Positions 1 through 38,063 of a DNA stretch of 38,063 bases are shown here, piece after piece. The DNA is taken from positions 1 to 38,063 of the IMG/VR virus record IMGVR_UViG_3300038701_000484, one strand, 5' to 3'. Both the position numbers and the translations under genes were made by a program. The notes beneath the pieces were generated by a model. It did not search any database, was not told the DNA's origin, and was given only the letters and a program-made list of their open reading frames with translations. Every line of letters begins with the position of its first letter. Positions within the stretch are counted from its first letter, which is position 1. This DNA comes from a virus.

Positions 1-29
1 GGCAATGAATTATATACATTGTTAACTAC
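1..29 (+). other. Right half of an integron attC-like site, cut by the window edge
   Basis: The bases ending in ATACATTG and followed by GTTAACTAC (21-29) match the right arm and R' core box seen again at 292-311 and 912-930. GTTAACT fits the R' core GTTRRRY in all but the sixth base. The cassette that starts at base 22 carries the exact reverse complement, GTAGTTAAC, at 177-185, as expected for an integron cassette. The left arm of this site lies outside the window. Confidence 0.6.
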
Positions 30-180
30 TGGGCAAACTGTATGGTTAGACAAAGACCTTGCAAACAGTAGTAAAGTAGAAGTAGTTAGCCAAACACCAA
101 AAAGAATGTTTACAACAGTAACAAGCAATGGCGGATTAGACTCTTGGGAAGTAATGACTTATAGATTAACCGCCTTGTAG
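1..180 (+). CDS. Cassette 1 hypothetical protein, 5' end uncertain
   Basis: The frame is open from the first base to the TAG at 178-180 (59 codons). I do not recognise the protein. It reads as plausible coding sequence, with alternating polar and hydrophobic residues and the C-terminus SWEVMTYRLTAL. The cassette itself begins at base 22, so the true start is either TTG at 19, which overlaps the recombination point, ATG at 106, which would give only about 24 residues, or a start upstream of the window. The stop codon lies inside the R'' core box of the attC site that follows, a compact arrangement usual for cassettes. Function is unknown. Confidence 0.45.
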   Translation, partial: GNELYTLLTTGQTVWLDKDLANSSKVEVVSQTPKRMFTTVTSNGGLDSWEVMTYRLTAL

Positions 181-311
181 TTAACGTACTTGTATATGAT
201 TTTGTAGGCATAGACAAGCACTAAATAACGATTAAACACTTACTTAAAAGACAAGAAATAAATATTGAAATATTAACCAACTGCCTATAAATTATATACT
301 TTGTTATATGC
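177..311 (+). other. attC-like recombination site of cassette 1
   Basis: The outer left box GTAGTTAAC (177-185) is the exact reverse complement of the cassette's first bases (21-29). The right box is GTTATATGC (303-311). Inner arms 192-210 (GTATATGATTTTGTAGGCA) and 282-299 (TGCCTATAAATTATATAC) pair almost throughout, with one unpaired base and two wobble-type differences. Extrahelical bases and a long variable loop are hallmarks of attC sites, which are recombined as folded single strands by integron integrases. The length, 135 bp, is in the range of long chromosomal attC sites. The pairing is seen directly; the integron role is inferred. Confidence 0.68.
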
Positions 312-335
312 TGGGCGGTTTTAAAAGACAAAAAG

Positions 336-488
336 ATGAAAATAATAGACAAGATTTTAATTATTGCAATGGGATTACTTATATGTTTTAAAGTAAGTTG
401 GGAAACACCACTGCCTTTGATTGGTTTAATACCAATTATTTATGCAATAATTTATTTAGTAAGGTGTGGTTTATATGAGGATTTGTAG
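336..488 (+). CDS. Cassette 2 small membrane protein (50 aa)
   Basis: The ORF starts at ATG 336 and encodes 50 residues with two hydrophobic stretches: residues about 5-17 (DKILIIAMGLLICF) and 26-42 (PLIGLIPIIYAIIYLV). It is therefore probably an inner-membrane hairpin. The layout (short N-terminus, glycine in the first helix, cysteine just after the second) loosely recalls DUF2892-type small membrane proteins, but the match is weak. It is the only gene between the core box at 303-311 and its exact complement at 493-501, so it is the payload of cassette 2. No promoter is seen; cassette genes are usually read from upstream. Confidence 0.55.
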   Translation: MKIIDKILIIAMGLLICFKVSWETPLPLIGLIPIIYAIIYLVRCGLYEDL

Positions 489-492
489 CCTT

Positions 493-537
493 GCATATAA
501 CATTTCTTGGCTATGATTAGTAGCGTGGGTTAATAAC
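493..537 (+). other. Degenerate or shortened attC-like site of cassette 2
   Basis: GCATATAAC (493-501) is the exact reverse complement of the first bases of cassette 2 (GTTATATGC, 303-311), so it is the R'' box. A candidate right box, GTTAATAAC, lies at 529-537. The long paired inner arms of the neighbouring sites are missing; only a short GCTA/TAGC pairing (511-524) is visible. The site is either minimal or has lost its right half together with the start of the next cassette. Confidence 0.45.
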
Positions 538-551
538 TAAAATTTATAAAA

Positions 552-800
552 ATGAAACTAACAGCAGAAGAATTAATAAATAAGCACTTAGAATTAGTAG
601 GCGGAAAATATCAAGGCATAAAAGACGGGAACGTTTACGAAGCTTGTATAAACGCAATAAATGAAGCTATTAATTATAGCCAGTGTTGTAAAAGCGATAG
701 CGAGCAGTTAGTTTGTGAAAAATGTAACGGAACTGGTGGTTATAGCTACACTGATGAAATAGGTTTTAACTACAAGACTTGCGAGTGCCAAACAAACTAA
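552..800 (+). CDS. Cassette 3 protein with a zinc-finger-like CxxCxGxG motif (82 aa)
   Basis: The N-terminal half looks helical (MKLTAEELINKHLELV, then NVYEACINAINEAI). The C-terminal third carries CEKCNGTGG followed about 20 residues later by CEC, so four cysteines could bind one zinc ion, as in DnaJ-type or rubredoxin-like knuckles. Similar small proteins with a helical head and a CxxCxGxG tail occur in Bacteroidota accessory DNA and phages; no function is known to me. The gene lies between the degenerate site at 493-537 and the attC-like site at 805-930. Confidence 0.6.
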   Translation: MKLTAEELINKHLELVGGKYQGIKDGNVYEACINAINEAINYSQCCKSDSEQLVCEKCNGTGGYSYTDEIGFNYKTCECQTN

Positions 801-804
801 TTGT

Positions 805-930
805 TTACAACGGACGAGTGTATGAGCAGTAGCCAACACATAAGTAAGTAAATAATAAAAAAAATAAATATTAAACAACTGCAATAGTAAAAACGCCTAA
901 CGGCTATTGCTTATACACATTGTTAGGCAC
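805..930 (+). other. attC-like recombination site between cassettes 3 and 4
   Basis: The left arm at 818-834 (GTGTATGAGCAGTAGCC) pairs with the right arm at 902-918 (GGCTATTGCTTATACAC): 15 of 17 positions are complementary and the other two are G-T wobbles. The site ends with the R' box GTTAGGC (922-928), a perfect match to GTTRRRY. Its own R'' box, around TTACAAC (805-811), is degenerate. A second inverted pair, GCCTAAC (895-901) with GTTAGGC (922-928), lies at the right end. Architecture and spacing match the site at 177-311. Confidence 0.65.
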
Positions 931-938
931 AGTTAATT

Positions 939-1172
939 ATGTTACTAAAAATATATAAATCGATGCTTGAAACAGCACAAAACCAAAGAATACCAAAATA
1001 TATAGAAATGACCTTCCATATAGACAAAAACCAGAGTAAAACTTTTTGGGAAGATGAATCATTAAAAAACGAACACGAAATGTTATTTGATGAGTGGGAT
1101 AATAAAGGTGATAGCAGATATACAAAAAAGTTTTACGGTGTTACATACGCTATCCAATTTAATCATAGATAG
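939..1172 (+). CDS. Cassette 4 hypothetical protein (77 aa)
   Basis: This is a short, charged, soluble protein beginning MLLKIYKSMLETAQ, without recognisable motif. It lies between the core box at 922-930 and that box's exact reverse complement GTGCCTAAC at 1180-1188, so it is the single gene of cassette 4. The ATG sits only 9 bases after the core box. The opposite strand is also open over most of this stretch, but the cassette boundaries and orientation favour this reading. Function is unknown. Confidence 0.55.
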   Translation: MLLKIYKSMLETAQNQRIPKYIEMTFHIDKNQSKTFWEDESLKNEHEMLFDEWDNKGDSRYTKKFYGVTYAIQFNHR

Positions 1173-1179
1173 CCTTATT

Positions 1180-1210
1180 GTGCCTAACACGTAATAAGAA
1201 CACATAAACA
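1180..1210 (+). other. Left half of an attC-like site, truncated at the phage junction
   Basis: GTGCCTAAC (1180-1188) is the exact reverse complement of the start of cassette 4 (GTTAGGCAC, 922-930). The next bases, ACGTAATAAGAACAC, should be the left arm, but no complementary right arm and no GTTRRRY box follow before the HTH gene at 1222, nor inside it. The array therefore stops in mid-site, and the boundary with phage-like DNA lies at about 1189-1215. Confidence 0.5.
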
Positions 1211-1221
1211 ATTTAACCCTT

Positions 1222-1494
1222 ATGAATACTACAACAAAAGAAAACAAAGAGTTTAAAAGTGAACTGTTTTACAAGAGTTTTAAGACTGAAAGGTTGAGAA
1301 GTGAACTAGAAAAAGAAGCAAAGAAGGCTATCTCAATAAGAAAAGAAAACACAACTCAAAAAGATGTAGCCGAAACAATAGATTATTCATTAACTAAAGT
1401 TAAGCAAATAGAGAATGGGACTTGTAAAGATATAGACGCAATACTTAATTATATAAGCTATCTTAACTTTAAGGCAGTAATAGTAATTAATTAA
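1222..1494 (+). CDS. Helix-turn-helix (XRE/Cro-like) regulator
   Basis: The 90-residue protein has a Cro/C1-type DNA-binding motif at residues about 44-66: TQKDVAETIDYSLTKVKQIENG, with the usual pattern of a first helix, a turn and a recognition helix ending in IENG. The N-terminal 40 residues are charged and helical. As the first gene of the + block it could repress or time the early operon, or could be an antitoxin-like orphan. Its leader (ATAAACAATTTAA) resembles that of the next gene (ATAAACAATTAAA), which suggests both belong to the phage rather than to the cassette array. No partner toxin is visible. Confidence 0.7.
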   Translation: MNTTTKENKEFKSELFYKSFKTERLRSELEKEAKKAISIRKENTTQKDVAETIDYSLTKVKQIENGTCKDIDAILNYISYLNFKAVIVIN

Positions 1495-1522
1495 TAAATT
1501 TTAACATATAAACAATTAAATA

Positions 1523-1936
1523 ATGAACAAAAAAAACTATCTTAGCAATCTGTTTGACAGTGCTCTTTCTTCTGACGGAGTCTGTAAATACGTTGATAAT
1601 TCAGGGATTAATGTTGTTTTTAAGGGTGTAAAAATAACTAAATCAAATAAAGGTGATATACTTTTGAAATCAACAGAGACAGATTTTTATATAGATATTG
1701 ATGATTGTGAACATGACATAAAAACAAAGGATCATTTTAAAAGTTTTGCTTTGAGATATTCTTTAGATAGGTGTTACAAGACAATAAATATGATATCAAA
1801 ACTCATAGCTAATGAAATGGAGAGTAGAAGGAACTATAAAAAAATTATTTTTTATAAAGGATTAAGAAAATATTATTTAACTAAAATCACAAATATAAAT
1901 GCAAGTATTCGAGAAATTAAAGAAAAAGAATGTTAA
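1523..1936 (+). CDS. Hypothetical early protein (137 aa)
   Basis: I do not recognise this protein. The N-terminal half alternates short beta-like stretches (INVVFKGVKITKS, GDILLKSTETDFYIDI); the C-terminal half is basic and probably helical. It precedes and overlaps by 38 bases the single-strand annealing protein gene, so it may be translationally coupled to the recombination module. The long overlap leaves the exact C-terminus of this gene and the start of the next slightly uncertain. Confidence 0.6.
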   Translation: MNKKNYLSNLFDSALSSDGVCKYVDNSGINVVFKGVKITKSNKGDILLKSTETDFYIDIDDCEHDIKTKDHFKSFALRYSLDRCYKTINMISKLIANEMESRRNYKKIIFYKGLRKYYLTKITNINASIREIKEKEC

Positions 1937-2495
1937 AAAATACATTCAAAAGAAAGGTAAACAAGATTACATTCCATGGGCGAATGCATGGGGTATGTTA
2001 AAGGATGAGTTTCCTAAGGCTAGAAGAAAAGTTTATGAGGATCCAGAGACAGGCCTTAATTACTTCCATGATGGCAGAACAGCTTATGTAAAAGTAGGGG
2101 TTATTATTGATGATATGGAAGAGATTGATTATTTACCTGTTATGGATTTTAGGAATAAGTCTATCCCTGTAAATGAAATAACTTCTATGCATGTAAACAA
2201 GACTATACAAAGATCAACAGTCAAAGCTATTGCTCTCCATGGATTAGGATTAGAGCTTTGGGCAGGGGAAGACATAGAGTCGGGAGACACTTCTTCTGTA
2301 GTGCCTGACAAGAAAGGAGTAAAGAAGCTTATAACGCTAACAAAAGGTGATAAAAATTGGGGAAAAGTTTTAAGTTACATCGATCAGAACCCGAAATCAA
2401 CAATAGACGCGTTAGTCAAAAATTTAAGAAGTAAATATCAAATATCAAAAGAAACAAAAAATGAGCTTAAAAAACACCTTGAATCGATTAAATAA
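1899..2495 (+). CDS. Single-strand DNA annealing protein, Sak3 type (DUF1071)
   Basis: The 198-residue protein contains the core signature of the DUF1071/Sak3 annealase family: IPWANAWGMLKDEFP near residue 25, YFHDGRTAYVKVGVII near 55, LPVMDFRNKSI near 79, and QRSTVKAIALHGLGLELWAG near 105. Such proteins anneal complementary single strands during phage recombination and replication-end repair. The C-terminal 70 residues look like a small helical domain. It overlaps the next gene, a PD-(D/E)XK exonuclease, by 35 bases, and an SSB-like gene follows, which is the classical composition of a two-component phage recombinase. The family is recognised from motifs only. Confidence 0.82.
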   Translation: MQVFEKLKKKNVKKYIQKKGKQDYIPWANAWGMLKDEFPKARRKVYEDPETGLNYFHDGRTAYVKVGVIIDDMEEIDYLPVMDFRNKSIPVNEITSMHVNKTIQRSTVKAIALHGLGLELWAGEDIESGDTSSVVPDKKGVKKLITLTKGDKNWGKVLSYIDQNPKSTIDALVKNLRSKYQISKETKNELKKHLESIK

Positions 2496-3201
2496 TGATA
2501 AAGACTACTATGGGAGTTTTGGTAAGAAGTATCTATCAAACTCAGACATAGATGTGTTACTATCGAACCCTAGAATGTTTGGACGTGAAAGAGAAACAAC
2601 GCTGCCTATGGTCCAAGGCAGATACTTCCATGTAGCGATGTTGGAGCCACATAAAATAAATGACTTTGATATTGTTTCAGCAAGCACAAGAAATACTAAG
2701 ATATACAAGGAAAGAGTTTCGTCTTCTGAAGAAAATATATTACTATTAGAGAAAGAAGTGGACGATTTAAATAATTGTATTAATGCAATGAAAAGTAATT
2801 TTTTCTTCTTCGAAAATATATACAATGATAGTAATGAATACGAAGTCCCCATGATCACGGAGATATTTGGCAAAGAGTGGAAAGGAAAGGCTGATATAGT
2901 TACTGATGATTGTCTTATAGATATAAAGACGACAGGTGATATAGATAGTTTTAAGTATAGTGCAAAAAAATATAACTACGACAGTCAAGCATGGATATAT
3001 GAGCAATTATTTGGTAAACCACTAGTGTTTTATGTGGTATGTAAAAAGACGCTTAGATTAGGCGTTTATGAACCTACAGATGAGTTTTTGTCTGGAGGTA
3101 GAGCTAAAGCTGAGAAGGCGGTGCAAGTCTACGACCGATTTTTTTCAGAGGATTCAAATGAAAACGTGGACAATTATTTTATAACAGAAAAATTATTTTA
3201 A
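2461..3201 (+). CDS. PD-(D/E)XK exonuclease (RecB-like), partner of the annealase
   Basis: The 246-residue protein matches the phage exonuclease group with a RecB-like fold. An acidic residue lies in EVPMITEI (about 127), Asp145 in GKADIV, then D154-I-K156 in LIDIKTTGD, and the following helix has Gln and Tyr (YDSQAWIYEQL, about 174-184), as in motif QxxxY. The N-terminus (KKYLSNSDIDVLLSNPRMF) is typical of these enzymes, as is GRYFHVAMLEP. It should resect double-stranded ends to give the single strands bound by the annealase encoded just upstream. Start ATG 2461 overlaps the annealase gene. Confidence 0.8.
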   Translation: MSLKNTLNRLNNDKDYYGSFGKKYLSNSDIDVLLSNPRMFGRERETTLPMVQGRYFHVAMLEPHKINDFDIVSASTRNTKIYKERVSSSEENILLLEKEVDDLNNCINAMKSNFFFFENIYNDSNEYEVPMITEIFGKEWKGKADIVTDDCLIDIKTTGDIDSFKYSAKKYNYDSQAWIYEQLFGKPLVFYVVCKKTLRLGVYEPTDEFLSGGRAKAEKAVQVYDRFFSEDSNENVDNYFITEKLF

Positions 3202-3203
3202 TT

Positions 3204-3536
3204 ATGGCAAGTTTAAATTCACTTTACATCAAGAAAGAAACACTAGAAACACTAGTAAAAACGTTAGAAAAAAAGGGCGATAAAGGCGTTGAATTAACGA
3301 TGAGTATCAATGACGAGGGTAATGAATATTTCCAGAACGTCAGTGCTTACGTGTCTCAGTCAAAAGAGCAGAGAGAAAACAAGAGCCCTAGGTTCTATGT
3401 TGGTAATGGTAATACGTTTTGGACAGATGGTGTGATTGAGGTTGTTAAGAAACCAAAACAAGATGAGGTAAACTCATCAGAAATAAAAAACAAACCTGAA
3501 TCATTCGAAGAAGATGGTGACGATTTACCGTTCTAA
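3204..3536 (+). CDS. SSB-like single-stranded DNA-binding protein
   Basis: This 110-residue protein has a beta-rich body (VELTMSINDEG, SAYVSQSKEQRE, PRFYVGNGNTFWTDG) and a disordered acidic tail ending EEDGDDLPF. The tail matches the C-terminal tip of bacterial SSB (DDDIPF), which recruits replication and repair proteins. I cannot confirm the OB fold from sequence alone, but tail, size and position behind an annealase-exonuclease pair make a phage SSB the best call. It begins 2 bases after the exonuclease stop and is followed by a hairpin terminator. Confidence 0.7.
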   Translation: MASLNSLYIKKETLETLVKTLEKKGDKGVELTMSINDEGNEYFQNVSAYVSQSKEQRENKSPRFYVGNGNTFWTDGVIEVVKKPKQDEVNSSEIKNKPESFEEDGDDLPF

Positions 3537-3558
3537 ATTCTAAAAAAGTAATTTTTGT

Positions 3559-3587
3559 AAACGGGTCTGAAAATGGCCCGTTTTTTT
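3559..3587 (+). terminator. Hairpin terminator after the SSB-like gene
   Basis: AAACGGGTC (3559-3567) pairs with GGCCCGTTT (3575-3583), including one T-G wobble, around a TGAAAAT loop, and a run of seven T begins at 3581. This is a good intrinsic terminator for the + strand. No TAnnTTTG promoter is visible between it and the gene at 3607, so it may only reduce transcription into the downstream genes. Confidence 0.7.
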
Positions 3588-3606
3588 AATCTATAAGTCA
3601 TAAATA

Positions 3607-3795
3607 ATGGATAATTTAATAAGTATAGCAGAAGATAAAACCTTAACCAAAGAGGAACGTATAAGTATATTGTGTAGGATTGACACCTTCAATCACACAG
3701 AGCTAGGGTCGGACAGTACTGATTCAGAAAGAGCTGAAGTTAAAGAACAACAAAAGATAATCGATAAATTAATAAAAGACTTAGAGAATGAGTGA
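3607..3795 (+). CDS. Small hypothetical early protein (62 aa)
   Basis: This short, acidic, probably all-helical protein (TLTKEERISILCRIDTF near the N-terminus, then KEQQKIIDKLIKDLENE) has no recognisable family. It overlaps the next gene by 8 bases (ATGAGTGA), which supports a real coupled reading frame. It is the first gene after the terminator. Function is unknown. Confidence 0.6.
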   Translation: MDNLISIAEDKTLTKEERISILCRIDTFNHTELGSDSTDSERAEVKEQQKIIDKLIKDLENE

Positions 3796-4096
3796 TTCAG
3801 TTAAAAAATACAACGAAATACTAAACGAAGAGAAATCAAGCCTACCTAAACCTTTTGTAGTGAATAATATTAAACCCAAACATTACGAATTAATGGGGGT
3901 TGAGGTTAAGGATATACTAGAAGAGGTGCTAGATAAGATTGAGGTAAGCGAATTTAACATGTCTTTGAATGAGGCTGGTTGGTACCAGCAAGCTATGCAA
4001 TACTTCCTTAGATTTTACGCTAAGAATGGAGTAGAGGATTTAGAAAAAGGGATTGAATCAATGAAAATAATGATAAAAAGCATGAAAAATGAATGA
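3788..4096 (+). CDS. DUF3310-like phage protein
   Basis: The 102-residue protein has the layout of DUF3310: a PKHYEL motif (residue about 30), VEVKDILEEVL, then YQQAMQYFLRFYAKNGVEDLEKGIESM, matching the family pattern PxHY ... E(V/I)xDI ... A(I/M)xYLxRxxxKxGxEDLxKA. The family is common in phages next to nucleotide-metabolism and replication genes; its biochemical role is not settled to my knowledge. Here it lies between a small unknown gene and an HTH protein, with 8-base overlaps on both sides. Confidence 0.6.
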   Translation: MSDSVKKYNEILNEEKSSLPKPFVVNNIKPKHYELMGVEVKDILEEVLDKIEVSEFNMSLNEAGWYQQAMQYFLRFYAKNGVEDLEKGIESMKIMIKSMKNE

Positions 4097-4424
4097 GCTG
4101 AGAAGCGTTATTATAAAAACACTTGGTTATGATCCATTAAAAAAAACAAGGAAGGATGAGTATGTGTTTTCTAGGGCTATTTTTATAATAATTTCAACAA
4201 AAAAATTGATGAAAGATTATAAATCGATATCTGACTTTTTGGGGATTAGCAGGTCTAGTATATACAATTACATAGATAACGTTATACCTTACGTCAAGTC
4301 TTCTAGAAAGGAATCATTGCAAATGGTAATAGATAGTTTTGAAGGCGTAGAGGTTGATGATGATGTTGATTACAAAGAAATGTACTATAAATTAAAATGT
4401 GAAATGAATGGTAACGATATTTAA
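4089..4424 (+). CDS. HTH protein resembling DnaA domain IV
   Basis: The 111-residue protein begins with a basic segment (DPLKKTRKDEYVFSRAIFIII) followed by SISDFLGISRSSIYNYIDNV. This resembles the C-terminal DNA-binding domain of DnaA, where a conserved arginine-rich helix precedes an HTH (..IGxxLGxRDHSTV..), although the diagnostic DHST is replaced by SRSSI. Such stand-alone domains occur in Bacteroidota phages near replication genes and may mark origin binding. It overlaps the primase-helicase gene by 17 bases, which fits a replication role. A generic HTH regulator is the alternative. Confidence 0.55.
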   Translation: MNELRSVIIKTLGYDPLKKTRKDEYVFSRAIFIIISTKKLMKDYKSISDFLGISRSSIYNYIDNVIPYVKSSRKESLQMVIDSFEGVEVDDDVDYKEMYYKLKCEMNGNDI

Positions 4425-6822
4425 GAACATAAGAGAGACATCGACTCCCTTTTACAGGTCTGTTGACTTCTGTCTTAAAAGAATAAAAGAGGGTGACTCT
4501 AAAGAAATAATAGAGAGAGTACGTGTAGAGCCTGATAAGAATAAAAGAAATGACATCAAAAAAGAGCTGCCTGCTGTTTGTTTTTCGGGTAAGTTCACAA
4601 GAAGAGCTGACGATGCTATAATTGAGCATAGTGGGTTCATGTGTTTAGATTTCGATGATTATGATTCTGAAGAGGCCATGAAAGAAGAGAAGAATAGAAT
4701 CATACAGGATGATTATGTGTACTCTTGCTTTGTTAGTCCATCAGGTGAGGGTCTTAAGGTTTTGGTTAGAATACCAAAAGACATAGACGATCATAAGAGG
4801 TACTTTAATGCACTAAAGGATCACTTCGGAAGCGAACACTTTGACAGTACATCTAAAAACATATCTCGCGTGTGCTATGAGAGTTATGATGATGATTTAT
4901 ACATTAACATAAACTCAAAAATATGGGATAAAAAGTCTGAGCATGAGTATAGGCCAGTAGATAGACAAACCGAGAAGCCTACGGTGCCAATAACTGACGA
5001 GAATAAGATTGTTGAAATACTTATGAAGTGGTGGACTAAAAAGTACGGTTTGGTCGAAGGTGAGCGGAACCATAACGTGTATATATTAGCGTCTGCATTC
5101 AACGATTATGGTGTTAACAGGTCCTTAGCTGAGTATATTATAGGTCAAATGGAGCAACCAGACTTCAAGAGAAGTGAGATAATGAACACTATATCTTCAG
5201 CCTACAGTAATACATCTAACTTCGGAACAAAGTATTATGAGGATGAGATTGTTATGTCTAAGATAAAGAGGGAGTTGAATAAAGGAAAATCCCCGAAAGA
5301 CATAAAAAAGGAGATGCCAAATCTTCCCGTAGAAGAAGAGATATTCGACGATGTAATTAAAGACGCTGAAAAGGAATCGAATATCAGGAAGTTTTGGACA
5401 AAATCAGACAAAGGCGTTATAAAAATAATTCATTATCAGTTTAAGGATTTTTTAGAGGAGTACGGATTCTATAAGTATGCACCTCACAATAGTGATAAGT
5501 ACATATTTGTTAGGGTGACTAATAATCTTATAGATAAGGCCAATGAGGAAGAGATTAAAGACTTTACTTTAAAATATTTAGAAAAATTTGATGACTTATC
5601 TATATATAACTATTTTGCTGACAAGACAAGGTTTTTTAAGGAGGATTTTCTATCTTTACTAGATACTGTAAGGGTTCATTTCGTGAAAGACACTAAGACT
5701 TTTAGTTACATATATTTCAGGAATTGTGCCCTGAAAGTGACACGTGATGATATCGTAAAAGTGGATTATGTTGATTTGAACGGATATGTTTGGAGGGACC
5801 AAGTTGTTGATAGAGATTTCGATTTCTGTGACTCAAGTGATTGCGACTTCAAAAAGTTTATCCATAATATAGCAGGGAACGAAGACAAGAGGATTGATTC
5901 ATTGGAATCAACGATTGGCTTTCTTATGTCAGGTTACAAAGACCCAGGCTATTGTCCAGCTGTTATATTAAATGATGAGGTAATAACTGATAATCCAGAA
6001 GGAGGAACAGGTAAAGGCTTGTTTGTTCAATCTATAGGTCAAATGAAGAAGGTCGTTGCATTAGATGGAAAGATGTTTAAGTTTGATTCTCAGTTTGGTA
6101 TGCAAACAATATCTACAGACACACAGGTGGTTTCTTTTGATGACGTTAAGAAAGGTTTTAATTTCGAGAATCTTTTCTCTACCATAACAGAGGGTATAAC
6201 TATTGAAAAAAAGAATAAAGACGCAATTAAGGTTCCATTCAGTGAGTCGCCTAAGATTATAATCACAACTAACTACGCCATAAGAGGTAAAGGTAATTCC
6301 TTCGAAAGAAGGAAGTGGGAGCTTGAGTTTAAGAAACACTATTCTATAGACTTTACTCCAGTTGATGAGTTTGGAAAAAGATTTTTTGACGAATGGAGTG
6401 AGGACGAGTGGTGTTCTTTTGATAACTACATGATAAATAATCTTCAATTCTACTTAAACAGCGGACTAGTTCAGTCTGAGTTTAAGAACTTGCAGATAAG
6501 AAAATTAGCATCAGAAACTTGCCATGAATTCATTGAATGGTGTGGAATTATTGATGGAGTTCAGGGTACTGATGAGCTTAGTTTCAATAAGAAACTGTTT
6601 AAAGACAGTCTGTACAATGATTTTGTAAAAGATAACCCTGACTTTGGACCTAAAGCTAAAAGAACAATATCTAGGATTGCATTCTATAAGTGGCTAAACG
6701 CTTATGGTAATTTTTTCTCTGATGTTACTATTTTAGATGGAAGAGCAAGAGAAGGACGTTGGATTGAATTTAGAAATAAAGATTATGAGCAAGAAGAAAC
6801 AGATGAAGAAATACCCTTTTAG
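4408..6822 (+). CDS. Primase-helicase: VirE_N/BT4734-like primase fused to SF3-type helicase
   Basis: This 804-residue fusion begins with a primase-type domain: CLDFDD (residues about 78-83, metal-binding acids), SPSGEGLKVLVRI (about 110-122) and SRVCYESYDDD (about 152), the signature of the VirE_N/BT4734-like family. The C-terminal half is an SF3-like helicase with Walker A PEGGTGKGLF (about 530-540), Walker B VVSFDDV (about 573-579) and sensor IIITTN (about 617-622). It should prime and unwind DNA at the phage fork. The protein ends EQEETDEEIPF, an SSB-like acidic tip that is unusual for such enzymes. No phage DNA polymerase is visible, so the host enzyme is probably recruited. Confidence 0.85.
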   Translation: MVTIFKNIRETSTPFYRSVDFCLKRIKEGDSKEIIERVRVEPDKNKRNDIKKELPAVCFSGKFTRRADDAIIEHSGFMCLDFDDYDSEEAMKEEKNRIIQDDYVYSCFVSPSGEGLKVLVRIPKDIDDHKRYFNALKDHFGSEHFDSTSKNISRVCYESYDDDLYININSKIWDKKSEHEYRPVDRQTEKPTVPITDENKIVEILMKWWTKKYGLVEGERNHNVYILASAFNDYGVNRSLAEYIIGQMEQPDFKRSEIMNTISSAYSNTSNFGTKYYEDEIVMSKIKRELNKGKSPKDIKKEMPNLPVEEEIFDDVIKDAEKESNIRKFWTKSDKGVIKIIHYQFKDFLEEYGFYKYAPHNSDKYIFVRVTNNLIDKANEEEIKDFTLKYLEKFDDLSIYNYFADKTRFFKEDFLSLLDTVRVHFVKDTKTFSYIYFRNCALKVTRDDIVKVDYVDLNGYVWRDQVVDRDFDFCDSSDCDFKKFIHNIAGNEDKRIDSLESTIGFLMSGYKDPGYCPAVILNDEVITDNPEGGTGKGLFVQSIGQMKKVVALDGKMFKFDSQFGMQTISTDTQVVSFDDVKKGFNFENLFSTITEGITIEKKNKDAIKVPFSESPKIIITTNYAIRGKGNSFERRKWELEFKKHYSIDFTPVDEFGKRFFDEWSEDEWCSFDNYMINNLQFYLNSGLVQSEFKNLQIRKLASETCHEFIEWCGIIDGVQGTDELSFNKKLFKDSLYNDFVKDNPDFGPKAKRTISRIAFYKWLNAYGNFFSDVTILDGRAREGRWIEFRNKDYEQEETDEEIPF

Positions 6823-7075
6823 TATAGATGATTGGAGGTGGTGTGTAAAAAACGACTTTCAAATATATCTATACCCTGCACCAAGAAAAAGGTACAGAAT
6901 AGCTGTTAGAAGGAAAGGGATTACAACGAAAGGTAAAGACTTCATATTTCAATCAGGGCTTAAAATAGAAAGCCGTGAAATGGTTGGAGATGTTGAGTTT
7001 AAAGATGCTAGAGAGGCATCAGATTATGTTCCGTTTGTTTATAAAAAAATAAGAGAAAAGTATGAACAGAAGTGA
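6785..7075 (+). CDS. Hypothetical basic early protein (96 aa)
   Basis: The frame is open from further upstream (ATG 6737), but that start would overlap the primase-helicase by 86 bases. ATG 6785 (MSKKKQMKKYPFSIDDWRWC) or ATG 6803 is more likely. The protein is basic and rich in Tyr, Arg and Lys (YLYPAPRKRYRIAVRRKG), with an acidic, probably helical end. I do not recognise it; nucleic-acid binding would fit its charge but is a guess. It overlaps the next small ORF by 14 bases. Confidence 0.6.
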   Translation: MSKKKQMKKYPFSIDDWRWCVKNDFQIYLYPAPRKRYRIAVRRKGITTKGKDFIFQSGLKIESREMVGDVEFKDAREASDYVPFVYKKIREKYEQK

Positions 7076-7220
7076 AAAAATAAAAGAGATGGTTGATTTT
7101 TATATGAGTGTTTCAGGAATAGATTACACTAAGTATTTTAAAGATATGGACAATACTTCAATAAATCAGTATTATATTTGTATTTATGAACTTGATAGAC
7201 AGTTGAGCGATGGAATTTAG
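7062..7220 (+). CDS. Small hypothetical protein (52 aa)
   Basis: ATG 7062 opens a 52-codon frame ending at TAG 7218-7220. The product is MNRSEKIKEMVDFYMSVSG followed by an acidic, tyrosine-rich segment, and is probably helical. It fills the gap between the basic protein and the SF2 helicase and overlaps both (14 and 11 bases), the same overlap style as the rest of the operon, which supports it being a gene. Function is unknown. Confidence 0.5.
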   Translation: MNRSEKIKEMVDFYMSVSGIDYTKYFKDMDNTSINQYYICIYELDRQLSDGI

Positions 7221-8442
7221 GGATTATCAAAAAAGAATAATAAAAGAAGGTTCTTCCATCCTTAGAAATAAAGGTATGCTTTATTTGTCTATGGAGGTGA
7301 GAACTGGCAAGACTTTGACGTCATTAGGCATAGCTGATGATTGTGAACATAAGTGTGTATTGTTTATCACTAAAAAGAAAGCTATATCAAGTATAGAGGA
7401 CGACTATAAGTTATTGAATCCTTCTTTTGAAATGTACACTATAAACTACGAGAGTTTACATAAGATACCTGACAAGAAGTATGATCTAATCATACTAGAT
7501 GAAGCACACTCTATGGCTAAGTATCCAAAACCTAGCAACAGAGCCTTAAGGGTTAAGTCTATAATGGAAAAGTATAAACCTAACGCTATACTTTTATCAG
7601 GAACTCCTACCCCTGAAAGTTTTAGTCAAATGTATCATCAAGTGTACAGTATACCTAAAAACCCATTCAGAGGGTACTCTAATTTTTACAAGTTTTCTAA
7701 AGATTACGTAAACGTGACCAAGAGAATGATTGCTGGAAACATGGTGAATGATTACTCTAAGGGAAAGGATAGTATCATAGAAGAGATGAAGCCATATACT
7801 ATATCCTACACTCAAAAACAAGCAGGTTTCACTTCTAAAATAGAGGAGAAGATACTGAACGTAAGAATGTCTGATCAGACCTATGATTTAGCCAAAAAAC
7901 TAATAAAATATCTTGTTATAGAAGGAAAAGAAGAGGTTGTTTTGGCCGATACAGCTGTAAAATTGAAGCAAAAGCTTCATCAGATATTTAGTGGTACTGT
8001 TAAGTTTGAGTCAGGCAACAGTATGGTTATCGATACATCTAAAGCTGATTTTATTAAGAAAAACTTTGAAGGTTCTAGGATAGGTATATTTTATAAATTC
8101 AAAGAGGAATTGAACGTGTTGCGTCAAGTTTTTGGTGCAGAAAACTTGACAACAGAGTTAGATGTGTTCAATGAAACAGACTGTCAAGCTATAGCTCTTC
8201 AAATAGTTAGTGGAAGAGAAGGTATATCATTAAGACAAGCTGATTACTTAGTGTTCTATAATATAGACTTTAGCGCCACTAGTTATTGGCAAGCAAGAGA
8301 TAGAATGACCACAAAGGATAGGCTAAAGAATAAGGTGTATTGGATTTTCTCAGAAGGAGGAATAGAGGAGAAGATATACAAGCAAGTGATAAAAAAGAAA
8401 GATTATACATTAAGACATTTCAAGAAAGATTATGAAAAGTAA
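7210..8442 (+). CDS. SF2 DEAD/DEAH-type helicase (SNF2-like, phage type)
   Basis: The 410-residue protein carries ordered SF2 motifs: FRDYQKRII (Q-like motif), EVRTGKT (motif I, residues 29-35), DEAH (97-100), LLSGTPTP (motif III, about 132), VSGREGISLRQAD (motif V) and WQARDRMTTKDR (motif VI, with the arginine finger). It lacks accessory domains and is short, as in phage-encoded DNA translocases that remodel forks or recombination intermediates. It overlaps the following small gene by 11 bases. Whether it unwinds or only translocates on DNA cannot be told from sequence. Confidence 0.85.
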   Translation: MEFRDYQKRIIKEGSSILRNKGMLYLSMEVRTGKTLTSLGIADDCEHKCVLFITKKKAISSIEDDYKLLNPSFEMYTINYESLHKIPDKKYDLIILDEAHSMAKYPKPSNRALRVKSIMEKYKPNAILLSGTPTPESFSQMYHQVYSIPKNPFRGYSNFYKFSKDYVNVTKRMIAGNMVNDYSKGKDSIIEEMKPYTISYTQKQAGFTSKIEEKILNVRMSDQTYDLAKKLIKYLVIEGKEEVVLADTAVKLKQKLHQIFSGTVKFESGNSMVIDTSKADFIKKNFEGSRIGIFYKFKEELNVLRQVFGAENLTTELDVFNETDCQAIALQIVSGREGISLRQADYLVFYNIDFSATSYWQARDRMTTKDRLKNKVYWIFSEGGIEEKIYKQVIKKKDYTLRHFKKDYEK

Positions 8443-8614
8443 ATACAAATACGTTCAGATAGAGAAAAGAGGTGATAAAGTATATTATCGAAGAAGAGCC
8501 ATGAGAGGTTACGGAGATAAAAGATACGAGAATGAAAAAGAAGCAGCTAAGTCTGCTGACTTAATTTTAATTAAAAACAGAGAAGAACCAGTAAATATAT
8601 ATAAAAGAAAATGA
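8432..8614 (+). CDS. Small basic protein, possibly AP2-like DNA-binding (60 aa)
   Basis: The layout YKYVQIEKRGDKVYYRRRAM, then GDKRYENEKEAAKSADL, resembles the three-strand-plus-helix AP2/ERF-like domain of phage endonucleases and integrases, where a basic sheet is followed by a helix with EAAxAxD. At 60 residues it would be the bare domain with no nuclease attached. It overlaps the helicase end by 11 bases and the MazG-like start by 4 (ATGA). The domain call is tentative; it is certainly a basic protein likely to contact nucleic acid. Confidence 0.5.
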   Translation: MKSKYKYVQIEKRGDKVYYRRRAMRGYGDKRYENEKEAAKSADLILIKNREEPVNIYKRK

Positions 8615-8907
8615 AAGAGTTTAATTTAATCAGACAATGGGCGGAAGAAAGAAATCTTATAAAAGGAGCTACGCCAGCCTCGCAATCAGAAAAATTATTC
8701 GAGGAGTGTGGAGAGTTGGTTAGGGCCATGATAGAGAAGAATATAAACAATCAGAAAGACGCTGTAGGAGATATTATAGTTGTTTTGACTATACTCATGA
8801 AGCAAGAGGGTGTTGATGTAGAGGAGTGTATAAGGATAGCCTACAACGAGATAAAAGACAGGACAGGAAAGATGGTAAACGGAGTTTTTGTAAAAGATAA
8901 AAAATAG
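8611..8907 (+). CDS. MazG-like nucleotide pyrophosphohydrolase
   Basis: The 98-residue protein shows the all-helical NTP-PPase core: EKLFEECGEL (metal-binding Glu31, Glu32, Glu35), then KDAVGDIIVVLTIL (Asp50 and Asp54), followed by an amphipathic helix and IKDRTGKMVNGVFVKD, a C-terminal pattern frequent in phage MazG homologues. These enzymes hydrolyse (d)NTPs to monophosphates; in phages the role has been linked to nucleotide pools or alarmone signalling. Here it sits among replication genes and overlaps its upstream neighbour by 4 bases. Confidence 0.78.
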   Translation: MKEFNLIRQWAEERNLIKGATPASQSEKLFEECGELVRAMIEKNINNQKDAVGDIIVVLTILMKQEGVDVEECIRIAYNEIKDRTGKMVNGVFVKDKK

Positions 8908-8910
8908 ATA

Positions 8911-9234
8911 ATGAAAGAACAACAAGAAATAGCAAAGCAGGCTATACTGCAAGGGAGTATATTTGTAGAGTTGCTAGAAGAATTAAATGCTAAGCAACAA
9001 CTTAAACAACAAATAAACAGAACAATAAGTATGATGGAGAAATATTTATTACCTTCGTATGATGCCATACATAAAGAAGACAGTCAAATAACACTAGGCA
9101 TGTCTAAGCAGTATGAGAAATCAATAGAATGGATGGTAAAATCACCTATAGAGAAACAACTTCAACTGTTTAAAAAAATAAACGAAGAAGATGTCAATGG
9201 AAATGAAACTATAAACCTAGAAAAATTTGAATAA
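8911..9234 (+). CDS. Hypothetical helical early protein (107 aa)
   Basis: A Glu/Gln/Lys-rich, largely helical protein (QQEIAKQAILQG, FVELLEELNAKQQLKQQINR) with likely coiled-coil character over residues about 5-45. It has no recognisable family. It starts 3 bases after the MazG-like gene and ends 1 base before the next ATG, so it is a regular member of the operon. Function is unknown. Confidence 0.6.
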   Translation: MKEQQEIAKQAILQGSIFVELLEELNAKQQLKQQINRTISMMEKYLLPSYDAIHKEDSQITLGMSKQYEKSIEWMVKSPIEKQLQLFKKINEEDVNGNETINLEKFE

Positions 9235-9235
9235 A

Positions 9236-9382
9236 ATGTTAGAAACAGGAGAAAACTTAATTGACATATTTGGATCTAAGAACAACGCATTAGTTGCTAT
9301 TGACTATGCAATGTACTTTGCTACATCAGAAAATAAATCTTATTTAAGATCTAAAAAAAAGGAGATTGAAGAAATCAGATAA
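9236..9382 (+). CDS. Small hypothetical protein (48 aa)
   Basis: ATG 9236 opens a 48-codon frame ending at TAA 9380-9382. The product begins MLETGENLIDIFGSKNNAL and ends in a basic helix (SKKKEIEEIR). The frame overlaps the following nuclease gene by 17 bases and begins 1 base after the previous stop, which fits the packing of the operon. I recognise no family. Confidence 0.5.
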   Translation: MLETGENLIDIFGSKNNALVAIDYAMYFATSENKSYLRSKKKEIEEIR

Positions 9383-9641
9383 GCTAAGATTAGATTGGGA
9401 GTCAAAGGGATACTACGTCATAAACTTAGTAAAGACTAATAAGAATGGTATCCCTGATTACCTAGCTTTAAAGGAAGGTGAACCGCCTATTTTTATAGAG
9501 AGTAAGGAGAAATGGGACAGGTTAAGTCAATTACAAAAATTCAGAATAAAAGAACTCATAGACCATGGTTACAAAGTTTTTATCAACGATAAGGAATTTA
9601 TTAAAGAAGAAAAAGAAGAAAACAGAACAAGTCTCTTCTGA
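9366..9641 (+). CDS. VRR-NUC-like nuclease (PD-(D/E)XK fold)
   Basis: The 91-residue protein has GIPDYLAL (residues 28-35, with metal-binding Asp31), then IFIESK (E45-x-K47), followed by LSQLQKFRIKELIDHGYKVFI, where the conserved Gln and the helix-strand end match small VRR-NUC phage nucleases, proposed to cut branched DNA. The start codon is TTG at 9366, since no ATG lies in frame without an intervening stop; AGGAG immediately precedes it but is closer than the usual spacing. It overlaps its neighbours on both sides. Confidence 0.68.
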   Translation: MKKSDKLRLDWESKGYYVINLVKTNKNGIPDYLALKEGEPPIFIESKEKWDRLSQLQKFRIKELIDHGYKVFINDKEFIKEEKEENRTSLF

Positions 9642-9912
9642 AGAAGAAAAAACAATAGAGTTTATAGCTATGCCATCGGTCGAGAAGGCGGAGTTACTGA
9701 TAGATATAAGCCCTGTAATATTATCAAACATAGATAAGATTTCAGCAGATGGACACCCTGAACAGTATATTGTTATAATAGAAAGTACTAATGAAAAATA
9801 TTTTGTATCATTTGATGTAGAAGACTATTTTTTTACTTTTTACGTCATAGACGAACTTGATGATGACGAGTTCCTTGACTTATTTAACGATAAATTAGAA
9901 ATACTCAAGTAA
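9565..9912 (+). CDS. Hypothetical early protein with lysine-rich N-terminus (115 aa)
   Basis: If read from ATG 9565 the protein has a short hydrophobic/basic start (MVTKFLSTIRNLLKKKKKK) followed by an acidic domain with alternating strands (EQYIVIIESTNEKYFVSF) and an acidic end (DELDDDEFLDLF). This start overlaps the nuclease gene by 77 bases, longer than elsewhere in the operon; ATG 9670 (MPSVEKAEL) is an alternative giving about 80 residues. No family recognised. The lysine run lies in the overlap and may simply reflect A-rich DNA. Confidence 0.5.
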   Translation: MVTKFLSTIRNLLKKKKKKTEQVSSEEEKTIEFIAMPSVEKAELLIDISPVILSNIDKISADGHPEQYIVIIESTNEKYFVSFDVEDYFFTFYVIDELDDDEFLDLFNDKLEILK

Positions 9913-9913
9913 A

Positions 9914-10081
9914 ATGAATAAAGAGAAGTATTTACACTTATGTAAAGAGAAGTCATGCAAGCTAATAACAGAGGCTTGTGATTTTTATAGTAATAACAAC
10001 ATCCAAGAGGCTACAATGTATATGCAAGAATTAGATGAAGTTCTCAGGGATTTAAAAGAATCATTTAGAGATGAGATTTAA
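9914..10081 (+). CDS. Small hypothetical protein (55 aa)
   Basis: ATG 9914 opens a 55-codon frame, probably all-helical (MNKEKYLHLCKEKSCKLI, then a helix EVLRDLKESFRDEI). It begins 1 base after the preceding stop and overlaps the metallophosphoesterase gene by 11 bases, so position and packing support a true gene. Function is unknown. Confidence 0.5.
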   Translation: MNKEKYLHLCKEKSCKLITEACDFYSNNNIQEATMYMQELDEVLRDLKESFRDEI

Positions 10082-11678
10082 TGAATTATCAGAAGAAGAT
10101 AAAGAGTACATAAAGTACATATATTATGAGAAGGAGATGTCTCATGAAGAAAAGATGGAGGTGCTTTCGAAGAAATTTAAGGCCGCTCCCAGAACAATAA
10201 GAGATTGGTGGAAAGACAAGTTAGACTTAAACAGAGACTACACGGGTCTACCATCTCAACTAGAAAAAGCCAAGAATAGACTTATAAAGAAGGACACAAA
10301 TGTTTTATTAGTTACTTCGGCTCAAAATAAAACAGGGGTGAATAAGAAGGCACTTATTAACATGATAAAATACTCTGAGTTTCTCAACAAGAAGGGAATA
10401 AAGACGGAGATAGTAGTAACACCATCAAGGTACAGGAATCCTTCTTCACCAATAGAGAACGAAAAGTATAACTCCGAGGAGTGGTGGGTTGATGATGTGG
10501 CCCCTTTTTTAGCTTACGGTAAGATAAAGTTCGGAGACACACTTATATCGTCAGACAGCAGGGTTAGGCCAACAGCAAAAGAGCCGTTAAATGGTTATGA
10601 GCTTATGGCTTCTGACAACCATTTGATTATATCTCACCCTAAGGTCCACTTCAAGACCTTGCCTAGGTTTAAAGATAAACCGTTGAGAAGTATGGCAACC
10701 ACAGGCTTTATTACTTACAAAAACTATTCTGATTCTAAGGCAGGAGATTTAGCTTATGAAAACCACTCGTATGGTTTTGTGGTGATAGAAAAAAGAAAGG
10801 ACGGAACTTGTAGTATACCTAGAAATGTTAAAATAAAGTCTAATGGAGACTTCTGCGATCTATGGTATCAAGTTGTTGACGGTAATGTATCGAGAATAAC
10901 CCATAGCGAAGGATTCGTTTGGGGTGATATACATGCTGACGTTGTTAATAAGGATTTCGTAGACTTAACTTTGAAGATGTTAAGAGAAAAACTAAAACCA
11001 AAGAAACAAGTGCTTCATGATGTTTTCGATGGATCAACAGTGAATCCTCACGAGACAAAAGACTTATACATACAGAGGAAAAAGATAAGAGAAGGCAAGC
11101 ACTTGATAGATAAGGAGATAGAAGAGTGTATGTCTCTTATTGATATGATTGACAACGACTCTGGCGATGAGTGTGAAACATACGTGTCGCTATCTAATCA
11201 TGATGTTTTTCTAGATAGAATGGTAAATGATTTCAATTGGAAGAAAGACCTACACAACTCACCGTCTTACTTGAGATTGGCTTATATACAGCAAACAGAA
11301 GACATTGAGAAGTACGGTTGCCTTATAGGGTATATTATAAACGAAAAGTTTAAGGGTAAAGTTAAGTACCTTAATTACGGAGAATCATTAGATATTTGTG
11401 GATATGAATCTGGCAGTCACGGTGATTTTGGAGCTAATGGAGCTAAAGGAAACTACAAGACATTTAGCAGATTGAACACTAAAATGATTCATGGGCATGG
11501 CCACTCACCTATTATTCACAACGGAGTAACAATGGTAGGAGTGACGTGTTACCTTAAGCAGTACTATAATAGGAGAGGTTTAAGCTCATGGGCTTACGCT
11601 CACTCCACTGTGCACCCTAATGGTAAAAATCAACTGTTAGTTTTCAGGGATGATTTAACCTTATCTATTATTGATTAA
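10071..11678 (+). CDS. HTH-metallophosphoesterase, similar in plan to phage T5 A1
   Basis: The 535-residue protein has an N-terminal HTH-like segment (HEEKMEVLSKKFKAAPRTI, about 25-45) and a calcineurin-type metallophosphoesterase core in order: GDIHAD (about 285), HDVFDG (about 317), LSNHD (about 373), a later SHGDFG (about 449) and HGHGHS (474-479). These are the metal ligands of a two-metal phosphoesterase. Position as last early gene, length and the HTH-plus-phosphatase layout recall T5 A1, which is involved in host DNA breakdown during T5 infection. A nuclease role here is inference; other MPE roles (RNA ligation repair, nucleotidase) remain possible. Confidence 0.7.
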   Translation: MRFNELSEEDKEYIKYIYYEKEMSHEEKMEVLSKKFKAAPRTIRDWWKDKLDLNRDYTGLPSQLEKAKNRLIKKDTNVLLVTSAQNKTGVNKKALINMIKYSEFLNKKGIKTEIVVTPSRYRNPSSPIENEKYNSEEWWVDDVAPFLAYGKIKFGDTLISSDSRVRPTAKEPLNGYELMASDNHLIISHPKVHFKTLPRFKDKPLRSMATTGFITYKNYSDSKAGDLAYENHSYGFVVIEKRKDGTCSIPRNVKIKSNGDFCDLWYQVVDGNVSRITHSEGFVWGDIHADVVNKDFVDLTLKMLREKLKPKKQVLHDVFDGSTVNPHETKDLYIQRKKIREGKHLIDKEIEECMSLIDMIDNDSGDECETYVSLSNHDVFLDRMVNDFNWKKDLHNSPSYLRLAYIQQTEDIEKYGCLIGYIINEKFKGKVKYLNYGESLDICGYESGSHGDFGANGAKGNYKTFSRLNTKMIHGHGHSPIIHNGVTMVGVTCYLKQYYNRRGLSSWAYAHSTVHPNGKNQLLVFRDDLTLSIID

Positions 11679-11680
11679 AA

Positions 11681-11713
11681 AGAAAGGCATCTAATTGATG
11701 CCTTTCTGTTTTT
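11681..11713. terminator. Bidirectional terminator between early and late blocks
   Basis: AGAAAGGCATC (11681-11691) and GATGCCTTTCT (11697-11707) form a perfect 11-bp stem with a 5-base loop. On the + strand it is followed by GTTTTTTATT and on the - strand by TTTTTAATC. It lies exactly between the convergent stop codons of the metallophosphoesterase and the 1944-aa late protein, so it should stop transcription from both sides. Confidence 0.9.
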
Positions 11714-14700
11714 TATTTATACTTTTCGATTAATTTCTCGTACTCTTTACCTTTCTTCTTAAGTATCTTATCACCATACCTAACGACAGAGGCTGCTTCT
11801 GAAGGAAGAAAACCTGCATTGTATAGTGTTTGAATGAAACTCAAGGACAATAGTGCTGTGTCACTGTTAGGGTCATACTTGCCAGTGGTTTCTCTACCCA
11901 TAAACTCACTAGTGTATTCACCTGTGATGGATGACTTGATAATGTCATAGTTGTCTATAATTTTCTCTGGGAGAATACCATACATACCGAAATCCTGTAA
12001 CACAGACTGACCAGGAGAGTCACCATCAAACAGTACAAATGGTTCTTCAGGCTTGACGCCTAACTCTTTCTGTAAAGGAGACAGTTCCTCTTCAGACTGT
12101 AAAGACCTAAGCCCTTTGTTCATTAAAGTTAAAGTAGGCTTGTCTAGTACAGGTATTGGAGATAAGTAATCAGAAACAATGTAAGTAGCCTTACCTTTTA
12201 TCAAGTTATTAATCCTCTTTTCTCTTTCCTCTTCAGGCTCGTCATATCCTAGTATAGAAGAAATAGCTTCGAAAATACCATAACTTATTGATAAAGATAT
12301 ACCATGGAAAGCTATTACTTCTGCCGCTGTAGCCCCTAAGGATCTTAAATGAAACAGCCTCTCTTCTGTCGACATGTTTTTATTAGTAACATTTATAATG
12401 TCGGAATGAAGTCTCATTTTTTGATTAATAGCAAAGTTAGCGAAAGGCATTACTGTCTTTCTGATTAGCTGAGGAAAGAAGGAATTATCTTTCATAAAAA
12501 GACCTTGCATATCATTATCTGACGTGTTTTGGTTACGAGCAACTTGTGTGTTAGCGTAGTCAGCTATTTCTTGGTCTACTTTGTGATTCTCCCAATCTAT
12601 CTTAGCTGTTCCGTACTTTTTCTTGTGCATTTGCTTATAATAGGATACCCATGATACTTTCGCTATATATACATCTGGATTAGACAAGAAAGTTGTCATC
12701 CACTTGTCACTTACACTTTCAACGTATTGACCTATCTTATTAAGTACTTTTGCGTTACCTTCAGATATGCTTGTGTTTATTTTATTTAAAGAAGAAATAG
12801 CTCCCATGTCACGATTAGATACATCTTGACCTGATTCCGAAAGTATTTTTTGTATGGCTTGAGCATTGTTAAAATATTCACCAATATCTAATCTACCTGA
12901 ATTTATAAATGTATTCAAGGCGACTGGAAGCACCTGTTTTATTGGTTGCGTGATACCACCTAAAGCTTTTGAGGCTCCAAGCCTAGATAATCTATCTAAC
13001 GTCTTAGAAAGAGCTTTAAGCTCTTTCTCGTCGACATACGAAGACTGCCTTTTATCGTTAACGTATCTCGTTATGATTTTTCGCGCTAAATCGGCATCTT
13101 CATCATTGGAGAAAGCGTTATTAAAATCTTTAGTGTCTAATGCCCCTTGTATTTGTCTAACAGTAGCGGCTGTGTCAACATCAATATTAAGACTTGTGAA
13201 CTGATTAGCCATATTCACGTCAAAGTTTAAGTCTAAGTAATGAGTTGTTGTTACTTGACCGTTTATCTCTGTTTTAGGCAAGGAGTTGCTTATTTTAGCT
13301 TTCATCAAGTTGCCTGACTCCTTCTTGTACAAATAGTTGTCAAGATTAAATGTCTCTATTAAATCCTTAGACTTTTTAGGAACTCCTGCTACCTTTTTGA
13401 AAACTCTAGGTGTGTAGTTTTCTTCTTGATTTAATAACTTATTGTAAACAGACTCACTTACCTCTCTGTACTTGTCGTAGTCTTTTTTGAATGCATCAAC
13501 CCAAAAATCAACAGCTTTTAAATTATCTTCGCTCATTCTAGATCTAACCTCTTCTACGCTATTAGCATCACTTAATAACTCATCATATACTTCTTGATAT
13601 TTCTGACCTTTTTTTACCTCTCTTTTGTCTCTTGATTTCAGTAATGACTCATAGCTTTGTTTGATCATGTTTTTCATGTACTCAAACTGAGTAGATGGGT
13701 CTAGGTCTGAGTCTAATGCCTCTCTGTATATAACAGACAACAAACCTCTGCTGTATATGTTTTTATCAGAATGGAAATCTTTAGATTTCTTAAACATATC
13801 TAGGTAACTATTAATCACAAAGTTTGACTTGTTTTGAGATCGGTTTGCTTGCTGTTTCATTTTACTGAATCCAATAGTGTCAAGGAATTTTTGAGAGTTC
13901 TCTACACCAAATATAGACTCAAACATTACATTAATACTAGTAAGATAACCTCCCTTTACTCTGCCGACAGATTTACTCCAAAAAAACCTAAGAGGCCTAG
14001 CTTTTCCTTTAAAGTTAGACATTCTTCTGGCACCCATGGCTGTAGAAAGCATTGTCTCCAAGCCTCCGTAAGTACCATTAGATATCATGTTCATTATACC
14101 AAAGTTTACATCTGACAAGAACTCTAAATTAAGACTGTTCTTATCTATGTTAAGGAATAATCCCATCAAATCTTTAGCTTTGCTGTTGAAGTTTATTTTT
14201 TGTCCAGTGAAAGGATCTTTCCCTGTTTTTAGAATTTGTTTTATGAGTAATCTGTTTATGTCAAAATTCTTGATCATTCTAGCCCTGGCAATCTTAAGCC
14301 TTTCAGTATCTACTACACCTGACTCTTTTTGAGATTTTATTATCTCCATAACCTCATCATAGGTCATACCATCAATATCGTTTTCTTCTTCGAACTTAGA
14401 CACAACCTCTTGCTCTATTTTTTTTCTTTGAGATTGCAGTGCTTTTTCAGTGTAAGAATTAACCTCAGACAAGCTGATTCCTTTTTGAGACAATCCTTCC
14501 TTAATTTTCTTGCCAATCTCAATATAAGCGTCAATATCACCTACCATAGATGGGTTTATTTTTCCATACTCTTTAGCGGCACGGTGAATATTTACGTCTA
14601 TACTTTTATTTCCTTTCTTGGCCCTAGCCCTTAGATTATTAGCTTCAGATAGTTTTTCTCTATAATTAGACTTTGTCATTACGTTTTCCATGTAATTTAA

Positions 14701-17547
14701 AAAACGATCGACCATCACAGGGTTATCCACATTTACAGAGTTTATTCTTTTCTGTATAGCGTTTAGTTTCTTGTTATCAATCTTACCTGTTTTCTTTAAT
14801 ATATTAGAGACGTAGGCTGATAGATTTTTTCTTTTAGATTTAATGTCTAACTTCGCTTTCCTTTCTGCACGTGCTTCTAATCTTATTTGATCCTTAAGAG
14901 AGGCGACCTCATCTACTGTTATTCGCTTCCTTTTTCTACCTAATATCTTGTTAACAGATATGTTTTTAGGTTGCTTTTTCCCTGCTTTATCATGAATGTC
15001 TCTTACGGCTGATTCTCTTTGAATGTCAGTGGCTTGTTCGTACCATTTTGTTTTTTGTAGATAATTAACTGCATTCTCTATCTTCATTTCAGTGATGGTT
15101 TCTTTGTCCATCTTTCCTGAATTCCTTTCTGTTGTTTTCTTGAATATACCATCAATATTAGAATCAACCCTGTCCTTGTCTGCTTCATCTATCCTATCTC
15201 CTTCTTCAGGGTTTAGGTCGGTAGTTTCTGTTTCTAACTCAGTATCTACATCATCCTCTTTTCTGTTAAGAACTTCATCCCTGTAGTCAATCATATCATC
15301 ATATCCACTTTCAGGATCTTCAAAAGTCTTAACCTCTATGTCAAGTTCATTGTTAGGGTCATATATCATCGCTACAACATCTGGTTTACCGTCGTCTGGA
15401 TTCCATCCTTCAGGAGCAAACTTTTCGTTAAATGGTGTTCTTGAAACTACCCTAAAACCTGCTTTTTCATATATTTCCTGAAGCTTAACACCTTTAGCTC
15501 CAGTAACGAAATTATCTAGTTTTGTTCCTCCAGACTCTACAGCTTTTTTTAGTATCTCTTGAGCAACGCCTTTTGCTTTTGACTTAAGTTTTTTAAACAC
15601 ACCTTTAATATCCCCATCTCTACCAACAAAAGCGGCACCATCTTCGGTATCTATAACTTTTCCATCAACAGTATCTTCCTCTTTTACAGTATCAACAGAC
15701 CAATAAGTGCTTAAGTCAGATTCTTTTGTTTCCTTTAACTCTTTAAGGTATTTATTTATACCTTCAGGATCTTGAATAGCCTCAGCTTCTGTCTCTGTCT
15801 CTGTCTCTGTCTCCTCTACAAACTCAGCATCAGGTTCTACTATTTTACCTAAATCATCGTTTATTTTCTCAATCTGATCTTTCTTGTTTTTTACAGTGCC
15901 TAAGTTCGGGTCTTTGCCTTGTATCTGTCTCTCTAATTCATTTCTTTGCCTTATCTTTTCAGCGGCCTCAACTTTTTGATCGTCAGATAAATCAACATCT
16001 ACCATCTCGTAGTATGATTTTATGTCGTCAAAAGTATCCATTCTTGCATCCATCTCACCTTTAGTGATTTCTCCTTTTTTTACCATAATAGACAAGTCTC
16101 TCTCTAAAAACTTACGAGAATATCTTTTACCAGCTATTTTAAGATTGTCCTTATCAATAGGATTATCTCTTTTAAACATATCTGGCATGGTTTCGTATCT
16201 ACTAGACTCTATGTCTCTAGATAGAGATTTGGATTGAACGTGTTGTCTTACTCTTTTAACCCCTGATCCAGAGGCGCTTAATCCACCACCCATAGCACCA
16301 CCTATTATACCTGCGTCTACTATTCGGCTCCATATGTCTACAAAAGCATCTTCATCTCCAGACACTAAGTTGTCGATTAATGATGTAGATAGTTCAGAGG
16401 CTGATTCAGATAAACCTTCAAGAGATCCCTCTTTAAAAAATCTACCTACTGTTTTTTTGATAGTTTCTATTGCAAAATCAGGATTAATGTCAAAAGATTT
16501 TAAGAATTTCTTACCTAATCCTGCTGATATTTTTTCAGTCACAGCTTCAACCGCACCCGTCAACACAGAGTTAGCGGAAGTAGCTAGTCCTAACTCATCT
16601 CCTTCTTCCTGAAGGCCTCTGCTTTTTTGCGATGCAGTAGACAAACCTACAGATGCTAAGCCTACATAGGGGACCATGGCTTGCAGCAGCGAAGGAGTAC
16701 TCTCTGTAACAGCGTTGACTATTCTTCCTGACGCTTGACCTACATCTAAATTTAATATATCCTCTCCTATAGATGTGTCGAACTGCTTAGATACTCGCTC
16801 TAGTTTTTCTATCTCATCGTCTAACGTGGCAGCAGTAAAATATATGTCATCTATAACGCCATCCTCTCCTTCTTCACCAAAAACCCATTCAGATAAAAAG
16901 TTCTTAGCAAAGTCAGGTATATTTTTATAAGATTTTTTAGTCATTTTTTTAATGACCTCTCTTCTAGAATCTAAATCTAAGCTATTTAGCTTAGATAATT
17001 GGTCATCATCTAATGTAGCTGTTGCTATTTGGTCAAAAATAAAAGGAATACTTTCATATATCCCTTGGACGGCTCTTTTTTTTCCTTTTTCAAATGCAAA
17101 AGAAACAGAATCACTATCTTCTGTTTTTTCGTTAGCTCTTTTCTCTAATTCTTTATTAAATTCAGGAGAACCGAACACAAAACCTTCTTGCATCAATTCA
17201 TTTCTAACTTGGCTTTTGAAGTATTTTTTTCTGTATGTGGATTCCGTAGCTGGTTGTTCTGCTTGTACTTCTTCTTCCGATAAGGAGATAGTTTGAACGC
17301 CATCTGAAGGCGATGCCATAATGTCTTCTTGATTTGATAAATCTGATTCTTCTTTTTTTTTTACAGGTTCAGTTAATAAGCCTGTGTCTTTTTTGAATGA
17401 ATTGTAATAAGAATCATCAAGACCTATGCTCTTGAATACCTTCTTATTATATTCAGGATTAGAAGATATATCCTTCTTAAAAGAATCGTAGTAAGATTCA
17501 TCAAGTCCTGTTTGTTCAAATAACTTCTTTATATACTCTTCGTTCAT
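11713..17547 (-). CDS. Giant internal virion (ejection/polyvalent) protein, 1944 aa
   Basis: The last late gene encodes a 1944-residue protein. The N-terminus has two related repeats (TGLDESYYDSFKKD, IGLDDSYYNSFKKD). A Gly/Ala-rich hydrophobic region lies at about 285-440, an acidic Glu/Thr-rich linker near 580, and a GNAT-like polyvalent-protein domain at about 665-730 (GGTKLDNF, YEKAGFRVVSRTPFNEKF, GKPDVVAMIYDP). Long charged helical stretches follow, then a hydrophobic segment near 1735-1768 (LSISYGIFEAISSILGY). Such proteins are packed in podovirus heads and enter the cell with the DNA. I see no obvious peptidoglycan hydrolase. The GNAT-like call rests on pattern recall. Confidence 0.72.
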   Translation of the reverse strand: MNEEYIKKLFEQTGLDESYYDSFKKDISSNPEYNKKVFKSIGLDDSYYNSFKKDTGLLTEPVKKKEESDLSNQEDIMASPSDGVQTISLSEEEVQAEQPATESTYRKKYFKSQVRNELMQEGFVFGSPEFNKELEKRANEKTEDSDSVSFAFEKGKKRAVQGIYESIPFIFDQIATATLDDDQLSKLNSLDLDSRREVIKKMTKKSYKNIPDFAKNFLSEWVFGEEGEDGVIDDIYFTAATLDDEIEKLERVSKQFDTSIGEDILNLDVGQASGRIVNAVTESTPSLLQAMVPYVGLASVGLSTASQKSRGLQEEGDELGLATSANSVLTGAVEAVTEKISAGLGKKFLKSFDINPDFAIETIKKTVGRFFKEGSLEGLSESASELSTSLIDNLVSGDEDAFVDIWSRIVDAGIIGGAMGGGLSASGSGVKRVRQHVQSKSLSRDIESSRYETMPDMFKRDNPIDKDNLKIAGKRYSRKFLERDLSIMVKKGEITKGEMDARMDTFDDIKSYYEMVDVDLSDDQKVEAAEKIRQRNELERQIQGKDPNLGTVKNKKDQIEKINDDLGKIVEPDAEFVEETETETETEAEAIQDPEGINKYLKELKETKESDLSTYWSVDTVKEEDTVDGKVIDTEDGAAFVGRDGDIKGVFKKLKSKAKGVAQEILKKAVESGGTKLDNFVTGAKGVKLQEIYEKAGFRVVSRTPFNEKFAPEGWNPDDGKPDVVAMIYDPNNELDIEVKTFEDPESGYDDMIDYRDEVLNRKEDDVDTELETETTDLNPEEGDRIDEADKDRVDSNIDGIFKKTTERNSGKMDKETITEMKIENAVNYLQKTKWYEQATDIQRESAVRDIHDKAGKKQPKNISVNKILGRKRKRITVDEVASLKDQIRLEARAERKAKLDIKSKRKNLSAYVSNILKKTGKIDNKKLNAIQKRINSVNVDNPVMVDRFLNYMENVMTKSNYREKLSEANNLRARAKKGNKSIDVNIHRAAKEYGKINPSMVGDIDAYIEIGKKIKEGLSQKGISLSEVNSYTEKALQSQRKKIEQEVVSKFEEENDIDGMTYDEVMEIIKSQKESGVVDTERLKIARARMIKNFDINRLLIKQILKTGKDPFTGQKINFNSKAKDLMGLFLNIDKNSLNLEFLSDVNFGIMNMISNGTYGGLETMLSTAMGARRMSNFKGKARPLRFFWSKSVGRVKGGYLTSINVMFESIFGVENSQKFLDTIGFSKMKQQANRSQNKSNFVINSYLDMFKKSKDFHSDKNIYSRGLLSVIYREALDSDLDPSTQFEYMKNMIKQSYESLLKSRDKREVKKGQKYQEVYDELLSDANSVEEVRSRMSEDNLKAVDFWVDAFKKDYDKYREVSESVYNKLLNQEENYTPRVFKKVAGVPKKSKDLIETFNLDNYLYKKESGNLMKAKISNSLPKTEINGQVTTTHYLDLNFDVNMANQFTSLNIDVDTAATVRQIQGALDTKDFNNAFSNDEDADLARKIITRYVNDKRQSSYVDEKELKALSKTLDRLSRLGASKALGGITQPIKQVLPVALNTFINSGRLDIGEYFNNAQAIQKILSESGQDVSNRDMGAISSLNKINTSISEGNAKVLNKIGQYVESVSDKWMTTFLSNPDVYIAKVSWVSYYKQMHKKKYGTAKIDWENHKVDQEIADYANTQVARNQNTSDNDMQGLFMKDNSFFPQLIRKTVMPFANFAINQKMRLHSDIINVTNKNMSTEERLFHLRSLGATAAEVIAFHGISLSISYGIFEAISSILGYDEPEEEREKRINNLIKGKATYIVSDYLSPIPVLDKPTLTLMNKGLRSLQSEEELSPLQKELGVKPEEPFVLFDGDSPGQSVLQDFGMYGILPEKIIDNYDIIKSSITGEYTSEFMGRETTGKYDPNSDTALLSLSFIQTLYNAGFLPSEAASVVRYGDKILKKKGKEYEKLIEKYK
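15791..15814 (-). repeat. Tandem hexanucleotide repeat coding for (Glu-Thr)n
   Basis: Three GTCTCT units and a fourth, GTCTCC, run head to tail on the + strand, which reads as ETETETET in the 1944-aa protein. Because the unit is 6 bp, copy-number changes would lengthen or shorten the acidic linker without a frameshift. Confidence 0.75.
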
Positions 17548-17553
17548 GGTTTT

Positions 17554-19296
17554 TTATTTCTCGCTTGGTGGCATTAAAGGATTGTTTTCAATTTCAGGCG
17601 TAGTCTTTGATTCAGGACCTCTAGCAGACATACGGTTATTATATTGCCTTATTCTTTCTCTTAATGATTTAGTTACATCGCTGTTTAGTCCTAAATTGTC
17701 ACCCTCTTCTATATTAAATATGACATTACCATCAGGGTCCTTGACATCTATGTCGTCAGAAATAAAACCTGTCTTAAATGTTGTAGTTGAACCTTCAGGT
17801 ATAAGACCAAAATCTACAAGTGACTCTATAATATCGTTTACAAATCTTTGACCTTCAGCCCCTTCAAGCTCTGGAACTTCATCATATTCTACTCCAGAAA
17901 GTAAACGTGTTACGTTATTTTCATTATTAAACACGGTGTCTACATCAGTACTTCTTTGTGCACCAGGCTCGTTAGAGGTAGTAATATTACCTCCTCCTTG
18001 TCTTAGGAACAAATCTCTAGACCTGTCTACATCTCCAGCTTGATTCATGCCTTCAGCAAAAGTCACTAGCTTATCTGTTGTCGCTATTTGATCGTACTTC
18101 CCGTTAACATAAACTGCCTTAAATTTATCTACCACTTGGCCATCATTACCAATAATACTAAAACTCTTGTTAGCACCTGTACCTGTAGATACGATGTCAG
18201 ATATATTTCTATTGGTTCTTATGATTTGCTCTAAAGCGGCCTCTGCTTTTTGAGGATCTGAAGACGTTGCGTTGAATGCTACAGCATAATTATCCACTAG
18301 TCTTTGGTCTGTTCTTCCTATTTTTTTATTACTATCTGATTGCTTGTCTTTTTGACCAAAACCAATGCGAACTTCTATAAGTTCGTTTAAGTAATCTTTT
18401 GCCTCAGTCATTTGCTCTTCTGTCAATTCTGGACTAGGAACACCGTCTGCATTGTCCTTTATAAGAATTTTCATAGGGTCAGCTGATGCTTCTTTTTCAT
18501 CTCTAGTGTATGAATAACCTCCAAGTCCTTCTGTAAGAACTGAGGCTGCTTTTCTAGGTTTAGATGTGAAAGAACCTATGGTTGATTTTTTCCACCTATC
18601 ATACTTAGGATTATTTCTTAAGTTAGAAACACTAGCCCCACTAGAGTATATCCTTTTCCATTGGGCTAAACCAGATAGCTTATCAGTAACCTCCTCTTCA
18701 GGAGAAAACCCTTCCCATATAAAGTTTTGATTATTAGCTAATGCTCTTACAGGTTTTAAGGATTTTTCATCCATATTACCATCAGCATCTACCCTTGCTA
18801 GGTAGGCCTCGTGTGTGTCTGGGTTTATGTATAACTCTCTGTTCTTAAAGTCGAAAATAGTAGCGGCTTCTTCTGCTAAAAAAAGAGAACCTTCAGACCC
18901 TTCTTCTAAAGCTGTTGCATACTTATCATTAAATGTCTTGACTGTGTCATTTAGCACTTTATAGGTTTCAGAAAGCTTAACTTTAGCAACGTTGTAATCA
19001 CTAGGATCTACCACACCGTTCTTCATCATTTTATACTGCTGATGAAGATAGTTCTTGGAGTTATTAGCTTGTTTAGCCATGAACTCATTTATGCCAGTGT
19101 TTAGACCTTGCTCATAAGTATTCATTTTACTTATGGCGTCTAAGTGGTTTTTTTGTATTTGTTCTCTTTGACTCTCCCTTTTCTCTTGAACAGACGTGAT
19201 ATTGTCTGATATTTCCTTGCCTATACCAGCCCAATTAATTGTAGACTTATCTACGTCACGCCTTTGGTAAGTGAAATATTTGTTAGTATTTGCCAT
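17554..19296 (-). CDS. Probable internal virion protein (580 aa)
   Basis: A soluble, charged protein starting MANTNKYFTYQRRDVDKS. The first 150 residues look helical (EKRESQREQIQKNHLDAISK and following), the rest mixed, with a low-complexity end (RGPESKTTPEIENNPLMPPS). I see no catalytic motif. Its place between a small Ala/Gln-rich protein and the giant terminal protein matches the trio of ejected internal proteins of podoviruses (as gp14-gp15-gp16 of T7, or the cargo proteins of crAss-like phages). The role is inferred from position and composition. It is separated from the next gene by 6 bases. Confidence 0.6.
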   Translation of the reverse strand: MANTNKYFTYQRRDVDKSTINWAGIGKEISDNITSVQEKRESQREQIQKNHLDAISKMNTYEQGLNTGINEFMAKQANNSKNYLHQQYKMMKNGVVDPSDYNVAKVKLSETYKVLNDTVKTFNDKYATALEEGSEGSLFLAEEAATIFDFKNRELYINPDTHEAYLARVDADGNMDEKSLKPVRALANNQNFIWEGFSPEEEVTDKLSGLAQWKRIYSSGASVSNLRNNPKYDRWKKSTIGSFTSKPRKAASVLTEGLGGYSYTRDEKEASADPMKILIKDNADGVPSPELTEEQMTEAKDYLNELIEVRIGFGQKDKQSDSNKKIGRTDQRLVDNYAVAFNATSSDPQKAEAALEQIIRTNRNISDIVSTGTGANKSFSIIGNDGQVVDKFKAVYVNGKYDQIATTDKLVTFAEGMNQAGDVDRSRDLFLRQGGGNITTSNEPGAQRSTDVDTVFNNENNVTRLLSGVEYDEVPELEGAEGQRFVNDIIESLVDFGLIPEGSTTTFKTGFISDDIDVKDPDGNVIFNIEEGDNLGLNSDVTKSLRERIRQYNNRMSARGPESKTTPEIENNPLMPPSEK

Positions 19297-20043
19297 TTAT
19301 TCGAAATTTGGTAAAGAAAATGAAGCCATTGGTACAAATGATTGAGATTGCATTGACCCTACAGAAGCAAAAGGATCAACCCCTCCCCTAGACATACGTC
19401 TTAAATTTTTCATTTCATCAGCATCAAATCTTGCGGCCAAAGCTTCTTGCCCTGGGCTATTAAAACCAGCTGATTCAATAGCTTTTGACGTTCTCCCTGC
19501 TTGATTCTTAAAAAGAGGCATAGATTCAAGTGTAGTAGCGGCTGCTCCTCCTAAACCTAATACTCCAGACGTTATTTGGCCAGCACTTTGTTCTCCTAAC
19601 TCAGCAGCTCTTATATTCTGCTCCATTGCTTGAGCTAGATCCATGTCGACCATTTCGTCGCGTATATTCCCTCTCTCTATTGCTTTTTGCTGTTCTAGAT
19701 TGTATAACCTATCGGCCATAGCTTGTCTTGTCTGAAAGTCGGCCTGGTCCTGAGCAATGTTCACTCGGCCAACACCAGCCGCAACAGCTCTCTGTCCTGA
19801 CTCCCTAAGCCCCTCCATGGCTTGTTGTTGTCTAGCGACTCCTGCGTCAAATTGACGCTCAAAAGCCTCTGTTGGAACTCTTAGTGATTCTAAATAATTT
19901 ACTTCTGCTTTTTGTCTAGCTTGACGCATAGCTTCTTGTGCTGCACGCGTGGCGTCTTTAGCGTCTTTTCTAGCATTAATACCTTGTATCAATGAAAGAC
20001 CAGACGTGACTCCTTGTATTGCTGCTCCTATTGGAAATGCCAT
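19297..20043 (-). CDS. Probable internal virion protein, small (248 aa)
   Basis: It begins with a Gly/Ala-rich hydrophobic segment (FPIGAAIQGVTSGLSLIQGI), then long Ala/Gln/Arg/Glu-rich helices (KDATRAAQEAMRQARQKAEV and on), a second Gly/Ala patch (QITSGVLGLGGAAATTLES) and a flexible end. Short internal proteins of this type (T7 gp14-like) form the outer-membrane part of the ejection channel. The gene directly precedes two larger internal-protein genes, and a TATATTTGC promoter element lies 17 bases upstream of its ATG. Confidence 0.62.
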   Translation of the reverse strand: MAFPIGAAIQGVTSGLSLIQGINARKDAKDATRAAQEAMRQARQKAEVNYLESLRVPTEAFERQFDAGVARQQQAMEGLRESGQRAVAAGVGRVNIAQDQADFQTRQAMADRLYNLEQQKAIERGNIRDEMVDMDLAQAMEQNIRAAELGEQSAGQITSGVLGLGGAAATTLESMPLFKNQAGRTSKAIESAGFNSPGQEALAARFDADEMKNLRRMSRGGVDPFASVGSMQSQSFVPMASFSLPNFE

Positions 20044-20059
20044 ATGTTAAAACGTTTTT

Positions 20060-20068
20060 GCAAATATA
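20060..20068 (-). promoter_or_regulatory. Bacteroidota-type -7 promoter element for the ejection genes
   Basis: On the - strand this reads TATATTTGC, a full match to TAnnTTTG, in the 32-base gap ahead of the 248-aa gene. No clear TTG is found at the -33 spacing, so strength is uncertain. It would give a leader of roughly 10 bases. Confidence 0.5.
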
Positions 20069-20075
20069 CTAAAAA

Positions 20076-20819
20076 TTAAGGAAAGCTCTTGAATATACTT
20101 GAGCCAACACTAAAAATTTCTACCCTGTCGGTATTATCATTCTCTATTGTAAATTCCATAAAATAACCTGTAGCTCCACTAGACTCTGATGTACTGTTCT
20201 TGACATAAAAAACATAGTCGCCATTAGACACTGATGTCTCTGAGTTTGAGTCGTCTATAACTATAGTATTACTGGATGGTTTAGATGTTATTGTTCCAAC
20301 AACAAGAGAATCATTGCCATCATAATGAAACAAAACATCACCAACACTTAATATAGAGTCTATATCAAAAGGAAACAATATTTCACTACCGTTAACCTCT
20401 TTTAGTCGGCCTAAGCCTTGAGCTGAACGCATGTTGTAATTCCCGTCATTGTTCCTTCTTCTAATGAAAGCAAAATAATCACCTTCTTTTAATTCAAACC
20501 ATTCAGACTCGATGAATCCCTCGTGTAAGTCAGTGAGAACATCCGCTTTCCATGAAGCATCACTCTCTAAGAATAAGGTCTTGAATGTTTTTATAGTCGA
20601 AGGCTCAACGTTGAATATTCCTGTTATTGAGGAATTGTATTGCTCCCCATAAAAATTATTCCTGGTCTCATTATCATGGTGCTTATAAAGTTTACCATTT
20701 TTGAAACTATAGAAATTACCATTCATACCAATCATATCATCTGGCATAAACGAAAAGAAAGATGTCCAACCTTTTACAGCAGGACTATATGTTAGTGTAT
20801 AATTAGACATTGTAAACAA
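20076..20819 (-). CDS. Tail structural protein (about 245 aa), crAss-like type
   Basis: The N-terminus (YTLTYSPAVKGWTSFFSFMP, then GNFYSFKNGKLYKHH) is a pattern I associate with a small tail protein encoded beside the nozzle gene in many Bacteroidota podoviruses. The rest is beta-rich (GDYFAFIRRRN, GYFMEFTIEN). Start is ATG 20819 or, more probably, ATG 20810 (MSNYTLTY), which reduces overlap with the nozzle gene to 8 bases. Probably part of the tail tip or nozzle; the exact position is unknown. Confidence 0.65.
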   Translation of the reverse strand: MFTMSNYTLTYSPAVKGWTSFFSFMPDDMIGMNGNFYSFKNGKLYKHHDNETRNNFYGEQYNSSITGIFNVEPSTIKTFKTLFLESDASWKADVLTDLHEGFIESEWFELKEGDYFAFIRRRNNDGNYNMRSAQGLGRLKEVNGSEILFPFDIDSILSVGDVLFHYDGNDSLVVGTITSKPSSNTIVIDDSNSETSVSNGDYVFYVKNSTSESSGATGYFMEFTIENDNTDRVEIFSVGSSIFKSFP

Positions 20820-23800
20820 AATTATAGTTACTAGATTCTATAGACGCTATTGTAGATGTGTCCACTGTTGCACTCGTGTCGTTAGAGTATATCTGTCTGA
20901 ACTGAGTCGTCAATCCTTCAAAAGTATCGCTACTGTATAACGAAGGAGATAATAAGTTAACCTCAGAACCGAACTCATTATTAAACGCAGAAAGTGATCC
21001 TACATATAAGTAATACCCTTCAGCCTCAGGTGCAGAAGCAAGACTCGTTACTCTAAAAACAATTACTCTGCTTTGTCCTACAGGTAAAGGTCTTAAATCA
21101 CCATCCTCCAAAACTGTCCATAATTCATCATCGAAGAATTGCAGTTCGGCCTCAGAAGAAGGGCAGTCGACGTTAACTAAATTCCATCCTGTAGAACTAC
21201 TCACACCTGTGACTATTATTTTAGCTGTCTGAGGTATGGTTTTTGTTTTATTGAATGTTAGTTTTACGTTACCATTAGATGCTAAAGAGGAAGGCGTAGG
21301 AAAATCAGCAACCACACCTATTTGCCCTGTTCCACTGCCTGATGACCTAAGCTCAGTGCCATCATCAATAGCTATGTCGTTATTGCCAAAATCTACGGAT
21401 ACGGTGCCATTATTTACAAAAGTCTCTCCATCAAAAACAAGTCTATCTAAGACAGAAGCTTGAAGTATTTCACCTCTACTTGTATTACTTATATTGTCGC
21501 CAACAAACAAAGAGTCTGCTACTATTTGGCCGTCATACTCTATTTGAAACCTGTCGGGTACATTGAATGAATCGAACTCTACAGTTACAGGGCCAGTGTC
21601 TAGGCCTAGGCTAAGGTCTAACTCGTAAACCCCATCTGATCCAGTAGCAGATAAAGACTCATTACACCCTATCGATGGTATTTTGTAGTCCCATATTATG
21701 TATAAATACTTTTTATCATCAGGATTATTATAGATAAACTCTCCTTCAACCAATCCATCAGAGACATCTAAATCAGATACCTCATTAAAAGAAACAGAAA
21801 GTAGTTCCTCCTCTGTATATAAAACATCAGATACTAAGTACTTGAACGAAGCGTTAGAATTGTCAAAGGTATTTAAAGATGTTTTTTCTGATTTCATTTT
21901 TATTAACGCCCCATCCTTAGGAATAAAGCCTTGAGACTCGCTTCCCTCAGTTAAAGTATAAAGAGACACCCCGTCTTGCTCTAGACCTAAATCCGATAAA
22001 TACTCAGGGCTTTGGTATCCGTTATCTGTCCATGTGTAACTAGATGTAATAGTCTGTCCTGATGATGAGCTAGAGTTTAATATAGCCTTAATTACGGTTA
22101 AAGGTACTTCGTCGACGCAGTTAAATGTTATACTGTATGTTGCGTTAGAAGGGACCACCTTAACTAGAGCCTCGCTTATATTTATAGAATCTTTATCAAA
22201 AACAACAGAACCTTGTCCTGATATGTTCTGATTGATAACTACTTCGTTATTATATATTACCTCTAGATCAGCACTACCTGAAGAGAAATCGTAATCTATA
22301 CTAGCTTCTCCAGATATATCGCTAAACTGAATATTATACTGTATGGTCTCGTTTGACGCTATTTGACTTACGGTTCTTCCGCAAGATATATCATTCACCA
22401 TAACAGGCAACACATTTTCGTTAGATGACAATGTATATACTTGAGAGAAAGGATTGTAAGAGCCTAACTTCTCAGTGTTAAAACTATTCTTAAATAAATC
22501 CCTAAACCAAGTCCTCATGCCATTATTAGAGATAACCTCCATTTGATCACTTCCTCTAGAGTTTCCTATTAATGACACGATTGAATTCCTTTTTGCATCA
22601 GAGAAAAACTTAAAAGGGCCATAAGAATCAAAAGATTCAGAGTTATGGCTTATACCAAACTCTTCAGACCTCGCTACCTGAGTGCCTAATACCTCGGGGA
22701 CACTAGATATAGTAGATCCACCAACAGCATCAGTTAGCAAATTTTTACCTGTCAGCACATAACTAACCTTGTCTTCTTGTATAGCTAGTATATCTGTTTG
22801 GTATGGATGTAATACATTTAAATCACCATATAACTGTTCTAGTACCTTAAAGTTAGCTAGTCCAAGGTTGAATTCATTAAGTTTGTTTAAGTTTGTCTCT
22901 ATATTGTAAATACCACTATAAGAAATATTAGTGTTTCGTCTAATTTCTTTATACTCTTCTTGAGATACAGCAGACACCCTCTCTCCCAACTGTAAACTAG
23001 GTTGGACCATACTGTCATATATCTTAACGCTTTCTACACCGTTACCGAAAGTGTAACAATCGAAGAAATCTAAGTCTATTATAGCAGGTTGATTGTTAGT
23101 TTGATTCTGAATATTACCTGTATGATTACCATCGACTATCTCAAAAGATTGAGACCCTTCAAAAAAAGTTTCCCCATCTACTTCTTGAGGCTCTGTCTCA
23201 AAAGAAACTAAACCTCCAGCTCTTTGAACCTCTATAATAACATATATCTTACCTCTTCTGCCGTTACATTTTTTGTTACCACTTTTAAAAGCTAAGTATG
23301 GTAATCCATCTATCTCAATGAATTGTACATTAGTCACAGAAGCACTATAACTAGGTATATCAGTCCCTTCAGCTTCAATGAAATTAGCCGTAGGCTTGCT
23401 ATCATCAGAGCTCTCAACCTGAGGGTTATTGCTAGGCTCAGAAATATCTATATTATCACCTCTAAACCAATCCTGAAAACTATTATAGTCTTGAGTTGAT
23501 ATGAAATCTTTATCAAACACATAGTTTCTAGATCCACACCCAGAACCTCTGCCTCCCCTAGTATCTCTGAAGTATATTCTTATTCGGCTCCCAGCAGGTA
23601 CGTCATACGTGACGCTCTCAACACCGCCTGAACCATCATCTTGATTGTAAAACAATGGGTAAGTCAATCCTGGGGCACCGCTGTTAGAATTAATCAACAC
23701 ATTAGCACCTAAACCTAAACCAAGGCCAAAAGAAAAAATAGGAGCAACACTGAAACTATCAGATCTTGCAGCTACTTGTCCGTAGGTTACAAAAGAGTTG

Positions 23801-25914
23801 TCATCAGTTGATATGTTTATACCTGAAGGAGAAATCCTCATATATACTCCTGTTGGTTCTATTATCTCTTCTCCTGTATCCTCTGTGGTGTTTCCTTCTA
23901 TGAAGTTAGACTCATTAGTCTTTATCTCTAACACAGAAGTCTTTACTCTAGACTGAGTCGCGCCATTAGAGTCAGACTTCACATATAATACATCGCCTTC
24001 CTTTACTTTATTTATGTTTTCACCTTCTAACTTAAACCAAAAAAAACCTGTTTTTTGATCTTGGAAGTATATATTACTATAAACAGTATCATAGCTTCCT
24101 TTACTTGGCTTGATTAAGAACCTGAAATATTTTGCCCAAGATGGTGGATTATGAGGGACTGTGGCCTTCACAAAATTTTTGTTAATAGATTTATCTGGCG
24201 TTACATAAACAGTGTTATTAGTATTAACCAAAGCTGTTGTAGACCTTTTGTATTCATCCTGATACTCCATAGCTAACTCAAAGTCTCTATCACTATGAAG
24301 ACTTTCATTACTTCCTTCCTCTAAAAGGAATACATCAATACCTGAGACTGAAAAATATTCATAAGCAAAATTACCTAAACTTTGAGGTGGATCTTGCGTA
24401 TCAAACTCTTCGTACTCAAAAGATGGTAGTTGTATTTTTATGACGCCATTATCAATACTTATTTGTGCAGATTGGCTTGATTCAGATACTCCTCTGTCAG
24501 ATATTTGCCAATTATTTTCGGTTAATATATTACATGTTATTATATCGGTTAAGGAATACCCTAACGAGCAGTCCTCTATATTAAGCTGTGACTGTATTGA
24601 GTCTTTGAAGTCTTGATCATTAAACAATCCCGATGGACTTAAGTAGTCTTTCTTCAGATTAAAAGCATAGTTAACATTAAAACTATTCTCAGGACCTTCG
24701 TAAGTGTCACCACTAAATTCAGAATGAGTGACATCAAAATTAATAAATAATGTTGTCCCTTTTTTTAATTCTTTATCGTTAAGATCTATGTTTATTGTTG
24801 AGTTTGGAATACTTCTACCATCAGATATACCATAACCTTGACCGACAGTAGAATCACTTTCAACCTCTTGAAAACCAGGGTCTTCAGAAACAACCTCGTA
24901 AGTAGTGTTTATGGTAGTATCAATATCGTACCCTTCCAATGTGTTTCCATAGAATAATCTATTACCCATTCGACATTGCGTTTTAGCCTTTCTAGGTACA
25001 TTATCAAATCGCCTTAGTAATTGATCTTGAGTAAGTGTTGTGTATATTTTCTTATTGTTAAACCTAATCGTTTGTTCTTCATTGTCTAAAAAGAATTTCT
25101 CTTTCTTGTAAAACCTTTCAATAACATTGACGATGTTTTGATCAGAAAGCTTAAAACATAAATCTATAGCAACAACATCTTTACTACCTGTGTTAAAAGT
25201 AACGTCTACAGCATTAAAGGCATTCTCCATTCCTGTCATTTGATAAGTAGCATAGTCAACCTTGAAGTTTGACGTTGAAAATGCGTACTTACTGAACTCA
25301 GAAAGAGAAGAATACTCTCCATCCTTATATCTATATCTGTAAGCAAAAGATATAAATTTATCTTTTATGTAGTTTTCGTCTAATGGTGTTTTAACTAAAT
25401 CTATGATTGGAGCCTTGCTAGGTGGAGCTACAATTACGTTTAGTTCATCAGCACTATTCCCTGAATAAGTTCTGTTAACGTTTATTCTTCTCGGAGGATT
25501 TAAGTTGTCATTAAAGAATAATAAATCATCTATAAGATCAACATCGTTTACTCTATAATCCTTGTCAAAACCTAAATCACCAACATAATGGTAGATTAGC
25601 GTATTATCTCTAAAGTTAAAAGAAGAAATAATATCGACATCTCTAGTCGGATCTGTCGTAAACCAATATAATGTTTCATTAGCCCCATCCTCGAATGAAC
25701 CTATAGTTTTAGCTTCGCTAGACAGTGGTTGGCCATCGAAACTTAAACTGACCACCTCAGTATTACCAAGTGTGTTCTTTGCCGACCCAGCCTCGCCTTG
25801 TGCGTCCTGTGTTATCTCTATGTTTAAGGCATCCTTATACTCGCCTTTAGGAAGTAATCTTTCGTCAAGGTCCTTGTTCATTCTAGAACCGATGAAATTC
25901 TTCTGTATCTCCAT
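20803..25914 (-). CDS. Tail nozzle/stabilisation protein (1703 aa)
   Basis: The N-terminus contains NKDLDERLLPKGEYKDALN followed by AKNTLGNTEV, a signature I know from stabilisation or nozzle proteins of crAss-like and other podoviruses (functional analogues of T7 gp12 and P22 gp10). Next come strand-rich repeats typical of beta-propellers (FRDNTLIYHYVG, DLLFFNDNLNPPRRINVNR). At 1703 residues it is long; the C-terminal half (about 1150-1700) is Ser/Asp/Gly-rich and beta-rich and could be an added receptor-binding or carbohydrate-binding region. It should close the tail tube and be fixed to the ring proteins encoded upstream. Confidence 0.75.
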   Translation of the reverse strand: MEIQKNFIGSRMNKDLDERLLPKGEYKDALNIEITQDAQGEAGSAKNTLGNTEVVSLSFDGQPLSSEAKTIGSFEDGANETLYWFTTDPTRDVDIISSFNFRDNTLIYHYVGDLGFDKDYRVNDVDLIDDLLFFNDNLNPPRRINVNRTYSGNSADELNVIVAPPSKAPIIDLVKTPLDENYIKDKFISFAYRYRYKDGEYSSLSEFSKYAFSTSNFKVDYATYQMTGMENAFNAVDVTFNTGSKDVVAIDLCFKLSDQNIVNVIERFYKKEKFFLDNEEQTIRFNNKKIYTTLTQDQLLRRFDNVPRKAKTQCRMGNRLFYGNTLEGYDIDTTINTTYEVVSEDPGFQEVESDSTVGQGYGISDGRSIPNSTINIDLNDKELKKGTTLFINFDVTHSEFSGDTYEGPENSFNVNYAFNLKKDYLSPSGLFNDQDFKDSIQSQLNIEDCSLGYSLTDIITCNILTENNWQISDRGVSESSQSAQISIDNGVIKIQLPSFEYEEFDTQDPPQSLGNFAYEYFSVSGIDVFLLEEGSNESLHSDRDFELAMEYQDEYKRSTTALVNTNNTVYVTPDKSINKNFVKATVPHNPPSWAKYFRFLIKPSKGSYDTVYSNIYFQDQKTGFFWFKLEGENINKVKEGDVLYVKSDSNGATQSRVKTSVLEIKTNESNFIEGNTTEDTGEEIIEPTGVYMRISPSGINISTDDNSFVTYGQVAARSDSFSVAPIFSFGLGLGLGANVLINSNSGAPGLTYPLFYNQDDGSGGVESVTYDVPAGSRIRIYFRDTRGGRGSGCGSRNYVFDKDFISTQDYNSFQDWFRGDNIDISEPSNNPQVESSDDSKPTANFIEAEGTDIPSYSASVTNVQFIEIDGLPYLAFKSGNKKCNGRRGKIYVIIEVQRAGGLVSFETEPQEVDGETFFEGSQSFEIVDGNHTGNIQNQTNNQPAIIDLDFFDCYTFGNGVESVKIYDSMVQPSLQLGERVSAVSQEEYKEIRRNTNISYSGIYNIETNLNKLNEFNLGLANFKVLEQLYGDLNVLHPYQTDILAIQEDKVSYVLTGKNLLTDAVGGSTISSVPEVLGTQVARSEEFGISHNSESFDSYGPFKFFSDAKRNSIVSLIGNSRGSDQMEVISNNGMRTWFRDLFKNSFNTEKLGSYNPFSQVYTLSSNENVLPVMVNDISCGRTVSQIASNETIQYNIQFSDISGEASIDYDFSSGSADLEVIYNNEVVINQNISGQGSVVFDKDSINISEALVKVVPSNATYSITFNCVDEVPLTVIKAILNSSSSSGQTITSSYTWTDNGYQSPEYLSDLGLEQDGVSLYTLTEGSESQGFIPKDGALIKMKSEKTSLNTFDNSNASFKYLVSDVLYTEEELLSVSFNEVSDLDVSDGLVEGEFIYNNPDDKKYLYIIWDYKIPSIGCNESLSATGSDGVYELDLSLGLDTGPVTVEFDSFNVPDRFQIEYDGQIVADSLFVGDNISNTSRGEILQASVLDRLVFDGETFVNNGTVSVDFGNNDIAIDDGTELRSSGSGTGQIGVVADFPTPSSLASNGNVKLTFNKTKTIPQTAKIIVTGVSSSTGWNLVNVDCPSSEAELQFFDDELWTVLEDGDLRPLPVGQSRVIVFRVTSLASAPEAEGYYLYVGSLSAFNNEFGSEVNLLSPSLYSSDTFEGLTTQFRQIYSNDTSATVDTSTIASIESSNYNFVYNV

Positions 25915-25916
25915 AA

Positions 25917-26834
25917 CTACTTAATATGTTTATCTCTCCCTCTTAAAGGCATCAGTAATGCTCTAGGGTCTAGATTCGTCATTCTTATCTTGGCGTTATT
26001 AAGTAATGCTCTTCTTTTGTTTTTAAACCGCCTAACAATATACTCAGGGGTGTCTCTTTTTGTGGAAAGCACTGCATAAAGAATGTAATTATATAAGTAC
26101 TCTTCAAACAACTTATTAACAACAATACTGTCATCATCTCCTTTCTCCATTCCGTCAGAGACATACTCTAAAATAACATCCTCACCAGCCATTGTAGAGT
26201 CTAGATTAATAACACCATCTCTTTTGTTTATTTTAAAAGTAGGGTTTGCGTTCGCTGTAGATGTGTTTAATCCAAATCGGTGACCTACAGGGTAATTGAA
26301 GTACCAATTACTGTCTACATAGTAGCCATAATTACCATGCTGTTGTCCGTCACCTAAATACTTTGTTTTTTGAACCCCATCAAAACGATCGTGATCAAAA
26401 AGAGATGTACCTGTTAGTACATTACCCTCAGCGTCAAACAAAACATTACACTTATTATCCTGCAAGTACCCAGTAGCGAAGTTAGTGTCTTCATTCTCTA
26501 CCATAGGCCTTAGCTCGTTATTCTTATATAAAGATATTCTAACGAAGCTAACAAAGTCAGGAGGTAGGATAACAGATAAGTTATCACAAACAGACAACTC
26601 TATAATCTTGGTCTCCTTCATTGCGTCATAGTTTAGTTCTTGAATACCTCTTTTTGCATGAAAAAGTACCTTGAATCTATCTATCTTATTTATCAACTCA
26701 TCCTCTCCAACATACATTAACATGAAATTATTAACCACATCGTGAAGACTAACATACTGATAACTACCTAAGTTTTTATCTTCTGGTAAAGTCTCTGAGT
26801 TTGTATAATATTGATAATCAGTTAAATATGCCAT
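25917..26834 (-). CDS. Head-tail connector (ring/adaptor) protein, 305 aa
   Basis: Features include a helical N-terminal part (SLHDVVNNFMLMYVGEDELI, KVLFHAKRGIQELNYD), a strand segment (ELSVCDNLSVILPPDFVSFV) with the PPDFV turn common in such proteins, a variable middle, and a C-terminal arginine-rich helix (VRRFKNKRRALLNNAKIRMT). This is the usual plan of ring/adaptor proteins between portal and nozzle in crAss-like phages. It shares one base with the gene before it and lies 2 bases before the nozzle gene. Confidence 0.65.
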   Translation of the reverse strand: MAYLTDYQYYTNSETLPEDKNLGSYQYVSLHDVVNNFMLMYVGEDELINKIDRFKVLFHAKRGIQELNYDAMKETKIIELSVCDNLSVILPPDFVSFVRISLYKNNELRPMVENEDTNFATGYLQDNKCNVLFDAEGNVLTGTSLFDHDRFDGVQKTKYLGDGQQHGNYGYYVDSNWYFNYPVGHRFGLNTSTANANPTFKINKRDGVINLDSTMAGEDVILEYVSDGMEKGDDDSIVVNKLFEEYLYNYILYAVLSTKRDTPEYIVRRFKNKRRALLNNAKIRMTNLDPRALLMPLRGRDKHIK

Positions 26835-27526
26835 TATTGTTCTTGTTGAAATTCTTTATTCTCTTCATTGTTTCCGAAACTAAACACGTCGGCCTCTCTT
26901 ATAGATAATCCTGCATACTGACATATTTTAGCTATAATAGTAGGCTCAAAACTTTTAGGCAACTCAAAATCTTGGTAATCAGGTGATGATTGATCAAACA
27001 TTGGCTCTCCTTGCGATAATTCTATGAATGTCCATTTCGGATCCTTAGGGTGTCTTATATAGTGACACGATAAACCACTAGTAATAGTTTCTGGATAAAC
27101 GCTCACCTTACTCCCTGTTAATGTATATGCTGGGTATTTTGTTGTAGGAGACGTGAGATTAGATGACAGTAACTTTAGTATCTTAGAGTTAGTTACTTTC
27201 TCTACCTCTATGCCATTATACCTGACCTCATCTAAAAGATATACGTCTGATGGTTTTGAGAACTCATTATCCGATATATTCTCAAGATTGGCGACCTCAG
27301 AAAAAATCTCTAAAACCTCTTTTATTCTTTGAGACATATCCGAATAATCTGTATTCGCAACTTTCGAGTTGGTCTTATTTATAAACCTATTATGCTTATA
27401 AAAAAAATCCTCCATAGCATCCAACTGAGCTTGCTTAGCAAAAAGGTTGAAATCCATTACAGGTAAATAACCGTAATTGTTTTTATTAAGTATAGATAAG
27501 GTTGTATTCCTGACGCTATTAATCAT
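26834..27526 (-). CDS. Head-tail connector (ring/adaptor) protein, 230 aa
   Basis: The N-terminus NKNNYGYLPVMDFNLFAKQA and the following helix with DFFYKH match the start of a ring protein that in crAss-like phages precedes a second ring protein and the nozzle. The middle has RYNGIEVEKVTNSKILKLLS and a PAYTLTGSKVSVYPETI strand pair; the end is helical and Gln/Glu-rich. It probably sits on the portal ring. The call rests on pattern and gene order, not on a search. Confidence 0.62.
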   Translation of the reverse strand: MINSVRNTTLSILNKNNYGYLPVMDFNLFAKQAQLDAMEDFFYKHNRFINKTNSKVANTDYSDMSQRIKEVLEIFSEVANLENISDNEFSKPSDVYLLDEVRYNGIEVEKVTNSKILKLLSSNLTSPTTKYPAYTLTGSKVSVYPETITSGLSCHYIRHPKDPKWTFIELSQGEPMFDQSSPDYQDFELPKSFEPTIIAKICQYAGLSIREADVFSFGNNEENKEFQQEQ

Positions 27527-27529
27527 GAT

Positions 27530-27778
27530 TTATTTTTTAAATTTCCTAACTACACCGCGAAGAGAATCTCTTTTTTTGGTTTGTCTATAAAGTCTATTTT
27601 GTAGATTTTTTCTGGTATCACTAGGACTCCCTATGATTTTTTTATTGAAATGCCCCTTAGGTTCTGAGTCTAATCGTTTTATATCCTGTCTAGTTTTCAG
27701 GACAGCAGCACCAGCTTTTCTAGCTAAAGCTTTAGTATTTTTTTTGTTTGATTTTTTCTTTTTCTTATCACTATACAT
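27530..27778 (-). CDS. Small very basic protein (82 aa)
   Basis: The product MYSDKKKKKSNKKNTKALAR continues with many Lys and Arg to the end (RGVVRKFKK) and contains almost no acidic patches. It might bind DNA or RNA, or be a minor head protein; I recognise no family. The frame is open to an ATG at 27823, but that start lies inside a terminator hairpin and upstream of a promoter. ATG 27778, about 17 bases after the TATCTTTGC element, is therefore the better start. Confidence 0.6.
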   Translation of the reverse strand: MYSDKKKKKSNKKNTKALARKAGAAVLKTRQDIKRLDSEPKGHFNKKIIGSPSDTRKNLQNRLYRQTKKRDSLRGVVRKFKK

Positions 27779-27794
27779 ACTAGCTATTTTAAAT

Positions 27795-27823
27795 GCAAAG
27801 ATACAAAAAAAAAGTAGTCTCAA
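27795..27823 (-). promoter_or_regulatory. Bacteroidota-type promoter overlapping a terminator
   Basis: The - strand has TTG at 27823-27821, a 17-base spacer and TATCTTTGC at 27803-27795, matching the TTG-N17-23-TAnnTTTG pattern of Bacteroidota sigma-A promoters. The -33 element is in the terminator loop and the spacer contains its right arm and T-run. It should drive the 82-aa basic protein and probably the connector genes. Confidence 0.72.
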
Positions 27824-27845
27824 TAAATGAATATCAAGACTACTT
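27805..27845 (-). terminator. Hairpin terminator after the 241-aa gene
   Basis: AAGTAGTCT (27845-27837 on the - strand) pairs perfectly with AGACTACTT (27820-27812) around a 16-base loop, followed by a run of nine T. It lies 30 bases after the 241-aa gene's stop and should reduce transcription from the capsid genes into the connector genes. Confidence 0.75.
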
Positions 27846-27875
27846 CTTAAAATAAACCTCCTTTTTTTTATATGA

Positions 27876-28601
27876 TTAATCTAACTTCTCCACTAACTCT
27901 TCGTAGATTGGAACACCTTCATCTGACTTGAAGAAAGAGTGAAGTGCTTCTATTGGTGTTTGACCAAAAGGCACAACAATCAATCTTTTCTTATTATTTT
28001 TCAAATTAAAAAACACCTCTTTTTTCTCGTTTCTTAAACTCAAGTACTTCTCTTCAAGCATCTTAGCTATGTTGTTCTTCACAGATATGTCAGAACTATC
28101 AGCACTAGATAAGAAATCCTCAGGGTTGTTTTTAGCGTATATTCTTACGTCTCTTTTCAATTCCGCTGTACTCATAGAGTCAACATTTACACCTAAAATG
28201 ATACGGCCAATAGACTCAAGCTTATCTATATCTAATTCTTTAGCTAAACTTAATGCTTCAAACTCTAAATCTAACACCTCTACTTCTTTCTGTGCATCCT
28301 TCTCATTGTCAACCTCCTCAAACACAATTCCGTTGTCAGGGTGTTTGTCTAGGAAATCTTGAAGAATGATGTTTTCCTGCTCAACGCGAAGCATTCCATC
28401 TCTAAATATTACAGGCTCTACAACTGCGTGCTCATCCTGCTCGTCAACAAATGGACTTTTTTGGTTAGGAGCGTACCTTAACTCTCTCCTTGATTTACCG
28501 TCGAAAAACAACAACGGCTTACGTCTCGTGTGTCGAGAACATAAAATTAACATTACAGGACTTTTCCCGTTTTTTAACCTGTAAACTCTGTCTTTACTCA
28601 T
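27876..28601 (-). CDS. Hypothetical protein downstream of the major capsid gene (241 aa)
   Basis: The N-terminal half is compact and strand-rich with a basic start (RVYRLKNGKSPVMLILCSRH, FDGKSRRELRYAP); the middle is acidic and helical (EKDAQKEVEVLDLEFEALSL); the end is again mixed. No catalytic motif is seen. A hairpin separates it from the capsid gene, and a terminator follows it. In related phages this slot often holds an auxiliary head or virion-associated protein, but that is inference only. Confidence 0.5.
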   Translation of the reverse strand: MSKDRVYRLKNGKSPVMLILCSRHTRRKPLLFFDGKSRRELRYAPNQKSPFVDEQDEHAVVEPVIFRDGMLRVEQENIILQDFLDKHPDNGIVFEEVDNEKDAQKEVEVLDLEFEALSLAKELDIDKLESIGRIILGVNVDSMSTAELKRDVRIYAKNNPEDFLSSADSSDISVKNNIAKMLEEKYLSLRNEKKEVFFNLKNNKKRLIVVPFGQTPIEALHSFFKSDEGVPIYEELVEKLD

Positions 28602-28628
28602 TTTGATTTAATTTAAAATTGTTAGATA

Positions 28629-28654
28629 GAAGGCCGAGAACCAACTCGACCTTC
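28629..28654 (-). other. RNA hairpin after the major capsid gene
   Basis: In the - strand transcript GAAGGUCGAG and CUCGGCCUUC form a 10-bp stem (one U-G wobble) with a 6-base loop; on the + strand the same position would be a C-A mismatch. No U-run follows directly, so it may be a weak terminator, an mRNA 3' end stabiliser or a processing site between the capsid gene and the next gene. Confidence 0.6.
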
Positions 28655-28667
28655 CTATTTTTAACTA

Positions 28668-30041
28668 CTATCCTTTTACAAGGAAGAAGTTGTTAGCACC
28701 TAAAGTACAAAGAGCTCTTTCTGATAAGAAATTAACTCTCATTGCATCGATGTCGTTCGTTGGAGCACCAGCTTGACCACCAGTAATCCAAGTTTGCATC
28801 TTACGATCTATAGCCTCAGACGCTCTGTATCGAACGTGTAAGTGAGGTCTACGTGCATTTTTACCTAACACTTGATCGTAAACAGTTGTTGAACCTGCTG
28901 GCATAATAATACCACTGATTTTATCTCCTGTAATTCCACCTCGCATTGTAGCGTGGTTAAAGTACTTAAGGTCAGACTTGTAGAAGTCATATCCTCTACG
29001 GAATCCATCAAATCCAAGATTTAACGCCATATCAATGTCGTTATCAAAAAGACCAAACGAAGCCGCTGGAGGGTTACTAACGCCAGCTAACATGTCGTCG
29101 ATATCAAAACCAAACTCACGGTTGTTGAATATGACGTTCTCTTCGATAGCACCTTCTTTGTCTAATGCCTGAACAATAGTATCGAATTCAGCTAATGTAG
29201 ATGGATTACCACCTGACCAAACATTACCTCTATTCTCTACAGAGTAGAATAAACCATCTGAACCATCTGCTACGTTTGAGTTTGTAGTATTTTCCATAGG
29301 AACAGCCTCTAATAGAGATGTCTCTAAGTAGTCCTCAAAACGTAAACGAGTTTCGTGCTCTGATTTAAGAAACCATAAGAACCCATCGGCTCCATTCTCA
29401 GTTGTAACGTTAACCCATCCAATCTGAGCCATATCAGAACCATTCACCTCGTAGTTATCTTTTAAAATAAGAGGTTTGTTCTCTAAAATGTTACTTTCAG
29501 CCTCTAAAGACTCTTCCATTCCGCTAGCACCTTTACCAAACTCTGAACCATAAACAAAAACTGTTAATTGGTCTGTAGCCGCAAATGTTTGACCTCCACT
29601 CTCATAATAAGCTACGTCAAACGTACCAGCAGTATAATCTACAGCTGTAACTATAGCACGGTTAGCTAAAGACCCACCTGTAACAGATAAGTGTACGGTT
29701 TGATTTTTACGAATTGCAAGCTTAGTTAAGCCTGAGTCGTTAACTGTAATTGTTGCGGTAGCATCTGTAGCAGCACCGTCTGATGCACAATCTACATACT
29801 TGATATGTAAACGCCCTTGCTCTACCCACTTGATAAGGTCAGAAGTGAAAGGCATCTCTGCACCTACCATTCTTAAGAATGATGCTACAGTACGATCTCC
29901 ATACTTCTCGAATTCTTCCTCTTTAACGTCTGGTAAGTACTGATCTAAGAAATTAAAATCAGTCAAATAATTTGACGCTAATACTTGTTGTTTTGGTGTT
30001 GGCTGTAAATCGAAGCCAACAGTTGATAATGAACCTGCCAT
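28668..30041 (-). CDS. Major capsid protein (457 aa)
   Basis: Size, order (portal, scaffold, this gene) and sequence style indicate an HK97-fold capsid protein of the crAss-like type. The N-terminus TPKQQVLASNYLTDFNFLDQ is followed by RMVGAEMPFTSDLIKWVEQG, the link into the fold. A strand-rich insertion lies at about 85-175 (KLAIRKNQTVHLSV, TDQLTVFVYGSEFGKG). The core follows (SEHETRLRFEDYLETSLLEA, NREFGFDIDDMLAG) and the C-terminus is hydrophobic (ERALCTLGANNFFLVKG). It starts 3 bases after the scaffold gene's stop, so it shares its mRNA. Confidence 0.78.
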   Translation of the reverse strand: MAGSLSTVGFDLQPTPKQQVLASNYLTDFNFLDQYLPDVKEEEFEKYGDRTVASFLRMVGAEMPFTSDLIKWVEQGRLHIKYVDCASDGAATDATATITVNDSGLTKLAIRKNQTVHLSVTGGSLANRAIVTAVDYTAGTFDVAYYESGGQTFAATDQLTVFVYGSEFGKGASGMEESLEAESNILENKPLILKDNYEVNGSDMAQIGWVNVTTENGADGFLWFLKSEHETRLRFEDYLETSLLEAVPMENTTNSNVADGSDGLFYSVENRGNVWSGGNPSTLAEFDTIVQALDKEGAIEENVIFNNREFGFDIDDMLAGVSNPPAASFGLFDNDIDMALNLGFDGFRRGYDFYKSDLKYFNHATMRGGITGDKISGIIMPAGSTTVYDQVLGKNARRPHLHVRYRASEAIDRKMQTWITGGQAGAPTNDIDAMRVNFLSERALCTLGANNFFLVKG

Positions 30042-30044
30042 TTT

Positions 30045-31280
30045 TTACTTTTTTCTTTTAGTTATTTTTAATCCGTTTCCTCTTTTTCCAGAGTTCCAAG
30101 ATGTTTTATTAGAACTTACTGCTTGGACTTTAACGCCGCCAGTGTTGTTCTTTTTAGGAGTAGAACGAACGTCAAGATCTAAGTTTTTTGTTTTTTTAGA
30201 ATCATTCTCTACAGCCATAGCCATACCTTGTTCTATAAAATACTTAGCTACCTTATCAGGATTCATAGCCATAAACATAGCTTTGTGATATCCTTTAGGG
30301 TCACTAATCATACCATTATCATCCAAATACTTATTGATGAAATTAGATATGTCTGATTGCTTAGTCTTAACAGATTCAACATCTTTAGGTTTATAAACCA
30401 CTTCTTTGTCATTGAAATCAAACTTGAAACCTTCAAATTTTTCATTAAACAATTCATTAGTTTTTTCCTCAAAATACTGAGATCTTTTAATGTTCTGTTC
30501 CTCTAAACTCTTAGAGTTCTGTATATATTCCTTGTAAGCATTGAAAGACTCCTTCTCTTCTTCAGGAACTAAAGACGCTGCCGACTCGACAGGTGCTTTG
30601 TACTGCTCCTTCTGTTGATTAAAAAACTTTCTAGCTTTAGCAAGCTCTCTTTTTTTGGCTATTCTTTTCTTTTTTATTTCAGAATCATCATCTAAAGACT
30701 CATCATAACCAAAATTATCCTCTATCAGGAACTGAATATCTTCATCCCCTAAATCGTTTTCAGTTGAAGAGTAGTATTGTTTGAGTAACATCTCATCGCT
30801 CATAGAATCAAAATCCTGGTTAAGCTTCATGTAATCATCAAGACCTCTTCCTGTTTCTTTTTTATACTTAAGAAAAGCACTTACATCACTAGGTAACTCC
30901 TCAGACTCCTTCTCCTCTTTAGTAAGTAATTCGTTTAATGAACTAACCTTTTTCCCGTAATTACTCTCCACAAACTCTAACACATCATCTTCGGTTAATT
31001 CCTTAGATTGTATTTTGTCTGCTCCTTTATCCTCTTCCTTAGTTTCGTCTTCAGTTATTTCCTCCGACTTCTCTATACTATCTTCTTCTTTATCTTTATT
31101 TAAACCTTGTTCTTCAGGAACATCGTCGTCTTCTTTTTTGTCAACATTCCTGAGGTCTACTCTAACTATGCCGTCATCATTGTCTTCTACGCCATTTTCT
31201 TTTTTTGCCGCGTCTATAGCCTCTTGTTCTTTTTGCTGAATAGACTTTTCCTCTATTGATTCAACTTTCTCTACTTTCAT
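30045..31280 (-). CDS. Scaffold protein of the procapsid (411 aa)
   Basis: It is strongly acidic and probably disordered or helical in the first 200 residues (KKEDDDVPEEQGLNKDKEED and similar). It then has long charged helices (KKKRIAKKRELAKARKFFNQ) and ends with a short basic tail (SGKRGNGLKITKRKK). This composition, plus its position directly before the capsid gene, is typical of scaffolds, where the basic C-terminus contacts the capsid inner face. No protease motif is recognised. A TAAATTTGC element lies 16 bases upstream of the ATG. Confidence 0.72.
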   Translation of the reverse strand: MKVEKVESIEEKSIQQKEQEAIDAAKKENGVEDNDDGIVRVDLRNVDKKEDDDVPEEQGLNKDKEEDSIEKSEEITEDETKEEDKGADKIQSKELTEDDVLEFVESNYGKKVSSLNELLTKEEKESEELPSDVSAFLKYKKETGRGLDDYMKLNQDFDSMSDEMLLKQYYSSTENDLGDEDIQFLIEDNFGYDESLDDDSEIKKKRIAKKRELAKARKFFNQQKEQYKAPVESAASLVPEEEKESFNAYKEYIQNSKSLEEQNIKRSQYFEEKTNELFNEKFEGFKFDFNDKEVVYKPKDVESVKTKQSDISNFINKYLDDNGMISDPKGYHKAMFMAMNPDKVAKYFIEQGMAMAVENDSKKTKNLDLDVRSTPKKNNTGGVKVQAVSSNKTSWNSGKRGNGLKITKRKK

Positions 31281-31295
31281 TTGATTTGATTTTAT

Positions 31296-31304
31296 GCAAA
31301 TTTA
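31296..31304 (-). promoter_or_regulatory. Bacteroidota-type -7 promoter element for scaffold and capsid
   Basis: The - strand reads TAAATTTGC, a match to TAnnTTTG, inside the 42-base AT-rich gap between portal and scaffold genes. A TTG at the ideal spacing is not present. An extra promoter here would raise scaffold and capsid output. Confidence 0.5.
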
Positions 31305-31322
31305 ACTATTATATTTTATATT

Positions 31323-33758
31323 TTATTTAGGAGAAAACTCTTCAAGGCCAAAGCCATCTAAAGAATCCTCGCTGCTTTCAAAATTAACAGGAGGTAAGTT
31401 TTTCTTTCTTTGCTCTATAAGCTTTGATTGTTGCTTGTTGTTAAGAGTTATTCTCTCATCTTTTCTGTCCTCTTTCATCTTCTCTCTGTCAGTCAACGAC
31501 TTAACATCTAAGCCCTTCAACTGCATATTAAGTTCAAACTCCAAACGCATAAGCTCAGCCTTCACAGAAGCCTCACCTCTCATTCTCTCTATATCTATAA
31601 GGGCCTTGTTCTTAGATATCTCTATCTCGGACTGTGTTTCAGCTAGCTGTTTTTGCATAGAAATTTCAGCTGCCATTTGTTGAGATTGTTGATTAATCTG
31701 AGCCTGCATTTGCTGTTTAGCTGCCTCTGCTTCTTGCATACGTTGCTCTTTCTTTTTACGTCTAAGCTTAAGCATTTGATTAGCTAGCTTAACATTTTTT
31801 ATAGATCGTATATCAATAGCATCCTCTAAATCAATCCTGTCTCTATTCAAAGCAATAGATATATTAGCCTCTAACTGCTCTTTTTCTTCCGCATCAGGAG
31901 ATACCTCTATATATATGCCAAAATCGTGCAAGTATAAATGGCTTATCTCATTGAGTAAATCTACATTATGTTTACCTATCTGAGTCACAAACTCCTCTTT
32001 ATGTTCTGCGTGCTCTATTATATCAGAAATCCTTAAAGAAACAGCCTCAGCTAAATCCCTAGTCATTTCTAAACCAGCCTCTAGTATGTGTCTAGTTGCA
32101 GTGTTTGAGTTCAATGCGGCTATTTTTTGCAGGCCAACCAAAGAATTAGGGTCAGGAGAACTTCCATCCCTAGCCTCGTTAAGGCCTGTCACGTCTCTAA
32201 TCATATTTAAGTAATGATTATAAAGACTGATAAGTGTAGATATTTTTGTGTTACCTGAATTCTTATTGAGTTCTTGAATAGGTATTTTTGCGTTATTAAA
32301 TTCACCATCCTCCGTAAACGAACGACCAACCACACTACCTGTTTGGAAGTAAAGTTTCATTGCCTCTGAAGGGTTGTACTCTTGGCCGTTACCTAAGTCT
32401 ATAGAGTGCAATCCATCTGCATCAATATATACACCATCGGGTACAACTCTAGAAGCTACCTGTTGTAATTTCAAGTGTGTTATCTGTATTTGGTCAGCAA
32501 AAGGGATCATTCTCTGTACTAGAGACTGTATAGATCCTTTGTACATTCTAGGCGCTGAGCCTACGTAATTAGGAAGTGCTTTCTGAGATGCAGACTTAGG
32601 CCTTACCATGTTCTTAGACATTTCCCATTTAAGCATCATGTCAGAGCCCATCACTTTAACACCTTCATACCAAACCTCTATTGTTTTTTCTATGACCTCA
32701 AAATTATACTCTTCTTGTACCTCGTCAGGAGCATCAAAGTCTCCCTCTCTTTCTATAACTCTACTGCCACCTTCTTCTAATATTCTCTTTTTATAAACAA
32801 TACGCTTGTCCATTTTATAGTTAAAAAATAAAAGAGTAGCACTGTCGCTGCTAAACATAGAATTATGGTCGGTCTGACCTCTTTCATATCTATCGTGCCA
32901 TGCCTGACTATAAGATGTGATATTATCTACTTGATCGTCTGTTAAAGATGGGTCTATTTTTCTTAACTCAGTCTTAGGGACCGTCTTTACTTCTCCCCAA
33001 TAAAAACAATCCTTAAAGTTAGGGTCTTCTGTGTAAGACCATACCATATCAGCAGGGTCAACATAACTCAATTTTATCCCATCTCCTTTTCTGAACTCTT
33101 GCTTAGCAAAAGCGACACCTAACACCGTCTGATCGTAATCTAAACGCTTCTTAATGTCGTTAAACTTATTATCCTCAAAAGTTGTGTTTATAGCGGCCTC
33201 ATTAGCCAACTCTATAGAATCCTTATAATCTAATTGCATCTTAAGGCTTAACTCTTGATCGTTCTCAGGCAACTCGTAAGGGTCGTTACTGAAAGTGCTT
33301 ATTCCAAAATCATCTTGTATCTGAAACAACAAATCCTTAGCTATCATTTCGGCCTCAATATTCTCTTGGAATTTATTCCTTTTCTCTATCGAAGTAGAGT
33401 CTTGTGCCTGTGCTTTAACAGTAAACATTCTGTTACTCATTCCGTTAACAACTATGTCTACAAACTTAGGAATAACATGTATATTGGTCCAATCTAAGTT
33501 CAAATGAGATAAATCACCATCTACGGCAATCTCGTCCTTATAATTACCAACACTCTGTTCAGCCCTTGCGTATAATCTTCTTCTGTGAAATTCATTTCTT
33601 TGACTGTAGAATTTAGAAGTAGATCCTCCTTCATAAAACCACTCATACTCTATAGCCCTACCTATCTGATTACCTACTTCTAAACTGTCTTTTTCAGCTT
33701 CTGGTATCTCGTTAGAAGGGAAGAAAGCTTTGCTTATATTAATTTCTACTTCTTTCAT
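31323..33758 (-). CDS. Portal protein (811 aa)
   Basis: It follows the large terminase gene, overlapping by 4 bases, and has the size and layout of crAss-like portals: an N-terminal part with YEGGSTSKFYSQRNEFHRRR and IPKFVDIVVNGMSNRMFTVK, a stem-like middle (KLSYVDPADMVWSY, FYWGEVKTVPKTEL) and a crown region with RDVTGLNEARDGSSP, a sequence style seen in podovirus portals. Residues about 640-770 form a long Gln/Glu/Lys coiled coil (RMQEAEAAKQQMQAQINQQS), probably the barrel inside the head. It forms the dodecameric gate for DNA packaging and exit. Confidence 0.8.
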   Translation of the reverse strand: MKEVEINISKAFFPSNEIPEAEKDSLEVGNQIGRAIEYEWFYEGGSTSKFYSQRNEFHRRRLYARAEQSVGNYKDEIAVDGDLSHLNLDWTNIHVIPKFVDIVVNGMSNRMFTVKAQAQDSTSIEKRNKFQENIEAEMIAKDLLFQIQDDFGISTFSNDPYELPENDQELSLKMQLDYKDSIELANEAAINTTFEDNKFNDIKKRLDYDQTVLGVAFAKQEFRKGDGIKLSYVDPADMVWSYTEDPNFKDCFYWGEVKTVPKTELRKIDPSLTDDQVDNITSYSQAWHDRYERGQTDHNSMFSSDSATLLFFNYKMDKRIVYKKRILEEGGSRVIEREGDFDAPDEVQEEYNFEVIEKTIEVWYEGVKVMGSDMMLKWEMSKNMVRPKSASQKALPNYVGSAPRMYKGSIQSLVQRMIPFADQIQITHLKLQQVASRVVPDGVYIDADGLHSIDLGNGQEYNPSEAMKLYFQTGSVVGRSFTEDGEFNNAKIPIQELNKNSGNTKISTLISLYNHYLNMIRDVTGLNEARDGSSPDPNSLVGLQKIAALNSNTATRHILEAGLEMTRDLAEAVSLRISDIIEHAEHKEEFVTQIGKHNVDLLNEISHLYLHDFGIYIEVSPDAEEKEQLEANISIALNRDRIDLEDAIDIRSIKNVKLANQMLKLRRKKKEQRMQEAEAAKQQMQAQINQQSQQMAAEISMQKQLAETQSEIEISKNKALIDIERMRGEASVKAELMRLEFELNMQLKGLDVKSLTDREKMKEDRKDERITLNNKQQSKLIEQRKKNLPPVNFESSEDSLDGFGLEEFSPK

Positions 33759-36022
33759 GTTATGATTTTACTTCTTTTGCCTTTATTGTCGTAAGTTGCA
33801 AAGTTAACACTTATTTTTTTCTTCTCTTTAACACGCCTATACAGAGTAGACTTGTTAGCCATCGCTGCCAACGACGATGCTATAGTTATATCAAATTTTT
33901 CTCGTTTATCTATATCGAAACCTGCCCAATCCTCAAGCATTCTATTAAAATATACATCTCCCATTGAACCCTTTTCTCTATGAATTCCTTCTTCGTCCAC
34001 CCCTACATATCCTTCTATGTAACTCTCCAAAGCCTCTGACTGAGCTAACTTAGTCTCACCTGATGAAGGTATCCCTCCTAATTCTTTTTCTGTGGATGAT
34101 AATTTTCTAGAGTCAGGTCTATTCATCGAAAAATCCCTACAATTATTATTCTTTAAATAATACAGCATCCTAGGTTTGTTATTCTCAAAAAGACCAGGCA
34201 TACCATAAAACCATAATGCTTTTAATACTTCTTTATAAAAAATCTCTGGTGTTTTAGGTCTGGCCAAGTACTGAAGGAAAAACATATTAGTAGGTGCGTC
34301 TTCCATATGATACTTAGTAAGTCCAGCTAAAGCACCCTTAGATCCTCCACCGCCAACAACACCTCTAATGTCATAACTATCACAACCAAACGATCCAATA
34401 TGCCCGTTCATAGGGATGAACTTTCCGTTGTATTCTCTTACGTTATTTTGTAATTCTTTTTTAGGTATCCAAGACACTAAGAAGTTACCTCTAACGTCTG
34501 GAGTGAAATAAACCTCAGTAAATTCTTCTCCATGTAACCAATTAAAATTACCCTTAGTTACAAGCTTACTAGAGGCCATAGAATCGTTGTAATCTATTTG
34601 TTGGTATATCTTCGTTAGATTATATAAAGAGTTCTTACTTTCATCTCTGAAGGCGTGAGACTCTGTTCTAGGGTACTGTCTGTAGTGTTCGTTTAATGCA
34701 TCTGGATCAGATTTTAATCCCTCAACCTCATTATTCCAATAATCAATAACACCTTCCTCTATCATCATACCATCAACTCCTAACACTGGTTTTTCAGGAG
34801 TATGAAATACAGGGAATCCATATCTGTCAATAAATCCTTCATAGTTCCACTCCATAGGTATGAACAGACTGTAAAGCCCTGTTTTTGTTTGGCCGTTTTT
34901 ATCTCTCTTATTTACATTAGATCCTTCATACATTTTCTTGAAGTTGTCACCTCCTTTACTCGAAGAGTTACATGTTGAACCCATCATACACTTGCCTATG
35001 ATTCTTCGACCTACCCTAAGACAAGTCTTAGCTACCCTCCAATGATTTAATATGTTTTGAGGTTTCAGTATTTTACCAGACTCATCCTCCACTAGCAACT
35101 TAAGCTTTTGGCCATCATAAGAGTTGTCATCGGTCGCTTTCCAATCTATAGTAGTGTTAAGGCCGTCCATCTCTTCATCATCAAAACTATCCATGTTTTT
35201 TTTGGTTATTCTAGAAGCAGGAACGCGATAAGAAATCTCGGTCTTGGGTCTATCCATACCATCCTGAATAGGCTTAAAAAAGAAAGGATAATTAACAGAT
35301 ATAGGAACAACCTTACCTGTAAACATTTTTTTAGCATCAGGACCTGTCTTAGACATTATACCTAAATCAGAGTCCTTAACAGAAGTACCTATGTTTACTA
35401 GTTCAGATGAAGCCATATAAGAAAACCCAGAACGTCTGTTTTTGAGGTAAACCATACCGAAACAACGATCGTCAGCTTTACAGGCTTCCCAAAACAACCA
35501 AAATATCCTATTAGACTCTCTATATTCTGGATGTCCAACGTCAATCTTAGTCCACTGTAAATACATGTAATAAGAACCTGACACATAGGTAGGCTCCCCA
35601 TTATTCATGAACCAAAAACCATTCTCTCGCCTGTCAAACTCTTCCTCTATATAAGGAATCCAATTAGACTTAAAGTTATTATCCATTTTCTTCCATTTAA
35701 AAATAGAGTTAACTCTAGAGATAGATTTAGGTACATCAAAAGGTTCCCAATATTGATCTTTCTTCTTTTTGCTTCTATGATAGACTTTTTTTGGAGCCTT
35801 AGGAAGACCAACCCTAAGCCCAGATATATTGTATATATCACCTAAAGTTCCGTCTTTAGATATAACAACAACGTCGTACTTAGAATCATAGCCATACCCC
35901 CACTTCTTGTTGCCTTTGACAGTGTTGCTTATGTTGTTATCTAAGTAATATAAGCTACTTGGCTCTTCTTTCTGCGAATGTGTCGTAGTTTTGTTTATCG
36001 CCTTGTTTTGCTTGTTCTTCAA
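33755..36022 (-). CDS. Terminase large subunit, ATPase-nuclease (755 aa)
   Basis: The packaging motor shows a deviant Walker A (LKNRRSGFSYMASS, about 190-205), Walker B with catalytic Glu (KLLVEDESGK, about 308-317), and a nuclease domain with GCDSYD (about 546-551) and EKFDITIASS near 705. It is longer than T4- or T7-type terminases and matches crAss-like ones in motif style (YMYLQWTKIDVGHPEYRE near 155). ATG 36022 overlaps the upstream gene by 68 bases, but no alternative start occurs before conserved-looking sequence. The promoter-like TAACTTTGC for the portal lies in its 3' end. Confidence 0.85.
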   Translation of the reverse strand: MKNKQNKAINKTTTHSQKEEPSSLYYLDNNISNTVKGNKKWGYGYDSKYDVVVISKDGTLGDIYNISGLRVGLPKAPKKVYHRSKKKKDQYWEPFDVPKSISRVNSIFKWKKMDNNFKSNWIPYIEEEFDRRENGFWFMNNGEPTYVSGSYYMYLQWTKIDVGHPEYRESNRIFWLFWEACKADDRCFGMVYLKNRRSGFSYMASSELVNIGTSVKDSDLGIMSKTGPDAKKMFTGKVVPISVNYPFFFKPIQDGMDRPKTEISYRVPASRITKKNMDSFDDEEMDGLNTTIDWKATDDNSYDGQKLKLLVEDESGKILKPQNILNHWRVAKTCLRVGRRIIGKCMMGSTCNSSSKGGDNFKKMYEGSNVNKRDKNGQTKTGLYSLFIPMEWNYEGFIDRYGFPVFHTPEKPVLGVDGMMIEEGVIDYWNNEVEGLKSDPDALNEHYRQYPRTESHAFRDESKNSLYNLTKIYQQIDYNDSMASSKLVTKGNFNWLHGEEFTEVYFTPDVRGNFLVSWIPKKELQNNVREYNGKFIPMNGHIGSFGCDSYDIRGVVGGGGSKGALAGLTKYHMEDAPTNMFFLQYLARPKTPEIFYKEVLKALWFYGMPGLFENNKPRMLYYLKNNNCRDFSMNRPDSRKLSSTEKELGGIPSSGETKLAQSEALESYIEGYVGVDEEGIHREKGSMGDVYFNRMLEDWAGFDIDKREKFDITIASSLAAMANKSTLYRRVKEKKKISVNFATYDNKGKRSKIIT
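33798..33806 (-). promoter_or_regulatory. Possible -7 promoter element for portal, inside the terminase gene
   Basis: The - strand reads TAACTTTGC, 40 bases upstream of the portal ATG. It fits TAnnTTTG but lies in coding sequence and has no clear -33 TTG, so chance occurrence is possible. Confidence 0.35.
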
Positions 36023-36227
36023 TTATATTTCTTTCTTCTTCGATTTTACTCAATATTTCTAAAGCGTCGAAAATAGCAAGTTTTTTTGCTTGTGCTGCGT
36101 TTTTTAACTTATCAGCACCTATTCCGTCCTCGTCTAGTATTATTCTTTCTTCAGCAACTTTTATAAGTTCCTTCACAGCTTTTTCACCTGAAGATATTAT
36201 TTTTTCCTTTAACTTTATTACATTCAT
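35955..36227 (-). CDS. Candidate terminase small subunit (90 aa)
   Basis: A short, almost wholly helical, charged protein directly upstream of and overlapping the large terminase (68 bases). The segment ADKLKNAAQAKKLAIFDALE, then SKIEEERNIIEEQA, recalls a small protein commonly encoded before the terminase in Bacteroidota phages. No classical HTH is obvious, so assignment as small terminase rests on position and helical character. It overlaps the GroES-like gene by 4 bases (ATGA). Confidence 0.5.
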   Translation of the reverse strand: MNVIKLKEKIISSGEKAVKELIKVAEERIILDEDGIGADKLKNAAQAKKLAIFDALEILSKIEEERNIIEEQAKQGDKQNYDTFAERRAK

Positions 36228-36787
36228 AATTTAGCTACTATATTCCTAGTGTACATTCTATAGACAGTGTTACCATCAATACTAAACTTGTACTCACTGT
36301 CAGGTTCAAATAAAACCTTATCACCCTTTAAAACTCCTAAATTATTTAGACTATCGTTAGACAAGTAAATCCTACCTGTTAAAGGTTGCTCTTTTAATGA
36401 TGTATATATCAAGTCTTGATCATAATCGACAGGCTCCACAAAACAATATTCATCATGGGAATACCATTTTCCTTTTTTCTTATAAGCAAAATACTGTGAA
36501 TCATCAACAAAAAAAGTATCATTTCTTAAAAAACTCCTACCACTTACCTCCCTGCCTTTCATGTCTAATTGAATCCTAAAAACATTATGATGAACAATTA
36601 AAATATCTCCTACATCTATATTACCCTTGTAATTATTAGGTAATTCTAAAACCTCAGCAAAACGATTCGTTGTTTTATGATCTTCAAAATTATTACTTAT
36701 AATCATTTCTTTATCTCCAAAAGACACAACATTATCATACCTTCTTCCGTTTAAAGGTTTTACTATAAAATAAAATGGTGATTTCAT
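36224..36787 (-). CDS. GroES-like co-chaperonin candidate (187 aa)
   Basis: The first half reads like Cpn10 with a marine-phage flavour: FIVKPLNGRRYDN, NRFAEVLELPNNYKG, then DVGDILIVHHNVFR. The end, GVLKGDKVLFEPDSEYKF followed by SIDGNTVYRMYTRNIVAKL, parallels the GroES C-terminus (GDxVLF ... V(D)GEEY ... RxxDILAKL). The 187 residues could thus hold a split or duplicated GroES fold with a central insertion (about 85-130) in place of, or besides, the mobile loop. Sitting just before terminase and capsid genes, it could help host GroEL fold the capsid protein, as T4 gp31 does. No search was possible. Confidence 0.5.
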   Translation of the reverse strand: MKSPFYFIVKPLNGRRYDNVVSFGDKEMIISNNFEDHKTTNRFAEVLELPNNYKGNIDVGDILIVHHNVFRIQLDMKGREVSGRSFLRNDTFFVDDSQYFAYKKKGKWYSHDEYCFVEPVDYDQDLIYTSLKEQPLTGRIYLSNDSLNNLGVLKGDKVLFEPDSEYKFSIDGNTVYRMYTRNIVAKL

Positions 36788-36789
36788 TT

Positions 36790-37005
36790 CTAAAAATTTA
36801 AATCAGCCTCTTCTACAACAGGCATATTAATTATCTTCTTCCATTGGAACACCCCATCATCCCCTCTAACGAATATTCTGTAGTAATTCTCACTTACTTG
36901 CTCTATATACTCTATAGTATACTTACCTCCTACCACAGGCTGACCTTGATAATAGTGCATAGCATTTTTATAGTCTAAACCTATAGATATCTTTCTAATT
37001 ACCAT
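36790..37005 (-). CDS. Conserved small phage protein of unknown function (71 aa)
   Basis: The sequence VIRKISIGLDYKNAMHYYQG, then FQWKKIINMPVVEEADLNF, matches a small protein I associate with the terminase-proximal region of Bacteroidota phages, including crAss-like ones. It is compact and beta-rich with conserved Trp-Lys and MPV motifs. No function is known to me. It overlaps its upstream neighbour by 11 bases and precedes the GroES-like gene by 2. Confidence 0.6.
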   Translation of the reverse strand: MVIRKISIGLDYKNAMHYYQGQPVVGGKYTIEYIEQVSENYYRIFVRGDDGVFQWKKIINMPVVEEADLNF

Positions 37006-37216
37006 GAATTGCTCCTGTTTCAGGGTCTATTTTAACATCACCATACTTGTCTTTTATATTTTTTAATGCGTCAGACAAGTCTTGGTCAATCAAATTTGAT
37101 TTGTGTAATAACGAATGTTTTTGAACCTCTAGTTTAGCAATATTGTAGTATATATCACTTTTGTTAGACTGTAAAGACTTTAGAGTCTCTAACTCTTTTT
37201 TAGTTATTTTTTTCAT
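36995..37216 (-). CDS. Small coiled-coil protein, first gene of the late operon (73 aa)
   Basis: Helical from residue 3 to about 55 with a heptad-like pattern (KKELETLKSLQSNKSDIYYN, AKLEVQKHSLLHKSNL), ending KYGDVKIDPETGAIHGN. A long helix followed by KYG and a (D/N)PxTG end recurs in small proteins of Bacteroidota phages; function is unknown to me. A good -7 element (TATATTTGC) lies 20 bases upstream, making this the likely first gene of the late transcript. Confidence 0.62.
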   Translation of the reverse strand: MKKITKKELETLKSLQSNKSDIYYNIAKLEVQKHSLLHKSNLIDQDLSDALKNIKDKYGDVKIDPETGAIHGN

Positions 37217-37235
37217 TTTAATTATATTTATTTAA

Positions 37236-37270
37236 GCAAATATAATAAAATTTAAATAGAATTAAGACAA
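37236..37270 (-). promoter_or_regulatory. Late-operon promoter (Bacteroidota type)
   Basis: The - strand shows TTG at 37270-37268, a 23-base AT-rich spacer and TATATTTGC at 37244-37236. The -7 element is a full match; the spacer is at the long end of the accepted range. It partly overlaps the 3' end of the upstream membrane protein gene. Confidence 0.6.
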
Positions 37271-37620
37271 TGACCGCCTTTACCCCAATATTGCACGTCG
37301 ATTATATATAAGATAACTACAACTACCCACCCTGTAATGGTTAGTTGCTTATCTCGCTGATTTTTTCCTAATACGCTTGAAATAGTTTCGTTTTTGTCGC
37401 CATGTAAAGTTCCATTTTTTTTACGTAACGTCATATTAAATAAGGTTGCAAAATGATAGTTTCCAAACTTATCTAACTCAATAGCGTTAACTTTCCAAAA
37501 GCCATTCACACGGCTTAAAAAACTGCTTCTTTTTTTATTCTTGAGTAAAACCGCTATAAAATTAGGGAATACTAAAATAAAAAATATAACGTACGCTATA
37601 ATACTTAATATAAATCCCAT
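37252..37620 (-). CDS. Phage-associated small membrane protein (122 aa)
   Basis: There are two hydrophobic segments: residues about 3-25 (FILSIIAYVIFFILVFPNFI) and about 92-108 (ITGWVVVVILYIID). Between them lies a soluble part with DKFGNYHFATLFN and ETISSVLGKNQRDKQLT. The pattern DxFGN ... ISSVLGKN(Q/K)RD ... LD ... HC.(K/N)SI is one I associate with small proteins of Bacteroidota phages and prophages. A role in lysis (spanin or holin-like) or superinfection exclusion is conceivable but unproven. It lies 3 bases after the next gene upstream and 35 bases before the late operon's first gene. Confidence 0.6.
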   Translation of the reverse strand: MGFILSIIAYVIFFILVFPNFIAVLLKNKKRSSFLSRVNGFWKVNAIELDKFGNYHFATLFNMTLRKKNGTLHGDKNETISSVLGKNQRDKQLTITGWVVVVILYIIDVQYWGKGGHCLNSI

Positions 37621-37622
37621 AT

Positions 37623-38060
37623 CTATTCTATTGTGTAATCATTAGCGGTTAAACCTCCAAATGTTTGTTTGCTTACTATTTGTTGAAGCACACCTTGCTG
37701 AATTATCCAATCTTGAATATCTAAGTAAGCCGTTAATTCACTAGGAATATTGTCTGTAAATTGGCTAATCATAACATTTACCATATCACGTGGAATACGC
37801 TCGTAATAGTCTACAACTGTATGCTGTGCATCTGTGGTTGTTTCGCCTACGGGTTTCTCAAAATGCTGAATGTATTTAACTTGAGCCTTAAATCCTTTAG
37901 ACAAAGGCTGTAAAATCTCAACTTGAATTTCAGCGTGTAAATTAGTTACGCCTGTTTTAGGGAATGTTAACTTGTTTACTCGGTCTGTAATTAAACTAAA
38001 CCTTTCTGCTTGTGCTTTCCATTCTTCACTTGTAATGCTTCTGTTTGTTGTTATTTTCAT
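37623..38060 (-). CDS. Hypothetical protein at the right edge (145 aa)
   Basis: A soluble protein beginning MKITTNRSITSEEWKAQAER, with ERFSLITDRVNKLTFP, HAEIQVEILQPLSKGFKAQV and a helical end (DIQDWIIQQGVLQQIVSKQT). I do not recognise the family. It is followed at 2 bases by the phage-associated membrane protein, so the two form one unit. Whether this unit belongs to the same phage or to neighbouring DNA cannot be decided inside the window. The ATG is 3 bases from the window edge, so the gene appears complete. Confidence 0.55.
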   Translation of the reverse strand: MKITTNRSITSEEWKAQAERFSLITDRVNKLTFPKTGVTNLHAEIQVEILQPLSKGFKAQVKYIQHFEKPVGETTTDAQHTVVDYYERIPRDMVNVMISQFTDNIPSELTAYLDIQDWIIQQGVLQQIVSKQTFGGLTANDYTIE

Positions 38061-38063
38061 AAT

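Follow-up and report, generated by a model that had tools for sequence, protein, structure and literature searches.

A cassette array at the left end of a podovirus contig

We analyzed a window of 38,063 bases that has the same extent as the IMG/VR contig from which it comes (IMGVR_UViG_3300038701_000484). The window encodes the proteins of a Flavobacteriia podovirus, including a terminase, a portal, virion proteins, a Sak-like annealing protein, and an exonuclease. The terminase is 61.7% identical to that of MW202828, a circular genome of 60,850 bases, and about 40% identical to those of Flavobacterium phages; Cellulophaga phages match as well. Since the related genomes are about 60 kb long, at least 20 kb of this phage genome is missing from the contig. 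The window gave no match in an Rfam scan at gathering thresholds and no tRNA in a tRNA scan.

Base 1 of the contig falls within a cassette array that occupies positions 1 to 1188. The array holds four cassettes, one more than a sequence-only reading of this DNA had counted, because the site at 495 to 691 had been overlooked. We located attC-like sites with a covariance model, R1, which was built on 28 diverse virus sites (alignment A2) with the window excluded. The features are as follows.

1 to 20, + strand: L' (3' arm) of the attC-like site of cassette 1; partial R1 match at 1 to 27 (model positions 103 to 129, E = 0.063), the remainder lying beyond the contig end
1 to 185, + strand: cassette 1, 5' end missing; R' at 21 to 34, open frame from base 1 to a stop at 178 to 180, R'' ending at 185
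179 to 309, + strand: full attC-like site, running from R'' of cassette 1 through L'', loop, and L' to R' of cassette 2; R1 59.4 bits, E = 3.5e-10
186 to 501, + strand: cassette 2, a unit from AAC to AAC; ORF 336 to 488 (50 aa, hydrophobic), R'' at 493 to 501, end pair 303/501 complementary at 12/14 nt
495 to 691, + strand: full attC-like site with a long loop; L'' 509 to 524, L' 666 to 681, R' from 685; R1 26.8 bits, E = 0.0024
502 to 811, + strand: cassette 3, a unit from AAC to AAC; ORF 552 to 800 (82 aa, CxxCxG zinc-ribbon-like), R'' ending at 811
805 to 928, + strand: full attC-like site; R'' to 811, L'' 818 to 834, L' 902 to 918, R' from 922; R1 103.8 bits, E = 1.9e-19
812 to 1188, + strand: cassette 4, a unit from AAC to AAC; ORF 939 to 1172 (77 aa, orphan), not in the relative L154
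1174 to 1188, + strand: naked R'' (CTTATTGTGCCTAAC), 3' end of the array; L''/L' arms do not follow; 10 nt exactly, and 12/14 overall, complementary to 922 to 935
1189 to 1212, + strand: candidate attachment site (ACGTAATAAGAACACATAAACAAT), putative attI equivalent; a similar sequence follows the naked R'' in L154, ahead of a homologous HTH gene
1222 to 1494, + strand: HTH regulator gene (weak HTH match), directly downstream of the array

Three exact 9-nt inverted pairs link positions 21 to 29 with 177 to 185 (GTTAACTAC), 303 to 311 with 493 to 501 (GTTATATGC), and 922 to 930 with 1180 to 1188 (GTTAGGCAC). They lie exactly where the sequence-only reading had put them, and each extends beyond its exact part to 12/14 complementary nucleotides. 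The remaining 36.7 kb of the window contains four matches of at least 9 nt at a spacing of at most 1 kb, so about 0.1 would be expected per 1.2 kb. The same reading had seen attC-like architecture in two of the intervening sites and had proposed a covariance search; R1, our own model, recognized three full sites in 1.2 kb. Besides these and the partial match at 1 to 27, R1 matched the reverse strand of the best site (E = 0.17), with everything else in the 38 kb at E of 4.8 or more. The match at 805 to 928 is not fully independent because part of the R1 training set was fetched with an 18-mer from that site; the sites at 179 to 309 and 495 to 691 lack this 18-mer. A simple arm finder without spacer asymmetry did not detect the window sites. 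The reading had seen no integrase, and there is no integrase gene within the 38 kb: neither an integron integrase (TIGR02249) nor the recombinase described below is in the 38,063-base record, outside which at least 20 kb of the genome lies.

The site at 495 to 691 pairs GGCTATGATTAGTAGC (509 to 524) with GCTATTAATTATAGCC (666 to 681) around a loop of about 140 nt, within which ORF 552 to 800 starts. This site is real: its arms pair with both conserved G.T stem positions present, and L154 and Tenacibaculum phage JQ share its layout with arms that differ in sequence yet still pair. We had considered 495 to 530 as a deleted half-site and dropped this when the far arm was found at 666 to 681. The cassette 3 ORF starts in its own loop, crosses R' at 685, and ends before 811, and it is therefore whole only as a unit bounded by AAC. 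Homologues of cassette 3 are present in L154 and phage JQ. A search of the cassette 3 and 4 proteins in isolate phages gave no match, and neither did Pfam and PHROG searches with the cassette 2 ORF. The DNA of the 805 to 928 site is 86.7% identical to that of Cellulophaga phage phi18:3. Elsewhere in the window, an inverted repeat at 27384 to 27503 with 120-bp spacing and AAC/GTT ends lies within ORF 26834 to 27526; R1 does not match it, and it is probably due to chance.

Stem covariation and distribution of the sites

The sites carry the R''/L''/L'/R' order and the RYYYAAC/GTTRRRY boxes, and at many of them start codons lie in the hairpin loop. Across the 28 virus sites, 97.4% of stem cells are paired versus 80.5% in shuffles, two-sided changes number 80 versus 24, and pairing nearly collapses when the arms are slid by one base. 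Folding, which the sequence-only reading had recommended, gave minimum-energy structures for single sites that were, on either strand, no better than those of shuffles. The evidence for the stems is thus covariation, not folding energy. One stem position is a top-strand G.T in 28/28 sites, and a second holds either G.T or A.T. In a set of 74 sites, G.T outnumbers T.G by 143 to 4. Folding with DNA parameters favored the top strand in 69 of the 74 sites, by a mean of 2.5 kcal/mol. From these energies and the G.T polarity we infer that the top strand folds, because the conserved G.T pairs hold there and the bottom strand has A.C mismatches.

The 27-mer GGCTATTGCTTATACACNTTGTTAGGC from the 805 to 928 site occurs in one contig among 84,980 cellular genomes and in at least 29 of 40 virus contigs, which had been fetched with a shorter pattern, in a comparison not normalized for environment. 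A 29-mer scan of the genomes gave no match, and the broader 27-mer scan returned that one contig. Four virus loci (L083, L100, L104, and L116) have other site types, such as GTCTGATGATAAACAATCG...TTGTTTATCATTTGT, after a naked R'' downstream of the last R1 site, and R1 therefore does not cover every site in such arrays.

A XerA-like recombinase linked to the sites in large phages

A tyrosine recombinase of 266 to 287 aa is encoded in 7 of the 40 virus records bearing the site, within about 2.5 kb of it in six and about 23 kb away in the seventh (G014). The family is coherent (49 to 70% identity to its first member; alignment A1), and the XerA type is its closest known family (NF040815, 174 to 195 bits, below the cutoff of 220). 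Against TIGR02249 it scores about 156 bits, far below the cutoff of 265. We rejected the TIGR02249 search as evidence for IntI: it also matches all 14 control genomes, below the cutoff. The recombinase has 33 aa where IntI4 (PDB 2A3V) has 81, so the IntI insertion is absent, and it aligns to XerA and XerD without a gap of that kind. Its catalytic R, K, H, R, H, and Y residues, length of about 270 aa, and missing arm-binding domain are those of the XerA type, and its PDB matches are XerA/XerC-like.

We then fetched 78 virus loci by the recombinase protein alone, 7 of which were the A1 source loci. The core motif of the site matched 39 times in 30 of the 78 loci, always upstream on the recombinase strand, where 0 matches were expected. 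R1 gave 98 matches, 97 of them on the recombinase strand and all of those upstream. Co-oriented upstream sites beside a recombinase of about 267 aa thus occur in dozens of virus contigs of up to 362 kb. Terminase_6N matched in 16 of 50 recombinase-bearing records (13 above the cutoff) and a tail sheath family in 9 of 24 (4 above), and the matching records include contigs of 362, 310, 276, 266, and 195 kb. The hosts of the recombinase and its sites are phages: several of the records longer than 100 kb encode terminase and tail sheath proteins. One contig of 265,845 bases (G009) has 28 sites and more than 20 cassettes, mostly in one block running over the contig ends to the recombinase. The same contig has further R1 sites far from that array, at 193,915 to 194,928 (+ strand) and 244,880 to 245,007.

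A related arrangement occurs in cells. In the Flagellimonas plasmid NZ_CP092416 (L145, 3889 to 5891), two R1 sites flank a dihydrofolate reductase-family gene ahead of erm(F), and the ends of the erm(F) cassette adjoin the site ahead of a xerA gene whose product is 43% identical to the phage recombinase. The Arenibacter plasmid NZ_CP022516, otherwise identical to NZ_CP092416 there, has different DNA. The layout in NZ_CP092416 is a cellular form of the phage layout. Two Acinetobacter plasmids (L148 and L150) have a recombinase annotated beside tet(X3) that is 46% identical to the phage family; R1 gave no match in its vicinity. The tet(X)-xerD module may share its ancestry with the phage recombinase.

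Cassette boundaries and polarity

A dif-like site, TAAC/TATTATATATAC (the slash marking the boundary), lies about 50 bp ahead of the recombinase gene. The pattern AAC, 2 to 5 nt, WTAT was present 35 to 100 bp before the recombinase at 67 of 70 loci versus 38 of 257 control windows. At 17 loci, the cassette nearest to the recombinase is closed by a naked R'' that is the exact complement (8 to 10 nt) of its own R', with an AAC/TATTATATATAC-like sequence right after it. Complementarity of at least 8 nt between a cassette's own ends was found in 42 of 63 cassettes defined by consecutive sites versus 11 of 200 random pairs.

Near-identical viruses have turned over their cassettes at this point. In five sets of loci (L085/L086, L101/L102/L104, L111/L112, L098/L100, and L097/L099), a 700-bp stretch that starts at the site and reaches into the recombinase is 99 to 100% identical, and the left sides are wholly different, with the break at TAAC. 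Two Bacteroidota plasmids that are 100% identical over 6,890 bp to the right break at a like point beside a xerA gene. Of 65 sites, 28 have an ORF of at least 50 aa running over the G/TT boundary, and 1 has such an ORF running over the AAC boundary. The breakpoints, the naked R'', and the ORF crossing counts therefore place the crossover at the AAC of R'', within about 3 nt. It likewise follows from the breakpoints and the crossing counts that the cassette unit runs from AAC to AAC, with its gene reading toward the attachment site. The cassette polarity is the mirror image of that of the classical integron, a layout that gives no naked R'' beside a fixed site. The window shares this geometry.

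The window and other phages without the linked recombinase

The window HTH gene occupies the position held by the recombinase in recombinase-bearing phages, and the candidate site at 1189 to 1212 fits the TATTATATATAC motif poorly. The HTH protein of L154 is 48% identical to that of the window. In L154 nothing separates the zinc-ribbon-like cassette, homologous to cassette 3, from the site ahead of the HTH gene; the window has cassette 4 (812 to 1188) in between, with AAC at both borders. The arrays of L155 and L156 likewise end just before the HTH gene. L154 to L156 come from separate metagenomes.

Complete isolate phages carry the same site class. In phage JQ (L158, 39297 to 40712 and 713 to 4702), the array spans the origin of the 40.7-kb genome. 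In phi18:3 (L001, 2371 to 4310), an array with a DNA methylase cassette has its naked R'' end 33 bp before gp036, the same distance as that from array to HTH gene in the window, and downstream of gp036 lies a tyrosine recombinase of a different type, 428 aa long. We rejected this recombinase (gp037) as the mover, as it has only a weak XerD match and a different domain layout, and rejected gp036 as a homologue of the window HTH protein, to which it has no similarity. A search run without a positive control found no A1 recombinase in the window or in 33 other records, including L154 to L156 and the complete isolates phi18:3 and JQ; the family was found elsewhere by other searches. Its absence from these phages suggests that their cassettes are moved in trans or that the recombinase was lost. 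Phage JQ, with an array and no A1 recombinase, is a cultured model for the case of the window.

Interpretation

We consider it likely that positions 1 to 1188 are the cassette array of a mirror-image integron in a podovirus of Flavobacteriia, with the recombinase supplied in trans. In the mechanism we propose, each cassette would be a unit AAC/L''-loop-L'-R'-gene-R''AAC/, and its circular intermediate would bear one hairpin site, folded from the top strand. The XerA-like tyrosine recombinase would join the AAC of the R'' end to an attachment site of dif-like form, made up of AAC, a 6-nt center, and an ATATAC-type arm. Because R'' AAC is joined to the attachment site, new cassettes would enter at the 3' end of the array. 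This entry point would lie directly upstream of the recombinase gene in large phages and of the HTH gene in the window lineage, with the genes reading toward it. For the window phage, phi18:3, and JQ, an A1-type recombinase would have to be provided in trans, by the host, by a plasmid, or by a large phage infecting the same cell.

On balance, we lean toward a broader view in which Bacteroidota phages, some with genomes larger than 250 kb, operate an integron-like system of their own whose polarity is reversed, with R'' capture, a dif-like site, and a Xer-like recombinase, while smaller phages depend on it in trans and the cassette pool is centered on viruses. Under this view, it would probably be the folded top strand that is captured. 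Some phage sites may also undergo classical recombination, since IntI1 is reported to recombine phage attC sites from the bottom strand (PMC9892861).

The sequence-only reading was right that these are integron-like cassettes with attC-like sites, but its inference that they are mobilized by a classical integron integrase, in the attC layout already known, was not supported. The site class is tied to a XerA-like recombinase that lacks the IntI insertion, the boundaries are at R'' AAC rather than R' G/TT, and the array ends in a naked R'' beside a fixed site. These same observations bear on the alternative that the window holds an ordinary CALIN, whose cassettes came from host integrons and were moved by classical IntI at R' (G/TT) on the bottom strand. 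Published attC clusters in virulent phages, the recombination by IntI1 of 5 of 6 tested phage attC sites (PMC9892861), and the classical box order and box sequences of our sites all fit such an origin. However, the boundary evidence favors AAC over G/TT, the nearby recombinase has no IntI insertion, and the 27-mer of the 805 to 928 site is found in one contig of 84,980 cellular genomes versus at least 29 virus contigs, so we regard this origin as unlikely.

It is also very improbable that misassembly joined host integron DNA to phage DNA at the left end of the contig. The contig does begin within a repeat-like site, a usual spot for assembly breaks, but the arrays of L154 to L156, from separate metagenomes, end just before the same HTH gene, and complete isolate phages have the same site class. 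We give hardly any credence to the hairpins being transcription terminators or repeat elements between phage genes instead of recombination sites. The sites do sit between small genes, and covariation fits pairing in RNA as well as in the top strand, but the ends of each cassette pair across its gene, the breakpoints of turnover fall precisely on AAC, and numerous start codons are located within the hairpin loop, none of which a terminator requires. The AAC breakpoints in near-identical viruses already contradict this explanation.

Relation to known systems

Integrons are known as bacterial platforms that are sometimes picked up by phages, and classical integrons recombine the bottom strand at R'. 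The phage arrays share with them a tyrosine recombinase, one attachment site, hairpin attC-like sites with R'', L'', L', and R' boxes, complementary cassette ends, and mostly small orphan genes in the same orientation. They differ in that phage cassettes are joined by R'' instead of R' (the boundary is not at G/TT) and in that phage genes read toward the fixed site and the recombinase, whereas classical cassettes read away from attI and are expressed from Pc. The classical integrase also has the IntI insertion that the phage-linked recombinase lacks, and the phage attachment site is dif-like.

With three full R1 sites in 1.2 kb, where a CALIN needs at least two attC sites, and no integron integrase in the 38,063-base record, the window resembles the CALINs described in virulent phages by Qi et al. 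2023 (PMC9892861). One of these, Polaribacter phage P12002L, has one R1 site (14499 to 14628, E = 5e-8). As in the window, attC-like sites and small co-oriented cassettes occur there in a virulent-type Flavobacteriia phage with no integrase, and methyltransferase cargo occurs both there and in the window relatives. That study did not describe a phage recombinase, attachment site, or boundary polarity, whereas the window relatives have a recombinase family linked to the arrays, an attachment site that is conserved, and boundaries at AAC. Clusters of attC sites without integrase in virulent phages are therefore already known; the recombinase, site, and polarity seen in the relatives are new.

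The Treponema denticola reverse integron, in which intI lies upstream of the first cassette and attI/attC are joined at GTT (PMC4909258, PMC7691350), also has a recombinase gene co-oriented with its cassettes. Unlike in that system, the phage cassettes are upstream of the recombinase and their junction is AAC. The closest protein family is that of the XerA or integron-like simple tyrosine recombinases (NF040815; PMC8138268). According to the latter source, the integron insertion is not fully conserved within the "integron-like subgroup"; for members without it, we found no mention there of cassette arrays or attC-type sites, unlike the phage loci. Our search of open-access papers turned up no account of arrays of this polarity linked to a recombinase in phages.

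If our interpretation is correct, the folded-site strategy would work with a recombinase that lacks the IntI insertion, which has been held necessary, and in the opposite strand sense. Giant phages would carry their own recombinase, attachment site, and cassettes in inverted polarity, and the swapping of small genes by virulent phages, including DNA methyltransferases, at one defined spot would be explained. The near-identical natural virus pairs can be used to study the reaction.

Cassette cargo

Few of 111 array ORFs, including three from the window, matched Pfam: two N6/N4 DNA methylases, one MT-A70, one GNAT acetyltransferase, one ADP-ribosyltransferase, and one DUF3850. Among the PADLOC matches listed for array ORFs, nearly all were to methyltransferase models. 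Restriction evasion, which has been proposed (PMC9892861), is a plausible role for the array methyltransferases. The JQ array has two DNA methyltransferase genes, and the phi18:3 array has one DNA methylase gene.

Follow-up and report, generated by a model that had tools for sequence, protein, structure and literature searches.

A podovirus genome in which a cassette array probably joins the phage's own attI-like site through its R'' box

We found that the cassette array at one end of a podovirus genome meets the phage genes at what is, with good probability, a site-specific recombination joint at the phage's own attI-like site, where the cassettes are joined by R'' in a mirror image of the classical integron. 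Comparing sequences among phages established that the docking site is fixed, that cassettes are exchanged there as whole units, that the joints fall at R'', that the attC body is tied to the gene that follows it and that wobble pairs are distributed asymmetrically between the two strands. The stretch of DNA analysed (the window) is an entire linear IMG/VR record, 38,063 bases long; the array occupies positions 1-1188 and appears to lie in the early-gene region of the phage (Table 1). Compared with MW202828, a circular genome of 60,850 bases (terminase 62%, primase 56% and helicase 62% identity), about 22 kb of the window's phage is absent, beyond the HTH gene and beyond the right end, and therefore both ends of the record probably fall within the phage genome.

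Table 1. Features of the cassette array, the docking site and the adjoining phage genes in the window
Feature	Position	Strand	Basis and remarks
Cassette unit 1	1..185	+	attC right arm cut by contig end (1-20), R' 21-27, R'' ending 185; R'/R'' pairing and arm match
Complete attC 1	179..309	+	R'' to 185, body 186-302, R' 303-309; arm score 12
Complete attC 2	495..691	+	R'' 495-501, long loop, R' 685-691; arm score 13, equalled by 0/300 shuffles
Cassette ORF, 82 aa, CxxC motif	552..800	+	starts in attC 2 loop, passes through R'
Complete attC 3	805..928	+	R'' to 811, body 812-921, R' 922-928; arm score 13, equalled by 0/300 shuffles
Last cassette	922..1188	+	ORF 939-1172 (77 aa); ends exactly at R'' box 1182-1188
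Phage docking site (attI-like)	1189..1221	+	conserved flank upstream of HTH gene; same sequence behind a different last cassette in L152
XRE-type HTH protein, 90 aa	1222..1494	+	anchors array end; holds the place of the recombinase gene of other phages
Podovirus genome part	1523..38060	.	Sak-type annealing protein, exonuclease, primase, helicase, terminase, portal; collinear with MW202828

An initial strict scan returned no attC sites because it required neighbouring boxes to pair with each other. Scoring of arms against 300 shuffles identified three attC-like sites with both arms (R''185/R'303, R''501/R'685 and R''811/R'922; arm scores 12-13), each equalled by at most one shuffle. The classical layout, RYYYAAC - arm - loop - arm - GTTRRRY between genes, was present in these three complete sites and in 44 strict sites of the array set, and with at least two attC sites and no intI the window qualifies as a CALIN. 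The open frame 1-180 of cassette unit 1 passes through R'; the circular phage G003 carries a similar unit (L094), as well as an 89% identical counterpart of the attC 1 body. Units similar to ORF 552-800 occur in contig L148 and in Tenacibaculum phage JQ. The R'' box that closes the last cassette, GCCTAAC, pairs at 7/7 positions with the start of its own cassette at 922.

Several further features of these arrays were recorded. Different cassette proteins have the peptide AIN..CC in common (window 552-800; L148:430-687; L151:413-703 and 4387-4686), because the attC right arm and R' box belong to the coding sequence. Two candidate truncated attC sites were rejected, one after cassette 2, whose right arm lies inside ORF 552-800, and the second site of G009 (64470), which is complete with its right arm within a gene. 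The phage contig G003 (L135, L139) measures 94 kb and is bounded by direct terminal repeats of 127 bases; one array of about a dozen units spans about 3.3-11.5 kb and a second, smaller array lies at 82-84 kb. Bacteroidota genomes (L104-L130) contain scattered units starting GTTRRRY..CTGGGC, mostly single and not in arrays, some of which end with a complementary box up to 3 kb away.

The initial annotation had described an array that meets phage-like genes within about 40 bases of a last attC site without a right arm or GTTRRRY box. These observations were confirmed: the HTH gene, the first phage gene, starts 33 nt after the joint, the best downstream arm score was 7 (equalled by 39% of shuffles) with no GTTRRRY partner, and a window-wide search for the missing right arm gave a best match 24 kb away among 702 GTT sites, which is chance level. 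The same annotation had taken ACGTAATAAGAACAC for the left arm of an attC and the array as broken in mid-attC, and neither reading survived comparison with an independent 62.8-kb contig, L152, whose HTH protein is 74% identical to that of the window. Behind different cassettes, the two sequences match at 41 of 44 positions in a segment that extends beyond the HTH start codon, and their DNA similarity starts at window position 1186, the AAC of the box (joint TGCTTTACAAC/ACGTAATAACAACACATAAAC in L152 versus TGTGCCTAAC/ACGTAATAAGAACACATAAAC in the window, the slash marking the joint). Since the same bases follow a different cassette in L152, positions 1189-1221 are phage flank rather than attC, and the junction therefore lies between 1188 and 1189, at the R'' box itself.

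Profile and protein searches with the HTH gene recovered relatives in L148, L149, L150 (a near-identical copy of L149), L152, L153, L154 and Tenacibaculum phage JQ, every one of which has an R''-like box shortly upstream of the HTH start; a partner cassette start for the terminal box of L154 was looked for and not identified. The window's HTH protein has an XRE/Cro-type fold, with PHROG HTH/regulator matches and a weak, below-cut-off match to Pfam HTH_3. Its structural model (mean pLDDT 76) gave a loose fold match to restriction-system C-proteins (TM about 0.45, E above 0.1), the resemblance to C-protein and XRE regulators being loose. The HTH profile had no match in 395 Flavobacteriales genomes, in a search that lacked a positive control, and searches for an empty docking site and for further copies of the window's site returned known contigs only, none of them with an empty site. 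HTH phages such as the complete JQ encode no tyrosine recombinase, and none was found in L152 or, in agreement with the initial annotation, in the window's 38 kb, which likewise holds no IntI-family integrase, about 22 kb of this phage lying outside the window. Two JQ cassettes (L151:866-1486 and 2224-2889) carry the annotation adenine-specific DNA methyltransferase.

L149 and L153, near-identical phages of different origin, differ chiefly in their cassettes (L153 3283-4936 versus L149 4008-4933) and provide a natural experiment for cassette exchange. They are 98.8% and 97.1% identical across the main flanks, with 91.9% identity immediately to the right of the joint. No sequence is shared from the left edge (CTGCAAATGGYAGGTAAC; pattern GGYAGGTAAC/) to the right edge (TACTTMCTAAGCAGAAG; pattern /TACTTMCTAAGCAG), and both edges fall at fixed AAC points. 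In each of the two phages an attC body begins immediately after the left flank, and the right flank is immediately preceded by an R'' box.

A recombinase with its own site, which the initial annotation had considered would count against an integron-mediated event, did turn up, in other phages, where it supports an event of the integron type instead. The array of phage contig G005 terminates in GGTAGGTAAC/TAACATATATATTACACC, and a gene for a 274-aa tyrosine recombinase begins 52 bases on. The same contig has a second, inverted docking site within a 75-base repeat (87% identical), at which a different cassette is joined at the same base. These copies (L141:18996-19872; G005 42850, minus strand) lie about 3.9 kb apart, with the arrays pointing inward and the recombinase between them. 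Four relatives of the G005 recombinase (L174-L177, about 39% identity) start about 40-55 bases past an R''-type box, as do the "integrases" of two isolates, Leef_1 (a Polaribacter phage) and Ingeline_1 (a Cellulophaga phage). The best recombinase match among the 395 Flavobacteriales genomes, in prophage G375, is located between primase and head protease, again with an R''-type box about 40-55 bases before it; because this site is internal to the prophage, it is not the prophage's attachment site.

With a strict detector, a terminal R'' was found before 8 of 14 HTH or recombinase genes, whereas 33 of 709 other ORFs of this sequence set had one (Fisher p = 1.3e-7); true sites, the second G005 site among them, make up part of the 33. 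In L154, L175, L176, L177, Ingeline_1 and JQ the last unit was missed by the detector and read by eye. A candidate primary site, directly joined to R'', adjoins an HTH gene in the window and recombinase genes in other phages. In both sequence and fold the recombinase is nearest to XerA and then to IntI4. Against the IntI model TIGR02249 the recombinases of these related phages fell below the cut-off (131 versus 265 bits), the IntI-specific stretch being unmatched, and no canonical IntI over the cut-off was found in 12 Bacteroidota genomes. The cassettes directly before the L174 and L177 recombinases show DPPY/DPPF motifs by eye, which, together with the methyltransferase cassettes of JQ, suggests anti-restriction cargo. 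Longer XerA-like recombinases in Flavobacteriales genomes (L194, L207 and L208; open frames of about 357-381 aa) lie shortly past a cassette-like R'', itself followed by a short hairpin, and are possibly chromosomal cousins.

Cassettes might also have been laid down once and be exchanged now solely by homologous recombination in the conserved flanks, with no active site-specific system. The 97-99% identity of the L149 and L153 flanks and the lack of a recombinase in JQ, L152 and the window fit this account, and the cassette swap between L149 and L153 could have occurred in that way. We nevertheless consider it unlikely, given that homologous exchange does not by itself set both edges at AAC and leaves unexplained both the two inverted site copies with different cassettes in one phage (G005) and the recombinase that adjoins the site.

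For site-specific joining at R'', the unit that moves was evaluated in 49 cleaned attC sites, with exclusions set by hand after the data were seen. Similarity between attC bodies went with a shared downstream R' box (mean 3.8/7, permutation p = 0.0002), whereas the upstream R'' box showed no such link (2.4/7, p = 0.88), and the uncleaned set pointed in the same direction (3.5 versus 2.7, with backgrounds of 2.4 and 2.5). Bodies ending in GCCTATAAATTATATACTTT were always followed by GTTATAT, whereas their R'' was variously TAGTTAAC, ATCACAAC or CCGCTAAC; the body of the window's attC 2 recurs in JQ and L148, with R'' boxes that all differ. Several cassette genes begin within the attC loop and extend across R' (window 552-800 and, in JQ, three or four annotated genes), an arrangement that makes better sense for a unit cut at R''. 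ORFs ran over R' in 12 cases versus 4 over R'', a difference that is non-significant alone (p = 0.08).

Mismatches in the arms were also distributed unevenly, with 88 sense-strand G.T wobbles versus 17 on the antisense strand (p = 1e-12), and the gene-sense strand folded better in 33 of 44 attC sites; wobble asymmetry alone could equally mark mismatches of the antisense strand. In four class 1 integrons, attI1 leads directly into a cassette start and the attC body comes after the gene, the opposite layout at both ends; their wobbles (5 bottom, 2 top) are too few for the wobble test. The linkage of body and R', taken together with the sense-strand arm bias, therefore indicates that the mobile unit consists of attC body, gene and R'', and that it is joined at R''. 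The phage arrays do not follow the classical rule of an attC body tied to the upstream gene, a crossover at R' and use of the bottom strand. IntI acts on folded strands by cutting within the first box; a folded sense strand handled in this way would be cut at R'' (5'-RYYYAA^C), the box at which the joints were observed. The strands folded in IntI recombination are bottom strands (PMC8946536).

It is improbable that the last site is what remains of a classical attC, decayed or truncated where a captured part of a bacterial array ends, with phage genes next to it by chance. Scattered attC-like units do exist in Bacteroidota genomes and phage cassette clusters are known (PMC9892861), but a conserved phage flank lies directly past R'', the same clean edge is present in many phages, and the linkage of the body contradicts a classical unit. 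Among the four explanations offered initially, phage capture of cassettes by integron-type recombination stands, while prophage insertion into an attC, later deletion and chimeric assembly are disfavoured because the clean joint between R'' and the site recurs in independent contigs and isolates. Insertion of a phage or prophage into an attC of a bacterial array is very improbable: the position of the array at the end of the contig leaves room for bacterial DNA on its left, but arrays are internal in the circular G003, G009 and G012 (direct terminal repeats of 95-127 bases) and in the isolate JQ, prophage G375 has its site internally, and the combination of an integrase and attachment site at the junction with bacterial DNA beyond was not found, the window holding no integrase. 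Chimeric assembly has hardly any probability, since, although this is a metagenome contig and both the window and L148 end inside an array, in the independent contig L152 a cassette meets this flank at exactly the same base, and isolates share the architecture.

Under integron-type recombination at the phage's own site, an attI-like site immediately before the HTH gene would receive cassettes through their R'' boxes. Each cassette would run attC body - R' box - gene - R'' box, which makes the genes point toward the site and places each attC body 5' of its gene. The sense strand of attC would fold, single-stranded, as the recombination substrate. Where present at the site, the XerA-like tyrosine recombinase would be the likely catalyst, whereas HTH phages probably rely on a recombinase supplied in trans or retain arrays formed at an earlier time. 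The cassettes may be transcribed by read-through from upstream phage promoters, and the HTH protein may have a role at the site. Going by these sequence patterns, we lean towards the broader view that Bacteroidota phages and prophages own an integron class, with a XerA-like integrase or an HTH protein beside an attI-like site, R'' insertion via a folded sense strand, genes directed toward the site and reading from phage promoters.

A puzzling contig edge is in this way turned into evidence for a phage-borne gene-capture system of reversed polarity, with a defined site, a substrate and a candidate recombinase for the uptake of accessory genes by phages, including the annotated DNA methyltransferases of JQ. 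A XerA-like enzyme beside attC-like sites also bears on the origin of integron integrases. In addition, an "integrase" in a flavophage need not imply a temperate life style, of which the integrases of Leef and Ingeline were taken as signs by Bartlau et al. (PMC8776804); if phages do own such an integron class, these genes would be cassette integrases and not proof of lysogeny.

The initial annotation regarded an integron-mediated or attC-targeted event as new. Carriage of cassettes by phages was already known (PMC9892861), and the apparent novelty is confined to the reversed polarity with joining at R'', the fixed phage site and the anchoring XerA-like recombinase or HTH gene, of which we found no description in the literature searched. 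Qi et al. reported attC clusters without an integrase (CALIN) in virulent phages, including Polaribacter phage P12002L, and several phage attC sites were recombined by IntI1 in the laboratory; the "divergent directions" of attC that they saw in P12002L were attributed to mosaicism (PMC9892861). Their phages resemble those described here in having attC-like sites and small cassettes, and the report differs in being without a fixed docking site, an HTH or recombinase anchor, or joining at R'' (PMC9892861). In the "atypical" integrons of Treponema, cassettes and integrase are transcribed in one direction (PMC3607928), with intI transcribed toward attI, whereas the phage recombinase is transcribed away from the site and the cassettes are reversed. 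By sequence as well as fold, archaeal XerA is the nearest match to the phage recombinase, which nevertheless, in contrast to XerA and XerC/D, adjoins cassette arrays and not a dif site. Like classical integrons (IntI, attI and attC, as in class 1 and the Vibrio superintegrons), the phage systems have a recombinase gene that, where present, starts beside the putative primary site, cassette arrays, and imperfect palindromes with RYYYAAC / GTTRRRY boxes and joints at AAC/GTT. Classical integrons, however, use IntI, place the attC body 3' of the gene and cross over at R', whereas the phage recombinases are XerA-like and under the IntI model cut-off, and the phage arrays have the body 5' of the gene, the probable crossover at R'' and genes directed toward the site.
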